DNA from: Thalassospira sp. MCCC 1A03138
GTDB taxonomy: Bacteria; Pseudomonadota; Alphaproteobacteria; Rhodospirillales; Thalassospiraceae
Assembly: GCF_002115785.1 (NCBI RefSeq)
Contig: NZ_JFJY01000002.1
Span: 558,001-622,000, forward strand
DNA length: 64,000 nt
Direction: 5' to 3'
Part shown: in pieces, positions 1 to 64,000 of the stretch
Layout: each line of letters starts with the position of its first letter
Position numbering within the stretch: position 1 is the first letter of the stretch
Program-made: the position numbers and the translations under genes
The notes under the pieces: generated by a model
Told to the model about the DNA's origin: nothing
Databases searched by the model: none
Seen by the model: the letters and a program-made list of their open reading frames with translations, nothing else

Positions 1-482
1 TGGTTGACCAGAATGGCCAGACCCGCACTGAACAGGATTTCCGCGGGAAATACATGCTGATTTATTTCGGCTATACCTATTGCCCGGATGTGTGCCCGAC
101 CGAATTGCAGGTGATGGGCAATGCGCTTGATGCACTTGATCCAGAAATTGCCAATGAGGTAACGCCGGTCTTTATTTCGGTTGACCCGGAACGCGATACG
201 GTTGATGCGATTGCGGCCTATGTTCCGCATTTTCACGAACGTATGGTTGGCCTGACCGGAACGCTTGAACAGACTACAGCCGCGGCAAAGACTTTCCGTG
301 TGTATTACGCCAAGGCATATGCCGATGGGGAATCAAAGGATTCGGATGCCTATCTGATGGATCATTCGTCCTTTGTGTATCTGATGGGACGTGATGGGTC
401 ATTTATCCGTCACTTTAATTACGGAACAGCCCCGGAAGATATGGCAAAGGGCATTACCGAGGTCGTTAAGAAGAACGGATGA
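1..482 (+). CDS. SCO1/SenC-family copper chaperone (5' end outside window)
   Basis: The frame is open from the first bases of the window, so this is the C-terminal part of a thioredoxin-fold SCO1/SenC/PrrC protein. The CPDVC motif just after the YFGYTYC strand is the family's CxxxC copper site, and the conserved distal histidine lies in the MDHSSF segment. The family delivers copper to the CuA centre of cytochrome c oxidase or acts as a periplasmic thiol reductase, anchored on the outer face of the inner membrane. The signal or anchor segment is missing because it lies upstream. An internal ATG at position 54 falls after conserved sequence and is not the real start. The family call is secure; which oxidase it serves cannot be seen here. 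Confidence 0.9.
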   Translation, partial: VDQNGQTRTEQDFRGKYMLIYFGYTYCPDVCPTELQVMGNALDALDPEIANEVTPVFISVDPERDTVDAIAAYVPHFHERMVGLTGTLEQTTAAAKTFRVYYAKAYADGESKDSDAYLMDHSSFVYLMGRDGSFIRHFNYGTAPEDMAKGITEVVKKNG

Positions 483-524
483 TTACCGCGTTTCTGTTGC
501 GGCATTCAGGGAAACCGGAAGAAT

Positions 525-1862
525 ATGGAATTATCTGCAATGCAGCTTCCGGGCCTGATTATTGCCGCACCTTCGTCAAATAGCGGCAAGACGGTTCTGA
601 CGCTTGGCCTTTTGCGTGCACTTGCCAATCGGGGTGTTCGTGTTACAGCGGCGAAAACCGGACCGGACTATATAGACCCGGCATTTCAGGCCGCGGCGTG
701 TCGAGAAAAATGTATCAATCTTGATCCCTGGGCGATGTCCGGTGATCAGATCGTTGCGCTTGCCCAGCGGCAGGCCGGGGACAAGTCCCTTCTTCTGTGT
801 GAAGGTGTGATGGGCCTGTTTGACGGGGCGGCGGACGGTAGTGGATCGACTGCCGATCTTGCGGCGATGATGAACTGGCCGGTTGTGCTGGTTATTGATG
901 TCAAGGGGCAGTCGGTATCGGCTGCCGCGGTGATCGCCGGGTTTGCCAGTTTTCGCAAGGATGTGAAGATTGCGGCTGTGATCCTAAACCGGGTTGGCAG
1001 TGATCGGCACCGTGTGATGATCGAAACGGCGTGCCGCGAACATCTTCCGGAAATTCCTGTGATCGGGGCGGTCCGGCGCAGTGATGCATTATCGCTGCCC
1101 GAACGGCATCTTGGCCTTGTGCAGGCAGGCGAATATGACGCGCTTGATGTGTTTCTTGATCAGGCGGCCGGCATTATTGCCGAGGATGTCAATCTTGATC
1201 AGTTGATCGGTCTGGTAAGCGGGAGGAAACTTGCGGTGGGGTCTGGTAATGGTTCGGATGCGGTCATCGGTATCCCGCCATTGGGGCAGCATATCGCCAT
1301 CGCGCGGGACACGGCCTTTGCCTTTGCCTACCCGCATCTTCTTGAAGACTGGCATCGTCAGGGGGCGGAATTATCTTTCTTTTCACCGCTTGCCGATGAA
1401 ACCCCCAGCAATGGGGCGAACGCGGTCTATCTGCCGGGCGGTTATCCGGAGCTGCATGGTGAACGATTGGCGAGAGCAGGGAATTTCAAAGCGACTCTTG
1501 CGGTGATGGCAGCCAAAAATACCCCGATCTATGGTGAATGCGGTGGCTACATGGTGCTGGGCGAGGCACTGATTGATGCGTCAGGCCAACATCACGAGAT
1601 GCTTGGGCTTTTGCCCCTTGTGACGAGCTTTGCGGATCGCAAGCTGCATTTGGGATATCGAACACTGGTTTTGTCCGAGGCCACAGCTTTGGGGGCGGTT
1701 GGAACGATCCTTCGCGGGCATGAGTTTCATTATGCCTCGACAATCAAAGCCGATGGTACGCCCCTTGGAAATATGGCTACGGCAACTGGTGATGACCTTG
1801 GCAGCGCCGGTTTGATGAAGGGCAGTGTTTTCGGCTCGTTCTTTCATCTGATCTGCCAGTAG
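525..1862 (+). CDS. cobB: Cobyrinate a,c-diamide synthase
   Basis: This enzyme amidates side chains a and c of the corrin ring (hydrogenobyrinate or cobyrinate) using ATP and glutamine, in cobalamin synthesis in the cytosol. The 445 residues match the usual length. An N-terminal dethiobiotin-synthetase-like ATPase carries a P-loop (APSSNSGKT, residues about 15-23). The C-terminal class I glutamine amidotransferase has its nucleophile in YGECGGYM and a histidine near the end (SFFHLI). The start at 525 was kept, although an ATG at 540 directly before the conserved LPGLIIAAPSS strand is also possible. No other cobalamin genes are adjacent. The symbol follows the common cobB/cbiA usage. Confidence 0.92.
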   Translation: MELSAMQLPGLIIAAPSSNSGKTVLTLGLLRALANRGVRVTAAKTGPDYIDPAFQAAACREKCINLDPWAMSGDQIVALAQRQAGDKSLLLCEGVMGLFDGAADGSGSTADLAAMMNWPVVLVIDVKGQSVSAAAVIAGFASFRKDVKIAAVILNRVGSDRHRVMIETACREHLPEIPVIGAVRRSDALSLPERHLGLVQAGEYDALDVFLDQAAGIIAEDVNLDQLIGLVSGRKLAVGSGNGSDAVIGIPPLGQHIAIARDTAFAFAYPHLLEDWHRQGAELSFFSPLADETPSNGANAVYLPGGYPELHGERLARAGNFKATLAVMAAKNTPIYGECGGYMVLGEALIDASGQHHEMLGLLPLVTSFADRKLHLGYRTLVLSEATALGAVGTILRGHEFHYASTIKADGTPLGNMATATGDDLGSAGLMKGSVFGSFFHLICQ

Positions 1863-1944
1863 TTTCGGTTGGCGATCTTTACAGCTTGAAAGCCCGCCAT
1901 ATGATACAATTGAACAATAAAATGATTGCCGGACGAGAGAGACG

Positions 1945-2406
1945 ATGAAAGAGCCGACGCATGAGGCAGACAAAGCCCGGTTTTGGGAATCCAAGACGTT
2001 GGAGCAGATGACGCCACAGGAATGGGAAGCCGTTTGTGACGGTTGCGGCAAGTGCTGTCTGCACAAACTTCAGGACGAAGATACCGACTTTGTCTACTAC
2101 ACATCAGTCGCCTGTCGATTGCTGGATTGCGAAACCTGCAGCTGCAAGGATTATCCAAATCGAACCCAGCATGTGCCTGACTGTGTGCAACTTTCGCAGG
2201 AAAACGTCACGACATTGTCCTGGATGCCATCAACATGTGCTTATCGTTTGATGGCTGAAGGAAAAGGATTGCCTGACTGGCATCCACTTATTACGGGGCG
2301 CTCAGATTCTACGATCTCGGCCGGAATGTCGATTAAGGGAATGGTGATCTCGGAGGATGACGCACACCCTGATCTGACCCGATATATTGTAAAATGGCCT
2401 GCTTGA
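1945..2406 (+). CDS. YcgN-family cysteine-cluster protein (UPF0260)
   Basis: A 153-residue cytosolic protein of the YcgN/YkgJ CxxCxxCC family. The pattern CDGCGKCC (residues about 31-38), a second cluster CRLLDCETCSC and a later cysteine in the VPDCVQL segment form the conserved set, thought to bind zinc or an iron-sulfur cluster. The biochemical role of the family is not established. The ATG at 1945 sits behind a GAGAGA ribosome binding site. The gene stands alone on this strand and is followed by a strong terminator, so it is probably a single-gene transcript. Confidence 0.88.
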   Translation: MKEPTHEADKARFWESKTLEQMTPQEWEAVCDGCGKCCLHKLQDEDTDFVYYTSVACRLLDCETCSCKDYPNRTQHVPDCVQLSQENVTTLSWMPSTCAYRLMAEGKGLPDWHPLITGRSDSTISAGMSIKGMVISEDDAHPDLTRYIVKWPA

Positions 2407-2478
2407 AGGCGTAACCCAGAGTAGATGCACCTATGCCAAAATAGGTGGTTGATTACTTCTTAAGTATAAGTATCCTGC

Positions 2479-2526
2479 AAACCGAACAATTGTGCGGCAT
2501 GTGCGCAATTGTTCGGTTTGTTTTTA
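2479..2526 (+). terminator. Rho-independent terminator after the ycgN-like gene
   Basis: A 14-bp perfect stem, AAACCGAACAATTG paired with CAATTGTTCGGTTT, closes a short GC-rich loop and is followed by a T run. It lies between the Cys-cluster gene and the chemotaxis transducer. Confidence 0.85.
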
Positions 2527-2589
2527 TACATGCCTATAAATGACCGGGTTTGTAGTTAGAGATCCGGACAGCACAAGGAAGATATCCGG

Positions 2590-4080
2590 ATGGGTTTTGC
2601 GTCACTTTTCAATAATGGCAGTTCGCAGGAAGGGCAGCAGATTGTAAATGCGCTGAGCCTGTCGATGGCCGTTATCGAGTTTTCGATCGATGGCAAGGTT
2701 TTGACTGCCAACGATAATTTCCTGAAGACAATGGGATTCTCGATTGAGGAGATTGTTGGTCGGAATCATTCGATGTTCGTCCCGCGTGAAATCAGCAGTA
2801 GTGAAGAATACCGGAAATTCTGGGAACAGCTTCGCAACGGCAAATTTTCGTCCGGTGCGGTGCCGCGTGTGCGCAAAAATGGCGAGATGATTTGGCTTGA
2901 AGCGACTTACAACCCGATTCTTGGCAAAGACGGAAAGCCGACGAAGGTCGTCAAATTTGCATCCGACATTACAGCGCGTCGCGTTGAGCGTGCAGTCCTG
3001 CAAAGTGTATTTGATGCGATGGAAAAATCGCAGGCCGTGATTGAGTTTGACCTGAACGGCATTATCCTTAAGGCAAACAAGAATTTTCTCGATACCATGG
3101 GATACAGTCTCAATGAAATTATCGGCAAGCATCACAGCATGTTTGTTGAGCCAGCATATCGTGACTCTGCTGAGTATCGCTCGTTCTGGGAAACCCTCAA
3201 AACCGGGAATTTTCACACTGGCCAATTCAAACGTGTCGGCAAGGGTGGCAAGGAAATTTGGATTGAAGCGTCCTATAACCCGGTGCTTGATCCGGTTGGA
3301 AAACCTTTCAAGGTGATCAAGTTCGCGACAGATATTACTGAGCAAACCCTTCTGTTGCTTGAGCTTAAGACCATGATTGATCAGAACTTTACCGAGATCG
3401 ATAGCAACATTGCAGCCTTGGGCAATTCGGCCAATCAAAGTGTCAGCACGTCGGAGGAAACCTCGCAAACGGTGCAGACTGTAGCGGCCAGTGCGGAGCA
3501 GATGGCGGCATCGATTGCAGAAATTTCGCGCAGCATGGCGCAGTCACGTGATGAAACGGAGCGCGCGTTTGATCAGACGATTAGTGCCAACAATTCTACC
3601 CAGCGAATGGCGGAAGTTGTCGAATCGATGGGAAGCATTGTTGAAGTCATTCAGGACATTGCCGGGCAGATTAACCTGTTGGCACTGAATGCGACGATCG
3701 AAAGTGCACGTGCAGGCGACGCCGGCAAGGGATTTGCAGTTGTTGCCAACGAAGTCAAAAATCTTGCCAATCAGGCGGCTCGTGCGACCGAGCAGATTTC
3801 CGATGAAATTTCGGGCATTCAGTCAATATCGTCCGAGGTTGTCGGTGCTCTTGAAACCATCCGTCATTCGGTAGAAACGGTGCGGGACAGTGTCACCAAC
3901 ATATCCTCGGCGGTAGAGGAACAGAGTGCGGTGACCGAAGGTGTTTCGGAAAACATGCGGTTGATGGCTGGTGCGGTTGATGGTCTTTCCCGAAACCTTG
4001 ATAACATCAAGTCTACCACGGGAATGGTTGCCGACTCGGTCAGTCGGACGCGCAAGGCCGCGGAAGTTCTGGCGCGTTAA
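2590..4080 (+). CDS. Cytosolic PAS-PAS methyl-accepting chemotaxis transducer
   Basis: A 496-residue chemoreceptor without any membrane segment. Two PAS domains in tandem (about residues 17-130 and 140-255) share the repeated pattern of a GF/GYS strand, a K/RNHSMFV-like segment and a D-I-T ending. They are followed by a signalling domain whose hairpin tip (about 356-400) carries the canonical [13 protein letters not shown] sequence that contacts CheA/CheW. By architecture it resembles Aer or BdlA and probably senses redox state or a bound cofactor inside the cell. No che genes are nearby, so it would feed a remote array. The ATG at 2590 follows an AAGGAAGA ribosome binding site. The ligand is unknown. 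Confidence 0.9.
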
Positions 4081-4272
4081 CCGTCTGATTTCCTATACAG
4101 ATGTATCGAACTGCAGGATGGCCGATGCATTCGGCCGCCCAGTTTTGTTTGTGCGGTGACGGTTTTGAGACTTTATCGCGAAAACAAATCTGAACAGCTT
4201 GCCTAATGTTCATTGTCTCAGCAAAAATAGACACTCATTGCAAATGATCCGCAAACAACGCGGTGACGGGGA

Positions 4273-5025
4273 ATGTCGAGTGAATATATGCGCATAGATG
4301 TTCTGGGTGTTGGCGAGGCATTCGATCCCGCCTTTGAAAACTCATCCGTCGTGGTGAGTGCAAATGGCTATAGGCTGATGATCGACTGTGGGGCAACAGT
4401 GCCCGGATTGCTGATGCGCAAGTTTCCCGATCCGGATGCCATTGATGCGATTTATTTCACCCACATGCATCCCGATCACGTTTTCGGACTGGTGCCGGTT
4501 ATGCTGAACTGGCGCGATGACGGTCGATCAAAGCCGATCCATATCATTGCGACACCTGCGGTACGCAATCATCTGGAAAAGATCATGGAGCTTGGCTTTG
4601 CCGGGCTTGGAAGTGCGTGGCCGTTTGAAATTATCTGGCATGCGGTGCCGGAAACCACGCAGATAGGTCCGTTCGAAACCAAATTTGCCCGTTCCGATCA
4701 CAGCGTTCAGAACCATGCAATTTTGCTGCGTTTCGAAAATAAGGGTTTTGCCTATTCCGGTGACGGTAACGTGACAGCCGATACTACAGCGCTTTTTACC
4801 GCTGCTGATCTGGTGTTTCAGGAAACATATTTGCCCAAGCATGATCCAAAACATGCCGCGCACTGCGATTTGGAAACTGTTCTGCAATTGGCATCTGATA
4901 TGCCCGGATCACGTTTCTGGCTCTATCACATCAAACGTGATGTAAGACGCGAGATCGCCGAACTTCTACGCGAAAATCCGCAGGTACGGGTTGCCGTACC
5001 TGGCGAAGTGATCGAAATCCGTTAG
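4273..5025 (+). CDS. Metallo-beta-lactamase-fold hydrolase, RNase Z-like
   Basis: A 250-residue MBL-fold protein. The metal-binding HxHxDH motif is seen as THMHPDH at about residues 63-69. Later metal ligands are plausibly the histidine in the RSDHSVQNH segment, the aspartate in YSGDGN and the histidine in HAAHCD. The layout resembles RNase Z and arylsulfatase-like branches, but the substrate cannot be read from sequence. The start is uncertain: ATG 4273 has little room for a ribosome binding site, whereas ATG 4288 begins right at the first conserved strand. It is convergent with the DUF1150 gene. Confidence 0.82.
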   Translation: MSSEYMRIDVLGVGEAFDPAFENSSVVVSANGYRLMIDCGATVPGLLMRKFPDPDAIDAIYFTHMHPDHVFGLVPVMLNWRDDGRSKPIHIIATPAVRNHLEKIMELGFAGLGSAWPFEIIWHAVPETTQIGPFETKFARSDHSVQNHAILLRFENKGFAYSGDGNVTADTTALFTAADLVFQETYLPKHDPKHAAHCDLETVLQLASDMPGSRFWLYHIKRDVRREIAELLRENPQVRVAVPGEVIEIR

Positions 5026-5048
5026 GGTGACGCCTCATCAAACCCAGC

Positions 5049-5073
5049 AAAAAGGCAGCCCATCGGCTGCCTT
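5049..5073 (-). terminator. Terminator between convergent MBL and DUF1150 genes
   Basis: The stem AAGGCAGCC/GGCTGCCTT has a 4-base loop. On the minus strand it runs into a U tract (the A run at 5049-5053 on the plus strand), so it ends the Hsp20-DUF1150 transcript. It may also stop the MBL transcript. Confidence 0.7.
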
Positions 5074-5104
5074 CTGATTTCCGCGATATCCTGATCGGGT
5101 CGTC

Positions 5105-5371
5105 TTAGTGAACCGAACGCGGGTCCATGTCGTGCTGGCGGATTGCCGCATGGGCTACGGCCTGACTTTCGAACGATGCGATATGGGTACCATCGGCGGT
5201 AAATACCCCAAAGACCGTTTCGTTGCTCTCGTCTTCAGGATTGGCCATCGCGCGCACATAAGCAAAATCGTGAATGCCAAGCATGGCAAAATCACCAGAC
5301 GAAAGCAGGTTCAAATCCTGTTCCGCGCCGCGGGTTTCTTTGGTCTCATGGTCTGAGATGCGATTGCTCAT
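5105..5371 (-). CDS. DUF1150-family small protein
   Basis: An 88-residue acidic protein of the DUF1150 family, which is restricted largely to alphaproteobacteria and typically sits next to an Hsp20 gene, as here. No catalytic motif is visible and the function is unknown. The start was set at 5371 because a good AAGGAG ribosome binding site lies 8-10 bases upstream. A longer reading to 5437 would overlap the end of the Hsp20 gene and has no such signal. It is 16 bases downstream of hsp20 on the same strand, so it is probably co-transcribed and heat-inducible with it. Confidence 0.82.
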   Translation of the reverse strand: MSNRISDHETKETRGAEQDLNLLSSGDFAMLGIHDFAYVRAMANPEDESNETVFGVFTADGTHIASFESQAVAHAAIRQHDMDPRSVH

Positions 5372-5387
5372 AAAACCACTCTCCTTG

Positions 5388-5891
5388 TTACGCCTTGCGG
5401 CTTTTATCTTCGACCGCGTCTGCGCCATTTTCAGCATCGACGGTCATATCTATGGTGCGTGACGAGACGGCTTTCTTCTTGGCAGAGTTGATCGCAATTT
5501 CACGTACCACCGGTTCAGGAACCGGACGGTTCAAATCCACATGCAAAAGACCGTTATCAAGATGGGCGCCAACAACTTCAATACCCTCGGCCAGTACAAA
5601 GGAACGCTGGAATTGGCGGGATGCTATACCGCGATGGATATAGATGCGGTTGCTGTCGTCTTCCTGATGCTTGCCACGAATAATCAACTGGTTGTCTTCG
5701 GTCGTTACCGACAGATCGTCTTCGGCAAATCCTGCGACCGCGACCGTGATACGCAGATGGTTTTCGCCGATTTGCTCGATATTATAAGGCGGATAGCCTT
5801 CTGCCTTGGTTTTGGAAACCTGATCAAGAACACGTTCGATCTGGTCAAACCCCAACAGCAGCGGACTGTTAAACATTGAAATTCGTGACAT
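5388..5891 (-). CDS. Small heat-shock protein, Hsp20/alpha-crystallin (IbpA-like)
   Basis: A 167-residue holdase chaperone that keeps unfolding proteins soluble in the cytosol. The alpha-crystallin domain spans about residues 35-130, with the family's typical ITVAVAGF strand and GLLHVDL strand. The C-terminal tail carries the I-x-I-like sequence REIAI used for oligomer assembly. The start is ATG 5891, because GAGGAGG lies 8 bases upstream; the longer frame to 5939 has no such site. The ribosome binding site is part of a small imperfect hairpin (see the regulatory entry), which suggests thermal control of translation. Confidence 0.92.
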   Translation of the reverse strand: MSRISMFNSPLLLGFDQIERVLDQVSKTKAEGYPPYNIEQIGENHLRITVAVAGFAEDDLSVTTEDNQLIIRGKHQEDDSNRIYIHRGIASRQFQRSFVLAEGIEVVGAHLDNGLLHVDLNRPVPEPVVREIAINSAKKKAVSSRTIDMTVDAENGADAVEDKSRKA

Positions 5892-5898
5892 AGGCAGC

Positions 5899-5918
5899 AC
5901 CTCCTCAGTAGAGCGAGT
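5899..5918 (-). promoter_or_regulatory. ROSE-like RNA thermometer hairpin over the hsp20 ribosome binding site
   Basis: Read on the minus strand, ACU-CG-CUC-UACU-GAG-GA-GGU folds into a hairpin. Outer and inner three-base stems flank an internal C-A/G-G mismatch, and the 3' arm contains the GAGGAGG ribosome binding site. A weak, mismatched helix occluding the site immediately upstream of an Hsp20 gene is the hallmark of the terminal hairpin of ROSE elements in alphaproteobacteria. The 5' hairpins of a full ROSE element were not worked out. This is inferred from base pairing only. Confidence 0.5.
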
Positions 5919-6127
5919 GTGATATCGACCAGACCCCACGCTTTTGGCGTTTCGGGCGTCTGAACATCTGACCCGACCCGTTCGGCATCAGACATATCTA
6001 TCTAATCGAATAAATGTGGTTTTCTATCGCATAGTCAAGACCCGGATTGATACTGTAACCGCGGAAACCTTGGGAATATGCGATATCAGACCTGTGTAAT
6101 ACGCAGATCATGACCGATCAGAGATGA

Positions 6128-7798
6128 TCATACAACGCGTTCCGGCAGTTCGGGCATATTTTCCAGTGCATAGTAGGCAACAGTCTGATCCTTTCCGCGC
6201 AAGGCCACTTCATGCATCACCGCATTTTCAGGTAATGGAATCGGCCCATGGTCGAAAATTGCTTTTGATATCACCAACGGCACACCATGCTTTTTGGTCT
6301 GGCTTTCCAGTCTTGCCGCCGTATTGATCGTGTCGCCGATGGCGCTGATGTTTTCGCGGCCGGGTGGCCCCATTTCGCCAACAATCGCTTCGCCCATGTG
6401 AATGCCAATACCGATGCGTAATGTATGCGGAAGCTCTGATTTCAAATGTTCATTCAGATTTTCGATTCGGCGCAACATCCCCGCCGCCCCGTGAAGGGCA
6501 TCACGGATCATGGTTTCCGTATCGTCCGTATCAAGACCGTAAAGCGCCATCAGGCCATCACCGGTGAACTGGGCATAGAGCCCGCCACTTTCGCGTAAGG
6601 CTTCTGTCATTTCGGCAAAAAACTGGTTCAGGATGAACAGTACATCGTAGGGCATTTTCTTTTCGCCCAAACGTGTCGAATCCCGAAGGTCGGTGAATAT
6701 GGAAACAACCTGACGTTCGCTACCGGACAAACCGCCGGGGCGGCGTCCATCCTGTGCGGTGGCGTTCGGCGGCAATAACGGCGCAACCGCAAGATCGTTT
6801 ACCGGCTTGATCTGGCAGGCCAATCGCATACCACGCGGCGCGTGGATGCTCTCAAGCGCGGCTGCTTCGATCTTGCCGGGGGCTGCAAGCTGATCAATGC
6901 CCGATCCGCAATGGATGCGGCATGTCGTGCAACGACCATGTCCGCCACAAACCGATGCCATCTGCACACCGGCATCGCGAAGGGCTTCAAGTGCCGTTGC
7001 CCCGGGGGCGACGCGGATCAGCTTGCCGTTGGGCATCAATAGCATCGGTCCGCGTTTGATGCGATCAACGGTCTGGCGAATTTGCCGCACGACAAAGGGT
7101 GCCAAAGCCAGAGAAATGGCAATTATCGTGCCTGGGAGAAGTGCATTTTCATAAAATTTTACTGCCGCGTCATTGACGTTTGCGGCATCCAGAACACCAA
7201 AAACATATTTGCGTCCGCCTTCTTCGGTCCGGCGAATGATTTCAGCGGATGCCGCGCCAAATCCGGCCAGTGCCAGTGTCGGGACAAGTACTGCTGATGC
7301 GCCAAGCACACCGCGCCAACGCGGGTAAAATGGCTTTAATCGCAGCCAGAAATGAATACCGATACAACCATGGGTCCAGACGACAATTACAGCGATTGCA
7401 TGCAATACGCCCTGGCCCGGAATAAACACGGCAAGATCAAGCAAAACACGTTCAAACGCCGAATCGACACCAAATCCGAGGTCGATGATCCGCGTTGCGA
7501 TTATATGGCGGAACAATAGAAATGGAATGCACAGACCAAGGATCATCTGTGTCCATTCGGATTTGCGCAGGCGCAGGGAGCGCCTGCTGGTCAGTCGCGC
7601 TGTCGCCAGAAGGAAATGCGTGATCGCAGCGCATAAAAGAAGAATTTCCAGCGGTGGGAATTGCCAGATACCGGTTGTAACCGGGACGATGGCTTCCATT
7701 GCTTCGGGCGAAATGATGCCAGCGGCCTGATTGATCAGATGCATGAAGACATATGCAAACAGCGTCAGACCGGAATAAAGCCGTAAATTCTGGATCAT
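6128..7798 (-). CDS. Membrane protein with 2Fe-2S ferredoxin and class III adenylate/guanylate cyclase domains
   Basis: A 556-residue three-part fusion. The N-terminal half is a membrane domain with about six hydrophobic segments (residues 1-240) and histidines that could bind haem, though this is not proven. Next is a plant-type 2Fe-2S ferredoxin domain with cysteines at 284, 290, 293 and 328 in the Cx5Cx2C...C pattern. The C-terminal class III nucleotide cyclase domain (about 362-545) contains metal-binding FTDLRDST and the later FTGDGLMA. The arrangement suggests that membrane redox state is converted into cAMP or cGMP. Substrate choice between ATP and GTP was not decided. It appears monocistronic. 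Confidence 0.88.
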   Translation of the reverse strand: MIQNLRLYSGLTLFAYVFMHLINQAAGIISPEAMEAIVPVTTGIWQFPPLEILLLCAAITHFLLATARLTSRRSLRLRKSEWTQMILGLCIPFLLFRHIIATRIIDLGFGVDSAFERVLLDLAVFIPGQGVLHAIAVIVVWTHGCIGIHFWLRLKPFYPRWRGVLGASAVLVPTLALAGFGAASAEIIRRTEEGGRKYVFGVLDAANVNDAAVKFYENALLPGTIIAISLALAPFVVRQIRQTVDRIKRGPMLLMPNGKLIRVAPGATALEALRDAGVQMASVCGGHGRCTTCRIHCGSGIDQLAAPGKIEAAALESIHAPRGMRLACQIKPVNDLAVAPLLPPNATAQDGRRPGGLSGSERQVVSIFTDLRDSTRLGEKKMPYDVLFILNQFFAEMTEALRESGGLYAQFTGDGLMALYGLDTDDTETMIRDALHGAAGMLRRIENLNEHLKSELPHTLRIGIGIHMGEAIVGEMGPPGRENISAIGDTINTAARLESQTKKHGVPLVISKAIFDHGPIPLPENAVMHEVALRGKDQTVAYYALENMPELPERVV

Positions 7799-7928
7799 GG
7801 CATTCCATTTTACTGGCAGAAATTTTGCTAAAGTCCAGTATCAGGCGCAATCATAAACAAATCGTATTGCGGAATGTTCTGAAAACTTCCAGCCGGTTGC
7901 GCATGCATCACTATATCTTGAAACGCAA

Positions 7929-7960
7929 AACGGACCGCCATCGAAATGCCGCGGTCCGTT
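7929..7960 (-). terminator. Terminator downstream of the glutamine amidotransferase gene
   Basis: AACGGACCGC pairs with GCGGTCCGTT around a 12-base loop. On the minus strand the stem ends in a short U tract, just past the end of the amidotransferase gene. Confidence 0.7.
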
Positions 7961-7990
7961 ATAAGGGGATAATGCCTTCCCGATCCTGGG

Positions 7991-8716
7991 TCAGGCGGCT
8001 TTAACCGCCCGATTACCCCGCAGGAAATTGAGCATCCATTTGGCAAACAGTTGGCTATCAAGCTTTTCGTCAAGTGACTTGGTTGCCTTTGAATGTACGT
8101 CTTCGGGCAACAATGTGTATCGTGCCTTCAGCAATGCTTCTTCATAGGGGCGCTGGAATTCCGGATGCGGCTGGATCGAAGCAGCGGTTTCGCCGTATTG
8201 AATAGCGGCATAGGGGCAGAATTCGGAGCTTGCCCAAACATTTGCGCCTTCGGGCAATTCTATCACCTGATCCTGATGGAATGCGTTCAGCTTGAACTTG
8301 GCCGGCGCATTTCCAAGCCAGATCGGGGCCGTTTTGCTGGTGGTGTATTCATGAACACCAATACCCCAGCCTTTGTCAGATTTGACGACCGTGCCACCAA
8401 GGGCGGCGGCCAGAATCTGGTGACCAAAGCAGACCCCGAAAACAGGAATTTGTGCGGCGACGATATCGCGAAGCAATTCCTGCAAACGGATCATCCAGGG
8501 TTCGTTTTCATAAACACCATGCTTTGATCCGGTCACAATCCAGGCATCGACGGCATTCAGGTCTTCGGGGAATTGATCCAAAAGTACAGTCCAGGTCTGG
8601 AAGGCAAGCTCGGGATCCAATGCGCCAAGCATGGTTTCGAACATGGATGGATAGCTTTTGAATTCATCGCGAAGTTCTTCCGGAACAAGACCGGTTTCAA
8701 GAATGCCGATTTTCAT
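7991..8716 (-). CDS. Class I glutamine amidotransferase-like protein
   Basis: A 241-residue stand-alone GATase1 domain related to the glutaminase part of GMP synthase. The nucleophile elbow is FGVCFGHQ (about residue 98), and the catalytic histidine and glutamate are in QPHPEF near residue 180. Such free-standing proteins include gamma-glutamyl hydrolases acting on glutamyl-amines, but the substrate is not evident. It has no partner synthase gene next to it. The start at ATG 8716 begins directly with the first beta strand (MKIGILETG). Confidence 0.87.
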   Translation of the reverse strand: MKIGILETGLVPEELRDEFKSYPSMFETMLGALDPELAFQTWTVLLDQFPEDLNAVDAWIVTGSKHGVYENEPWMIRLQELLRDIVAAQIPVFGVCFGHQILAAALGGTVVKSDKGWGIGVHEYTTSKTAPIWLGNAPAKFKLNAFHQDQVIELPEGANVWASSEFCPYAAIQYGETAASIQPHPEFQRPYEEALLKARYTLLPEDVHSKATKSLDEKLDSQLFAKWMLNFLRGNRAVKAA

Positions 8717-8922
8717 GCGAGGCCTTTGAAATCATACTGTGATGTTGTTTTGCACATATGCCAGTGTCGCTGCAAAGACAAGCATGTTGCAGCAAGATTT
8801 CAGGCTTTCCAGACTAGTCGCCACAAATTTTGAATGCTAACAGATTGATTTCCCTGCGAATGGCAATTTGTGGCGTATGGCTGGTTTGCGTGGCGCACTT
8901 GCCATAAAGGTTAAGGTTTTCG

Positions 8923-9372
8923 CTATTTTTGCGCGATTGCGGCCTGATCCAATGTGTTCATCATCAGTTTATGCACGATCATTCCGGCGATCATCGCGAT
9001 CACAAAAATGATTGTTTCGATATGCCCAAAGGCAAGCGCACTAATCGCGGGACCCGGGCAATAGCCAACCATGCTCCACCCAATGCCGAACAATAGCCCG
9101 CCAATAACCAGATTGCGGTCAATGTCGCGTCGTTTCGGCAGTTCTATTGTCCCGCCGCAAATGGCAGTTCTGCGGGATTGGGCAAAGCGAAATATCGGGA
9201 ATGCGATAACAAGGGCACCCGCCATGACGAACGCAAGGCTGGGGTCCCAGTTTCCGGTCTGGATCGCTGCGATATCAAGGAAACCAAGAACCTTTTGGGG
9301 GTCTGTCATCCCCGAAATGATTAGGCCCAAGCCGAACAGGGCGCCACAGAAAGCAGAAGCAAGAATACGCAT
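8923..9372 (-). CDS. YeeE/YedE-type sulfur-transport membrane protein, second half (DUF6691-like)
   Basis: A 149-residue membrane protein with four or five hydrophobic helices. It carries the sequence GWSMVGYCPGPA, a cysteine motif typical of the C-terminal half of YeeE/YedE (TsuA-like) thiosulfate or sulfur transporters. The start ATG 9372 lies 4 bases after the stop of the preceding gene and follows a GGGGG ribosome binding site. A longer reading would overlap the upstream gene out of frame. Together the two genes look like one split transporter that brings reduced sulfur compounds across the inner membrane. Confidence 0.82.
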   Translation of the reverse strand: MRILASAFCGALFGLGLIISGMTDPQKVLGFLDIAAIQTGNWDPSLAFVMAGALVIAFPIFRFAQSRRTAICGGTIELPKRRDIDRNLVIGGLLFGIGWSMVGYCPGPAISALAFGHIETIIFVIAMIAGMIVHKLMMNTLDQAAIAQK

Positions 9373-9376
9373 TGAT

Positions 9377-9808
9377 TTAGCCCCCGATAACATGACGAAT
9401 GACAAAGGTACTGGCCATGCCCGCGCCCATGAAACACAGGGTGGCGACCATTGATCGTGCTGACAGACGCGACAGGCCGCAAATTCCGTGTCCGCTGGTG
9501 CAGCCACTGCCAAGTCTCGTGCCAAACCCGACGATCAAGCCGGCTGCAATAATGACCGGCCATGAAGCGCTTACAATGCTTTGGGCATCGATCAGGGTGA
9601 GGGCCAACAGGATCATTGGAGCAATGATCATGCCAGAGATAAAGGCAAGTTTTTCAACGCGACCCGATGTCGGGCCTTTGCTGGTAAGCAGGCCTCCAAG
9701 GATGCCGCTGATGCCTGCAATGCGGCCATTGAGCAAAAGGTAAAGGCCTGAAGCCAGTCCGATCAGCGCACCACCCAGAAGTGCGGAATAAGGCGTAAAG
9801 TTTTCCAT
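9377..9808 (-). CDS. YeeE/YedE-type sulfur-transport membrane protein, first half
   Basis: A 143-residue membrane protein. The N-terminal ALLGGALIGLASGL helix and the cysteine motif GSGCTSGHGICG are diagnostic of the YeeE/YedE family, whose members carry thiosulfate through conserved cysteines. The start ATG 9808 was chosen because it opens at the conserved MENFTPYSALLGG segment; a reading from 9826 adds six residues. It is translationally coupled to the second-half gene 4 bases downstream. In many bacteria such pairs sit with an ArsR-type (BigR/SqrR) sulfide regulator or a rhodanese, but none is seen here. Confidence 0.84.
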   Translation of the reverse strand: MENFTPYSALLGGALIGLASGLYLLLNGRIAGISGILGGLLTSKGPTSGRVEKLAFISGMIIAPMILLALTLIDAQSIVSASWPVIIAAGLIVGFGTRLGSGCTSGHGICGLSRLSARSMVATLCFMGAGMASTFVIRHVIGG

Positions 9809-10118
9809 CTTGTTTCCCGGCAGCAAGAGGTTGAGGTAAATATTTATATTAATACATTATGTTTTAATCAAGTTATTCTGGTGATCGCCCGGATCATCCA
9901 AGACTATTCATCAACTGCGAAGTTTGTCGTGAATTCTGATGCAGAGGGACCAGATAAAATGATTTTGCAGCGTGCAAAAGCGATAAAATTAGATAAACAT
10001 CTGATTTTAAATGATATTATCCATATTGCCAAAAGCGCGGATTCAGCTGATATAGCGATGATCGAGTTTTGATGCTGCCGGTCATTTGGCCGGAGCCTTT
10101 TCGGATTTCTTCATATAC
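9809..10118 (+). other. AT-rich intergenic region between divergent genes
   Basis: Contains the AT-rich promoter area of the sulfur-transport pair (9840-9865, rich in TTTATATTAATA). A 63-codon GTG-initiated frame (9881-10072) has no ribosome binding site or recognisable domain, so it was not called. No RNA gene was seen. Confidence 0.4.
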
Positions 10119-11093
10119 ATGAGCAAAGATCGTTTGTTGGCCAGTCGGCGGCTTGATGTCGCGCTGGCGCTTGTCGGGCAGAATGATACCGAGGCCGCAA
10201 TCGATGTGACCCGGGCGGCAATTTCGGCTGATCCCGATTGGGAAGAAGCACATTTTGTGCTGGGCGATATTTTCGAACGCATGGGACAGCACGAAAATGC
10301 GATCGAAGCTTTTCGTCAGTGCCTTGCTCTTGATCCGGTTGACCGTATGGGAGCCGAAGTTCGACTGACTTTGCTGGGTGCGGTTGCCATGCGCGATCGC
10401 TTGCCGCCTGATTATGTTCGGGCCCTGTTTGACGACTATGCACCACGTTTTGAAATCTCGTTGCGGGATCGCTTGGCCTATCGTGGGCCGGAGCTTCTTT
10501 TTGAAGCCATCCGGCCATACTTGCCGGAATTGTTGCGCCCGTTGCGGGTTCTTGATCTTGGTTGCGGTACAGGATTGGTCGCGGACGTTTTTGCGGGCCA
10601 TGTTGACGTGATTGACGGTGTCGATCTATCGCCGCGCATGATTAACCGGGCAAAGGCAAAGGGTCTTTATCGAAATCTGATTGCCGGGGACATCACGGAT
10701 TTGCCTGATGCGCTTGATCGCGACTATGGCTTGGTGGTTGCTGCTGATGTTCTGAATTATCTTGGCGATCTTGTCCCTGCGCTGCGGGCTGCCCACGAGC
10801 GGATTGTACCAGGTGGATTGATGGTTTTCTCACTTGAACATGGTGACACATTCCCGTTCGATCTTGGGCCGGGGCAAAGGTTCCGCCATCATGAACAGGC
10901 AATTCATGACTGGTTGAAAGATTGCCAGTTCAAAGTCATTGCCGATGTGATTGGAATTTTGCGACAGGAAAAGGGGAACCCTGTTTCAGGCCGTATTATG
11001 GTGGTTCGTGCAGGAGATGGTATCGCCGAATTGCTTGATGGTTTTGGACATCTTCCCGATCCGGAGCGTTCAATCGATCGCACCGTGCACTAA
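10119..11093 (+). CDS. TPR-containing class I SAM-dependent methyltransferase
   Basis: Two tetratricopeptide-like repeats occupy the N-terminus. They are followed by a Rossmann-fold methyltransferase whose SAM-binding motif I is VLDLGCGTG (about residues 143-151), with an acidic GVDLSPRM motif II. The target molecule is unknown. Neither candidate start has a strong ribosome binding site: ATG 10119 was chosen, and an upstream TTG at 10086 would add 11 residues. It is transcribed alone and ends at a hairpin terminator. Confidence 0.82.
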   Translation: MSKDRLLASRRLDVALALVGQNDTEAAIDVTRAAISADPDWEEAHFVLGDIFERMGQHENAIEAFRQCLALDPVDRMGAEVRLTLLGAVAMRDRLPPDYVRALFDDYAPRFEISLRDRLAYRGPELLFEAIRPYLPELLRPLRVLDLGCGTGLVADVFAGHVDVIDGVDLSPRMINRAKAKGLYRNLIAGDITDLPDALDRDYGLVVAADVLNYLGDLVPALRAAHERIVPGGLMVFSLEHGDTFPFDLGPGQRFRHHEQAIHDWLKDCQFKVIADVIGILRQEKGNPVSGRIMVVRAGDGIAELLDGFGHLPDPERSIDRTVH

Positions 11094-11120
11094 GCAGTAT
11101 TTTGCATCCAGACGCTTTTG

Positions 11121-11145
11121 AAGGTCGTCCTTTGGACGGCCTTTT
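11121..11145 (+). terminator. Terminator of the TPR methyltransferase gene
   Basis: Stem AAGGTCGTCC/GGACGGCCTT with a three-base loop, followed by a T-rich tail. Confidence 0.8.
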
Positions 11146-11172
11146 CATTTGGGAAAAGAATACTGAAACGAC

Positions 11173-11201
11173 AAAACCCGTCGCTTTAGGCGACGGGTTT
11201 T
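11173..11201 (-). terminator. Terminator downstream of tRNA-Ala
   Basis: A 12-bp stem, AAAACCCGTCGC/GCGACGGGTTTT, with a five-base loop lies 2 bases past the 3' end of the tRNA. It is symmetrical and could work on both strands. Confidence 0.8.
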
Positions 11202-11203
11202 GA

Positions 11204-11279
<76 letters not shown>

Positions 11280-11379
11280 ATTTTAGTCCGCGTCGCAACG
11301 ATTTTGAGTGTTTCCGTTGCGGCGCGGGCGATATTTAGAAGGTTCACCAAATCTTGGCAAGACCTATTTTTAAAAAATC

Positions 11380-11685
11380 CTAGCGGTCGTCTTCGTCGCT
11401 TTCGACATGTTCGAGAACTTCGCCAAGATCATCGTCATCTTCACCAAGATCAGACGCATCCTCAAGGATATCGTCATCAATATCGGTGTCGACGTCGTCA
11501 TCGAGATCGACGTCATCATCAAGATCTTCGTCTTCTTCCGGCTTCGGCTTTGCAACCGCGGCTTTCTTGATTTTGGTCACCCCGTCCGGGGTTGCGCATT
11601 TGGGGCACACGACCGGCGTACGATTCAAATCATAGTATTTGGTACCGCAGGCTTGGCAGTGACGTTTCTTACCGCGTGCTGACAT
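11380..11685 (-). CDS. TIGR02300 / FYDLN-acid family protein
   Basis: A 101-residue protein with a zinc-ribbon-like N-terminus (CQACGTKYYDLNRTPVVCPKC; cysteines in two CxxC pairs). A KPKPEEDEDLDDD-type tail that is almost wholly aspartate and glutamate follows. This matches the alphaproteobacterial TIGR02300 family, which is of unknown function. The start was set at 11685, the methionine just before the conserved SARGKKR sequence; a longer reading to 11718 adds 11 unconserved residues. It is divergent from aroA. Confidence 0.88.
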   Translation of the reverse strand: MSARGKKRHCQACGTKYYDLNRTPVVCPKCATPDGVTKIKKAAVAKPKPEEDEDLDDDVDLDDDVDTDIDDDILEDASDLGEDDDDLGEVLEHVESDEDDR

Positions 11686-12029
11686 TACGGCAAACCCTCT
11701 TAAATACCGTTTCATCAAAGAATGGGTTGAAGGCCGAATTCACCTTCTTCTAGTTGGCCCAATTGCCATCTTGGGGCGGGCTTGTCAAAAGGAAATTGTC
11801 CGATTTTATTCCAAGCCTCAAAAAGGCGGGATTCTGCGCTACGCGCCGCCATAAGCTTCAAGCAAAATTTGGCTTCGATACTGGTGCGTCAAAAGCGCAT
11901 ATGATACGAGTTTGCCCCCGGCAATCGAACGTACCATTTGCGCCTGGACTTGCGGCGGCATCAAGGTACGGTTCAATGGTCGGAAAACGATTATTTGATG
12001 GTCACAACAAGAATAGACAGGCAGGCCCG
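11686..12029 (+). other. Gene-free region between TIGR02300 gene and aroA
   Basis: The aroA frame happens to stay open through most of this stretch (from 11754). However, the translated sequence lacks EPSP-synthase character, and no ribosome binding site precedes the upstream start. I treat it as the divergent promoter region. No RNA gene or clear repeat was seen. Confidence 0.4.
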
Positions 12030-13376
12030 ATGAGCTCTTCGCAGACCAAACGTCCGCTTCAATCGCTCAAGTCCCGTGCGCTTAAAGGCGATATCCGGGT
12101 TCCCGGCGACAAATCAATTTCCCATCGTTCCCTGATGTTTGGCGGTCTTGCCATTGGTGAAACGAAAATTACCGGCCTGCTCGAAGGTGAAGATGTTCTG
12201 GCGACCGCAGAAGCCATGCGCAAGCTTGGCGCGACCGTTAATCGCGATAATGACGGGACCTGGCATGTGACTGGTGTCGGGGTTGGCGCCTTGCGGGAAC
12301 CCGATAGCGTCATTGACATGGGCAATGCGGGAACCGGTATTCGCCTGATGGCCGGGATTGTTGCGACCCATCCGATCACCACTTTCTTTACCGGTGATGC
12401 GTCGCTTTGCAAACGTCCGATGGGGCGTGTTGCCGACCCGCTTGCTGAATTCGGTGCGCAATTCATCACGCGTGAACGTGGTCGCCCACCGATGGCCGTC
12501 ATTGGAACTGATGAAGCAAAGCCGGTGACCTATACGCTGCCGATGGCATCCGCGCAGGTAAAATCAGCCGTGTTGCTTGCCGGTTTGAATACCGCCGGAA
12601 CGACCACAGTGATCGAACCGAAACCATCGCGTGATCATACCGAACGCATGTTGCGTCATTTCGGTGTCGATGTTGATGTCAGCATCAATGACGATGGCGG
12701 CCGCACTGTCAGCCTGATCGGTCCGGTTGAAATGAAGGCGGCTGATATTGTGGTTCCCACAGATCCGAGCTCGGCGGCATTCCCGCTGGTGGCGGCTTTG
12801 ATCAATCCGGAGTCACAGGTTACCATCCGTGATGTCTGTTTAAACCCATTGCGAACCGGCCTGATCACGACGCTTATTGAAATGGGCGGCGACATCACAA
12901 TCACCAACGAACGTGAAGAAGCCGGCGAAACCATCGGTGATCTTGTTGTTAGTGGTAAAAATCGCCTGACCGGCATTGTTGTGCCGGCGGAACGTGCGCC
13001 TTCAATGATTGACGAATATCCGGTGCTGGCTGTTGCTGCTGCTTATGCGCAGGGTGAAACCCGGATGTGCGGACTTGAAGAATTGCGGGTTAAGGAATCG
13101 GATCGTCTTGCCGCTGTGGCCGCGGGTCTGGCAGCAAACGGGATCATTCATCGTATCGAAGGTGACGATCTTATTGTTACGGGTGGCGATGTGCCGGGTG
13201 GCGGCATGGTTGAGACCCACCTTGATCATCGCATTGCGATGTCGTTCCTTGTTCTTGGACTGGGCGCGAATGATCCGGTTGCGGTTGATGATGCCAACCC
13301 GATTGCGACCAGTTTTCCGAGTTTCGAAGCGCTGATGCGCGAACTTGGGGCCAACCTTGCCCCGGCTGGTTCGTAA
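12030..13376 (+). CDS. aroA: 3-phosphoshikimate 1-carboxyvinyltransferase (EPSP synthase, class II-like)
   Basis: Joins phosphoenolpyruvate to shikimate 3-phosphate in the shikimate pathway (sixth step). The 448-residue protein has the N-terminal PGDKSISHR, the NAGTGIRLM loop, SAQVKSA, the RDHTE segment and NPLRTG. The RxHxE, GDKx, SAQxK and NxxR pattern is that described for class II (CP4-like) enzymes, many of which are glyphosate-tolerant. Tolerance was not tested here and is inference. The ATG at 12030 precedes the conserved domain by about 18 residues. Just downstream are cmk and rpsA, a common alphaproteobacterial order. Confidence 0.95.
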
Positions 13377-13479
13377 TCTGTTTCGCGGGCGGGCTTCTCT
13401 ATTCACATACCGGGGCTCGTAATGCCGTTATTGGCACACAAGTATTAAGTGACATCAAAACAAACAGGGGCACCCGCGC

Positions 13480-14124
13480 ATGATCATCGCAATTGACGGA
13501 CCGGCAGCATCGGGAAAAGGCACTTTGGCACGTCGAGTCGCCGGGGCAATGGACTATGCCTATCTTGATACCGGGCTTTTGTACCGGGCGACGGGGGCAA
13601 AGGTTTTGGCGCTTGGGCTTGATCCCTCGGACGAGGATGTGGCGGTCGGAGTGGCCGAAAAACTCGGCGCCAACGATCTTGACGGCCAAGAACTTCGCAG
13701 CGAAGAAGTCGGAAATGCAGCGTCAAAAGTTGCAGCGATTCCAAAGGTTCGCGCGGTGTTGCTAGCTTTTCAGCGCAACCTTGCCAGTAGCCCGCCTGAC
13801 GGCAAACGTGGTGCTGTTCTTGATGGTCGTGACATTGGCACGGTTGTCTGTCCGGATGCCCCAATCAAGTTCTATTTGACGGCCAGTGTTGAAGAACGTG
13901 CAAACCGTCGGTTCAAACAGTTGCAGGAAAAAAATCCCGCTGCTATATACGAGCGCGTTCTCAAGGAGCTTGAAGAACGGGATGCTCGAGACAGTGCGCG
14001 GGACGTTGCACCGCTCAAGATGGCATCGGACGCAATCCACATCGATACGGATCGTCTGAATGCTGATGCGGTGTTTAATGCAGTCATGGCGCATATTCGG
14101 ACCCATATGGGCGAGAATGACTGA
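13480..14124 (+). CDS. cmk: Cytidylate kinase
   Basis: Phosphorylates CMP and dCMP with ATP in the cytosol. The P-loop GPAASGKGT opens the protein (residues 7-15), and the CMP-binding DGRDIGT motif lies near residue 110. A SARD-type arginine-rich segment follows in the LID region (RDSARD). The 214-residue length is normal. The ATG follows a GGGGCACC sequence rather than a textbook ribosome binding site. The gene lies between aroA and rpsA, its usual place, and ends at a terminator. Confidence 0.95.
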   Translation: MIIAIDGPAASGKGTLARRVAGAMDYAYLDTGLLYRATGAKVLALGLDPSDEDVAVGVAEKLGANDLDGQELRSEEVGNAASKVAAIPKVRAVLLAFQRNLASSPPDGKRGAVLDGRDIGTVVCPDAPIKFYLTASVEERANRRFKQLQEKNPAAIYERVLKELEERDARDSARDVAPLKMASDAIHIDTDRLNADAVFNAVMAHIRTHMGEND

Positions 14125-14178
14125 CACACGGGCATTTTAACCGTCAAGCGACAGAACGATCTCAGGGGTTGTTACCCT

Positions 14179-14207
14179 AAGGTGAACGACATGTGCGTTC
14201 ACCTTTT
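14179..14207 (+). terminator. Terminator between cmk and rpsA
   Basis: Stem AAGGTGAACG/CGTTCACCTT with a seven-base loop, followed by a short T run. It separates cmk from rpsA, so rpsA must have its own promoter in 14208-14349. Confidence 0.75.
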
Positions 14208-14349
14208 CGTCTATGGAAAACCGTTTGGTTTTTCGCGAACGGGATCGGGAAATCGATTGGCAAAAACCCGCCACGATTTTGTGGCAAGACCATCGGATAC
14301 AACCGATTGGCCGGAATAGTGACGATACACTCGAAAGGAAGTCTCTTTA

Positions 14350-16053
14350 ATGACAGCCGCTGAACAAGCACAATTCTCCACCGGCGAAGATTTCGCCGCC
14401 CTGCTGGCCGAAAGCCTCGGTTCTGAAGACGAGGGCTTTATTGGCCGCGTGATGACCGGTACGGTCGTCAAAACCACCGACGACGATGCAATCGTCGACG
14501 TGGGTCTGAAGTCCGAAGGCCGCGTGCCGCTTAAAGAATTTGGCGCAGGCGACGTTAATATCGGCGATACCGTTGATGTTTATGTCGATCGCTATGAAAA
14601 CAAAGATGGCCTGATCGTTCTGTCGCGCGAAAAAGCGCGTCGCGAAGAAGCCTGGGTCGAGCTGGAAAAACAGTTCAACGAAGGCAAACGCGTCGACGGT
14701 ACCATCTTTGGTCGTGTTAAAGGCGGCTTCACTGTCGATCTGTCGGGCGCCGTGGCATTCCTGCCGGGCAGCCAGGTTGACATCCGTCCGGTTCGCGACG
14801 TTACCCCGCTGATGAACAATCCGCAGCCGTTCCAGATCCTGAAAATGGATCGTTCGCGCGGTAACATCGTGGTTTCGCGTCGTGCCGTTCTCGAAGAAAC
14901 CCGTGCTGAACAGCGCGCCGAACTGATCCAGAACCTCCAGGAAGGTCAGGTTCTTGACGGCGTTGTCAAAAACATCACCGATTACGGCGCATTCGTCGAT
15001 CTCGGCGGTGTTGACGGCCTGCTGCACGTCACCGACATCGCATGGAAGCGTATCAACCATCCGTCTGAAGCCCTTCAGATCGGTCAGACCGTCAAGGTCC
15101 AGGTTATCCGCTTCAACAGCGAAACCCAGCGTATCTCGCTTGGCATGAAACAGCTTGAAGCTGATCCGTGGGAAGGTGTCGAAGCCAAATACCCGGTCGG
15201 TTCGAAATTCGAAGGCCGTGTCACCAACATCACCGATTACGGCGCATTCGTCGAACTCGAAGCTGGTGTCGAAGGTCTGGTCCACGTTTCCGAAATGTCT
15301 TGGACCAAGAAAAACATCCACCCGGGCAAAATCGTTTCGACCTCGCAGGAAGTCGAAGTCATGGTGCTCGACGTCGATGCACAGAAACGCCGTATCTCGC
15401 TTGGTCTCAAGCAGTGCACCTCGAACCCGTGGGATGCCTTCCTGGCCGCTCATCCGGTCGAGTCCGAGATCGAAGGCGAAGTCAAGAACATCACCGAATT
15501 CGGTCTGTTCATTGGCCTTCTGGGCGGTATCGACGGTATGGCGCACCTCTCGGACCTGTCATGGGACCGCGCTGGTGAAGAAGTCATCAAAGAATACAAA
15601 AAAGGTGACATCGTCAAAGCCAAGGTTCTTGACGTTGACGTTGAGAAAGAACGCATCTCGCTTGGTATCAAACAGCTTTCGGGTGACCCGTTCAAAGAAG
15701 CCGTTACCGGCATCAAACGCGGCGAAACCGTAACCTGTGAAATTACCGAAGTTAATGATGGTGGTATCGAGGTTGCTGTTGGTGGCACCGATCTTAAAGG
15801 CTTCATCCGCAAGGCTGAACTCGCACGTGACCGTTCGGACCAGCGTCCGGAACGTTTCGCAGTTGGCGAGAAAGTCGATGCGCGTGTGACCACGATCGAC
15901 GCCAAAACCCGCAAGGTTACCCTCTCGGTCAAAGCTCTTGAAGTTGCTGACGAGAAGAAAGCCATGGCGGATTATGGTTCGGCTGACAGCGGTGCATCGC
16001 TTGGTGATATCCTTGGCGAAGCACTTCGCAAGAAACAGGAAGGTGCCGAATAA
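14350..16053 (+). CDS. rpsA: 30S ribosomal protein S1
   Basis: A 567-residue S1 protein with six S1 (OB-fold) RNA-binding repeats. The repeated signature DYGAFV-(D/E)-L plus G-L-(L/V)-H is visible around residues 213-230 and 300-317, and a divergent FGLFIGL copy lies at about 388. It binds mRNA leaders and brings them to the 30S subunit. The gene shows strongly biased codon use compared with its neighbours, as expected for a highly expressed ribosomal gene. A GAAAGGAAG ribosome binding site precedes ATG 14350. Confidence 0.97.
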   Translation: MTAAEQAQFSTGEDFAALLAESLGSEDEGFIGRVMTGTVVKTTDDDAIVDVGLKSEGRVPLKEFGAGDVNIGDTVDVYVDRYENKDGLIVLSREKARREEAWVELEKQFNEGKRVDGTIFGRVKGGFTVDLSGAVAFLPGSQVDIRPVRDVTPLMNNPQPFQILKMDRSRGNIVVSRRAVLEETRAEQRAELIQNLQEGQVLDGVVKNITDYGAFVDLGGVDGLLHVTDIAWKRINHPSEALQIGQTVKVQVIRFNSETQRISLGMKQLEADPWEGVEAKYPVGSKFEGRVTNITDYGAFVELEAGVEGLVHVSEMSWTKKNIHPGKIVSTSQEVEVMVLDVDAQKRRISLGLKQCTSNPWDAFLAAHPVESEIEGEVKNITEFGLFIGLLGGIDGMAHLSDLSWDRAGEEVIKEYKKGDIVKAKVLDVDVEKERISLGIKQLSGDPFKEAVTGIKRGETVTCEITEVNDGGIEVAVGGTDLKGFIRKAELARDRSDQRPERFAVGEKVDARVTTIDAKTRKVTLSVKALEVADEKKAMADYGSADSGASLGDILGEALRKKQEGAE

Positions 16054-16100
16054 GGCATCTGTTCCTGATCGAACAGGGTCTGCCACGGCAGATCATGAAG

Positions 16101-16131
16101 ACGGGTCGTGCATTGCACGGCCCGTTTTTTT
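16101..16131 (+). terminator. Terminator after rpsA
   Basis: Stem ACGGGTCGTGC/GCACGGCCCGT (one G-U pair) with a three-base loop and a run of seven T. Confidence 0.88.
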
Positions 16132-16306
16132 ATCGCTTTTGTTCAAAATTCCCCGTTTGGACGCGACTTTGCCGTCGCCGTGTCATTTTTTAGCGAGAAT
16201 TTTGGTTTCAAACAGTTTTTGTCCTTGCCAAGCGAATGAAGAAAAACCATTTGAAAAGGCAGGTTTTTGAAGCTGTTAGTTCATACTGAATACCGGGGCA
16301 CATTAA

Positions 16307-17230
16307 ATGGCACTTGATGCCGATATCCTTCTTGATCGTCGACGTTTGAAAAAATCGATTTTCCGCTGGCGGGTCCTAGCGGTCGTTGCCGTCATCATTG
16401 CCATCGTGATCGCCTTTGCACGCAGTGGCGCAAGTGACGCCGTATGGGGCAATATTGGTCCGCGCATTGTCGAGGTGAACATCGAAGGGGTGATTACAGA
16501 AGATCCCTATCTTCTGGATGCGCTAGAGGAGATTGAAGAAGACAGCGATGTCGCAGGCGTAATTGTCCATATCAACAGCCCCGGTGGCACCATGGTCGGT
16601 GGCGAGGCGCTGTTTGAGAGCCTGCGCCGGATTGGTGCAACCCGACCGATCGTTGCTGAAATGGGAACCGTGGCCGCATCGGGTGGTTATATGGCCGCCA
16701 TTGCCGCCGATCATATTGTCGCCCATCGCGGGACGGTGACGGGATCGATCGGTGTGATTTTCCAGTCGATGAATTTCAACGGCACCTTGGAAAAGCTGGG
16801 TGTTGAGCCGCTAACGGTTAAAAGTGGCCCCCTGAAAGCCGTGCCAAACCCGTTCGAGCCGGTGGACGATACCGCGCGAACGGCTATGGAAAGCCTGATT
16901 TCAGACATGTTTGGCGTGTTTGTCGACATGGTCGCTGAACGACGCGGCATGGATACTGATACCGTACGGAAATTAGCCGATGGCCGGGTTTATACCGGTC
17001 AACAGGCAGTTGCGAACGGTCTGATCGACGAAATTGGTGGTCGACGCGAAGCTTTGCGTTGGCTGCAGGATGAAAAGGGTGTTGCACCCGATGTGGCAGT
17101 TGTGCCGCTTGAAATCGATTATCCGAATGACTCCCTCATGACGGTGTTATTCGAGGGAAATATCGGAAAAATGCTGTCATCTGAGGGGCTTAAACTTGAC
17201 GGGTTGCTGACTGTCTGGCAACCTGAGTGA
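16307..17230 (+). CDS. sppA: Signal peptide peptidase SppA, short form
   Basis: A 307-residue inner-membrane serine protease that degrades cleaved signal peptides. One membrane helix (about residues 22-42) anchors a periplasmic S49 protease domain. The nucleophile serine lies in the VAASGGYMAA motif, and a TGSIGVI segment follows. The general-base lysine is probably in the VKSGPLKAV stretch. The length matches the single-domain (SppA36-like) class rather than the duplicated E. coli form. ihfB follows 70 bases downstream. Confidence 0.93.
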   Translation: MALDADILLDRRRLKKSIFRWRVLAVVAVIIAIVIAFARSGASDAVWGNIGPRIVEVNIEGVITEDPYLLDALEEIEEDSDVAGVIVHINSPGGTMVGGEALFESLRRIGATRPIVAEMGTVAASGGYMAAIAADHIVAHRGTVTGSIGVIFQSMNFNGTLEKLGVEPLTVKSGPLKAVPNPFEPVDDTARTAMESLISDMFGVFVDMVAERRGMDTDTVRKLADGRVYTGQQAVANGLIDEIGGRREALRWLQDEKGVAPDVAVVPLEIDYPNDSLMTVLFEGNIGKMLSSEGLKLDGLLTVWQPE

Positions 17231-17303
17231 AAGCGCCGACGTGACGTAATCTAACCTTTGGTTGATTGGATATCTGTCAGAACGAACAGGATGGGGCCTG
17301 AAT

Positions 17304-17579
17304 ATGACAAAATCAGAACTGATCGCCCGGCTGGCCGAGATGAACCCGCATTTGTATCAGCGCGATGTGGAACGGATCGTGGCGACGATCTTTGACGAAA
17401 TTACCGAGGCGCTGGCACGCGGGGATCGGGTTGAGCTGCGCGGCTTCGGCGCATTTTCCGTGAAACAGCGTGATTCCCGGGTCGGACGCAATCCGCGTAC
17501 CGGTGAGGCTGTGCCTGTGGGCGAGAAAAAGGTTCCTTATTTCAAAACCGGGAAGCAGCTGCGCGAGCGTCTTAACTGA
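17304..17579 (+). CDS. ihfB: Integration host factor, beta subunit
   Basis: A 91-residue DNA-bending protein that pairs with IhfA. The sequence has the IHF-beta features: [11 protein letters not shown] at the start, the DNA-contacting arm with GRNPRTGE (the proline that intercalates), and a C-terminal [14 protein letters not shown] helix. The start was placed at ATG 17304, where homologues begin. The frame is open further upstream to 17262, but that part is not conserved. It lies between sppA and lapA, a usual order in alphaproteobacteria. Confidence 0.95.
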
Positions 17580-17768
17580 CAGTTTGCCGTTTTGAGCGGC
17601 TTGCTGTTCGTATGCGAACTGCGTTAAACCAAGCCTGCCGGGTTTTCTCGGTGGCTGTAAAGTCATTTGAAAATATTTCCATTTGACCCTATCGGGTCCA
17701 TGCTTTGGCTTGTCTGAGGTGTGGGCTATGACACCATGCCTTTTTGCCCGTCGGCACCAGGAGTTAAA

Positions 17769-18083
17769 ATGCGCATTCTCTATTGGATCATTTCTATTCC
17801 GCTTGCGATCCTGATTGCGATTTTTGCCGTGTCGAACCGGGCGTTGGTGACATTGTCGTTGTGGCCGTTGCCCTATGAAGTCGATATGCCGCTTTTCCTG
17901 CCGATCATGGTCGCACTGTTGATCGGGCTTGGTATCGGGTTGACGTATGAATGGCTGGTGCATGGCAAGCATCGTCGTGCGGTCAAGCGCATGGATACAG
18001 AATTGCGTCGATTGCGCCCGGAAGAAACTGGCAACGACACGCCAAATGCCAACAAGGCGATCAGCCAGCAGAAAGCGTCCTGA
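17769..18083 (+). CDS. lapA: LapA-domain membrane protein
   Basis: A 104-residue inner-membrane protein of the LapA/DUF1049 family, whose E. coli member works in lipopolysaccharide assembly and LpxC control. Two membrane helices (about residues 3-25 and 41-63) are followed by a charged cytosolic tail. ATG 17769 follows an AGGAG ribosome binding site at the right distance. The longer reading from 17721 lacks one. No lapB is adjacent, and pyrF lies downstream. Confidence 0.85.
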   Translation: MRILYWIISIPLAILIAIFAVSNRALVTLSLWPLPYEVDMPLFLPIMVALLIGLGIGLTYEWLVHGKHRRAVKRMDTELRRLRPEETGNDTPNANKAISQQKAS

Positions 18084-18217
18084 CAAAAAAGACTGCGACG
18101 CCCGGGCCAATATTGTGCCTAATTCGGGTTGGTATTTCGGTTAAAATCGGCTAAGTCATGCCCGGTCCGCCGCAACTTCGTGGGCCAATCATGAAATTCC
18201 AGCCCGCCGGAGGACGC

Positions 18218-18940
18218 ATGACCCAAGCTATAGCCCCCCAAGACCGTATTTTTTGCGCCATCGACACCACTGATCTTGCACATGCAGTTGATCTGGCTTC
18301 TCGTTTGTGCGGAGTGATTGGTGGGGCGAAGCTTGGCAAGGAATTCTTTGCGGCCCACGGCCCGCAGGGCGTGCGTGAAGTCGCAAAAGCCGGGCTGCCG
18401 ATTTTTCTGGATGTCAAATACCACGACATTCCCAATACGGTTGCCGGTGCTGTGCGTGCGGTAACGCCGCTTGGCCTCAGGATTGTGAATGTTCATGCCA
18501 CGGGCGGCCTTGAGATGATGAAACGTGCTGGTGAAGCCGCACGTGAAGCCGCCGACAAAGCCGGTGTTAACGCGCCGTGGGTTATCGCGGTAACGATCCT
18601 GACCAGTCTGGATCAGGCTGACCTCGATGATGTTGGTCTGAGGGGACCGATCAGTGATCGTGTTGTCAAACTTGCCGAATTGACCCAGAAGGCCGGTCTG
18701 GACGGGGTTGTTTGTTCCGCACAGGAAATTACAGCGGCACGTGCGGCATGTGGACCTGATTTCAAATTGATCACACCGGGCATTCGGCCAACCTGGGCAA
18801 GTACCGATGATCAGAAACGCATTGTCACGCCGCACGATGCCATGGCGATGGGAACAGATGTGATGGTGATTGGTCGACCGATTACCAAAGCTGATGACCC
18901 GGCTGTGGCCGCAAAACGCATTGTTGCAGAACTTTCCTGA
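18218..18940 (+). CDS. pyrF: Orotidine 5'-phosphate decarboxylase
   Basis: Makes UMP in the last step of pyrimidine synthesis. The catalytic D-x-K-x-x-D array is clear in FLDVKYHDIPNT (about residue 62), with the phosphate-binding VIGRPIT near the C-terminus. ATG 18218 was chosen because GGAGGA lies directly upstream. The frame is open to 18158, but those 20 extra residues are outside the conserved fold. The gene ends the sppA-ihfB-lapA-pyrF group. Confidence 0.95.
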   Translation: MTQAIAPQDRIFCAIDTTDLAHAVDLASRLCGVIGGAKLGKEFFAAHGPQGVREVAKAGLPIFLDVKYHDIPNTVAGAVRAVTPLGLRIVNVHATGGLEMMKRAGEAAREAADKAGVNAPWVIAVTILTSLDQADLDDVGLRGPISDRVVKLAELTQKAGLDGVVCSAQEITAARAACGPDFKLITPGIRPTWASTDDQKRIVTPHDAMAMGTDVMVIGRPITKADDPAVAAKRIVAELS

Positions 18941-19174
18941 TCCGATTTATCCATTTTGTAATTCACGCAGGTCCGGTGTTCAACCGGGCCTGTTTCAGTT
19001 GTGACGTAACTGCATAGTTTTTATGCCAATTTCGCGATGGTGAAATTTGTGCACTGCACGCAGAATTGAATCGTTTCAAGCTTTCGGCTGATTGAAGCGC
19101 TTCTCAAACACGTCCGAAACTTGTCGCCCGACATTATCCCGCATTGGTGCGATGCACCCTTGGACATCCTGATC

Positions 19175-20383
19175 ATGATAACTGCTGCTGCCCGTAATGG
19201 TTTCTTTGGAAACCTTCCGATCCTTGCTCTTGCGCTCTCATCCTTCGGGATCGGTACGACCGAATTTGTTATCATGGGATTGTTGCCGGATGTGGCGACA
19301 GATCTCGGTGTAAGTATTCCCGATGCCGGGTTGCTGGTTACCGGTTATGCGTTGGGTGTTACGTTTGGCGCGCCGTTTCTGGCGATTGCGACGGCAAAAA
19401 TGGATCGTCGTCATGCCTTGTTGATGCTGATGGCAATTTTCATTTTCGGCAATTTCCTGTGTGCGATGGCACCGGACTACTGGCTTCTGATGGCGGCCCG
19501 TGTTGTGACCGCATTCTGCCATGGGGCATTCTTTGGTCTGGGGGCTGTTGTTGCGGCAAATCTTGTTGCGCCACATAAACGGGTACAGGCCATTGCCTTG
19601 ATGTTTTCCGGTCTGACATTGGCGAATGTTCTGGGTGTCCCGTTTGGCACGGCACTTGGTCAGGAACTCGGTTGGCGTTCGACTTTCTGGGCGGTTGTCG
19701 GGATCGGGGTTTTTGCGGCTGTGGCACTTTATTTCTGTTTGCCACGCAAGATCGCCGCATCGGGCGGTAGCTTGATTGCCGAAGCCCGGGCTTTGGCGAA
19801 AACCCAGGTTATCTTTGCCATGGCGATCAGTGTTCTGGCTTCGGCCAGCATGTTTAGCGTGTTTACCTATATCACCCCGATGTTGCAGAACATTACCGGC
19901 ATTTCTGCACGGCAGGTGACCTATGTTCTGCTGCTGTTCGGTGCCGGTTTGACGATAGGCAACTATATCGGTGGCCGTCTGGGGGATTGGCGCCTGATGC
20001 CCGCAATCATCGCGGCGTTTGTTCTCCTGATTGCGATACTTGCCGTATTTGCTGAAACCATCACCAATGTGATCCCGGCCGTGGCAACGGTTTTTGTCTG
20101 GGGAGTGGTTTCCTTCGCGCTGGTTTCGCCGCTTCAGATGCGGGTGGTTAACGAAGCCACGGAGGCACCCAATCTTGCATCGACCCTTAATCAGGGAGCC
20201 TTCAATCTTGGTAATGCTTCTGGTGCCTGGTTTGGCGGTATCGCGATTACACAGGGCGTTTCCTATCAGGATATCCCATGGCTTGGTGCCGGGATTGCGG
20301 TGATTGCCTTAATGTTTGCAGTCTGGAGCCACCTGATTGATCGCCGGGACGAGGCCTTTATCGAAACCGCAGCCAGCGCCTGA
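19175..20383 (+). CDS. MFS transporter, DHA1 family (AraJ/NepI-like)
   Basis: A major-facilitator permease of about 402 residues with twelve hydrophobic segments. The opening SSFGIGTTEFVIMGLLPDVA sequence is typical of the AraJ/YdhP/NepI branch of drug:H+ antiporters. The motif-A-like loop between helices 2 and 3 (TAKMDRRHAL) is present. Substrates in this branch include arabinose-like sugars, nucleosides and drugs, so none is assigned. The start is uncertain: ATG 19175 was taken, while TTG 19121 would add 18 residues. It is convergent with the TSUP gene. Confidence 0.85.
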   Translation: MITAAARNGFFGNLPILALALSSFGIGTTEFVIMGLLPDVATDLGVSIPDAGLLVTGYALGVTFGAPFLAIATAKMDRRHALLMLMAIFIFGNFLCAMAPDYWLLMAARVVTAFCHGAFFGLGAVVAANLVAPHKRVQAIALMFSGLTLANVLGVPFGTALGQELGWRSTFWAVVGIGVFAAVALYFCLPRKIAASGGSLIAEARALAKTQVIFAMAISVLASASMFSVFTYITPMLQNITGISARQVTYVLLLFGAGLTIGNYIGGRLGDWRLMPAIIAAFVLLIAILAVFAETITNVIPAVATVFVWGVVSFALVSPLQMRVVNEATEAPNLASTLNQGAFNLGNASGAWFGGIAITQGVSYQDIPWLGAGIAVIALMFAVWSHLIDRRDEAFIETAASA

Positions 20384-20401
20384 CGGATTTCGAAACCAAA
20401 T

Positions 20402-20436
20402 GCAAAGCCCGCTGGAAACCATTCGGCGGGCTTTGC
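20402..20436 (+). terminator. Hairpin between convergent transporter genes
   Basis: An 11-bp perfect stem, GCAAAGCCCGC/GCGGGCTTTGC, around a 13-base loop. There is no long T run on either side, but it is the only strong hairpin between the two convergent genes. Confidence 0.6.
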
Positions 20437-20463
20437 CACATCGTAAATAAGCTATATAGAACC

Positions 20464-21267
20464 TTATCCGGTCCAAACCTGCATTTGATCCCAATACTGG
20501 ATGATGGTGCCGCCGTACTGGTCGATGATCAGTTTGATCGAAATCGCGATAGAGGTGATAACCAGAAGCGGGCGTACGAGCCGTGCACCGACCTTCATCA
20601 CCATATGCGATCCGATCTGGGCGCCAATCAAAGAGCCGACAGCCATAACCACCCCGATGATCCAGACGACTTCGCCACCCGCAATGAACATGACAAGTGA
20701 CGCGAAATTTGATGTGAAGTTCAGAACCTTGGTGTGGGCGGTTGCCTTTGTCATGTTGAAACCAAGCAAAGCGACAAAAGCGATGGAAAAGAACGATCCG
20801 GTACCCGGTCCGAAAAAGCCATCGTAAAAGCCGATGCCAAAGCCTGCGGTAAAGGCAAATACCGACTTGCTGATAACCTGATGCGCGTCAATATCACCAA
20901 CGCGTGGCGAGAAAAGAAAATAAAGCGCAATCAGGATCAACAGAGCCGGAAGGATTTTAAGCAGGATGCTGGCATCAAGCATCTGCACCAGCACGGTACC
21001 AAGTGCCGATCCGGCAAATGTCAGGACGATCGCCAGTACCATATCTCGCGGATCAACATAACCCTTACGGATAAAGTTGATTGAAGATGTCAGGCTGCCA
21101 AAGCTGCCCTGCAGCTTGTTGGTTGCCAAAGCCTGTGCCGGGGTAATACCCGCCCAGAGCAGGGCCGGGATGGTAATCAATCCGCCGCCACCGGCTATTG
21201 AATCAACCATGCCGGCGAAGGCTGCGACAGCAAAAAGTATCAGTAAAAGATCAACGCCAAATTCCAT
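20464..21267 (-). CDS. TSUP-family permease (TauE/SafE, DUF81)
   Basis: A 267-residue membrane protein with eight hydrophobic helices, in two similar halves. The N-terminal SIAGGGGLITIPAL and the later GFYDGFFGPGTGSF sequences are the paired signatures of the TauE/SafE sulfite exporter family, which moves sulfonates, sulfite or organic acids. The start was set at 21267, where the first helix begins. The 22 extra residues of the longer frame are proline-rich and unlike the family. The substrate is unknown. Confidence 0.88.
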   Translation of the reverse strand: MEFGVDLLLILFAVAAFAGMVDSIAGGGGLITIPALLWAGITPAQALATNKLQGSFGSLTSSINFIRKGYVDPRDMVLAIVLTFAGSALGTVLVQMLDASILLKILPALLILIALYFLFSPRVGDIDAHQVISKSVFAFTAGFGIGFYDGFFGPGTGSFFSIAFVALLGFNMTKATAHTKVLNFTSNFASLVMFIAGGEVVWIIGVVMAVGSLIGAQIGSHMVMKVGARLVRPLLVITSIAISIKLIIDQYGGTIIQYWDQMQVWTG

Positions 21268-21462
21268 TGACTGAAATCCTGTGGATGGCACGTAAGGTGG
21301 GGCTGACGGGCCGGGTGGCAATAAACGGCGCAATCATATGTACTTGGCGGTCATCGTCCATTGTTACTTTGTAATGGCGACAATGTTGTTTGGTGTGCTG
21401 GCTTGCCAATCACCAGGCCGGGTTCTAGATATGTTTGACCCATTCATTTTGTGAGTTTTCCA

Positions 21463-22302
21463 ATGCCTGAATTGCCTGAAGTCGAAACGGTGACACGCGG
21501 TCTGACGCCGGTGATGGAAGGTTTCGTGGTTGATCACGTTGTGCAACGCCGTCCAAACCTGCGTTTTCCATTTCCGGAAAATTTTGTGGGACGCATGGCG
21601 GGGCGCCGGATCAATCAGCTGACCCGTCGGGCAAAATATATCCTGGGCTATCTGGATGACGGGCAGGTTCTGTTGGTCCATCTTGGAATGTCGGGCCGGA
21701 TGACGATTTTTGATGATCCCTTGGTGGGGGTTCCAGCCCCTGCAAAGCACGATCACGTCGATTTTGTCATGCAGAGTGGCGCGGTTGTCCGGTTTACCGA
21801 TCCGCGGCGGTTCGGGGTTATCACCCTGATTGCTGCGGACGAGGTTAATACCCACAAGATGCTTGCCGATATTGGGCCGGAGCCATTGGGCAACAGTTTT
21901 AATGCGACCGTTCTGGCGGCGGGAATAGCCAAACGCGCAAGTCCGATCAAAACTGTGCTGCTTGATCAGCGATTGGTTGCGGGACTTGGTAATATATATG
22001 TATGCGAAGCATTGTTCAGATCGGGCATCGCGCCGGACCGTTTGGCCAAGGATTTGAAACCGGACGAGATTGAGCGTCTTTACCGGGAAATCCGGTTGGT
22101 TCTTGAGGACGCGATTGCCGCTGGAGGATCGAGCCTGAAAGATCATCGTCAGGCCAATGGCGAGCTTGGCTATTTTCAGCACAGCTTCCGCGTCTATGGC
22201 CGAGAGGGTGAAGGTTGCTTTGCCGATGGTTGCGGCAGCACCGTCGGGCGAATCGTACAGGCAGGGCGATCAACCTTCTTCTGCCCGACATGTCAGAAAT
22301 AA
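21463..22302 (+). CDS. mutM: Formamidopyrimidine-DNA glycosylase
   Basis: Removes 8-oxoguanine and formamidopyrimidines and nicks the abasic site (base excision repair). The mature protein must begin with the catalytic proline, so the start is ATG 21463 (MPELPEVETV), not the GTG four codons upstream. The H-x-G-M-S-G-R loop is present. The C-terminal zinc finger reads CFADGC...CPTC, with a four-residue spacing in the first pair instead of the usual two. Length 279 is normal. The position before an enoyl-CoA hydratase, rpsT and dnaA is a common alphaproteobacterial order. Confidence 0.96.
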   Translation: MPELPEVETVTRGLTPVMEGFVVDHVVQRRPNLRFPFPENFVGRMAGRRINQLTRRAKYILGYLDDGQVLLVHLGMSGRMTIFDDPLVGVPAPAKHDHVDFVMQSGAVVRFTDPRRFGVITLIAADEVNTHKMLADIGPEPLGNSFNATVLAAGIAKRASPIKTVLLDQRLVAGLGNIYVCEALFRSGIAPDRLAKDLKPDEIERLYREIRLVLEDAIAAGGSSLKDHRQANGELGYFQHSFRVYGREGEGCFADGCGSTVGRIVQAGRSTFFCPTCQK

Positions 22303-22469
22303 ATCCCTGACCCGCATGTGAGCCGGGAAACCGACCTAGTTATCATTTGATCCTGCCGGCTCGGTTGCGGCCAGCAAATAAAATCGGTAAAACAGTATCA
22401 AAATATGGTTTCGACCGAATCGGCCTGCTTTTGAATGTGGGCGCGATTCTCCGACAAAGGATTTGCAGA

Positions 22470-23246
22470 ATGTCATACGAGAACATCATTGCCGAGGTTA
22501 AGGGCAATGTCGGCCTGATCACTCTTAATCGTCCCCAGGCTTTGAACGCGCTTTGTGCGGCATTGATCACCGACATCGGTGGGGCGCTTGATCAGTTCGA
22601 AAATGACGAAAACATTCGCGCCATCGTCATTACCGGATCGGAACGGGCCTTTGCGGCCGGGGCCGATATCAAGGAAATGGCCGATTATGATTATATGGAT
22701 GTCTATAAGAGCGACTTCATCACCAAGGGCTGGACACGGGTGGCGAGCTGCCGCAAGCCGGTTATTGCCGCGGTCGCGGGCTTTGCGCTTGGCGGCGGTT
22801 GCGAGCTTGCGATGATGTGCGACATCATTCTTGCTGCGGATACGGCAAAGTTCGGTCAGCCGGAAATCACCATCGGAACCATTCCGGGTGCTGGCGGAAC
22901 GCAGCGCCTTACGCGTGCCATTGGCAAATCCAAAGCAATGGAAATGTGCCTTACCGGTCGGATGATGGATGCTGAAGAAGCAGAACGCTCGGGACTCGTC
23001 GCACGAGTCGTCCCGGCCGACTCGCTTATGGAAGAAGCGATGAAACTGGCTGATAAAATTGCTTCTTTTTCTGGCCCGGTTTCGATGAAGGTGAAAGAAA
23101 GTGTCAGCAAGTCTTATGAAATGTCTCTGACCGAAGGTCTGATGTTTGAACGTCGCGAGTTCCATTCGACATTCGCGCTCGATGACCGGGCCGAGGGCAT
23201 GAAAGCCTTTGCTGAAAAGAGAAAACCGGACTTCAAGCATCGCTGA
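22470..23246 (+). CDS. Enoyl-CoA hydratase
   Basis: A 258-residue crotonase-fold enzyme that hydrates trans-2-enoyl-CoA in fatty-acid beta-oxidation. The oxyanion-hole and CoA sequence [11 protein letters not shown] and the [14 protein letters not shown] segment are present. The two catalytic glutamates lie in the GCELAM and [17 protein letters not shown] stretches (about residues 115 and 135), which fits the mitochondrial ECHS1-like group. The start at ATG 22470 follows an AAAGGA ribosome binding site. The frame is open to 22347, but the extra part is not family-like. Confidence 0.93.
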
Positions 23247-23422
23247 TTCGGGCTGGATCGTACCCTGATACCTGCGATGCATTGCTGCCTTGCAGTAGTA
23301 AAGAGTCGCAAACCGCGGAAATTCAGCGGGATTGAAGGTATCGGGGGTTGACGAGGGTTTCCGACGGAGCTATAAGCCGCGCTCCGAATTACGTAACATT
23401 TGTTTTAAGAGACAGGTTCGCA

Positions 23423-23683
23423 ATGGCTCACCATAAATCGGCCAAGAAGCGCATTCGCCGCAACGCCGCACGTGCAGAAGTTAATGGTGCACGCATCGGT
23501 CGCATTCGTACCTTCGTTAAGAAGGTCGAGGCTGCGCTGAACGTTGGCGACAAAGATGCCGCTCTGGCTGCGCTGAAAGTTGCAGAGCCGGAAATGGCAC
23601 GTGGCGCGCAGCTCGGCGTTCTGCACAAGAACACCGTCGCTCGTAAGGTCTCGCGTCTGACCGCTCGCGTCAAAGCGCTTTAA
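23423..23683 (+). CDS. rpsT: 30S ribosomal protein S20
   Basis: An 86-residue, lysine- and arginine-rich S20 protein that binds 16S rRNA early in assembly. It begins [13 protein letters not shown], and the C-terminal helix [17 protein letters not shown] is typical. ATG 23423 was chosen by family length; an open upstream stretch to 23348 is not conserved. A hairpin terminator follows, and dnaA lies downstream on the same strand but in a separate transcript. Confidence 0.97.
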
Positions 23684-23709
23684 TTTATCCCTTACGGGAT
23701 GGCGAGTCG

Positions 23710-23736
23710 AAGGCCGTGCTTGTAGCACGGCCTTTT
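23710..23736 (+). terminator. Terminator after rpsT
   Basis: Stem AAGGCCGTGC/GCACGGCCTT with a five-base loop, followed by TTTT. Confidence 0.85.
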
Positions 23737-24075
23737 CGCTGCCCGGATTTCGTCGAATCACCTTTTGTTCCTTGGTTGCGGCATCGCAAAAAACCGCACA
23801 AACAAAGGACTGTTTTGGTGCCGAAATCCTTTTAACGTTCTGTTAAAGATCGCCTTGCCTGATGCGGATCGCATCAGTACAGTGTTTTGACTTCGCTGGC
23901 CGCGCAACGCGGCGAAAGACGAAGAACCAAAAAACAAAAGGCGCGAGTACGCTTCCAAGACTTGGTGGAAGACAGGCGTGTTGATCATGTTTGTGATCAA
24001 CGCGGGCGAGTACTTTTTTGTCTTTCGCGTTTTGTTTGGTAGTGAAGATTGATTAAGCGGGGAAAGGTTCTAACA
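23737..24075 (+). promoter_or_regulatory. Structured dnaA leader/promoter region
   Basis: This 339-base stretch holds no gene. It contains two perfect hairpins, CTTCCA/TGGAAG (23952-23971) and GTTGATCA/TGATCAAC (23980-24001). They are bracketed by two direct copies of GCGAGTAC (23943-23950 and 24006-24013), the second followed by a T run. No consensus DnaA box (TTATCCACA-like) was found by eye, so an origin is not claimed. It may be a structured 5' untranslated region controlling dnaA. Confidence 0.4.
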
Positions 24076-25659
24076 GTGCAGCACGCCGTTAGGGGAACGC
24101 AATCGGCACTCGGGGAGTCCAACGGGGGGATTCCGGGTGACCAGCAGGCGGCACTAGACGATCACGCGAAAGCGACATGGCAGATTGTTCGCGAAAAGCT
24201 TCGTTCGGAGTTTGGCGCGACAGCTTATCGCTATTGGCTTGATCCCGTCGCATTGATCGCGGTCGAAGCCGGTGTTGCGCGTCTTGGTGCGCCAACGCGT
24301 GCAATGCGTGACTGGGTAACTCAGCACTATCTGGATCGTATTCAATCCTTCTGGCATTCCGAGGATGAGAATATCCATTTTGTCGAGATCGTTGTTGTTC
24401 AGCCGGCAAATGGTAATGGTCAGAAAAGCCCGCCTTCTTCCTCCGCTTCGAATTCAGGTGCCCCCCAGTCCGGGAATGGTAGTGCGCGTGGTCGCATCAG
24501 TGACGATGTCACACGGCTGGATAAAGTCGCGAACGAGGTGACTGGTGTTGAAGGTTCCAGCCCATCCTATGCGGGCAATGCAAAAGGTCTGGTTTCCGGC
24601 GGTCGCAAGGCAATTGGCACCATGTCCGATGACGGCATATCGGCCGCACTTGATCCGCGATATACATTCGACAATTTCGTGATCGGCAAGCCGAACGAAT
24701 TTGCCTATGCGGCAGCACGCCGCCTGGCCGAAGCCGAATCGGTGCCTTTCAACCCGCTGTTCCTTTATGGCGGTGTTGGCCTTGGTAAAACCCACCTGAT
24801 GCACGCGATTGCATGGCATATTCGCCGCACGCAGCCGCACCGCACGGTGATTTACCTGTCTGCTGAAAAATTCATGTACCGCTTCATCCGGGCCTTGCGT
24901 GACAAGAACACCGTCGATTTCAAGGATCAGTTCCGGTCCGTCGATGTTCTGATGGTTGATGACGTTCAGTTCATTTCGGGCAAGGACTCGACCCAGGAAG
25001 AATTCTTCCACACCTTCAATGCGCTGGTGGATCAGGGGCGTCAGATCATTGTGTCCGCTGACAAGTCGCCATCCGATCTGGAAGATATCGAAGAACGCCT
25101 GCGTTCGCGTCTTGGCTCGGGCCTTGTTGCCGATATTCATGCTACGACCTATGAATTGCGTCTGGGTATTCTCGAATCGAAGGCAGAGCGTCAGAACATA
25201 GAGCTGCCACAGCGTGTGATGGAGTTTCTGGCTCACAAGATCACCGCGAACGTGCGCGAGCTTGAAGGCGCGCTTAACCGCGTGATCGCCCATGCGCAGC
25301 TTGTCGGTCGTGAAATCAGTCTCGAGATGGTTCAGGACGTGCTGCACGACGTCCTGCGAGCATCCGAACGCCGGGTTTCGATTGAAGAAATTCAGAAAAA
25401 AGTTGCCGAGCATTTCAACATCAAGGTGTCGGACATGCATTCCGCCCGTCGTGCCCGGGCAGTTGCCCGCCCGCGTCAGGTTGCGATGTATCTGTCCAAA
25501 CAATTGACGACGCATTCCCTACCGGAAATCGGTCGTAAATTTGGCGGTCGTGACCATACGACCGTCATGCATGCAGTTCGCAAGATCGAAGAGTTGCATG
25601 TGAGCGATCCGTCGCTGTCGGAAGACATCGACCTGTTGCGTCGTATGCTTGAAGGCTGA
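24076..25659 (+). CDS. dnaA: Chromosomal replication initiator DnaA
   Basis: AAA+ protein that melts the origin. Domain I lies at about residues 30-110, followed by a low-complexity linker rich in Ser, Gly and Asn. Domain III has Walker A GGVGLGKT (about 231) and Walker B VDVLMVDD (about 290). Domain IV ends in the DNA-binding signature GGRDHTTVMHAV. The start was placed at GTG 24076 because GGGGAAAGG lies 9 bases upstream. A TTG at 24049 in the same frame would add 9 residues. The 527-residue length is typical of alphaproteobacterial DnaA with a long linker. Confidence 0.96.
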   Translation: MQHAVRGTQSALGESNGGIPGDQQAALDDHAKATWQIVREKLRSEFGATAYRYWLDPVALIAVEAGVARLGAPTRAMRDWVTQHYLDRIQSFWHSEDENIHFVEIVVVQPANGNGQKSPPSSSASNSGAPQSGNGSARGRISDDVTRLDKVANEVTGVEGSSPSYAGNAKGLVSGGRKAIGTMSDDGISAALDPRYTFDNFVIGKPNEFAYAAARRLAEAESVPFNPLFLYGGVGLGKTHLMHAIAWHIRRTQPHRTVIYLSAEKFMYRFIRALRDKNTVDFKDQFRSVDVLMVDDVQFISGKDSTQEEFFHTFNALVDQGRQIIVSADKSPSDLEDIEERLRSRLGSGLVADIHATTYELRLGILESKAERQNIELPQRVMEFLAHKITANVRELEGALNRVIAHAQLVGREISLEMVQDVLHDVLRASERRVSIEEIQKKVAEHFNIKVSDMHSARRARAVARPRQVAMYLSKQLTTHSLPEIGRKFGGRDHTTVMHAVRKIEELHVSDPSLSEDIDLLRRMLEG

Positions 25660-25970
25660 TCGCAGTTTGAAAATACGCTACGGGTCACGGTCCAGGGGCG
25701 GTGACCCGTTCTGATATTCCAGTCGGATATTTACGGTAATCGACGGGCTGAAAATCAGGCATCGCGCGGGGTTCTGCCTTTTGCGTGCATTGTGTTGGAA
25801 AATATACAACGACTCGGTTTGTTTGCTTGGGTTTAAGCCTTAAAAATCCTTCGATTTCCCAGCATGCATGTTATAATGCGTCTGCCTTGCCCGAAAGGGT
25901 GGAGCAAAAGCGACAAAACCGATTATAAATCAATTTGTTAAACCAATACTGACAGACGGATAGGACGGGC
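25660..25970 (+). other. dnaA-dnaN intergenic region with a hairpin
   Basis: The stem ACGGGTCAC/GTGACCCGT (25680-25709) follows dnaA and may end its transcript, although the tail is not U-rich. A TTATAAT-like sequence (25872) could be a -10 element of a dnaN promoter. No DnaA-box cluster and no gene were seen. Confidence 0.4.
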
Positions 25971-27089
25971 ATGAAGCTGACCATTGAACGCGCGGCTCTG
26001 TTGAAATCTTTGACCCATGTTCAAAGTGTGGTCGAACGGCGAAATACCATTCCGATTCTGTCCAATATTTTGCTGCGGGCGGAGAATGACCAGCTTTCTC
26101 TGACGGCAACGGACATGGATCTTGAGGTGATTGAAACCACCACTGCAGAAGTCAGTGAAGCCGGTGCAACCACAACCCCCGCCCATACCCTTTACGAGAT
26201 TGTCCGCAAGTTGCCGGAAGGCTCGCAGGTGCAAATCGCGCTTGAGCCAGGTGCAGGGCGTCTTACCCTGTCGGCGGGTCGTTCGAAATTCAATCTGGCG
26301 GTTCTTCCGGTTGATGACTTCCCGGTCATGTCCGGTGGCGAGCTTCCGGTTAGCTTCGGCCTTGCCGCGGCGGAACTTCGCGGTCTGATCGATCGTGCCG
26401 AATTTGCGATTTCGACCGAAGAAACCCGTTATTACCTGAACGGTATCTATTTTCACGCGACAGACGCCGAAGGAACCAAAATCCTGCGTGCGGTTGCAAC
26501 CGATGGCCATCGTCTGGCGCGCGTCGAAGCACCGCTTCCCGACGGGGCGGAAAACATGCCGGGCGTCATTGTACCACGCAAAACCGTTGGCGAATTGCGC
26601 AAGCTGATCGAGGAAACCGGCGAAGCGGTCGATATCGCATTGTCCGATACCAAAATTCGCTTTGGTTTCGGAAAGGCGGTTCTGACCTCCAAACTGATCG
26701 ATGGTACGTTCCCGGATTACGAACGTGTCATTCCGTCTGGCAATGACAAGACCCTTGATATCGAATGCAAGGCTTTCGCAGACGCTGTTGACCGCGTTTC
26801 CGCCATTTCGATCGAAAAATCGCGTGCGGTCAAAGTCGTCATGTCGGGTAATACCCTGACCCTTTCTGCGTCGAGCCCGGAACACGGAACCGCATCCGAG
26901 GAACTCGAAATCAATTATGATGCTGATGACATCGAAATCGGTTTCAACTCGCGTTATTTGCTCGATATCGCCAAGCAGGTGAAGGGTGACACCCTCAACC
27001 TTCTGATGTCGGACGGATCATCGCCGACCATTCTGCGCGATACCGATGATCTGTCGGCATTGTATGTTCTGATGCCGATGCGCGTCTGA
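25971..27089 (+). CDS. dnaN: DNA polymerase III beta sliding clamp
   Basis: A 372-residue ring clamp that tethers the replicative polymerase to DNA. It has three similar domains, recognisable from the MKLTIERAALLKSL start, the NTIPILSNILL segment, the VATDGHRLA strand and the C-terminal YVLMPMRV peptide that forms part of the ligand pocket. ATG 25971 is the first conserved residue and has AGGACGGGC upstream. recF follows 64 bases later, so dnaN-recF-gyrB may form one transcript. Confidence 0.97.
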   Translation: MKLTIERAALLKSLTHVQSVVERRNTIPILSNILLRAENDQLSLTATDMDLEVIETTTAEVSEAGATTTPAHTLYEIVRKLPEGSQVQIALEPGAGRLTLSAGRSKFNLAVLPVDDFPVMSGGELPVSFGLAAAELRGLIDRAEFAISTEETRYYLNGIYFHATDAEGTKILRAVATDGHRLARVEAPLPDGAENMPGVIVPRKTVGELRKLIEETGEAVDIALSDTKIRFGFGKAVLTSKLIDGTFPDYERVIPSGNDKTLDIECKAFADAVDRVSAISIEKSRAVKVVMSGNTLTLSASSPEHGTASEELEINYDADDIEIGFNSRYLLDIAKQVKGDTLNLLMSDGSSPTILRDTDDLSALYVLMPMRV

Positions 27090-27153
27090 CGGTTAGCGCA
27101 CTTTTGCTGTGGCTGTTCTTGCCCATAATCTTCCACACCAAGACGGTACGTCG

Positions 27154-30793
<3,640 letters not shown>

Positions 30794-30800
30794 TTATCGG

Positions 30801-30805
30801 CGTGT
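30801..30805 (+). repeat. Target-site duplication, left copy (CGTGT)
   Basis: The five bases CGTGT precede the left terminus. The same five bases follow the right terminus at 59001-59005. A 5-bp duplication is what Tn7/Tn402-type transposases make. Confidence 0.88.
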
Positions 30806-30873
30806 TGTGAATTGACTCATAAATCTGGAAACGTGACGCATAAATCTAGAATCTGTGACGCGTAAAGTTGGAA
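30806..30873 (+). repeat. Transposon left end with three TnsB-type binding repeats
   Basis: After the terminal TGTGAAT, three 18-bp repeats of consensus TGACGCATAAATCTAGAA lie at 30813-30830, 30834-30851 and 30856-30873. Spacing is 21 and 22 bp, two helical turns, so a protein would bind all three on one face. This is the usual build of a Tn7-like end. Confidence 0.85.
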
Positions 30874-30907
30874 CCATGGCTGTGAACTTTTGCAGCCATG
30901 GTTTTTT
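30872..30907 (+). terminator. Terminator just inside the transposon left end
   Basis: The 11-bp stem AACCATGGCTG/CAGCCATGGTT with a 10-base loop ends in a run of six T. It follows the last end repeat directly. It would stop gyrB read-through before the cargo and replace the displaced gyrB terminator. Confidence 0.85.
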
Positions 30908-31107
30908 GTGGTTATGGACTGAAAATTTGGTTCGAAGAATCGCCCCTGAGTTCCATTTCGTCGAAAAGGGTCGCCAAGAAGTGGCTTCCTGAATAGTATT
31001 TGTTCGTCAGACAGGGTATTACTCCGTCGGAAAAATATAAAACAAATACCAATTCGGGAGGCGCGGACAACAGGCCCAAATGCCGTCGATCCGTGGAAAA
31101 TAACGCA

Positions 31108-32445
31108 ATGCGTTTGTGGCCAGCGATTTCGTTTCGCGCTGTGCTCCGACTGATTGCCGGTATCGCGGTATTTGCGACATACGGCAAAGCGGGCGCGTGC
31201 GAACTGAGCATTCTGACGTCCTATCCGTCGTCATTTTACAAACCGTTTATCGACCTTTTTGTTCAGAAAACGGGTGCAGAGGACGTTTGTGTTCAGAATA
31301 AAAACACCATCGGTCTGATTTCCCATGTGCGCGAAAATCGTCGCCCGGTTCCTGATATCGTTTGGGCCAGTTCGCCGGTTGCGTTCGAACTTCTTGATCA
31401 ACAAGATGCCTTGGCGAAGTTCCCGGACAAGGTATCAAAACCGATTGGTGATGGCGGTATTCAGCCAGATGCGCCTGACGGATCACGTTTTGGGTTTGCG
31501 TTGTCGACAATCGGCGTGATGTCCGGGGCTGATCAGCCATTTGGAAACGGGCCGATTGAAATCGCCGATCTTGCGTCGCCGGATTATTACGGCCTGCTGG
31601 GTATGAGTTCGCCGTCACGCAGCGGCACCACCCATCTTTTTGTCGAAAGCCTGTTGCAACAATATGGCTGGCAGGATGGCTGGGCCTTGCTGTCGCAAAT
31701 TGGCGGGAACCTTGCGACCGTCACCGCACGCAGTTTTGGCGTGCGCGACGGTGTTGCACGTAATCGGTTCCCCTATGGGATCGGGATCGATTTTCTGGCC
31801 CAGTCTGAGCCGCAAACTGGTGATGCCCTGTTATTTCAATCTTTCTCGCCTGGCTGGTATTTCCCGGCCAGTGTGGCAGTGACCGGATTGGGGGCGCAAA
31901 ATGTGCGGTCTCTGGAGTTCGTTGATTTCCTGCGTGGCGCTGCCGCCCAGCAGTTGCTGTTGCAACCGGAAATCCGGCGAATTCCGATTGATCCGAAATT
32001 GTGGCCGCAGGCCGGATTTCTACCGTCTGCAAACAATCCGGCACAGGGGCTTGATCTAAGACTGGCAGCACGTCGCATGGCGGTGGTCAACGCGCTTTAT
32101 GATGACATGATCACGCACCGGCTGCTTGAGCTTCGAAAACTTTGGCAATCATTGCGCCGGTTGGAAGCGACACCGGTGATTGCCCAGTCTGACGCGACCA
32201 AACCGTTGCTGAGTGCGGTGCGTGATGCGCTTGAATCCGTTCCGGTTGCGGCCTTTATGGCCAATGAACACAGCTTTGAACGGGTGTTTTCCGATGTCAT
32301 ACCGTCTGAAAACACGGTTGTTGGCAGACTGCGGGTGCAAGACAGCTGGTCAAACGATTTCAGTCAGCGTTTCAAATCGGCCCGCGAGTTGATCGCGCGC
32401 ATGGACTCGTTTCAAAGTCACCTTGATACGGGCACCGTGAAATGA
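31108..32445 (+). CDS. Periplasmic binding protein of a PgtC-like sensing system
   Basis: A secreted binding protein of about 445 residues. The hydrophobic leader ends near a KAGAC site, and the ELSILTSYPSSF strand opens the mature fold. The segment SPSRSGTTHL is shared almost exactly with the transporter binding protein at 36011, so both probably bind the same class of ligand. The gene overlaps the kinase gene by four bases. This order (binding protein, kinase, sigma-54 activator) is that of PgtC-PgtB-PgtA, which controls phosphoglycerate uptake in Salmonella. I infer that it presents ligand to the kinase. The C-terminal third, about 130 residues, is helical and may contact the kinase. The start was set at ATG 31108. 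Confidence 0.78.
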   Translation: MRLWPAISFRAVLRLIAGIAVFATYGKAGACELSILTSYPSSFYKPFIDLFVQKTGAEDVCVQNKNTIGLISHVRENRRPVPDIVWASSPVAFELLDQQDALAKFPDKVSKPIGDGGIQPDAPDGSRFGFALSTIGVMSGADQPFGNGPIEIADLASPDYYGLLGMSSPSRSGTTHLFVESLLQQYGWQDGWALLSQIGGNLATVTARSFGVRDGVARNRFPYGIGIDFLAQSEPQTGDALLFQSFSPGWYFPASVAVTGLGAQNVRSLEFVDFLRGAAAQQLLLQPEIRRIPIDPKLWPQAGFLPSANNPAQGLDLRLAARRMAVVNALYDDMITHRLLELRKLWQSLRRLEATPVIAQSDATKPLLSAVRDALESVPVAAFMANEHSFERVFSDVIPSENTVVGRLRVQDSWSNDFSQRFKSARELIARMDSFQSHLDTGTVK

Positions 32446-34451
32446 AGTGGCGCCCAAACAGCCTTAAATCCAAGTTGACCTTGTCGATTTTTGTCATCGC
32501 CAGTGTTTCCGTGATGGCAACGGTGATTTCAAATCTGACCCTTGGCGGGGTCAGTCAGACGGTTGCCGATCTGGCATCGGAAAACCTGTCGGTGACGGCG
32601 ACAAGTGCGCGTTTTGCCGAAATCGGTCAGGAGATCAGGGTTGATACACCGCGCTTGGGAAGTGCGACGACCCAATATGGCCGGCAAGAAGCCCTGAATA
32701 GTCTGGAAGGTCATTTCAGGGACCTGAAACAGCTAAGTGACGAACTTGCGAACTATGCGCCGGAGCTTACTGAAAAGCTGACCGGTTTACTTGATGCCTT
32801 GATGGGCAATGTAGAAAAGCTTGATGCCAATGTCGCGGGCAAGTTCACCATGCGCGATGATCTCGGCCGACAGGTGGCAAGGATCAATCGTCTGCATAGT
32901 GACTTTTTGCTCGAAGTTGATCCTTTGCTGATTGATGCCAATTTCAATGTGACATCGGCAATTGATCGCAGTTTCGCGACACCGGGACAGGAAATTCAGG
33001 CTGATCCGGTAATCAACGAAGTCCGGTTTACCGAGGCACTGGGGCGTTTGCACGCGGCCTGTAACCTGATTGTGGGTTTGATGTTGCGTGCGGTTGGCGA
33101 AGATGATTTCGGGGCGATTGAACAACTTCGCTTGCGCCTGTTGGAAAGCATTTCGGAGGCCAATGAAAACCTGCCGGCGCTGCAGCAAAACAGCAGTTCC
33201 ATCACCCTGCTTCAAATCTGGCGCGAAATTGCATCCTATGGCGATAGTCCGCGTGATTTGCTTGAACTGAAGCTGCGTGAAACGGCCCTTCGTCGCCAAA
33301 ATGCCCAGCTTCAGAATGAAAGTGCCATCTTGCTTGAGGCGTTGGGCGGGCTTGTTGCAGATACTGTGCGCGAGAGTGGTCAGCGTACCGAAGGTGTATC
33401 CCTTCAGATCAAACAGGAAGTCCAAAACGGGCAGTTGTTCGGGGTGTTGGCCGGTCTTGCCACCGTTGTGTTGTTGGTCCTGTTTTCGGTGTTCTTCATT
33501 CGTGGACAGTTGTTGCAGCGATTGATGCGCGTTTTGTCTTCGATGCAGATTATCGCCGATGGCAACTTTGCACATCGGGTTCTGGTCGATGGCATGGACG
33601 AGATCGGGCAGCTTGCCGATGCTGTGCGATTGTTCCGCCACAAGTCCCAGGAACTCGAAACTCATGCCGAGGTTCTTCAGGAAACCAATAGCGAGTTGCG
33701 CCACGAGATTGCCCTGCGTCATCAGGCCGAACAGGATTTGCGTGAAACTCAGGCTGAACTTTTGCAGGCGGCCAAGCTTGCCGCATTGGGGCAGCTATCA
33801 GCAAGCATTGCCCACGAGTTTAATCAGCCATTGGCAGCGCTTAGTTCCTATAACCACAATGCCGAGCTGTATCTTGAGCGCGGTGAAATCGAGAAATGCC
33901 GCGAGAAACTTGAAGATATCGACAGGCTGGTGAAACGTCTTTCCAAGACATCGAACCATCTGAAAAGCTTTGCCCGTCGACCGCAAGAAGCTGTAACACG
34001 CCATAGCGCGATCGAGGTTCTGGAGAACGCACTGTCGCTGTTCGAAGACCCGGTGACGCGGGGCAATATCAAACTTGTCCGCGATTATCCCGACGGCCCG
34101 GTTCATGTCCTGACCGACCCGGCCAAGCTTGAACAGGTTATGGTCAATCTGATCAGCAACGCCATTGATGCGGTCGAACATCAGGATGACCCGACCTTGC
34201 ATCTGGTGATCAGTGAAACCGACCGTCGGGCAATCATTTCAGTCGCTGATAATGGCACCGGATTTGCACCGGAAGTCAGCGATAAACTGTTTGAACCTTT
34301 CTTTACAACCAAGCCGCCGGGCAAAGGTCTGGGGCTTGGATTGTCGATTTCATTCAATATCATTCGTGACCTTGGCGGCCGTTTGCAGGTCTTGCCAGGC
34401 ACCTGTGATCAGGGTGGAACGACCGCAACTGTGGAGCTGTTTAAAACGTGA
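32442..34451 (+). CDS. Sensor histidine kinase, PgtB-like
   Basis: A 669-residue membrane kinase. Helices at about residues 13-32 and 328-352 enclose a large periplasmic domain of roughly 295 residues that would meet the binding protein. HAMP follows, then a coiled coil. The phosphoacceptor histidine is in the SIAHEFNQPLAAL box (near residue 458), and the HATPase domain has N-box NLISNAIDAV and the DNGTGF and GLGLGLS motifs. The kinase resembles the DctB/PgtB class that pairs with NtrC-type regulators. Starts and stops overlap by four bases with both neighbours, so the three genes are translated as a unit. Confidence 0.9.
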   Translation: MKWRPNSLKSKLTLSIFVIASVSVMATVISNLTLGGVSQTVADLASENLSVTATSARFAEIGQEIRVDTPRLGSATTQYGRQEALNSLEGHFRDLKQLSDELANYAPELTEKLTGLLDALMGNVEKLDANVAGKFTMRDDLGRQVARINRLHSDFLLEVDPLLIDANFNVTSAIDRSFATPGQEIQADPVINEVRFTEALGRLHAACNLIVGLMLRAVGEDDFGAIEQLRLRLLESISEANENLPALQQNSSSITLLQIWREIASYGDSPRDLLELKLRETALRRQNAQLQNESAILLEALGGLVADTVRESGQRTEGVSLQIKQEVQNGQLFGVLAGLATVVLLVLFSVFFIRGQLLQRLMRVLSSMQIIADGNFAHRVLVDGMDEIGQLADAVRLFRHKSQELETHAEVLQETNSELRHEIALRHQAEQDLRETQAELLQAAKLAALGQLSASIAHEFNQPLAALSSYNHNAELYLERGEIEKCREKLEDIDRLVKRLSKTSNHLKSFARRPQEAVTRHSAIEVLENALSLFEDPVTRGNIKLVRDYPDGPVHVLTDPAKLEQVMVNLISNAIDAVEHQDDPTLHLVISETDRRAIISVADNGTGFAPEVSDKLFEPFFTTKPPGKGLGLGLSISFNIIRDLGGRLQVLPGTCDQGGTTATVELFKT

Positions 34452-35806
34452 CCGATAACAGTGTAAAACCACCAGTCCTGTTGATTGATGACGAAGCCGA
34501 AATTCGCCGTGCCTGGGAAGAAACCCTGCATCTGAATGATTTCGCACCGCATCCGTTCGAAGACGGGGCTGCTGCCGTTGCGACCCTTGATGCTACTTGG
34601 CCTGGTGTGGTTTTGACCGATTTGCGGATGCCGGGATTGGACGGGTTTGGTGTTCTTGACACAGTTAAGCGCATTGATCCGAAAATCCCTGTCATTATCG
34701 TGACCGGGCATGGTGATATTCCGATGGCGACCAAGGCAGTCAAAGCCGGGGCCTATGATTTCATCGAAAAGCCTGCCGACCCTGACACATTGCTTGCCGT
34801 GATGGTGCGCGCGGCTGAATTGCGCCGGCTGGTTTTGGAAAACCGGCGTCTAAGCAATAGCAGTTCGGACGGCTATAAAATCGAAAATCACATTATGGGC
34901 AACCATCCCAAAATCGAAAGGTTACGGGCGCAAATCGCCGTCGTTGCCGGGGCGGATGTCAATACGGTGATCTATGGGGAGACCGGGACGGGCAAGGAGC
35001 TGGTTGCCCGTGCCTTGCATGAATTGGGACCGCGCAAGGACGGGCCGTTCATTGCCATCAACTGTGGTGCACTGAACGAAAACCTGATTGCCAGCGAGTT
35101 GTTCGGTCATGAAGCCGGGGCCTTTACCGGTGCAGATCGTCGTCGTATCGGCAAGCTTGAACAGGCCAGCGGCGGGACGCTTTTCCTTGATGAAATCGAA
35201 AGCATGCCACTTGGTCAACAAACCCAGCTTTTGCGTGCCTTGCAGGGGCAGGTGATCGAACGGCTTGGCGGGAAATCCCAGATCAATATTGACGTGCGCG
35301 TGGTGGCGGCGGCCAAGGAAGACCTTGAGCTGGCGTCCGAGGAAACGCGTTTCCGTGCCGACCTTTATTATCGGCTGGCAGTTGCATCCCTGACCATTCC
35401 GTCTTTGCGCGAACGCGGGGAGGATATCGCACTTCTTTTCGTGCATTACGTGACCAAGGCCTGTCGCAAGCATGGTTTGACCATCCCGGAAATCAGCGAA
35501 ATCAATCTTGATGACCTGCGCGGAAAGTCATGGCTGGGTAATGTGCGTGAACTGGTCAATGCGGCTGAACGTTATGCCCTGCAATTGGAAAATACCGGGA
35601 TGGCATCTGATCCGCGGGATACCGGAATTATGTCATTACCTGATCAGATTGATGCCTTTGAGAAAAAGGTCATTGTATCTGCCTTGCGCCGTTGTGGTGG
35701 TCGCGTTCAGGAAACCGCCGACTATTTGTCGATCCCGCGCAAGAAACTGTATCTGCGGATGCAGCACCACAATATCGACAAACGTGCCTTTGCAGGCACT
35801 GAATAA
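34448..35806 (+). CDS. NtrC-family sigma-54 response regulator, PgtA-like
   Basis: A 452-residue three-domain activator. The receiver has its phospho-aspartate in VVLTDLRMPG (about residue 56). The AAA+ domain has Walker A GETGTGKE (about 178) and the sigma-54-contacting GAFTGA loop (about 224). A Fis-type helix-turn-helix lies at the end (ETADYLSIPRKKLY). It starts at GTG 34448, overlapping the kinase stop. A sigma-54 promoter and an upstream inverted repeat lie immediately downstream, before the transporter genes, which gives a direct target. By homology it would switch on uptake when the binding protein/kinase pair detects ligand. Confidence 0.92.
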   Translation: MTDNSVKPPVLLIDDEAEIRRAWEETLHLNDFAPHPFEDGAAAVATLDATWPGVVLTDLRMPGLDGFGVLDTVKRIDPKIPVIIVTGHGDIPMATKAVKAGAYDFIEKPADPDTLLAVMVRAAELRRLVLENRRLSNSSSDGYKIENHIMGNHPKIERLRAQIAVVAGADVNTVIYGETGTGKELVARALHELGPRKDGPFIAINCGALNENLIASELFGHEAGAFTGADRRRIGKLEQASGGTLFLDEIESMPLGQQTQLLRALQGQVIERLGGKSQINIDVRVVAAAKEDLELASEETRFRADLYYRLAVASLTIPSLRERGEDIALLFVHYVTKACRKHGLTIPEISEINLDDLRGKSWLGNVRELVNAAERYALQLENTGMASDPRDTGIMSLPDQIDAFEKKVIVSALRRCGGRVQETADYLSIPRKKLYLRMQHHNIDKRAFAGTE

Positions 35807-35807
35807 T

Positions 35808-35853
35808 GGGTCGTTAGTGACACGTATCTTTTGCAGAATGTGTCAATTTTGAC
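35808..35853 (+). promoter_or_regulatory. Probable activator binding site (upstream activating sequence)
   Basis: The inverted repeat TGACAC (35818-35823) / TGTGTCA (35839-35845) lies beside a second dyad, GTCAATTTTGAC (35842-35853), about 90-120 bases upstream of the sigma-54 promoter. That is the usual place for an NtrC-type enhancer. Confidence 0.5.
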
Positions 35854-35940
35854 CCATTTTTGGCTTAGGTAAGTTGAGAAAGTATTTAATTTATCTTTGT
35901 TTTACAATTGGTTGTATTGAGTTTGGCGGGCTGAGTTTTC

Positions 35941-35956
35941 TGGCATAGGCGTTGCT
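35941..35956 (+). promoter_or_regulatory. Sigma-54 promoter of the transporter operon
   Basis: The sequence TGGCATAGGCGTTGCT matches the -24/-12 consensus (TGGCAC-N5-TTGCA). The invariant GG and GC are exactly ten bases apart. It lies 55 bases before the binding-protein start, downstream of the gene for a sigma-54 activator. Confidence 0.8.
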
Positions 35957-36010
35957 CTTGTTTGGTTGCCGACAGTGTCGGTCAATGAACAACCAAATAG
36001 GGAGGAACCA

Positions 36011-37366
36011 GTGTCCAACATGGTTCACAAGACTCTTCGCCACCTGGGGACAGGTGTTGCGATTGCCGCAATGCTTGCGACTGCGACGGCCCATGCCGCC
36101 GATGACAAGCTTGTCATTGTAACGTCGTTTCCGTCTGATCTTACCGACGTTTTCAAAAATGCCTTCATGAAGGAAAATCCGTCGATTTCCGTCGAGGTCG
36201 TGAATAAAAGCACCTCGTCTGGCGTGAAATACCTGATTGAAACCGCACAGAACAACCAGTCCGACATCTTTTGGGCATCGGCACCCGATGCGTTTGAAGT
36301 GCTGAAAGAAAACAGCCTTCTTGCGAAATATGAATCCTCTGTCGGCGGTGTTGCCACTGAACTGAACGGTTATCCGATCAACGATCCTGATGGCTATTAT
36401 TCCGGTTTTGCCCTGTCGGGTTATGGCTTCATGTGGAACGAACGTTACATGGATGCCTTCAAACTTCCCGAGCCGACCGAATGGGAAGATCTGACAAAGC
36501 CGGTCTATAACGGCCATGTCGGTATTTCTGCACCGTCGCGTTCTGGCACCACGCACCTGACCATTGAAACCATCCTTCAGGGTGAAGGCTGGGAAAAAGG
36601 TTGGCAGACCATCCGTGACATGTCGGGCAACGCCAAAACCATTACCGAGCGCAGCTTTGGTGTTCCGGATGGGGTCAACAGCGGTTCATTTGGTATCGGT
36701 ATTGTTATCGACTTCTTCGGTTTCTCGTCGATGGCATCGGGCTTCCCTGTTGATTTCCGTTATCCGAGCGTCACCGCACTTGTTCCGGCCAATATCGGTG
36801 TGATCAACAACGCACCCAACAATGGACCGGCACAGAAATTCATCGACTTCCTGATGTCTGAAACCGGTCAGGGCCTGTTGTTCGATCCGAAAATCATGCG
36901 TCTTCCGGTCAATAAAAGCGTTTATGCAAATGCACCGAAGGGCCTGCCGAACCCGTTTGACGGTTCGATCAAATCCGAAGTCAACTTTGACACCGCGGTT
37001 TCGCAAGGTCGTTATAACGTTGTGAACTCGTTGTTCGACGTGATGATCACCTATCGTTTGGAAGACCTGCGTGCAGCAGTTGTTGCCATCCAGGAAGCCG
37101 AAGTCGCACTGGCTGAAAGCGGTGCTACCAATGCCGAAGCAACCAAACTGATCGCGGATGCCAAGGCACTTCTTCACACCTTGCCGATTGACGAAGCAAA
37201 GGCAAATGATCCTGAATTTGCCGCGATCTTCAAATCCAAACGTAAAAAGCAGACCGACAAGGTAGAAGGCCGTCAGGCCGAGATCGAACAGGAATGGGAT
37301 GACCAGATCGTTCAGAACTACCAGAAAGCAGCCGAGCTCGCGAATACGGCCCGCTTCATGTTCTAA
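36011..37366 (+). CDS. ABC transporter periplasmic binding protein (AfuA/FbpA type)
   Basis: A binding protein of about 451 residues with a clear signal peptide (cleavage likely after THAHA-type ATAHA, near residue 33). The VIVTSFPSDLTDVF strand and the APSRSGTTHL loop place it with the FbpA/AfuA cluster usually labelled ferric-iron binding. The AfuA branch was shown to bind hexose phosphates instead. With PgtABC-like regulators upstream and a phosphatase downstream, a phosphorylated substrate is the better guess. The start could be GTG 36011 (GGAGG five bases upstream) or ATG 36020. The C-terminal extension of about 110 residues is helical and lysine-rich. Confidence 0.85.
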   Translation: MSNMVHKTLRHLGTGVAIAAMLATATAHAADDKLVIVTSFPSDLTDVFKNAFMKENPSISVEVVNKSTSSGVKYLIETAQNNQSDIFWASAPDAFEVLKENSLLAKYESSVGGVATELNGYPINDPDGYYSGFALSGYGFMWNERYMDAFKLPEPTEWEDLTKPVYNGHVGISAPSRSGTTHLTIETILQGEGWEKGWQTIRDMSGNAKTITERSFGVPDGVNSGSFGIGIVIDFFGFSSMASGFPVDFRYPSVTALVPANIGVINNAPNNGPAQKFIDFLMSETGQGLLFDPKIMRLPVNKSVYANAPKGLPNPFDGSIKSEVNFDTAVSQGRYNVVNSLFDVMITYRLEDLRAAVVAIQEAEVALAESGATNAEATKLIADAKALLHTLPIDEAKANDPEFAAIFKSKRKKQTDKVEGRQAEIEQEWDDQIVQNYQKAAELANTARFMF

Positions 37367-37448
37367 GTCGTACTGACCTCCCTGGTATCATGTAGATCGA
37401 CCACGCAGCCGCTGGGGGTATGCGCGGGGACTGCATGATGCTCACCCT

Positions 37449-37489
37449 CCCTGCCAGAGAATTTCATCACATTGACCTCTCTGGCAGGG
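37449..37489 (+). promoter_or_regulatory. Intercistronic hairpin between binding-protein and permease genes
   Basis: A 12-bp perfect inverted repeat, CCCTGCCAGAGA/TCTCTGGCAGGG, with a 17-base loop lies in the 152-base gap. Such a hairpin could stabilise the upstream message so that binding protein is made in excess over the membrane parts. There is no T run, so it is not a classic terminator. Confidence 0.6.
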
Positions 37490-37518
37490 GCCTAATTTCC
37501 CGACATTGGAGAATACTC

Positions 37519-39249
37519 ATGTCCTCCGCCGCTATTGCGCGACCGGTGCGTTTTTCTTCGCTTGGTCCATACATGGTCGCTGGGATTGTGGTCCTGTTCC
37601 TTGGGACATTCCTTCTGGTGCCGGTCCTGAAAGTTATTCAGGTGGCGTTCCAGGACCCGTCCAGTGGTTCGTTCACGATGGTGAACTTCCAGGACTTCTT
37701 TAACAGTTCGCTTTTCCGCCAGTCCTTCTTCAACTCGGTCTATGTGTCGGGCATGTCTGTCGTGTTTGCGTCGGCATTTGCGCTGCCTCTGGCCTATTTC
37801 ACGACCCGTTTCAATTTCTCGGGTTCGGTTATTATCCAGACGCTTGCCTTTGTGCCGCTGATCATGCCGCCCTTTATCGGTGCGGTGGCCATGCAATTGC
37901 TGTTTGGATCGAATGGCAGCGTAAACCTTTTGATGCGCGACTGGTTCGGGTTCGACATTCCCTTCATGGAAGGTTTGAATGGCGTCATCTTCGTTCAGTC
38001 CATTCACTATTTCCCGTTCATCCTGATCAATCTCAGTGCCAGCCTTCAGAACATTGACCGTTCGATGGAAGAAGCAGGCCAGATGCTGGGTTCAAGTGGT
38101 TTCCGTCTGTTCCGCCGCATTGTCTTCCCGCTGGCCATGCCGGGTTATATTGCCGGCGCGTCGCTTGTTTTCGTCAAGGTCTTTGACGATCTTGGAACGC
38201 CGCTTTTGCTGAACGTCAACACCATGCTGGCCCCGCAGGCTTATCTGCGTATTTCGTCGATCGGTATTTCTGATCCGATGGGTTATGTGATTTCCTGTAT
38301 CCTGATTGTCTTCTCGGTCTTTGCGATGTGGGTGGCGTTCCTTGGCATGCGCGGCAAGGATTATTCGACGACGCAAAAAGGCGGGGGCGGTCTTTCCAAG
38401 CGCGATCTGCGTTCGCATGAAGCAATTCTTTGTTATGTCGTGATCTTCTCTATCCTGGGGATCGTTCTGGCCCCGCATTTGGGCTTGTTGTTGCTGTCCT
38501 TCGGGTCTGTCTGGTCCTTTAGTGTCCTGCCTGACAGCTTCACCACCAGCCACTATGGCACGGCATTTACCTCTGCCTGGACCTTTATCAAAAACACGCT
38601 GATCTATGCCGGTCTTGCCGGGGTTATCGATATCGTCCTTGGCACCGCCATCGCCTACGTGGTGATGCGCACCAATGTGATTGGTCGCAAGTGGCTTGAT
38701 TACCTTGCCGTGTCGGCCCTTGCAGTTCCGGGCGTTGTGCTTGGTATCGGTTATCTGCGTGTGTTCTATGGCGTGAATATGCCCTTCACCGATCAGCCGA
38801 TGGCAACCTGGTGGGGGATTATTGTAATTGCCCTTGCTGTACGCCGTTTGCCTTATGCGCTTCGTTCCTGCACCGCTGCCTTGCAGCAGGTTTCGCCGTC
38901 ACTTGAAGAAGCATCGGAAAACCTTGGTGCATCGAAGTTCCGTACGGTTCGGCGCATTGTCGTTCCGCTGATGGCAAGCGGCCTTGTGGCCGGTTTTGTT
39001 ACCAGCTTCTCGACCGCTGCGGTCGAATTGTCGGCAACCATCATGCTTGTTTCGACTGAAAATGACGCACCGCTTGCCTATGGACTTTACCTGTTCATGC
39101 AATCCGCGGCCGGACGTGGTCCGGGTGCGGCACTGGGTGTCATGGCTGTGATCATCGTTGGTCTGGCAACTTATCTGTCACACCGCATGGTTGATCGTGC
39201 GCGTCAGCAGCGCAGCAGCATGGAACAAGCCACAGGGGACGTCGCATGA
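37519..39249 (+). CDS. ABC transporter permease, duplicated (FbpB/AfuB type)
   Basis: A 576-residue inner-membrane protein made of two fused permease halves with about twelve helices. Each half has an EAA loop that docks the ATPase: EEAGQMLGSSGFRLFRR (about residue 190) and EEASENLGASKFRTVRR (about 465). The fused form is typical of iron- and AfuABC-type importers. ATG 37519 follows a TGGAGA ribosome binding site. A reading from 37420 would cover the hairpin and was rejected. It overlaps the ATPase gene by four bases. Confidence 0.9.
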   Translation: MSSAAIARPVRFSSLGPYMVAGIVVLFLGTFLLVPVLKVIQVAFQDPSSGSFTMVNFQDFFNSSLFRQSFFNSVYVSGMSVVFASAFALPLAYFTTRFNFSGSVIIQTLAFVPLIMPPFIGAVAMQLLFGSNGSVNLLMRDWFGFDIPFMEGLNGVIFVQSIHYFPFILINLSASLQNIDRSMEEAGQMLGSSGFRLFRRIVFPLAMPGYIAGASLVFVKVFDDLGTPLLLNVNTMLAPQAYLRISSIGISDPMGYVISCILIVFSVFAMWVAFLGMRGKDYSTTQKGGGGLSKRDLRSHEAILCYVVIFSILGIVLAPHLGLLLLSFGSVWSFSVLPDSFTTSHYGTAFTSAWTFIKNTLIYAGLAGVIDIVLGTAIAYVVMRTNVIGRKWLDYLAVSALAVPGVVLGIGYLRVFYGVNMPFTDQPMATWWGIIVIALAVRRLPYALRSCTAALQQVSPSLEEASENLGASKFRTVRRIVVPLMASGLVAGFVTSFSTAAVELSATIMLVSTENDAPLAYGLYLFMQSAAGRGPGAALGVMAVIIVGLATYLSHRMVDRARQQRSSMEQATGDVA

Positions 39250-40370
39250 CCGTAACAAGAACTCCTTCCAATAATCGTCGCGCGGAGGCCGACACCATGA
39301 CCACGATGCAATCCTCACCGGTTCAGATCGACATCGAAAATCTTTCCCTGTCATTCGGCAATACCGAAGTTCTCAAAGGGGTCAATCTGGCCATTCGTCC
39401 GGGCGAATTCTTTGCCTTTCTCGGCCCGTCCGGTTCGGGTAAATCGACCCTTCTTCGTGCCATCGCCGGATTTGGTCCGACCCCGAAAGGTCAGATCAAG
39501 CTTGATGGACAGGACATTGTCGGGTCTGTGCCTTGGCAGCGTAATGTCGGCATGGTGTTCCAAAGCTATGCACTTTGGCCGCATATGACGGTTGCCAAAA
39601 ACGTTGCCTTTGGCCTTGAAGAACGCAAGGTTCCGGCATCAGAAATCGGGCCGAAAGTCCGTGCAGCACTGGAACTGGTTGGCATGGGGGACTATGCCGA
39701 ACGTTTTCCGTCGCAGCTTTCAGGCGGACAGCAGCAGCGTGTTGCACTTGCACGTACCATCGTTGTGGAACCGCGTGTTCTTCTTCTTGATGAGCCGCTT
39801 TCAAACCTTGATGCGAATTTGCGTGTGCAAATGCGGCAGGACCTTCTCAAGTTGCAACGTCGCTTGGGCATTACCACGATCTTCGTCACCCACGATCAGG
39901 AAGAAGCAAACACGATCTGTGACCGAATTGCCGTTATGGCAGACGGGGTGGTGCAGCAAATTGGTCGCCCTGACGAGGTTTACGATAATCCAGCCAACAG
40001 CTTCGTTGCAAAATTCCTTGGGACCGCAAACATCCTCGAAGGTGAGGTTGTCGCATCTGCGGAGGGCAAGAGCTTCGATTGCGGTGCCGACCTTCGCATT
40101 CCGGTCGATGCAGACGAAGCAACTGGCAAAGCACGGTTGGTGGTACGTCCTGAAAGTATCGAGTTTGCGGCTGATGGTGCGAACGACTCCTTGTCAGGCT
40201 TGGTTGCTTCTGCCGAGTTCCTCGGCGGGATGGTGCGCTATGCGATCGATGTAAACGGTCAGGAACTGTTGGTCGACGAACGACATACGCGTGGCAAGAA
40301 GCGTATGGAAAAGGGTGAAAACGTTGCGCTTAAGCTTGACCCTGCCCAGGCGGTTCTGATCCGCGATTGA
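39246..40370 (+). CDS. ABC transporter ATP-binding protein (FbpC/AfuC type)
   Basis: A 374-residue ATPase with Walker A GPSGSGKST (near residue 60), signature LSGGQQQRVALAR and Walker B VLLLDEPLSNLD. A C-terminal TOBE-like beta domain (about 270-374) is common in sugar and iron importers. It may start at ATG 39246, coupled to the permease stop, or at ATG 39297 behind a good GGAGG site. The latter begins close to the first conserved strand. It powers the permease encoded just upstream. A strong terminator follows. Confidence 0.92.
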   Translation: MTVTRTPSNNRRAEADTMTTMQSSPVQIDIENLSLSFGNTEVLKGVNLAIRPGEFFAFLGPSGSGKSTLLRAIAGFGPTPKGQIKLDGQDIVGSVPWQRNVGMVFQSYALWPHMTVAKNVAFGLEERKVPASEIGPKVRAALELVGMGDYAERFPSQLSGGQQQRVALARTIVVEPRVLLLDEPLSNLDANLRVQMRQDLLKLQRRLGITTIFVTHDQEEANTICDRIAVMADGVVQQIGRPDEVYDNPANSFVAKFLGTANILEGEVVASAEGKSFDCGADLRIPVDADEATGKARLVVRPESIEFAADGANDSLSGLVASAEFLGGMVRYAIDVNGQELLVDERHTRGKKRMEKGENVALKLDPAQAVLIRD

Positions 40371-40385
40371 TTTTAACCAATTGGA

Positions 40386-40421
40386 GCATTGAGCCGCCAT
40401 GGCGGCTCAATGCCCTTTTTT
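40386..40421 (+). terminator. Terminator after the transporter operon
   Basis: The 13-bp stem GCATTGAGCCGCC/GGCGGCTCAATGC has a tiny loop and a run of six T. It lies between the ATPase gene and the phosphatase gene, so the latter is reached by read-through or by its own promoter. Confidence 0.9.
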
Positions 40422-40447
40422 GTGATTAGGATCGCAAAGGTTTGAAA

Positions 40448-41119
40448 ATGTCTGAAACGAAACTCCCGACAATTGTGCTGATCCGCCATGGTGAAACCCA
40501 GTGGAACATCGAAGGACGCTTGCAGGGCCAACGAGATGCACCACTCACTGTAAACGGGTTCCGACAAGTTTGCGCCGTTGCCGAAAACACACGTGATATC
40601 TGGATGAAGTTGTCTGCTGATAGAGCCGTTAGTTATTTCTCCAGTCCACTTGGTCGCGCGCGTCAGACAGCCTCTGTTCTCGCCGATTGCTGGGGAATCC
40701 GGTACTCGGATTTCCAATACAACGATGCCATTGCGGAACGGAACTATGGCGCATGGGAGGGCATGACCTTGCCAGAAATTTCTCGGCTCCGTCCTCTGGA
40801 GTTTGATGCACACCAACGTGATATTTGGGGTTATCAGGTCCCCGACGGAGAGAGCAAAAATCAGTTAAGTACAAGGATCAAGCATTGGCTTGCCACGCTT
40901 TCCGTCGACAACCCACATGTGATCGTGACCCACAGCGGCTGTTTTCGTCTAATTCGTGGGCTTTATGTTGGTGCTTCAAAGATGGAAATGGATGCATACC
41001 GCGAACCGCAAACAACGTCTTATTTGCTTAGTGACGGTAAAGAGCTCGAATACACGATGCCGATAGAGTTGACCAAAAGGTTCGACTTGAACTCACAAGC
41101 GCTGACAGTTCAGATTTGA
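40448..41119 (+). CDS. Histidine phosphatase (phosphoglycerate mutase-like)
   Basis: A 223-residue branch-1 histidine phosphatase. The phosphohistidine motif is IRHGETQWN near residue 13, and the second catalytic histidine is in VTHSGCF (about 160). Such proteins are cofactor-dependent mutases or, more often, broad phosphatases acting on sugar phosphates. No signal peptide is present, so it works in the cytosol. Its place after a probable organophosphate importer suggests that it dephosphorylates the imported compound. This is inference from context. ATG 40448 is preferred over the TTG two codons earlier. Confidence 0.83.
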   Translation: MSETKLPTIVLIRHGETQWNIEGRLQGQRDAPLTVNGFRQVCAVAENTRDIWMKLSADRAVSYFSSPLGRARQTASVLADCWGIRYSDFQYNDAIAERNYGAWEGMTLPEISRLRPLEFDAHQRDIWGYQVPDGESKNQLSTRIKHWLATLSVDNPHVIVTHSGCFRLIRGLYVGASKMEMDAYREPQTTSYLLSDGKELEYTMPIELTKRFDLNSQALTVQI

Positions 41120-41168
41120 AGTTGGTATCGGTTTGCGGGAATTTGAAAGTAGGCTGATATCCCGCGAT

Positions 41169-41280
41169 TTGAATTGCAGGTTGATGGCTCGGTATTATAT
41201 ATTTTCCATAACAACACCCCCCACGCTTATCCTGCAGTTCTTAGGAGTTCAGTGATGCGCCTCTTGGGGGGTTATTTTTT
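41169..41280 (+). ncRNA. Candidate small RNA between phosphatase and Fic genes
   Basis: A possible promoter (TTGAAT at 41169, 18-base spacer, TATTAT at 41193) is followed about 20 bases later by a region closing with CCCCCC (41217-41222) paired to GGGGGG (41266-41271) and a run of six T. A promoter and terminator about 80 bases apart with no reading frame suggest a small RNA. It could also be just the terminator of the phosphatase gene. Confidence 0.3.
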
Positions 41281-41340
41281 GCCAAAATCGCGAGTTGTTG
41301 TAGGTTTTGCCTCTTCCGTGAAATTTATTCACGTCATAAT

Positions 41341-41371
41341 GTGAGCCGAATATGGTGATTAATCGGCTCAC
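41341..41371 (+). promoter_or_regulatory. Palindromic operator-like repeat in front of the Fic gene
   Basis: GTGAGCCGA and TCGGCTCAC form a 9-bp perfect inverted repeat with a 13-base centre. It ends one base before the ribosome binding site GAGGAGG. The Fic protein carries its own winged-helix tail, so autoregulation at this site is plausible. Confidence 0.5.
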
Positions 41372-41385
41372 GAGGAGGTATTGTG

Positions 41386-42492
41386 ATGGGCAAATGGAAC
41401 TGGCAGCACAGTGATTGGCCCAACTTCACTTGGGATAGGCAGCAAACCCAACCCTACTTACCTTCTGTTTATCATAAACAGGGATACCTGGCCGGATTGG
41501 TCAACTCGCTGAACGGCAGACGAGCCTTAATCACCAAAGCACTTACTGAGAACATTGTTGCTTCTTTTGCAATTGAGGGCGAGTACCTAAACGCAACTGA
41601 AGTATCCTATGAAATCGAGCGAGGGTTTGGCCGACCTTCCTCTTGCGATGAGGCCAAGAGTGTCGGGCTGCTGGAGGGAAACGCCGCTGCTTTGATATCA
41701 ACCGTTTTTGACGAGTCCTCTCAAGACCTTACTCTGCATCGATTGGGGATGTGGCAGCGCTGCATGTTCGAGAGGACCTACTCGCCAGCTCAAATCGGAC
41801 AGCCTGCAACGTGGCGAACTGAAGATATGAAGGTGGTTTCCGGTGGAACCTGCGACCGGAAAATTCATTTCGAAGCCCCTGACGCATCACGCGTCGAAAT
41901 TGAGATGGAAGCATTCCTTAATTGGTTTGTTTCCAGTCGGGAAAGCAAAGAAATAGACCCGGTCTCGCGAGCTGCTTTGGCGCACCTGTGGTTCGTGACC
42001 TTGCATCCGTTCGAAGATGGCAATGGCAGGAGCGCACGCGCGGTTGCTGACCTGGCACTGTTTCAGTCAGACAGCAATGCTGTCTTGTACCCAATGGCGC
42101 CTTACATATTAGCCGACCGTGAGAACTATTACCGAGTGTTGGAGCAAACTCAGTCTTTCGGTTTGGAAATAACGGAATGGATGGTTTGGTTTTTCAAAAC
42201 TTTGGAAAATGCACTTGAAGGTGCGATACCGAGATTAAGCTGGAGTGTTGAAGCGAACAGCCTCGTGACAATGCAGCCAGAAAATCGACTTCTGACGCAA
42301 CAAGTTAGAATTCTTGTGTTGCTGCATGATGATGCGGATCAAAATGTCATAAGCGCATCACAATATGCTGCGATTAATAGCGTTAGTAAGGCGACAGCGA
42401 CGCGCCACCTTACTGACCTGGTTGACAAAGGCTATCTATGCGTTTGCGAAGGACGCGGCCGTTCGACGAAATACCGTTTGTCAGGAAAATAA
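41386..42492 (+). CDS. Fic-family protein with inhibitory motif and winged-helix tail
   Basis: A protein of about 368 residues. The Fic core has the complete HPFEDGNGRSAR motif (about residue 210), with the catalytic histidine that transfers AMP to protein hydroxyls. An SFAIEGE segment near residue 55 fits the (S/T)xxxE(G/N) inhibitory helix of class II Fic proteins, so activity would be self-restrained. The C-terminal 80 residues form a MarR-like winged helix (SKATATRHLTDLVDKGYL) for DNA binding. Start ATG 41386 lies behind GAGGAGG. It is transposon cargo next to the transposition genes. Target proteins are unknown. Confidence 0.87.
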   Translation: MGKWNWQHSDWPNFTWDRQQTQPYLPSVYHKQGYLAGLVNSLNGRRALITKALTENIVASFAIEGEYLNATEVSYEIERGFGRPSSCDEAKSVGLLEGNAAALISTVFDESSQDLTLHRLGMWQRCMFERTYSPAQIGQPATWRTEDMKVVSGGTCDRKIHFEAPDASRVEIEMEAFLNWFVSSRESKEIDPVSRAALAHLWFVTLHPFEDGNGRSARAVADLALFQSDSNAVLYPMAPYILADRENYYRVLEQTQSFGLEITEWMVWFFKTLENALEGAIPRLSWSVEANSLVTMQPENRLLTQQVRILVLLHDDADQNVISASQYAAINSVSKATATRHLTDLVDKGYLCVCEGRGRSTKYRLSGK

Positions 42493-42503
42493 TTGATCAG
42501 GCA

Positions 42504-43481
42504 TTAGACCATTCCAAAATCTGGTATGCCCTGACGCATGATTTCGCGAAGGGTTAGAGAATAACGAGAGGGCCGGGTGTCTCCTTTTGGACGACGAACA
42601 ATCTTCATTTCGCTGCCCGTTTCATCAAATTCGATTATCCCGACTTGATGAATGTCCAGAGCATCAATCGCAAAATTAATTTCTTCTGATGGCCAACGGA
42701 ACGAGTTGTTTCTGCAAAGCCATACGTGCCGGAAAAAGCTCGATCGATAATCGATATCTGATAGCAGGTTCTGGAAAGCGAGTTTGTTGTTTCTTGGGGA
42801 GCCGGTCATGAACATGAAGCCGTCAACCAGCTGTAAGGCGCCATCCTCGCCACAGCGAATGCCAACAGCGTCAATGCTGACGAATTCGAAGTTGTATCTT
42901 TTAAAATAGATACTGACATCGTCACCTCCATAAAGAAGCGACTTGTGCTCATCGATCAGAGCAAGCGCGTCTTTTCTGTGGAGGGCGTCTTTGGGCATCA
43001 GGAACGTTGGAGCGGCTGATGAAGAGTATTTGCGGTTCGTTACTTCACTGAGGATTTCCTTGATGCGAACAACCGGGACCTTTTTGTCTCGCATCTCAGC
43101 CAAGAGATCGAGTGCAGCGTCTGGATCTGCACTGTGAATACGTGCGAACAATTCTGCAGTGTGAAAGTGACCCAGTACGTCAAACAGGGCATTTGGTTCG
43201 AGTGCGCGCTGTCCGAGAATTTCTTGCAGTTTCATTTTTTCGCGATCTGCGATGGCATTTCCGCGGATGAGTGTTGAGCGCATGCGTTGCAATGCGTTGC
43301 GTGTGTATCGCGTTTTCTGAGCAAGCATTTCCCAGAAATGTTCTTTATTTGCAGAGTATTGCTTACCTGCTGGCGTTCTCTCGATCGCATTAATGAGCAT
43401 TGCGATCTCTGTCCATGGAAGTCTGCGATCCCGGGCATTATCGAGTTTTGCAAGAAGTTCATCGAACGATTGTGTGCTCAT
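42504..43481 (-). CDS. Unrecognised protein, divergent from tnsA
   Basis: I do not recognise this 325-residue protein. It is predicted soluble, without signal peptide or membrane helices. The N-terminal 100 residues are helical and basic, with a stretch (ARDRRLPWTEIAMLINAIER) like a small DNA-binding helical bundle. The C-terminal half looks like an alpha/beta domain (FEFVSIDAVGIRCGEDGALQ, VDGFMFMTGSPRNNKLAF). It is convergent with the Fic gene (11 bases apart) and divergent from tnsA across a 115-base shared promoter. That position suggests a regulator or accessory factor of the transposon, but this is inference. Confidence 0.7.
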   Translation of the reverse strand: MSTQSFDELLAKLDNARDRRLPWTEIAMLINAIERTPAGKQYSANKEHFWEMLAQKTRYTRNALQRMRSTLIRGNAIADREKMKLQEILGQRALEPNALFDVLGHFHTAELFARIHSADPDAALDLLAEMRDKKVPVVRIKEILSEVTNRKYSSSAAPTFLMPKDALHRKDALALIDEHKSLLYGGDDVSIYFKRYNFEFVSIDAVGIRCGEDGALQLVDGFMFMTGSPRNNKLAFQNLLSDIDYRSSFFRHVWLCRNNSFRWPSEEINFAIDALDIHQVGIIEFDETGSEMKIVRRPKGDTRPSRYSLTLREIMRQGIPDFGMV

Positions 43482-43596
43482 TTTGATTCTTTTCCACGGT
43501 GTTGGAAGTTTCTTTCAATCACCAATAGCAGAATTTTTTGATTGTGCAAAGTTGATTCAGATCATAATATGCCACGAATCATAACGTGGATTGTGA
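43482..43596 (+). promoter_or_regulatory. Divergent promoter region before tnsA
   Basis: This gap serves both the unknown minus-strand gene and the transposition operon. CCACG (43572-43576) and CGTGG (43585-43589) form a small dyad around AATCATAA, near a CATAAT sequence that could be a -10 element. No copy of the transposon-end repeat is present here. Confidence 0.4.
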
Positions 43597-44244
43597 ATGA
43601 TGTTTGATCCCCATGCACAAAGAAGCAGGAAGGTTGTCCGTCGAACAACGCATCGCGTTGTCGGCCGTTTCCCAAGCTTGAAATCAAGTCGGGTCGTCCA
43701 CTGGGAGTCCCAGCTCGAGCGCGACATGATCCGTTTGTTGGAGTTTGATCCGGCGGTGTTGTCATATCGGGAGCAACCAGAGCCTCTTACTTATTTCGAT
43801 AGCGGAAAAAGGCGTAAATACACACCCGATTTTATCGCGCAGATGACAACTGGCGTAACTGTCTTTGAGGTGAAGCCTTACGAACAGTCCATAGCAAGCC
43901 CCTTGAAAGAGAGACTTGTGGCATTCCGGGAGTACTACAGCGCGCAAGGCATAGATTTCATGGTGATGACCGAGCGCGAAATCCGAAAAGAACCGCGACT
44001 TTCAAACATCACCAAACTCTTGCGGTATCAGCGCGAAATCGTAAATCCCGCCAGTAAGCAGGTTGTTATCAATCTCGTTGATAGTGGGGTTCAGACCCTT
44101 GAAGAGTTGTTCGAACATCTGAAAGAGCATGGTGTTCCGTTCTCGCACGTCTACGCACTCATCGCTCAAGGCAGTCTTGGCGTCGATATTAATCAACCGA
44201 TTGACAACGACGATACGCCTGTTTGTCTGCGGAGGGCTTCGTAA
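43597..44244 (+). CDS. tnsA: TnsA-like transposon endonuclease
   Basis: A 215-residue restriction-endonuclease-fold protein. The TnsA catalytic pattern is visible: glutamate in WESQLERDM (about residue 39), aspartate in YTPDFIA (about 77) and EVK in VFEVKPY (about 90). In Tn7, TnsA cuts the 5' strands so that the element leaves by double-strand cleavage with TnsB. Its presence separates this element from Tn5053/Tn402-type relatives. The C-terminal 90 residues should form the part that contacts TnsC. Its stop overlaps the tnsB start (TAATG). Confidence 0.88.
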   Translation: MMFDPHAQRSRKVVRRTTHRVVGRFPSLKSSRVVHWESQLERDMIRLLEFDPAVLSYREQPEPLTYFDSGKRRKYTPDFIAQMTTGVTVFEVKPYEQSIASPLKERLVAFREYYSAQGIDFMVMTEREIRKEPRLSNITKLLRYQREIVNPASKQVVINLVDSGVQTLEELFEHLKEHGVPFSHVYALIAQGSLGVDINQPIDNDDTPVCLRRAS

Positions 44245-44930
44245 TGGTTGCTGTTCGCATCGGTATGGGAACTGAGGTGTCTGTTGGTGAAACGATCTAT
44301 GCCGTTCGTCGTTGCCTTGCAGGGGATATTCTTCAGCTTGAGTCCGAAGATGACGGTCAATTGGTGAAAATCCCAAGACCTGAGTTGGCGTTTTCCGTTG
44401 CCAACGGTGAAGCTTCCATCATCGTTGGTGACCGGAAGCACAAAGTTTTAGAACGCCGGGACCTGAGTGTCCTTCCCGAAAAAGATCGCGATGAGCTTCG
44501 TCGCAGGCTTGCCTACGTAAAATTGGTCGAGAAGCCGAGGGTTGCAGAGAGTGGTGCCGCCTTGGTGAAAGCCAGCATCGAAATTGGTGCGGCACAACTT
44601 AACGACCCTAAACCGCCGTCAGTGGCAACGCTTTATAACTGGTGCAAACTTTACCGTCAGGCTGGCGGTGATCCTGTGGCTTTGGTGCCGCAAACAAAGC
44701 GCCGCGGGAACCGACAACGACGATTTTCTCCTGAGGTACTCGAAATCCTTCAGGCCGTAATTAATGAGCGATTTCTGGTTACGTCCAGGCCTAGGCCAAC
44801 GGATGTTTACTCTGCTGTCGTCGTCGAAATCGAAAGACTGAATGCATATAGACCAGCATTTAACTGGCGGTGCCGACGCTTAGAACTCTTTATCGCGAAA
44901 TCGAGAAACTCGAGCCATACACATACTTGA
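44244..44930 (+). CDS. tnsB: TnsB-like transposase, N-terminal part (frameshifted)
   Basis: The first 228 codons of a DDE-type transposase (Mu/TnsB/TniA family). They cover the N-terminal beta region and the helix-turn-helix segments that read the end repeats (for example PSVATLYNWCKLYRQAGGDP at about residues 127-146). After LNAYRPAFNW (ends at 44867) the family sequence continues in the -1 frame as VPTLRTLYREI. The last 20 codons here are therefore out of register. The start is ATG 44244, overlapping the tnsA stop. The shift must lie between 44864 and 44927. No classic slippery heptamer was found, so a real mutation or a sequence error is more likely than programmed frameshifting. Confidence 0.8.
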   Translation: MVAVRIGMGTEVSVGETIYAVRRCLAGDILQLESEDDGQLVKIPRPELAFSVANGEASIIVGDRKHKVLERRDLSVLPEKDRDELRRRLAYVKLVEKPRVAESGAALVKASIEIGAAQLNDPKPPSVATLYNWCKLYRQAGGDPVALVPQTKRRGNRQRRFSPEVLEILQAVINERFLVTSRPRPTDVYSAVVVEIERLNAYRPAFNWRCRRLELFIAKSRNSSHTHT

Positions 44931-46243
44931 AGGGTCGATATGGAAAATACATTGCGGATAAGGAAACGCGACACGTGGGAAAAGGTGCGTTCTCCTCTCG
45001 ACCGCTTGAGCGGGTAGAGATCGACCACAGTCTTCTCGATATCATCGCCTACGATGAGGATCTCGATATTCCACTGGGGCGGCCAACACTCACATTGATC
45101 ATTGACCATTTTTCACGGATGCCTTTGGGCTTTTATCTCGGCTTCGAAGCGCCAGGTTCAGCGAGTGTTATGATGGCACTGCGCAATGCGATTGGAACCA
45201 AGGAATGGGTCAACGAGCGTTACCCTGACATTGAAGGCACATGGCCTTGTTATGGCGTGCCTGAGGTTCTTGTTACGGACAACGGGCCTGAATTCCATTC
45301 CAAAGACTTGGAAATCGCGTGTGCCCAACTGGGTATCACCATTCAGCATAACAAAGTGAAGTCGCCATGGACCAAAGGCGTTGTGGAGAGGATTTTTGGT
45401 GAGATCAACCGATCTCTGCTGTGTGATGCGCCGGGCAAAACCTTTCACAACAAGGATGCACGCTCTGAGAATGATGCGGTTGGAGAGGCTAGCGTTCCTG
45501 TCGCTCTTCTTGAGCATGTCTTGTGTAAATGGATTGTGGAAATTCATGCCAAGAAGATGCACGAGGGTATACGAGCAATACCGCTTGAGAGATGGACTGA
45601 AGGTGTGGAGACGTTTCCACCTCGGCTTATTTCCGATCAGGAGGACCTCAATGTTCTTCTTTCCTGCTTCAAGGAAATTCGGAAAATTCACCCCAAAGGA
45701 ATCGTCATAGAGGGCATTTGGTACAGCTCAAGAACGCTGACCGAGCTCCGCAACAGTTCTACCAAGGATTTTCAGGTAGATATGAAGTTTGACCCGACCA
45801 ATATGGGCCGCATTCATGTCCGTGATCCCAGAACTAATACCTATTTCAATGTCCCGGCATTGGATCCCGAATACGCAGAAGGACTCGGGTTATGGCCGCA
45901 CAAGATCCTTCGTAAGTATCTTCGGAAAATGGGGGCGCGTCAGATCGATCCAACTGAACTTGCGAAAGTCAAAGAACACATTCACGACCTTATTCAGGAA
46001 TCGGCCAAGACCAAGAAGCGGAAACGCACAACCAATGCACGGATTGGACGGTTTCGTGAGTCGTCCAGCCAAGCAGCCCCAAATGAAGATCGTATAGTCG
46101 AACCGAACACTTCTTATGAGATCTCATTTGATGCTGTGCGAAGGGCCGAGGAGGAAGATTATCGCGACAACCTGGTCGAAGATGACGATTTTCTTGCTGA
46201 CGGTATGCGGCGTATTCAGGCGGTCGGAAAGGACGACGTATGA
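44870..46243 (+). CDS. tnsB: TnsB-like transposase, catalytic C-terminal part (frameshifted)
   Basis: Carries the RNase H-like transposase core and the Mu-type C-terminal domain. The DDE residues are in VEIDHSLLD (about residue 47), VLVTDNGPEFH (about 129) and the glutamate in KGVVERIFGE (about 169). The frame opens after a TAA at 44861 and has an internal GTG at 44870. Joined to the upstream part it gives about 666 residues, normal for TnsB. The basic tail with AKTKKRKRTTNAR is suited to DNA or TnsC contact. It overlaps tnsC by four bases. Confidence 0.85.
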   Translation: MPTLRTLYREIEKLEPYTYLKGRYGKYIADKETRHVGKGAFSSRPLERVEIDHSLLDIIAYDEDLDIPLGRPTLTLIIDHFSRMPLGFYLGFEAPGSASVMMALRNAIGTKEWVNERYPDIEGTWPCYGVPEVLVTDNGPEFHSKDLEIACAQLGITIQHNKVKSPWTKGVVERIFGEINRSLLCDAPGKTFHNKDARSENDAVGEASVPVALLEHVLCKWIVEIHAKKMHEGIRAIPLERWTEGVETFPPRLISDQEDLNVLLSCFKEIRKIHPKGIVIEGIWYSSRTLTELRNSSTKDFQVDMKFDPTNMGRIHVRDPRTNTYFNVPALDPEYAEGLGLWPHKILRKYLRKMGARQIDPTELAKVKEHIHDLIQESAKTKKRKRTTNARIGRFRESSSQAAPNEDRIVEPNTSYEISFDAVRRAEEEDYRDNLVEDDDFLADGMRRIQAVGKDDV

Positions 46244-47250
46244 GCATTTCTGTTAATCCAGACAAGCTTTCTGGCATCAATCAGGTGATGGGTGATGTGC
46301 TGATCCGCCATCGTTCCTTTAAAACCGGGTTGGCACGGCTTGATGAATGCATGCAGTCCTATACGGGCTATGGAGAGCCGGTTTGTATGCTTCTGCATGG
46401 TCCTTCAGGGGTTGGGAAGTCGACGCTTGCAAAGGCTTTTCTCGTCGATAACCAACCTGTCGAAGCCCAGGACCGTAAATTGGTTCCGGTTCTGAGCGCC
46501 GTAATCCCTGTGCCGGCGACAATGAAGAATATGGCGTCCGAGCTTCTCGATAAGCTTGGCGACCCTCTTTCCGATCGGGGCACACTTGAACAAAGAACCA
46601 AAAGACTTCGCAAGCTGCTCCGGGAGTGCGGAACGAAACTCATCATCCTTGATGAGTTTCAGCACTTTATCGATCGCAAGAGCGAGCAGGTAATCCTTGA
46701 TGTTTCTGATTGGCTCAAGAACCTCATTTCCAACACATCGATCCCGGTGGCTTTGGTTGGGCTTCCGTATTCGAGAAATGTTCTGTCGGCCAATGAACAG
46801 CTGATGCGGCGTTTCAGTTATCAGACAGAACTCTCGCCCTTTGACTGGGATGACAAGGCGGAGCGTGCAGAGTTCATCAGGATTCTCGACGCTGTAGACG
46901 GAAAGCTAACAGATATCTTGGGAAGCCGAAGCGATTTGAAGAGCCAAGCTGTCCGCTGCCATGCTGCGACGAAAGGCTTGATTTCTCTGCTGATCAAGCT
47001 ACTCCATGGTGCCGCCTACGAATCAGCCAAATGCAATGCTTCGTCAATAACCCGGCAGCACCTTGCCAAATCGTTCAGAGAGCGCCTTGTACCAGACAAG
47101 GCAGTTCTCAATCCGTTTCTCGACAGTTGGGATGGGCAAGCAATCGACCCGCTTCCCGAGAGCAGGCATATGTCGGTGGCGGGATGCATCCCGTCGATTA
47201 GCGCGAGATCACGTTCTCAAAACGTTAACGAAGTCCTCTCAGCAAGGTGA
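46240..47250 (+). CDS. tnsC: TnsC-like AAA+ transposition regulator
   Basis: A 336-residue AAA+ ATPase of the TnsC/TniB family. Walker A is GPSGVGKST (about residues 54-62), Walker B LIILDEFQH (about 133-141), and an arginine-rich sensor region follows (NEQLMRRFSY). In Tn7 this protein forms filaments on target DNA, bridges the target selector and the TnsAB transposase, and enforces target immunity. The start overlaps the tnsB stop (ATGA). The next gene begins within the last codons here, so expression is coupled. Confidence 0.92.
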   Translation: MSISVNPDKLSGINQVMGDVLIRHRSFKTGLARLDECMQSYTGYGEPVCMLLHGPSGVGKSTLAKAFLVDNQPVEAQDRKLVPVLSAVIPVPATMKNMASELLDKLGDPLSDRGTLEQRTKRLRKLLRECGTKLIILDEFQHFIDRKSEQVILDVSDWLKNLISNTSIPVALVGLPYSRNVLSANEQLMRRFSYQTELSPFDWDDKAERAEFIRILDAVDGKLTDILGSRSDLKSQAVRCHAATKGLISLLIKLLHGAAYESAKCNASSITRQHLAKSFRERLVPDKAVLNPFLDSWDGQAIDPLPESRHMSVAGCIPSISARSRSQNVNEVLSAR

Positions 47251-47255
47251 GACAC

Positions 47256-49121
47256 ATGTCAGGTGATCGGTCACTACTGGTACGTCCTAAGCCGGAAAAG
47301 GCTGAGAGCTTCCGAGGATATCTGCTCAGGGTTTCGACGGAAAATGGTTATCACAATGCAAACTGGATGCTGAGGCAGCTTGGTATTCATCCACGCACAT
47401 ATTTGCCGCGTGATGACATTGCAAAGTTGGCAAGCGCGCTAAATCTCCAGGACCGCGAGCTTTCAAATATGCAGAACCGAGTTGTGGCGCCTCGGTGGGT
47501 TCGTGTGGGGGCGCATGAAGTTCATATCTGTGCACAGGAAAGGCGTTCCTTTCGCTATTGTCCTGAATGCTTGAGCGAAGCTCCGTACCATCGTGCCGTG
47601 TGGGATCTCAAGCTTTTAAGTGCCTGCCCGAAACACGGGACATATCTGCTTGAAAGTTGCAGAAAATGTGATCGCCGTATTGGTTGGGGGCGTGAGAACC
47701 TTCTGGAGTGTAACTGTGGTGCGGATTTGAGGTCGTTCCGGCCGCGTTCAGCACCCGATAAAACAATAGGTTTCTGCAGGTTGCTGGAGAAGCGTCTCCA
47801 CGGTCAGCTGGCAGACGAAAGCTGCTCCTTGCATCCGGCATTTCAGAAGTTGAGTTTCACGGACCTTCTGAATCACACGATGTTCCTAGCGGCTTATATT
47901 TCAGGTCGAGGGCGTGGGACCGGCCGACAACTGTTTTACAATCTTGCCGCTGATGCGTTGCGTGAGGTGTTTGACCGGGTTTCTGTGATTCTTGCTGATT
48001 GGCCGAACGGGTTTCACTTGCTGCTTGATGAGGTGCGGCAATTCACCGAACAAGACGTTGGAAAACATGTCGGGCTCGAGGCAGAATTTCGATCGCTCTA
48101 CACCAATCTGTTTCGTAAGCAGCAGGAAGTTGAGCATCTACATCTCATCCGGGCCGAATTTGCCAAATACATTGAAGGCAAATGGTTTGCTGGGTTTGTC
48201 GTGCCAACCAGTAAACGACTGTCAGAGGAATGGTCCCAAGATCAGTCGTTTATTACGGTTGCGGAAGCAGCACGACGCCTTGGTATTCATCCAAGTATCC
48301 TGAGACGTGATATCGCCGAGGGAAGTTTGGCTGCAACCACGAGACAGATGCAAAGCAGATGTCTTCGCGTCATAGAGGTCTCGGAGGTTGAGCGGTACCG
48401 AAACGCGCGCGAAAACCTGCTTGGAACCAATGACGCTCAGGAACTGCTAGGCGTTTCAAAGCACCCACTCATGAAACTGGTGAACGCAGGCTTGATCAAA
48501 GCCGTCAAGGGGCCGAAGGTTGATGGTTCTCAGCACTGGGCCTTCAAAAAGTGTGATATCGGGGAATTTCTTGCATCCTTGATTAATCGTGCGAACCGAT
48601 ACAGTTCGGCAGAAGAACCGATAGCCTTTGATAAAGCAGTGCGCCGCTGTACGGCCAAGGGTCTTTGTATTGTTGACTTGGTACAGTCGATCCTAAGCGG
48701 AGAGCTAAAAGCTCTTAGGCACGCTAGGAACGGAATAAAGCTGAATGATCTGTTCTTCAATGAACCAGACTTTCGAGCTTTTCTATATAACGAGAAACGT
48801 ACTATCAAATGGGCTGTTACCATTCGTGAAGCTGCAAGAATGCTTGGGTTAAACGAAGAGGCAACACGTAATCTCGTGCAAAAAGGATTTCTTGAAACAA
48901 TCTCTGTTCCATTAGACGGGCGTCTTCGCAGGCAGGTTTCATTGGATGCGATCGAGGGGTTCAAAGCGAATTATATTTCAGCTTCCTGCTTGGCAGCACA
49001 TAAGAATACTTCGGCCAGATCTGTCGTTGCTCAGCTGAAGGAATTTGGGACCAGCCCTGTTACTGGGCCAGCGATTGATGGAAGTCGCCAATACTTCTTC
49101 AGAAGATCAGCGACAGGATAG
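47256..49121 (+). CDS. TniQ/TnsD-like target-selection protein with four HTH segments
   Basis: A protein of about 621 residues. The N-terminal TniQ domain has zinc-binding CPEC (about residue 101), a CPKH-type histidine, CRKC and CNCG cysteines. The rest is long, like TnsD, and holds four helix-turn-helix or excisionase-like segments at about 334 (VAEAARRLGIHPSILRRDI), 392 (AQELLGVSKHPLMKL), 522 (IREAARMLGLNEEATRNLV) and 574 (SCLAAHKNTSARSVV). TnsD-type proteins bind a conserved gene end and set the insertion point downstream. Here the likely site is the 3' end of gyrB. The start may be GTG 47247 or ATG 47256. A terminator follows. Confidence 0.88.
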   Translation: MSGDRSLLVRPKPEKAESFRGYLLRVSTENGYHNANWMLRQLGIHPRTYLPRDDIAKLASALNLQDRELSNMQNRVVAPRWVRVGAHEVHICAQERRSFRYCPECLSEAPYHRAVWDLKLLSACPKHGTYLLESCRKCDRRIGWGRENLLECNCGADLRSFRPRSAPDKTIGFCRLLEKRLHGQLADESCSLHPAFQKLSFTDLLNHTMFLAAYISGRGRGTGRQLFYNLAADALREVFDRVSVILADWPNGFHLLLDEVRQFTEQDVGKHVGLEAEFRSLYTNLFRKQQEVEHLHLIRAEFAKYIEGKWFAGFVVPTSKRLSEEWSQDQSFITVAEAARRLGIHPSILRRDIAEGSLAATTRQMQSRCLRVIEVSEVERYRNARENLLGTNDAQELLGVSKHPLMKLVNAGLIKAVKGPKVDGSQHWAFKKCDIGEFLASLINRANRYSSAEEPIAFDKAVRRCTAKGLCIVDLVQSILSGELKALRHARNGIKLNDLFFNEPDFRAFLYNEKRTIKWAVTIREAARMLGLNEEATRNLVQKGFLETISVPLDGRLRRQVSLDAIEGFKANYISASCLAAHKNTSARSVVAQLKEFGTSPVTGPAIDGSRQYFFRRSATG

Positions 49122-49240
49122 GACGCTAGCTCAAACGGATTGGCTGGTGGCGGAACTGGGGCGAATTGATTAACTCTTCTTCAGTATGTCGCCAATCTAA
49201 TGACTGCGACGCAACGACAGCAGTGGTTGCCCGCTTTCCG

Positions 49241-49274
49241 AAGCCCGCGCTTGTCGCGGGCTTTCGTGTTTTTT
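49241..49274 (+). terminator. Terminator of the transposition operon
   Basis: The 9-bp stem AAGCCCGCG/CGCGGGCTT with a five-base loop is followed by CGTG and a run of six T. It separates the tns genes from the defence operon. Confidence 0.8.
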
Positions 49275-49389
49275 GCCAATTAAATCGAACAATTAATGCC
49301 CTGTGATGAACGACGGTCGATAGAAGAAAACTTTTTTGACAATAACCATTTACGTTAGAAAAAAAAGATGATCACTATATTAGAAGGAG

Positions 49390-50883
49390 ATGTTCTGGGT
49401 AGGGATTCGACGCTTGGTGAAGTACACAAATAATCCACCTGATGCAGCTGCGCTTATGACTTCTGCGCGGAGCTTTGGAAATTACGATCTGCCAAGTGCA
49501 CTTGCTGATCTGTTGGATAATAGCATCAAGGCCAAGGCGTACTCTATTGATATTCTCTGTATTCGTCACGACGGCGAACCGGTAGTCCGAATTCTCGACG
49601 ACGGCCATGGCATGAGCGAAGAGGAACTTTATGATGCCATGCGACCTGCAAGTGCAAATCCAGATGACGAGCGCGCTCCCGACGATTTAGGGCGCTTTGG
49701 TTGGGGCATGAAGTCCGCGTCGCTTTCTCAATGTAGGCATTTAACTGTTCTGACGAGAAAGGAAGGCGTTCTTTCTGGTGCAAGTTGGGATCTTGATGAT
49801 CTTGCCGACTGGAAAATGGGGATACTCGAGCCCTTCGAAATTGAAAATATTGCGAACAGCAAGCTTCTTGAGCGTGATGGAACTGAAGTCATATGGACCA
49901 AATGCGACCGCCTTTCCGAGTTTGGAAGGGTTAGCAGCAAGGGCTTCAACGAGATAGTCGCGCACGCCAAGTCTGAATTGGCACTTACGTTTCACCGCTA
50001 TATTGCGGGGGAGTTCGGCCTCAGAAAGTTGAAGATCTCGTTCAATGGTGGGCTGCTTGCTCCTGTCGATCCGTTCTTGCGCGATCATTTGGCAACTCAG
50101 GAAGGTCCAGTGGAGCATCTCGAACTGGAAGGTAAACCGTTCAATGTTCAGGCCTTCATCCTGCCGCATTTCTCGAAGATTTCGTCACATGACCATGAGA
50201 GGTTGGGCGGTGAGGAAGGCTTCGTCCGAAACCAGGGTTTCTACATCTATCGGCAGAATCGCTTGATAATGCATGGCACTTGGTTTCGGCTGGTGCGACA
50301 TGGTGAGTTGTCTCAGTTGGTCAGGGTAGCCGTGAGCATCCCCAATAGCCTCGACGCAATCTGGAAGATTACGGTGGATAAGTCTGAAGCCCAGCTGCCA
50401 TCTGGATTGCGGTCACGATTGAAAGAAATCGTAAAGGGTCTCAAAAGCCAGTCTGGAAAAGTGTTTCAATCGCGCGGAGGTAGGATCAAGCCTACCGATG
50501 GTAAAACTCCAGTATGGGCAAAGTATGTCCGTAACGGTGAAGTTCGATATTACCTCAATCGCGAGCATCCCCTCATTTTGCAGTTGCTTGAGCATGAGAA
50601 TGCCGAAGTCGCCCAATCATTCATGGCTACACTGGGAGTTATTGAGGATTGCTTTCCGGCAATCAGCATTGGCGAAGATTTTGCTGTGAGGCCTGAGATG
50701 ATGAACCAGAGCGCTCTAGGTCGTGACGCTTTTATCGAACACCTCGAAACGGCCTTGCCATCTCTCCTCGCGCGCTCAGAAGGATCATTCGAGAAGTTGT
50801 GGGAATTACTTCAGGTGACTGAGCCGTGGGCAGGCCAAACATCTGTTGTCGAGGAACATTTGAAGTCGAAAGGATGGTGGTAG
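49390..50883 (+). CDS. GHKL ATPase (MORC/MutL/Hsp90-like) of a defence operon
   Basis: A 497-residue protein with an N-terminal GHKL ATP site: DLLDNSIKA (about residue 40), DDGHGM (about 71) and GRFGWGMKSAS (about 101). A transducer-like S5 fold follows. Bacterial relatives of eukaryotic MORC and MutL ATPases occur in predicted restriction-modification operons with Z1, PD-(D/E)XK, AIPR and Dcm genes, the same set as here. It probably acts as an ATP-driven clamp on DNA. AAGGAG directly abuts ATG 49390, so initiation at TTG 49414 or GTG 49417 is possible. The stop is immediately followed by the Z1 start. Confidence 0.87.
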   Translation: MFWVGIRRLVKYTNNPPDAAALMTSARSFGNYDLPSALADLLDNSIKAKAYSIDILCIRHDGEPVVRILDDGHGMSEEELYDAMRPASANPDDERAPDDLGRFGWGMKSASLSQCRHLTVLTRKEGVLSGASWDLDDLADWKMGILEPFEIENIANSKLLERDGTEVIWTKCDRLSEFGRVSSKGFNEIVAHAKSELALTFHRYIAGEFGLRKLKISFNGGLLAPVDPFLRDHLATQEGPVEHLELEGKPFNVQAFILPHFSKISSHDHERLGGEEGFVRNQGFYIYRQNRLIMHGTWFRLVRHGELSQLVRVAVSIPNSLDAIWKITVDKSEAQLPSGLRSRLKEIVKGLKSQSGKVFQSRGGRIKPTDGKTPVWAKYVRNGEVRYYLNREHPLILQLLEHENAEVAQSFMATLGVIEDCFPAISIGEDFAVRPEMMNQSALGRDAFIEHLETALPSLLARSEGSFEKLWELLQVTEPWAGQTSVVEEHLKSKGWW

Positions 50884-53589
50884 ATGCATGATGCAGAACT
50901 TGCCTATTTCCGTTTGAACATTGAACAAAAATACGCCGATCTTTTCGCGAGTGGCACGGGTTTGCCAGAAGGTACTATCGAAGAAATTGTGCGCGAAGGG
51001 CCTTTCAGTCATCTCGACGAGGAAGCAACAGTATTTATCATTCGCGAATTGCAAGCAAGTTTCAGGGTGACACAAAGACGTGGTGCCGTGATTTCTAAGG
51101 GACATCAGCCTTGGCTTTCAAAAAAGAAATCCGATCTGGAGTTTTATTACTGGAACCGTCTTAGTAAATTTTATCGAGAGACTGGAACTCTACCATCTAG
51201 CGTAGTAGCAACACTTGATTCTGACACCGATGAAATCCTTGATCTTTGTGGTGATCCTCTAGACCCGTCGTACCAAGCGGTCCGAGGGATGGTCATGGGC
51301 AACGTGCAGATGGGCAAAACAACCAATTATTCAGCCTTGATCTGTAAGGCTGCGGACGCTGGCTACCGAGTCATCATTCTTCTTGCTGGTATAACGAACT
51401 CTCTTCGGACACAAACGCAGGAACGTTTGGATGAAACTTTCATCGGAAAGGTTTCGGTTGCAAATGCCGCAGCTCAACAGTCTCTGCCGATCCAGAGGTT
51501 CGCAACAGAAAGGCGAATCCCGGCTGTCGGAACTACCAGAGATTCAGACTTCAAAGCCGGAAGGGACGGAATTTATTTCGGTTTGACGGGTCACCAAGAG
51601 CCGATGATTTTTGTGACCAAGAAGAACAAGTCTGTGCTTGAAAGACTTGAGAAGTGGATCGACGATCAAGAACAGACTGGTGGTTTTGAACTGCCGCTTC
51701 TTCTTATCGATGATGAGGCGGACAATGCGTCAATCAACACGGCAAAGGATCCAAAGCTCACGACTGCAATAAACGGGATTATTCGGCAGATTTTGAACCG
51801 TTTCCCAAGGTCCGTTTACGTTGGATATACAGCAACACCTTTTGCCAACATCTTCATCGATCCTGAAACGTCCGAAGATATGGAGCATGACGATCTGTTT
51901 CCTGGAAACTTCATCAAGGCCCTCGATCCGCCCTCAAATTATGTGGGCTCGCATCGGGTCTTTAGAGAAGACGGTGATTTGCGGGAGAATATGGTCAAAA
52001 CTGTTGATGACTATCGAGTGCTTTTGCCCCTCAAGCATAAGAGTGGCGATTTAGTAAGTGATTTACCCGAAAGTCTGAAGCACGCGATCCGGGTTTTCTG
52101 TTTAACTCGCGCAATTCGAGTTTTTCAAGGAAAGGGGCATGCACATTGTTCGATGATGATCAATGTCAGCCGTTTCAATGCCATTCAGACTCAAATTTTA
52201 GGCCATACTCATGAGTACCTTGGTGAACTAAAGTATGCAGTTTCGGTTCATGCTTCTCTCGATCCGGATAACATCCATGACGAGACGATGACTAAATTGC
52301 AGGAAAGCTTTGAGAGTGAATACTCCGACTTAGACTACAACTGGTCTGATGTGCTTTCAAATCTTAACGAAGGGATTCAGAGCATCGAGGTCCGTACTGT
52401 AAACATGCAAGGTGGAGTGCTTGACTATACGCTCAACAAAGAGCACGGCCTTCACGTCATAGCCATTGGTGGTCTTGCACTTTCCCGCGGTTTGACGCTC
52501 GAGGGACTGACCGTATCCTATCTCCTACGAAATGTGGGGGCGAGCGACACACTTATGCAGATGGCACGCTGGTTCGGTTATCGCCCCGGCTATGAGCACA
52601 TTTGTCGCCTGTACCTACCAAAGATGTCCTTCGATCACTACGAATATGTAGATGAGGCTACCGAGGAGCTTCGTAGAGAAGTCAAGCGTATGAAAGCTGC
52701 CAACAGTACACCGGCGGATTTCGGTCTTAAGGTTCGTCAAAGCCCTTTGGCAATCCGGGTGACGGCTGCCAATAAAATGCGGACGGCAGAAAAGCTGACT
52801 GTCGCTCAAGACTACTCCGCTCGTCACGTCGAAGGTCATGCGCTGCCAAATGATACCCAAAAAAGTGCTGAAAATTACGCATCCGTGTCGTCTTTCTTGG
52901 AGCAGTTCGGAGACCCTAAAAAAGCGACAAAAGGCTATCTTTTTTGGGATAATGTAAACGGTCGAGAAGTGTTGAACTTGATCGACAGGTTCAATTTTGG
53001 AGCACATGCCGATCTCTCCAAGATCTCGGATACATCTCTTTTTCAGGACTACATTCAAGATCGCATTTCTGGCGAAATGTCTGTTTGGGATGTCGCAATT
53101 CCAATGCGTCAGACTGATGGTAAACCACTGTTGTTTGCGGGCCAGAATCTCTCACTGAGAAGGCGAGAAAAGGGTTTGGTTAAAAATGGATCTTATAAGG
53201 TTTATGGCGGGAGGAGCAGGGTCGCTGATCAACCAGATGCTGAGATTGAACTTGATGAAGACCAAAAACGGATTGCAACTCAGCGAGTAGCCAATGACCA
53301 ATACAAAAAGGAGCGTGCGGCCTGTAGCGTTCGTAAGCGCCCGTTGATGCTAATTCATATCTTCGAGCCCAGTCTGCGTAACGACAAAGATCACAAAGAA
53401 CAGTCCGACGATATACTGAGAGTGGGTGATGTCGCTGTAACGTTGTCTTTCTGTCTGCCAGAGACCAAGCAGCCGGCAAAAGAGCACACTTACCAGGTTA
53501 ACGCAGTTTATCTGGCGCAACTTAGAGACCAGTACGAATTCGAAGAGGACGACGACGCCGAGGCTATGTTGGGGGAGCAAGATGCTTGA
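50884..53589 (+). CDS. Z1-domain superfamily II helicase-like ATPase
   Basis: A 901-residue protein. The Z1 domain (about residues 130-700) has Walker A in GNVQMGKTT (about 140), the Walker B-like LLIDDEADNAS (about 274) and helicase motif III-like YTATPFAN (about 315). Conserved arginine motifs follow in QMARWFGYRPGY (about 560). Z1 proteins are found in bacterial restriction-type operons. DNA translocation or remodelling is likely, coupled to the nuclease next door. It begins right after the GHKL stop and overlaps the PD-(D/E)XK gene by eight bases. Confidence 0.92.
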   Translation: MHDAELAYFRLNIEQKYADLFASGTGLPEGTIEEIVREGPFSHLDEEATVFIIRELQASFRVTQRRGAVISKGHQPWLSKKKSDLEFYYWNRLSKFYRETGTLPSSVVATLDSDTDEILDLCGDPLDPSYQAVRGMVMGNVQMGKTTNYSALICKAADAGYRVIILLAGITNSLRTQTQERLDETFIGKVSVANAAAQQSLPIQRFATERRIPAVGTTRDSDFKAGRDGIYFGLTGHQEPMIFVTKKNKSVLERLEKWIDDQEQTGGFELPLLLIDDEADNASINTAKDPKLTTAINGIIRQILNRFPRSVYVGYTATPFANIFIDPETSEDMEHDDLFPGNFIKALDPPSNYVGSHRVFREDGDLRENMVKTVDDYRVLLPLKHKSGDLVSDLPESLKHAIRVFCLTRAIRVFQGKGHAHCSMMINVSRFNAIQTQILGHTHEYLGELKYAVSVHASLDPDNIHDETMTKLQESFESEYSDLDYNWSDVLSNLNEGIQSIEVRTVNMQGGVLDYTLNKEHGLHVIAIGGLALSRGLTLEGLTVSYLLRNVGASDTLMQMARWFGYRPGYEHICRLYLPKMSFDHYEYVDEATEELRREVKRMKAANSTPADFGLKVRQSPLAIRVTAANKMRTAEKLTVAQDYSARHVEGHALPNDTQKSAENYASVSSFLEQFGDPKKATKGYLFWDNVNGREVLNLIDRFNFGAHADLSKISDTSLFQDYIQDRISGEMSVWDVAIPMRQTDGKPLLFAGQNLSLRRREKGLVKNGSYKVYGGRSRVADQPDAEIELDEDQKRIATQRVANDQYKKERAACSVRKRPLMLIHIFEPSLRNDKDHKEQSDDILRVGDVAVTLSFCLPETKQPAKEHTYQVNAVYLAQLRDQYEFEEDDDAEAMLGEQDA

Positions 53590-54568
53590 GCGATGGAGAT
53601 CTCTTAGCCCGGCACCCGAAATCGGCGCGCGCAATGTTCTCATTGCCGACAGTGCTCATCCACTCGATTTCCGGATCGGTCGAGATTGCCGTGGGCGTTT
53701 TGTTTTCATGCTTGATACAGATAAACCTGTCGACAAAAGACCAGTTCTTCCCAGTGTCAAGGGTATGTTGATCGAGCTGGAAAATTTGGCAAATGACCGA
53801 ACGCGTCTAGTTGTGGTCCTGCAAGATGATGCGGATCTTCAGAACTTCTCACTGATGTGTACTGGGTTGATGCTCGCAACCAATGCAATTTCGGCATCCC
53901 GATCACCTGAGGGTCTCCTAAAAACGCTCGAAGAACTGCATCGTTGGCACGAAATGTTGAAGAGACGTCGTGACAATCGACTAACCCGGAGCGAGAGGAT
54001 TGGTTTGGTCGGCGAGCTTCTGTTTCTAAGAGACGAGCTACTGCCGCGAATGGAAATCTTACCTGCACTTCTCGCTTGGACAGGGCATGAGGGGCACGAG
54101 CAGGACTTTGTAATTTCTTCAGCGATTTTTGAGGTGAAAACTCAAGTCGTAACCGCAGATCGCATGATTTCGATTTCATCTGAGGATCAGTTGGATCCTG
54201 TGCAGGGACGTATATTACTTTGCAACCAAGGCATTTCTCCAGTGCCAAGCGGCACATCCAATGCATGCACTCTCAATTCTATTGTGAAAGAACTGGTTGG
54301 CCTTGCTAAAGCTACTGGAGGTGCTGCATCTGATCTTCTTGCCATTGGGCTGTTGGAAGCAGGTTATGAGCCGCATGAAGAGTACGACGACGAGATCTGG
54401 ATGCTGGTGGACAGAGCTGTTTACGAAATCAGGGGTGATTTCCCACGTATAGAACGCGCCGAACTTAGGCACGGGGTGGAGCAAGTACGTTACAGAATCC
54501 GTGTTTCTGACTGTCAGCCCTACGGAGTAGACCTGCACTCGACTTTGGAGAAACTGATATATGGATGA
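53582..54568 (+). CDS. PD-(D/E)XK motif protein, probable restriction nuclease
   Basis: A 328-residue protein of the PD-(D/E)XK motif family (formerly DUF4420). The nuclease residues are plausible: glutamate in GELLFL (about residue 143), aspartate in HEQDFVI (about 174) and the E-x-K of FEVKTQ (about 182). This is the best candidate for the cutting subunit of the system. The gene overlaps Z1 upstream by eight bases and AIPR downstream by eight, so all four are one translational unit. Confidence 0.88.
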   Translation: MLERWRSLSPAPEIGARNVLIADSAHPLDFRIGRDCRGRFVFMLDTDKPVDKRPVLPSVKGMLIELENLANDRTRLVVVLQDDADLQNFSLMCTGLMLATNAISASRSPEGLLKTLEELHRWHEMLKRRRDNRLTRSERIGLVGELLFLRDELLPRMEILPALLAWTGHEGHEQDFVISSAIFEVKTQVVTADRMISISSEDQLDPVQGRILLCNQGISPVPSGTSNACTLNSIVKELVGLAKATGGAASDLLAIGLLEAGYEPHEEYDDEIWMLVDRAVYEIRGDFPRIERAELRHGVEQVRYRIRVSDCQPYGVDLHSTLEKLIYG

Positions 54569-56639
54569 TCTGGATGTGGCGTTTCAGGATCTACGCGAAG
54601 ATGTAATGCTTGAGGCAGAAGCAAGTGGATTGTTTCAGGAAGAGGCGTTTTTTGAAATATACGCCGAGGCCGCGAGCGAGAACGGCGACACAATAGATCT
54701 TGAGTACGCACATTGCAGAAAAGAAGGAGGTTCTCGACCTTATCGTGTAGATGGCCATGCGTTTGATGCGGATCGTGGGACGCTTTATTTAGCGGTCTGT
54801 GACTACCGGGAAGGAAAGGATCTACAGTCACTTCAGGCGTCACGGATTGATTCTGCACTGAAGCAGGCCACCAATTTTTTTGAGAATGCTCTCTCACCTG
54901 ATTTTATCAATGCGCTCGAAGATAGTAGTTCTGCGTTTTCAGCTGCCTATCCGATATATTCGAACCAGCATACCATCCGACGGTTACGTGTGATTTTATT
55001 GTCCAATGCTCGCCTCGTTGCTAGGAAGCCTCCACAGCTGGTGGCAAACGTTGCGGGGGTTCCTGTCGTTTATACAGTGCTCGACGTTGCTAGGTATGCT
55101 GAGATTCAGAGATCAAGGGCAGCACCTGAAGCTATCGAGGTTGATCTAGAAGAAATCTCCGGTAGTCCAATTCCTTGTCTAAGAGCTTCTCGCTCATCGG
55201 CTGATTATGAAGCCTATCTGTTGGCAATCCCAGGTGAACTGTTGGCCGAAGTTTATGGGCTCTATGGGGCACGTTTACTTGAACAGAATGTAAGAACCTA
55301 TCTCCAGGCAAGAACGAAGGTAAACAAGGGAATTCTTGCGACGATTCGCAAAGAGCCCGAGATGTTTTTCGCTTATAATAACGGTCTGACAGCGACGGCA
55401 TCCGGGGTAGAGCTCAAGGAGCTGGGTGACGGTCAGCTCGCCATCTCGGCCATTCGTGACCTTCAGATCGTGAACGGAGGGCAGACAACAGCTTCTATCC
55501 TGTATGCAAAGGATGTGGGAAAGGCTGCACTGGACCAAGTTCATGTTCAAATGAAGTTGTCGGTTGTACCCGAAAGTGCCGTCGAAAAAGTAGTCCCGCT
55601 TATTTCGCGCTATGCGAACACGCAAAACCGTATCTCTGAAGCAGATTTCTTCTCAAACCATCGATTTCATTTGCAGATGGAACGCTATTCGCGGGTTCTC
55701 GCAGCTCCGCCTCGGGATGGGGCGCTCTCAGGAGAGAAATGGTTCTATGAGCGTGCGCGGGGCCAGTACCAAGATGGTATGGCCTATGCTAGCCAGTCGG
55801 AAAGACGAAAGTACCAGGTTGAGTTTCCCAAGGCTAAAGTCATGGTCAAAACGGATCTCGCAAAATACGTGGTCACCTTCCATTGCCGTCCTGATATTGT
55901 CTCTAAAGGCGCGCAGAAATGCTTTATGCATTTCGCTGACGAAACGGTGAAGTCATGGAAAACCCATCAGGCCGACTACAACGAAACTTGGTTCAAAAAT
56001 GCGTGCTCTATGGCGCTGTTGTTCAGGTGGACTGACAAGATGATCGCGCAATCGGATTGGTATCAGCTTGATCGCGGTTTCAAGTCGCAGACTGTGGCCT
56101 ATACGATGGCTTGGCTTGCTCATCATGTACGGAGCATTGGGCAGGCGTCGCTCAACTGGGATATCATCTGGTCGTCGCAGGATGTACCTGATGAGCTTCA
56201 AGAGTTCATCATTACGCTTGCGCCTCAAGTGGCACGTGCGATTAGAAGCACCCCCACTAACGTGCGAAATGTGGGCGAGTACTGCAAAATGCAGGCTTGC
56301 TGGGAGGCAGTGTCAAAGGCTGACTTCGATGTGACAGCTCTCCCTGAACATGTTTTGGTCAGTGTCGATGAAGAAAAAGATTTGAGAAAAGACGGGCGTA
56401 ACACGAAAAAAATCGATAACGAGATTAATCTTGATGTCGTACTGCTTTCGATTGTCGCAAAAGCGGATATCGTTCGCAAAAATGCAAAAGAAAAACATCT
56501 TCTTACCGACAAATCGAATAGCGCCTTGGCGAAATTGGCCGTTGGAAATATCTCGCTTTCCAGACCTGAAAGGAATGCGATGAAACTTCTTATCGACCGA
56601 TTGGCTGAAGAAGGCACCCCGGTTGAGGTGCTTGGCTAG
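54561..56639 (+). CDS. AIPR-family protein
   Basis: A 692-residue protein of the AIPR (abortive infection phage resistance) family. The conserved core shows FAYNNGLTATA (about residue 270), LQIVNGGQTTAS (about 306) and YANTQNRIS (about 350). Founding members gave phage resistance by abortive infection, but the molecular activity is not settled. It is the last gene of the GHKL-Z1-nuclease-AIPR operon and is convergent with the methyltransferase gene 45 bases away. The 3' end is lysine-rich. Confidence 0.9.
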   Translation: MDDLDVAFQDLREDVMLEAEASGLFQEEAFFEIYAEAASENGDTIDLEYAHCRKEGGSRPYRVDGHAFDADRGTLYLAVCDYREGKDLQSLQASRIDSALKQATNFFENALSPDFINALEDSSSAFSAAYPIYSNQHTIRRLRVILLSNARLVARKPPQLVANVAGVPVVYTVLDVARYAEIQRSRAAPEAIEVDLEEISGSPIPCLRASRSSADYEAYLLAIPGELLAEVYGLYGARLLEQNVRTYLQARTKVNKGILATIRKEPEMFFAYNNGLTATASGVELKELGDGQLAISAIRDLQIVNGGQTTASILYAKDVGKAALDQVHVQMKLSVVPESAVEKVVPLISRYANTQNRISEADFFSNHRFHLQMERYSRVLAAPPRDGALSGEKWFYERARGQYQDGMAYASQSERRKYQVEFPKAKVMVKTDLAKYVVTFHCRPDIVSKGAQKCFMHFADETVKSWKTHQADYNETWFKNACSMALLFRWTDKMIAQSDWYQLDRGFKSQTVAYTMAWLAHHVRSIGQASLNWDIIWSSQDVPDELQEFIITLAPQVARAIRSTPTNVRNVGEYCKMQACWEAVSKADFDVTALPEHVLVSVDEEKDLRKDGRNTKKIDNEINLDVVLLSIVAKADIVRKNAKEKHLLTDKSNSALAKLAVGNISLSRPERNAMKLLIDRLAEEGTPVEVLG

Positions 56640-56684
56640 AGATCGCTTTCGCCCCTTCTGATCAAGCCAACATTTAGGCCTTCT

Positions 56685-58178
56685 TTATCCCAAAACTTTG
56701 TAAACTGCTTTAGCTATTTGCCATGCTAGGTACGGTGGTACCGCATTGCCCACTTGATGATATTGTTTGGTTCGAGATCCGCAGAATAAATAGTTGTCAG
56801 GGAATGTTTGCAAGCGGGCAGCCTCCCTTACGGTGAGTGAGCGGCACTGGCCGGGATCGGGATGGATAAAATAATGACCATCCTTGGATATGTGACTTGT
56901 GACAGTGGTCGATGGGCGTCCACTCAGTTGGGTGCGGAAACGGTCGGAAAAATGGCCAGAATCACGGTTCTTGTGAGCCGGCTGCAAAAAATCTGGAAAC
57001 TCGTCCAGTTTCGGGGAACGTGAGTACGAGCTGGAAAAAGCGGAAGAGAAAAGGTAGCGACCGATATCTTCCGGGATATGTCCTCGGGTTTCATGATGCA
57101 GCGTTGCCCGAAGTCGTTCATCATCGAACCACCTAAGGAGATGTTTTGGCATATTGCCAGCAATCGCCTTCTCGCGACTTGACCTTGCTTCAGGCAATTT
57201 GGTGGCAGAAGAAATCCTTTGAGCGATATTCCTTACTTCTTCTGGAGTGTTTCCAGCTCTGGCAATGCGTATAGCCTGTTCACGAACAGCAGCTTTCCAA
57301 GCTTCTGTTGTATCGCCACGGCTGAGTCCACTGCGGAGCGGTGAAAGACCGTCAATTGCGGTGCCCACGTCCACTTGCTTTTGGGTAGCGCCGAGAAGTG
57401 GACCGTCGAGTTTCAGGCGTTGAGCGAGATCCACCCTAACTCCGAGAATGATAACTCGATGGCGGGCTTGGGGAACTCCAAAGTCTTCTGACCGTATCAG
57501 AAAGTCTTTGGCCGAAGCTCGGGAGCCATCGAGAGGGGCGGAAGTTGCGAGCGGTAACAAACGGTACCCGTCTCCCGCCTCCTCAAGATCATCGAGGACT
57601 TTGCTGAAAATCCGACCGCCATTAATTTGGCTCGAGAGCATCCCCTTAACATTTTCCATCACAAAGGCCGCAGGGCGAAGCCGGTCTAGAATGCGCACAT
57701 ACTCGCGATATAGAAAATGCCGATTATCATCCTCGGGAACGTAACCTGCCTTGCCCCGATTTCTCGATCTTCCAACTAACGAATATGCTTGGCAGGGAGG
57801 TCCTCCGATCAAGATTGTATCGCCGTGATGACGTTCGCGCACTTGGTCTAGTTCGGTCGCTAGTTCCTCGAATACACCGTCGCTCCCCAAGACGCGTTGA
57901 CGTACCTCCTTAGCCGCAACTTTCCAATTGTTGGGATAGAGGTCGGCCCAGTCAGGAAGCTCAAGACCACTATTGAGAGCGACATAATATTCTTGAGGAA
58001 ATCGATCAAAGGACCGCAGGAAGGCCCTCAGTCGCAACGTTTGAATTGCATGGTCATCCATCTCGATTGAGAGATGGGTCTTCATTGGGGTTTCCTTGTC
58101 GCGTCCTGCCCTTGAAAATCCTTCACTCAGCCCTCCTGGCCCGGCGAACAAATCAATGATGGCAAAATCTTTGGACAT
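56685..58178 (-). CDS. DNA (cytosine-5) methyltransferase, Dcm-like
   Basis: A 497-residue C5-cytosine methyltransferase. Motif I is DLFAGPGGLSEGF (residues 9-21). The catalytic cysteine is in GGPPCQ (Cys129), motif VI is MENVKG (about 170), and QVGNAVPP closes the enzyme (about 478). It would protect host DNA from the linked nuclease. The recognition site is unknown. CCAGG in its own control region and a Vsr partner hint at CCWGG. It is transcribed divergently from vsr across a repeat-bearing 91-base region. Confidence 0.93.
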   Translation of the reverse strand: MSKDFAIIDLFAGPGGLSEGFSRAGRDKETPMKTHLSIEMDDHAIQTLRLRAFLRSFDRFPQEYYVALNSGLELPDWADLYPNNWKVAAKEVRQRVLGSDGVFEELATELDQVRERHHGDTILIGGPPCQAYSLVGRSRNRGKAGYVPEDDNRHFLYREYVRILDRLRPAAFVMENVKGMLSSQINGGRIFSKVLDDLEEAGDGYRLLPLATSAPLDGSRASAKDFLIRSEDFGVPQARHRVIILGVRVDLAQRLKLDGPLLGATQKQVDVGTAIDGLSPLRSGLSRGDTTEAWKAAVREQAIRIARAGNTPEEVRNIAQRISSATKLPEARSSREKAIAGNMPKHLLRWFDDERLRATLHHETRGHIPEDIGRYLFSSAFSSSYSRSPKLDEFPDFLQPAHKNRDSGHFSDRFRTQLSGRPSTTVTSHISKDGHYFIHPDPGQCRSLTVREAARLQTFPDNYLFCGSRTKQYHQVGNAVPPYLAWQIAKAVYKVLG

Positions 58179-58204
58179 CGTTTCTCCCCATAATGTCGAG
58201 CCTT

Positions 58205-58234
58205 TTACCAGGTTTCACCAAGTGTCACCAGGTG
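58205..58234 (+). promoter_or_regulatory. Three 10-bp iterons between the methyltransferase and vsr genes
   Basis: Three direct copies of TYACCARGTK (TTACCAGGTT, TCACCAAGTG, TCACCAGGTG) follow one another at exactly 10-bp spacing, one helical turn. The outer two contain CCAGG. This sits in the divergent promoter region and looks like an operator, possibly for autoregulation by the methyltransferase. Confidence 0.55.
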
Positions 58235-58269
58235 GAAAATAAGCTTGATTGCGCTATGTTTGTGAAATC

Positions 58270-58737
58270 ATGGATATAGTTGACTCTAAAACACGCTCCA
58301 GAATGATGTCTGGCATCAGGAGCAGAAACACGAAACCAGAGGTTCTGCTGAGAAAAGCACTGCACGCTGTGGGCTATCGCTACAGAATCAATGTACGTCT
58401 GTTGCCGGGCTCACCGGACATAGTGCTGCCGAAGTGGCGAGTTGTGATTTTCGTGCACGGTTGCTTTTGGCATCGTCATCCGGACTGCAAGAAAGCGACG
58501 ACACCGGCAACAAACACTGATTTCTGGACTAAGAAATTTGCGGCCAATACCAAGAGAGATAAAACAGCGATAGAGGAATTGCATAACTTGGGTTGGCGCA
58601 CTGCAATTGTATGGGAGTGTGCTATTGGGACAAAGATTGATTTTGAGCTGATCGATGACTTAGCTAGCTTCATAAGCCAAACTGCTAAACAGCATGTCGA
58701 ATTAGGTGCTCCTCAGAAAGGCTATACTCAACGCTAG
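58270..58737 (+). CDS. vsr: Very short patch repair endonuclease
   Basis: A 155-residue mismatch nicking enzyme that repairs T:G pairs formed when 5-methylcytosine deaminates. The family sequences are clear: TRSRMMSGIRSRNTKPE at the start, the LPGSPDIVLP strand with the catalytic aspartate, the zinc-binding HGCFWHRHPDC and the ending GWRTAIVWECA. ATG 58270 (MDIVDSKTRS) fits homologues better than ATG 58249. Vsr normally accompanies a C5-methyltransferase, here the divergent neighbour. Confidence 0.94.
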   Translation: MDIVDSKTRSRMMSGIRSRNTKPEVLLRKALHAVGYRYRINVRLLPGSPDIVLPKWRVVIFVHGCFWHRHPDCKKATTPATNTDFWTKKFAANTKRDKTAIEELHNLGWRTAIVWECAIGTKIDFELIDDLASFISQTAKQHVELGAPQKGYTQR

Positions 58738-58896
58738 CCTCAATGAGTATCTTGGAGCGTGATATCCGGTTCGATGCATAACAAGATTACACTACAAGTG
58801 AATTCGACACATAATCTTCGAAATTTGTAGCGTTTTTCTCAAATTGGATATGCTGTAAGCATTTGATTTTATGAATTTTATAAGGAATAGAGAGAA

Positions 58897-59000
58897 TTCC
58901 AAGATTATGCTTCAAACCTTTTCAGCATAATGTGTCGCAAAGTTCGAGGTTTCGTTGGCAAACGGTGGTCTGAGTTTCTGGATTTATGCGTCAATTCACA
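58897..59000 (-). repeat. Transposon right end with TnsB-type repeats
   Basis: In inverted orientation the terminus reads TGTGAATTGAC, and the first 18-bp repeat (58976-58993) is nearly identical to those of the left end. Weaker copies lie at 58921-58936 and 58897-58914 (TGAAGCATAATCTTGGAA). A further degenerate copy in the other orientation lies at 58806-58823. The right end is looser than the left, as in Tn7, where the two ends differ. Confidence 0.78.
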
Positions 59001-59005
59001 CGTGT
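59001..59005 (+). repeat. Target-site duplication, right copy (CGTGT)
   Basis: Matches 30801-30805 exactly and follows the last base of the right terminus. Confidence 0.88.
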
Positions 59006-59031
59006 TGTGAATTGACGCATAAAATTAGAAT
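59006..59031 (+). repeat. Third copy of the transposon terminus (orphan left end)
   Basis: TGTGAATTGACGCATAAA appears again in left-end orientation immediately after the duplicated target. The 18-bp core is 59013-59030. No second repeat follows at the expected 21-22 bases. It looks like the remnant of an older, related element at the same gyrB site. Confidence 0.7.
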
Positions 59032-59336
59032 GGGCAGAGCAAGTTCATCTGATTGAGATGAGTGCGCTCTGTTCTATCTTTTATGCTGAGATTTTTGCGA
59101 CGAACTGTCTGGTTGCCGAATACGGATATTAGCTCCTGCGCATGCATAAACAGATTCTGAGAGGTTTCGGTGATGCTTCTTCTTAATGGGGAGTTGCATC
59201 GAATCTTCAATTGCCAGTTCTCGGATCAAGTCTTCCAATGTTGAACCTTGAAAAGATAATCTTATAAATCTTGGTACGTATTCGCCAAAGGATTTTCCCT
59301 GTGCTTTCTATTGCAGAGGGATTATATAGTTTTATT
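59032..59336 (-). other. Region after the orphan terminus, no convincing gene
   Basis: A 61-codon frame (59210-59025, minus strand) without recognisable domain or good ribosome binding site fills part of it. A weak dyad (CAGAGC at about 59034 with GCTCTG at about 59069, and an inner CATCT/AGATG) might be the old gyrB terminator. The sequence may be debris of an earlier insertion. Confidence 0.35.
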
Positions 59337-60197
59337 TTAATTGCATGTATCCCAGGTTTCTTTCCATAATTTTTCAGTTTCCTTGCTTGCTTTCAGTTTT
59401 GTAGTATAAATTTTCGAATTTTTCTTAAATACTTCGATGAACAGGTAATCAATCGATAATTTTGCAATTTGTAAGGTTATTGAATAAATTAGTTTCAAGT
59501 AATCAGGAAGGGTTCTGCTGCATTTTATTTGCGATATTATTGTGAATTTTCTACTAACAATACGCTTCTGAAAATTGAAAAAATCTTCCCGATATCCAAG
59601 AAGGACTTCGGGTAATACGGCGAAACAGCTATGCTTATAAGATCGCAGTAACACATCATAGTCTTGTGATTTAAACTGATTCTCATCATACCGGAAATGT
59701 CTAAACCACTCTATTTTTCCCATCCAAGTAGGGTGAGGTAACTCAAACCCGGACAATGGGCTTTTGCAAATAGATTTATGATCTGATGGAAGGTCGCGGA
59801 CGCCGATTGCTTCTCCGTTATCTCTAAAGATAAGCAAGCTAGTTCCAAGTAAATCTATACTCGGGTGTGACTCTAGAAAATCAACTTGCTTATGGATGCG
59901 TTCCGGAAAACAAATATCGTCACCATCCATTCTCATGAAATATTTTCCGGCTGAAGTATCTATTGCTTGGTTTAGTCGATAAGCTAGACCGCGACAATTT
60001 TGATGGTGGGAGAACTTTATTCTGCTATCCGAGAATTTATCGATAATAGATCTCGTGTTATCTGTGGACCCATCATCAATTATAATTAGTTCCCAAAATG
60101 GGTAAGATTGATTCAATATTGAATTAATTGCTGCCGAAATAGTATTGGCGCTATTATGAACAGACATTCCAATGCTGACTAGGGGAGTGTTTTTCAT
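59337..60197 (-). CDS. Glycosyltransferase family 2
   Basis: A 286-residue GT-A fold enzyme. The N-terminal VSIGMSVHNSANTISAAI strand-helix, the nucleotide-sugar IIIDDGSTDNT motif (about residues 38-48) and the FMRMDGDDICFPE metal-binding DxD region (about 91) are typical of family 2. A C-terminal hydrophobic segment may touch the membrane. It belongs to an AT-rich, minus-strand polysaccharide cluster and would add a sugar to a surface glycan. Donor and linkage are unknown. Confidence 0.9.
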   Translation of the reverse strand: MKNTPLVSIGMSVHNSANTISAAINSILNQSYPFWELIIIDDGSTDNTRSIIDKFSDSRIKFSHHQNCRGLAYRLNQAIDTSAGKYFMRMDGDDICFPERIHKQVDFLESHPSIDLLGTSLLIFRDNGEAIGVRDLPSDHKSICKSPLSGFELPHPTWMGKIEWFRHFRYDENQFKSQDYDVLLRSYKHSCFAVLPEVLLGYREDFFNFQKRIVSRKFTIISQIKCSRTLPDYLKLIYSITLQIAKLSIDYLFIEVFKKNSKIYTTKLKASKETEKLWKETWDTCN

Positions 60198-60468
60198 GTA
60201 AACATCTCTATTTATGCTTTTTATGGATATTTTCGCGAGAAGAATGGTTGGATATATTATTATTTATCTTATCACCAAAATCCCTAACTCAATAATCATA
60301 GCATTTCATCGGATGATGCTAATGATATGTATAAAAATCAAGTAATGAAATTATATTTTAGTTTTATGTGTGTAATTAAATTATTCAGACAAATAAATAT
60401 TCACTATGCTATATTGGATTATTATTTCTGATTGTCGCGATTTATCGACATAGAACGAAAAGCTTCCA

Positions 60469-61650
60469 TTATAAGTCGGGAAACATTCGTCCTGGAATTC
60501 CTTTTGCTGTGAATGTGTGGTGCCCTAGAAATCTCCAAGAAAGTTCAAAAACCAGTCTACGCGCCGCTCTTGGGCCACGTCTTTTTCCAAAAATTACGCA
60601 AAGTAATCCGCAAATGATTTTTCTAATAACAGTTAATAAATATGTCTTTCTATGATCTTTTATCGATTTTTCAAGGGTGCCATTGTTGTCTTTTTTCACG
60701 TCATACGCCTCTATTGATGAGGAGTAATTCAAAATGGATTTCATTCTATTGACATATGTGTGTTCTCTGGCAGTTCTGGAGAAGCCGTTCTGGGCTATAT
60801 CGTCTCTTTCTTCTGGGTTTGCTAGATAATATTTTATTAGGTCTTCCAACTCTTTATCGGTATCAAATATTATGACTTCTTTACCATTTTCGTAAAATTT
60901 CTCGATGTTCCGAGCATTTTCCGTAACTAGAAACCCACCGCAACCAGGCACCTCGAACGTTCTTGCTTTAATTTGGTTCTCACCGTACGAGTTGGCAAAG
61001 TTAAGGCTTATTTTTGAGTTTCTTATAATGAACGGTATTCGTTCTGCGGGTACGGGTCCTGCAGGCCATCCGTGACCAAAACATGCCACTTCTATACCGT
61101 TTTTCTTTAGCTCTTCTACTCTTTTGATCCGTGAGCCGTGAGCTGCCCCTACAAAACTAACTTCATACTGACAATCTTTTGCGGATAGAGGCTCAGAAAG
61201 CCAATTTTCCGGTGCAGCCCATTGAGTTAGCAAAACGTTTCTAATGCCATCTTTATGATAGCGAGGAACTATATAATCATATGTGGTGGTCATCACGTGG
61301 TAGTGACGGCCAATAAACTTAGAAACTTCTTTGTACTTCCACGAATCATCCGCTGCCCAAGAAATGGTTTTAACGCCATCTCTTGCCGAGATAATATCGA
61401 TAGTTTCCGCCCATATTTCGTAGCTCATATGAACAGTTAGAATTATTTCCGGTTCGAATGTAATAACTGTTTCTAAGAGTTTCTTATTCAAATCCGAAAA
61501 ATCTCTATAATTATCTTTGTCCCATGACTCGAAATGAAGCACCTCATGGCCAAGTTTCTTTAGAGCAGGTATAAATGAAACATATTCTATGCCCAATCCT
61601 CTGCTTGGATCTCCATATTGATGTTTTCCAAAGACACAGAGAATTCTCAT
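60469..61650 (-). CDS. CgeB-like glycosyltransferase (GT-B fold)
   Basis: A 393-residue protein. The opening MRILCVFGKHQYGD, the central VSFVGAAHGSR strand and the C-terminal-domain NFANSYGENQIKARTFEVPGC segment (about residues 225-245) match the spore-maturation CgeB/DUF3880-type glycosyltransferases. GT-B enzymes bind the donor in that C-terminal half, with the conserved glutamate in ARTFEVPG. It overlaps the upstream methyltransferase gene by four bases, so it is in the same operon. A 271-base AT-rich gap separates it from the next gene downstream. Confidence 0.83.
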   Translation of the reverse strand: MRILCVFGKHQYGDPSRGLGIEYVSFIPALKKLGHEVLHFESWDKDNYRDFSDLNKKLLETVITFEPEIILTVHMSYEIWAETIDIISARDGVKTISWAADDSWKYKEVSKFIGRHYHVMTTTYDYIVPRYHKDGIRNVLLTQWAAPENWLSEPLSAKDCQYEVSFVGAAHGSRIKRVEELKKNGIEVACFGHGWPAGPVPAERIPFIIRNSKISLNFANSYGENQIKARTFEVPGCGGFLVTENARNIEKFYENGKEVIIFDTDKELEDLIKYYLANPEERDDIAQNGFSRTAREHTYVNRMKSILNYSSSIEAYDVKKDNNGTLEKSIKDHRKTYLLTVIRKIICGLLCVIFGKRRGPRAARRLVFELSWRFLGHHTFTAKGIPGRMFPDL

Positions 61651-62381
61651 TTAAATCCTTTTTGTGCGACTATGTGATATCCAACCGTAAATTTCTTTTC
61701 CGCATCATATTTGTCAAGTATGCGAGAGATAATTGGTATTGCTATGGCAAGAATTGGTGATAGCGCGATCCATATTGGTAACCACAGTAGTCGACTTATA
61801 ACGTTCGTTTTTAACTTCCACGGCTTAGTGGATGCGACAAACCGTATGCTCTCTTGAGAGAAAAACGCATAAGATCCTCGGTTTTCTTCAACCTGGATTT
61901 CCTTAAATCCATTTCTTTCCAAAACGGATTTATACCAAAAAGGCGTGAAACCACCATAATAGTGGTGTGGTTCTTGATGTATCCCTGATCCGAGTGGCGC
62001 AGAAAGTAAAACTTTCCCACCCGGTTTAAGTATTCTGCTGAACTCTTCTATCACTTTAATTGGTTCAAGGATGTGTTCTAATACTTCGGTGCATATAATT
62101 ACATCAAAGCTAGCGTCTTCTACTGGGATAGAAGATGCATCACATACATAGTCTATTTGACCATAAGAACCATTTCGCAGCTGACTGGAGGTTAGCTGCT
62201 GAAAATCTTGGGTTTTGTATTCACAGTGCTGTAATTGATTCCGATATGGACATGATCCCGCGCCGACATCCAAGACTTTGCTTCCTGCCGGAAGTTGGCG
62301 ACACTGAGAAGATACCCAAATATCTCGCTCATATAGGTTGTAAGCCCAAACTGAATGTATTGCTTTACGAACTGACTTCAT
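61647..62381 (-). CDS. Class I SAM-dependent methyltransferase
   Basis: A 244-residue methyltransferase of the UbiE/Methyltransf_11 type. Motif I reads VLDVGAGSCPYR (about residue 36), and the acidic VIICTEVLEHI strand (about 93) is typical. A hydrophobic stretch near the C-terminus (residues about 195-220) suggests membrane association. It probably methylates a sugar or lipid-linked intermediate of the surface glycan. It overlaps both neighbours by four bases. Confidence 0.85.
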   Translation of the reverse strand: MKSVRKAIHSVWAYNLYERDIWVSSQCRQLPAGSKVLDVGAGSCPYRNQLQHCEYKTQDFQQLTSSQLRNGSYGQIDYVCDASSIPVEDASFDVIICTEVLEHILEPIKVIEEFSRILKPGGKVLLSAPLGSGIHQEPHHYYGGFTPFWYKSVLERNGFKEIQVEENRGSYAFFSQESIRFVASTKPWKLKTNVISRLLWLPIWIALSPILAIAIPIISRILDKYDAEKKFTVGYHIVAQKGFK

Positions 62382-63145
62382 GACTTCCTAACAAATACAT
62401 ACATACCGCATGCGTAAGAATTATCCGCTGCATCTAAAGGCTCGGCTTTCTCGAAATAGTTGCCGAGATCGTCTACAAAGCTGAAGCTCTCTAAATCCAG
62501 TTCGGGAAACATATCTATAAACTTTACAGGATCGAATATCCGATGTGCATTAAAACACACTTTCTCTTCGCCTACGGGTACAGAAATATACAGTCTCCCC
62601 CCAGGAGAGATAACGCGTTCTAATTCTTTCGCGGCCTGCAAGCTGCCGGTCGGGGTTATGGGGTCTCCATAGCGGCCAAGGCCTACATGTTCAATCACAT
62701 GCATGCAAGACAGGGAGCTTATGCTTCTGCTTGTTCTAGACAGATTTAGTAAATCGTCACCAAGGCATGTGAGGCCGGAGATGTTTACATTTAGTGGTCT
62801 AAAATCGAGAAATTCGACAGGTACAAAAGCTGATAAAACATTGATGGTTTTAATGTCTGAACCTATATCGACGTGATTGTGTGGTTTGCTGCTTGCAAGT
62901 TTGCGTGACAGCCAAGCCGCTTGATAAAAATAATGGGGATCAAAGCTTGTTTGAGAAGTTTTGTCTCCTAGGCAAGGATAGCTATCCAAGAAACTAGCTT
63001 TCCCTCCTAGTGCTACAAATCGCCTCCAGTCCAGAAAATAGGAGGGAAAATATAATAAACATATAAAGAAACTGTGTAAATTCAGGGAAGTAATCCAGTT
63101 CTTTATTAGATTTTTGTTTTTTCTAAGCATAACTATCGCACGCAC
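62378..63145 (-). CDS. DUF268-family protein, methyltransferase-like
   Basis: A 255-residue protein of the DUF268 family, common in polysaccharide loci and built like a degenerate methyltransferase. HVDIGSDIKTI (about residue 90) corresponds to motif I, and the SCMHVIEHVGLGRYGDP sequence (about 145) is the family signature. The canonical glycine-rich loop is poor, so SAM binding is uncertain. An N-terminal hydrophobic stretch (about 22-40) is present. It overlaps the next glycosyltransferase by 13 bases. The start could also be the methionine five codons later. Confidence 0.83.
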   Translation of the reverse strand: MRAIVMLRKNKNLIKNWITSLNLHSFFICLLYFPSYFLDWRRFVALGGKASFLDSYPCLGDKTSQTSFDPHYFYQAAWLSRKLASSKPHNHVDIGSDIKTINVLSAFVPVEFLDFRPLNVNISGLTCLGDDLLNLSRTSRSISSLSCMHVIEHVGLGRYGDPITPTGSLQAAKELERVISPGGRLYISVPVGEEKVCFNAHRIFDPVKFIDMFPELDLESFSFVDDLGNYFEKAEPLDAADNSYACGMYVFVRKS

Positions 63146-63936
63146 CTACAATTGGAAATATGTGTGCCTTTTTCAGCATGCGAATTGATAAATCTTTGGA
63201 ATATCCTTGCTCTGACTCTTGCCCAAGCAAAGTAATAATACCTCGATAATCGTTTTTCATAATTTCTACTGAATTTCTCTGAAATTTCTTTCTTCTCTTC
63301 TTTGTATTGGGTCGACTTACCAATTGAGATTTGATTGGAGTGTTTTCTATAGGCACTGAAAACTTTTGGAATGTATTCCGATTTTCCAATGCTGGAAAGT
63401 TTAAGGAAGAAGTCAAAATCCGCCGCATACTTGATGTTAGAATTTATGCCACCAACGCTGTGGTATAAAGAACTCCTCCAAAAACAAGCATCTTGAAGAG
63501 GAGTCCATGCCCCATATAACATCATTTTCTCTATGTTGCTTGTTCCACCACAGCTTCGAAACAAGACGTGGCTGGTTTCGTCGATGTAATAATCGTCACC
63601 AAATATCCAATCAACATCGGATTTTATAAATTTCTCGCGCGCTGTATCAAGCGCACCATCGAGCAACAGGTCGCTTGAATTAATCCAAGCCATAATATCA
63701 CCGGTTGCACGTGCAAATCCCTTTGAAATAGCATCAGCGTATCCGTTGTCCGGGCAGCTGACCCAGCCGGTTATATGTTTTTCGTATTTTTTGATGATAT
63801 CAACGCTATTATCATGCGATCCACCATCAATTACGAAGTATTCATCTCCTTTCTTCAGGTTAATCAAAACAGATTCGATTGTTTCCGCTAGAAATTGACC
63901 GGAATTATAGTTTGGGGTGACAATAGAAAATTTCAT
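63133..63936 (-). CDS. Glycosyltransferase family 2
   Basis: A 267-residue GT-A enzyme. It begins MKFSIVTPNYNSGQFLAETI, with EYFVIDGGSHDNS (about residue 32) in the donor site and the metal motif region ATGDIMAWINSSD (about 77-89), where SSD replaces the usual DxD. This WcaA-like branch often appears in O-antigen and exopolysaccharide loci. It is the first complete gene of the visible operon on this strand; another reading frame ends seven bases upstream. Confidence 0.9.
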   Translation of the reverse strand: MKFSIVTPNYNSGQFLAETIESVLINLKKGDEYFVIDGGSHDNSVDIIKKYEKHITGWVSCPDNGYADAISKGFARATGDIMAWINSSDLLLDGALDTAREKFIKSDVDWIFGDDYYIDETSHVLFRSCGGTSNIEKMMLYGAWTPLQDACFWRSSLYHSVGGINSNIKYAADFDFFLKLSSIGKSEYIPKVFSAYRKHSNQISIGKSTQYKEEKKEISEKFSRNYEKRLSRYYYFAWARVRARIFQRFINSHAEKGTHISNCRCVR

Positions 63937-63943
63937 TTTTAAT

Positions 63944-64000
63944 TTACCGAAGCCAATTTCTTCTAATTTTGGAAAATTCTTCGATCAGTTCATAGATGCC
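63944..64000 (-). CDS. C-terminal fragment of an upstream cluster gene (runs off window)
   Basis: On the minus strand the last 57 bases are an open frame ending GIYELIEEFSKIRRNWLR with a TAA at 63944-63946, seven bases before the glycosyltransferase start. Spacing and strand fit the preceding operon gene. The tail resembles the end of a nucleotide-sugar epimerase/dehydratase, but 18 residues are too few to decide. Confidence 0.45.
   Translation of the reverse strand, partial: GIYELIEEFSKIRRNWLR

Follow-up and report, generated by a model that had tools for sequence, protein, structure and literature searches.

The window analysed here, a stretch of 64,000 nt from Thalassospira sp. MCCC 1A03138 (genome G000), carries gyrB downstream of genes for DnaA, DNA polymerase III beta and a RecF-type protein (SMC_N). 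Behind gyrB lies a Tn7-like element of 28.2 kb with CGTGT on both flanks, followed by a further copy of its end motif and by a block of sugar-polymer genes. The features are, from left to right:

28334-30793 (+): gyrB, Pfam DNA_gyraseB, DNA_gyraseB_C and Toprim; its 3' end marks the attachment site
30801-30805 (+): left copy of the target duplication CGTGT, 7 nt after the gyrB stop; an identical CGTGT stands in the element-free genome G027
30806-30873 (+): left end of the younger element, three transposase-type sites as direct repeats (30813-30830, 30834-30851, 30856-30873)
30871-30904 (+): terminator-like hairpin right behind these sites; identical 34 nt behind the one-site relic of G015
31000-40370 (+): cargo, namely solute-binding proteins, ABC permease and ATPase, histidine kinase and sigma-54 response regulator
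43597-44244 (+): tnsA, Pfam Tn7_TnsA-like_N, 3.1e-14
44223-46243 (+): tnsB in two frames (44223-44930, 44870-46243), Pfam Mu-transpos_C and rve, the latter below its curated cut-off (26.3 vs 32.6 bits)
46240-47250 (+): tnsC (TniB-type ATPase), Pfam TniB, 2.4e-30
47247-49121 (+): tnsD (TniQ), whose product presumably reads the 3' end of gyrB, Pfam TniQ, 3e-16
49390-58737 (mixed strands): cargo, namely MzaB-MzaC-MzaD-MzaE type defence genes, cytosine methylase (-) and Vsr endonuclease (+), from PADLOC and Pfam
58852-59000 (-): right end of the younger element, E 3.3e-35 with a profile of five right ends that includes this one
59001-59005 (+): right copy of the target duplication CGTGT, from the sequence
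59006-59030 (+): putative left-end relic of an older element, one transposase-type site, 0 mismatches over 18 nt, left-end profile E 0.011; same position in G027
59027-59079 (+): putative terminator-like hairpin of the older left end, GGGCAGAG type, -23.0 kcal/mol, then TTTATGCTG
59337-64000 (-), on to L034:16898 beyond the window: sugar-polymer module, with glycosyltransferases and a methyltransferase

We found that the younger element has what defines a Tn7-like transposon: genes for a TnsA endonuclease, a TnsB DDE transposase, a TnsC ATPase and a TniQ/TnsD selector, TGT/ACA ends with several transposase-type sites, and a 5-nt target duplication. It does not sit at glmS, the attachment site of Tn7 proper, but at gyrB. 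We did not observe CRISPR-Cas genes or tnsE among the ORFs searched with Pfam, a general rather than a dedicated search, and a plasmid search gave no matches to the tns region. The sites of the left end are spaced by 21 and 22 nt, and this three-site array is common to eight relatives. Among the 28 relatives compared, tnsC has copies of 95% identity in G004, G008 and G017, with all other matches at 33% or less. The gene order of the 31000-40370 cargo is kept in G004 and behind the left end of G015, a genome without close tns homologues, and that of the Mza-type defence block (49390-58737) is shared with contig C10 of G017 and with G022. A Fic gene is also carried by the element.

In an alignment with G004, G008, G013 and G017, tnsB of the window is 4 nt shorter between 44861 and 44862, which places its two halves in different frames. 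Since this frameshift makes present activity of the younger element doubtful, it may no longer be self-mobile, barring an assembly error in tnsB.

The junction at 59001-59079 and its counterpart in G027

The earlier note had described a recurrence of the end motif, in left-end orientation, right after the right target copy, and the recurrence proved to be exact over 18 nt. TGTGAATTGACGCATAAA lies at 58983-59000 (-) and 59006-59023 (+) with 0 mismatches each, and at 30806-30823 (+) with 1 mismatch; the third copy starts at the base after the second CGTGT. At up to 3 mismatches the window holds three matches against 0.07 expected, a number reached by 0 of 100 shuffles, and at up to 2 mismatches these three sites are the only ones in the whole source genome. 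Together with the right end, the third copy forms a palindrome, the 25-nt arms 58976-59000 and 59006-59030 being 88% complementary across a gap of 5 nt (-19.9 kcal/mol and z -7.7 when folded as single-stranded DNA). Judged by its profile score, the single site would on its own be weak evidence for an older element. The site and the hairpin 3' of it also match the gyrB left ends of G008 and G009, so that the homology exceeds 18 nt.

The state of the locus without the younger element was found in G027, another Thalassospira and the closest at gyrB among the 28 relatives (98%; 97.7% over the last 2093 nt of the gene). G027 has no 28-kb element; it has CGTGT, a copy of the motif with two base differences and the same genes beyond, and the site reads gyrB-TTATCGGCGTGT-TGTGAATTTATGCATAAAATTAGAATGGGCAGAGC. 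When the flanks of the window are joined with the element left out, they align to G027 at 93% across TTATCGGCGTGT and the relic; starting at the second CGTGT, the two genomes stay collinear for 21.4 kb, at 95.4%. Because G027 carries the motif and the same following genes without the element, the motif is older than the insertion: the third terminus was present before the younger element, unless G027 lost that element precisely.

This order of events bears on the possibility that the younger element made the third terminus itself, as an aborted, one-ended or duplicated left end. Such an origin would account for an 18-nt tip identical to the younger right end and palindromic with it. However, barring precise loss, G027 has the terminus without the element, and the hairpin behind the terminus is of the GGGCAGAG type, whereas that of the younger left end is of the CCATGG type. 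We therefore consider a self-made terminus highly improbable.

We are instead highly confident that 59001-59079 marks where one Tn7-like insertion behind gyrB abuts an earlier one, which has been reduced to a left-end relic. An older element would have inserted 12 nt after the gyrB stop and then lost its tns genes and its right end, while its left end would have shrunk from three transposase-type sites to one with the terminator-like hairpin kept; the relic looks as if the DNA from site 1 to site 3 had dropped out. A younger TnsABCD element would later have inserted at the same fixed distance, duplicating CGTGT and shifting the old left end 28.2 kb from gyrB. Its TnsD presumably recognises the 3' coding end of gyrB, and since this end is intact after insertion, the site would stay open.

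Left ends and stacks behind gyrB in the genus and the order

Of 29 genomes, 15, among them the source genome, have a left end no more than 23 nt past the gyrB stop: 13 at 11-14 nt and the others at 17 and 23 nt. A reversed-pattern control gave 0 in all 29 genomes. Thirteen genomes, including G007 and G001 with their empty sites, have no match to the motif at up to 1 mismatch; in these two, a transglycosylase gene (identified by Pfam on the copy of the source genome) follows gyrB within 150 nt. This gene is present in 19 of the 30 stretches compared (29 genomes, one split over two contigs), the remaining 11 possibly ending too early, and where it is present the interval from gyrB ranges from 0.1 to 45 kb.

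The earlier note had held that finding the 59006 motif in genomes that never carried such elements would speak against a stack; the motif is missing from these 13 genomes. The same observation weighs against the idea that the motif is native sequence 3' of gyrB that resembles the element tip or is mimicked by the element. Loosely similar letters do occur in some host terminator regions, at 13941 in G022 (4 mismatches), behind the right end on contig C10 of G017 and behind gyrB in G023. Position 13941 of G022 was tried as an extra left end and rejected; by eye it aligns with the host terminator regions of G017 C10 and G023. Yet both empty sites lack the motif, and the hairpin type of the relic, together with three sites, makes up the left end of a two-ended element in G008. 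Native sequence is thus a very improbable source of the third terminus.

Both ends and an exact 5-nt duplication are present in G000, G008 and G013. The 17-kb element of G008, flanked by AGGTG, lies between gyrB and the next gene, with G007 as the corresponding empty site. Further stacks were also observed. In G004, gyrB is followed by a 62.3-kb tns-bearing element, 2 nt, an 11.3-kb element without tns, TTGAC and host sequence; both tandem elements have both ends, and their tips are 2 nt apart, not 5. The genes carried by the second one also occur in G002, where they follow a lone left end, and in G006, where they precede a lone right end. In G022, the tips are absent: an inner right end of the window type is joined directly to the inner portion of a GGGCAGAG-type left end, with GCATAA common at the join. 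Contig C11 of G024 reads right end, CATTT, left end; this contig lacks a demonstrated link to gyrB, and the left end at gyrB in G024 is preceded by TGAGG, not CATTT. Altogether, a right-end/left-end junction was found in 4 of 29 genomes by a whole-genome pattern at up to 1 mismatch and by profiles over the gyrB stretches, a search that more decayed junctions may escape. The pre-insertion site of G027 and the tandem of G004 support the proposal of the earlier note that two insertions occurred at one fixed gyrB-linked site, the newcomer on the gyrB side and abutting the older left end.

A tandem may also result from recombination between chromosomes with different gyrB elements rather than from a second transposition. 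Cargo blocks are indeed shuffled among genomes, and later change is evident in the 2-nt spacing of G004 and in the fused junction of G022. At each CGTGT copy and along the flank as far as gyrB, however, the window agrees with G027, as expected from a clean insertion, and we regard recombination as an unlikely origin of this stack.

For G017 we make no claim of stacking: the left end and the tns contig C10 are separate contigs, with CGTTG and GATGT, respectively, as duplications. On C10 (L053 14608-14640), GATGT and after it CGTTG come next to the right end, and the left end at gyrB has CGTTG, a 5-nt offset.

In the genus, a complete left end consists of three sites at intervals of about 22 nt, with a terminator-like hairpin, of one of several types, that begins in or just behind the third site. 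The GGGCAGAG-type hairpin seen at 59027-59079 is also present in G027; in G008 and G009 it follows three sites, and in G022 a third site. The one-site state of the window relic recurs in G015, G003 and G005; the hairpin of the G015 relic is that of the younger left end of the window, and G003 has the hairpin type of G004. Three sites are found in all five genomes with close tns homologues (G000, G004, G008, G013 and G017; partial in G013 and on another contig in G017). Ten genomes with a left end at gyrB lack close tns homologues; there are three sites in G002, G009, G020 and G024, and fewer in G003, G005, G015, G016, G027 and G028.

The entire interval from gyrB to the transglycosylase gene was available for eight of these genomes without close tns (G002, G003, G005, G009, G015, G016, G027 and G028), and in six of the eight a mismatch scan and profiles detected no right end. 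In G028, a 9.2-kb island has as its right boundary, about 9.24 kb after gyrB, an inverted left-end-type array (E 3.1e-11), after which the host sequence of the empty site resumes (L055/L056). Position 10905 of G002 was considered as a right end and rejected: it has 4 mismatches, and it was not counted because chance matches with 4 mismatches also occur (G008 16662 and 48218; G028 14163 and 16783).

At a threshold of -18 kcal/mol, chosen after values from an earlier, looser scan were known, all 15 left-end genomes have a strong hairpin with a T-rich tail no more than 170 nt from the gyrB stop, compared with 12 of 14 others and 31 of 400 random stretches. The looser scan was discarded, as 22 of 40 random windows matched. 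None of seven inner flanks of right ends reached -18 kcal/mol. Since 12 of the 14 other genomes also have the hairpin, a terminator as such does not set left-end genomes apart; its position directly behind the left-end sites does.

Several left-end-like sites were noticed elsewhere. G003 (L065) has left-end-like motifs 74 and 8440 nt past the gyrB stop (2 and 1 mismatches, left-end orientation), the latter at a gene-block boundary and followed by a terminator-like hairpin; they are possible deeper strata and were left out of the junction count. Away from gyrB, such sites occur in G027 (C1 near 3864751; L098 2680-2770), G016 (C16; L099 near 1790), G013 (C7; L100 near 1680) and G009 (C5; L101 near 1630), with a hairpin seen by eye in L098, L100 and L101. 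The L100 tip is a few nt past the stop of a gene that by eye encodes a divergent polysaccharide deacetylase, and the L101 tip precedes a gene (by eye an aminotransferase) 94-95% identical to one behind gyrB in six other species.

Across the order, 11 of 317 genomes have a TnsD match at E 1e-60 or better, and six of the 11 lie outside Thalassospira. Five of these six homologues (G151, G286, G089, G154 and G059) lie within about 13 kb downstream of gyrB; the sixth, in G168, lies downstream of a gyrB/parE-type paralogue of 47% identity, best read as parE. Both G286 and G089 have their left end 14 nt past the gyrB stop, and an exact 5-nt duplication stands at the right end of each. In G286, which belongs to another family, the right end is followed by CTTTG and then by one left-end site and a hairpin resembling the third site and hairpin of the element's own left end, a stack like that of the window. 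Inverted right-end-like sites were also seen inside the G286 element, 6964 and 7019 nt past the gyrB stop (L105/L106). On contig C9 of G168 (L111), three left-end-like sites stand directly after the stop of the paralogue, with the related TnsD downstream; the G168 element is likely to be a parE-site relative of the gyrB-site elements.

Sugar-polymer genes, target immunity and left-end retention

The sugar-polymer module extends from the relic to L034:16898, where the next conserved gene, the transglycosylase, follows at L034:17178. The part beyond the window encodes a glycosyltransferase, a DegT aminotransferase, a GDP-mannose dehydratase and a polysaccharide flippase. The GC content of the module is 41.4%, against 53.2% upstream of the younger element. 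At E 1e-20, the glycosyltransferase gene at 60469-61650 is found in only two of 29 genomes, G000 and G027; the other genes of the module were compared across the gyrB stretches.

The earlier note had suggested that these genes are cargo of the older element, had proposed to look past position 64000 for a matching right end with another CGTGT and for a second tns set or its remains, and had counted a lack of further end repeats against the stack. Neither a right end nor its duplication was found up to and past the next conserved gene or to the contig end, 49.9 kb from gyrB, by mismatch scan and profiles. The 58.9-kb stretch of G027 likewise showed no older right end, save a 4-mismatch match past the next gene that has a counterpart in G008. 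Searches by tblastn with TnsA, both TnsB pieces, TnsC and TnsD gave nothing outside the younger element in the source stretch and nothing in that of G027. Further end repeats are thus lacking, as in the objection raised by the note, over the 49.9 kb from gyrB to the contig end. With no matching right end or far-side duplication, we class the older element as a relic only. Moreover, judged from G007, host homology restarts 49 nt beyond the target, so that a deletion must be assumed.

We moderately favour, as the simplest reading, the view that the sugar genes arrived as cargo of the older element, which would have lost its right end and tns genes by deletion: their position between the relic and the next conserved gene and their AT-richness agree with the suggestion, and our confidence goes no further because the right end and tns remains are missing. 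Alternatively, the stack may be real and the sugar genes not cargo: homologous recombination, or some other process, may have placed them between the relic and the next gene. Recombination commonly exchanges surface-sugar loci, a general tendency that fits such an arrival, as do the missing right end, tns remains and host sequence at the right edge. On the other hand, the next conserved gene directly follows gyrB, or gyrB and an element, in G007, G008 and G001, so the sugar module entered at this site. Furthermore, in G004 an 11.3-kb gene block at the same site is bounded by both ends, and its genes also stand behind the lone left end of G002 and before the lone right end of G006. This alternative is the less probable of the two, and still a substantial one.

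Contrary to the earlier note, the stack in the window does not imply that target immunity failed or was specific to the newer transposase. The resident, as preserved in G027, is a one-site relic without tns, so that no breach of immunity is needed. The resident in G004, with both ends and very similar sites 2 nt from the newcomer, is a different case, in which either immunity was weak or the specificity of TnsB differed.

If the left-end hairpin terminates transcription of gyrB after an insertion has moved the native terminator away, loss of this hairpin would be selected against. We tentatively propose that the left-end terminator replaces that of gyrB, that selection retains decayed left ends as strata and that one-site relics let newcomers past immunity; we rate this model as possible rather than probable. 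If true, each insertion would leave a lasting stratum pushed outward by the next newcomer, and past Tn7-like invasions across an order could be read, layer by layer, from the gyrB interval. Two questions can now be tested: the number of transposase sites that a resident needs for immunity, and whether left-end terminators persist for the benefit of the host gene.

Comparison with known systems

The younger element resembles Tn7 and Tn7-like elements of the TnsABC+TnsD type in its TnsA, TnsB, TnsC and TniQ/TnsD, in its TGT...ACA ends with several transposase-type sites, in its 5-nt duplication, and in its one fixed place and orientation behind a conserved gene. It differs in the target, the 3' end of gyrB instead of glmS (Tn7 and Tn6171) or parE (some I-F3 CASTs). 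According to an excerpt of its description, Tn6171 is inserted 25 nt after glmS with a 5-nt duplication (PMC8190619), and a passage of PMC11406308 mentions a parE-targeting TnsD. Among the matches listed from the open-licence literature we saw no mention of gyrB as a Tn7-like site, although it may be listed as one elsewhere. The word 'gyrase' is absent from the main text of PMC10293859 and PMC8649781, and 'gyrB' from both and from PMC11406308, while an excerpt of PMC12452197 has gyrB beside Tn7-like transposons as a phylogenetic marker. The gyrB site, with homologues in other families of the order, would add to those used by TnsD-type selectors, as one so far without a report in the open-licence literature searched.

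The stacking of Tn7-like elements is itself already known. Parks and Peters are said to have described, in 2007, genomic islands that arise from repeated Tn7-like insertion beside an existing element. An excerpt of PMC8649781 likewise states that one Tn7-like element may insert adjacent to another, giving several ends. The locus studied here shares with such islands a newer element adjoining an older one and multiple left and right ends. It differs from them in that its resident consists of one left-end site and a hairpin, and in that the pre-insertion state is preserved in a sister genome. Both states of a stacked Tn7-like insertion are therefore available, the relic alone in G027 and the relic with its newcomer in the window, together with a tandem of two elements in G004.
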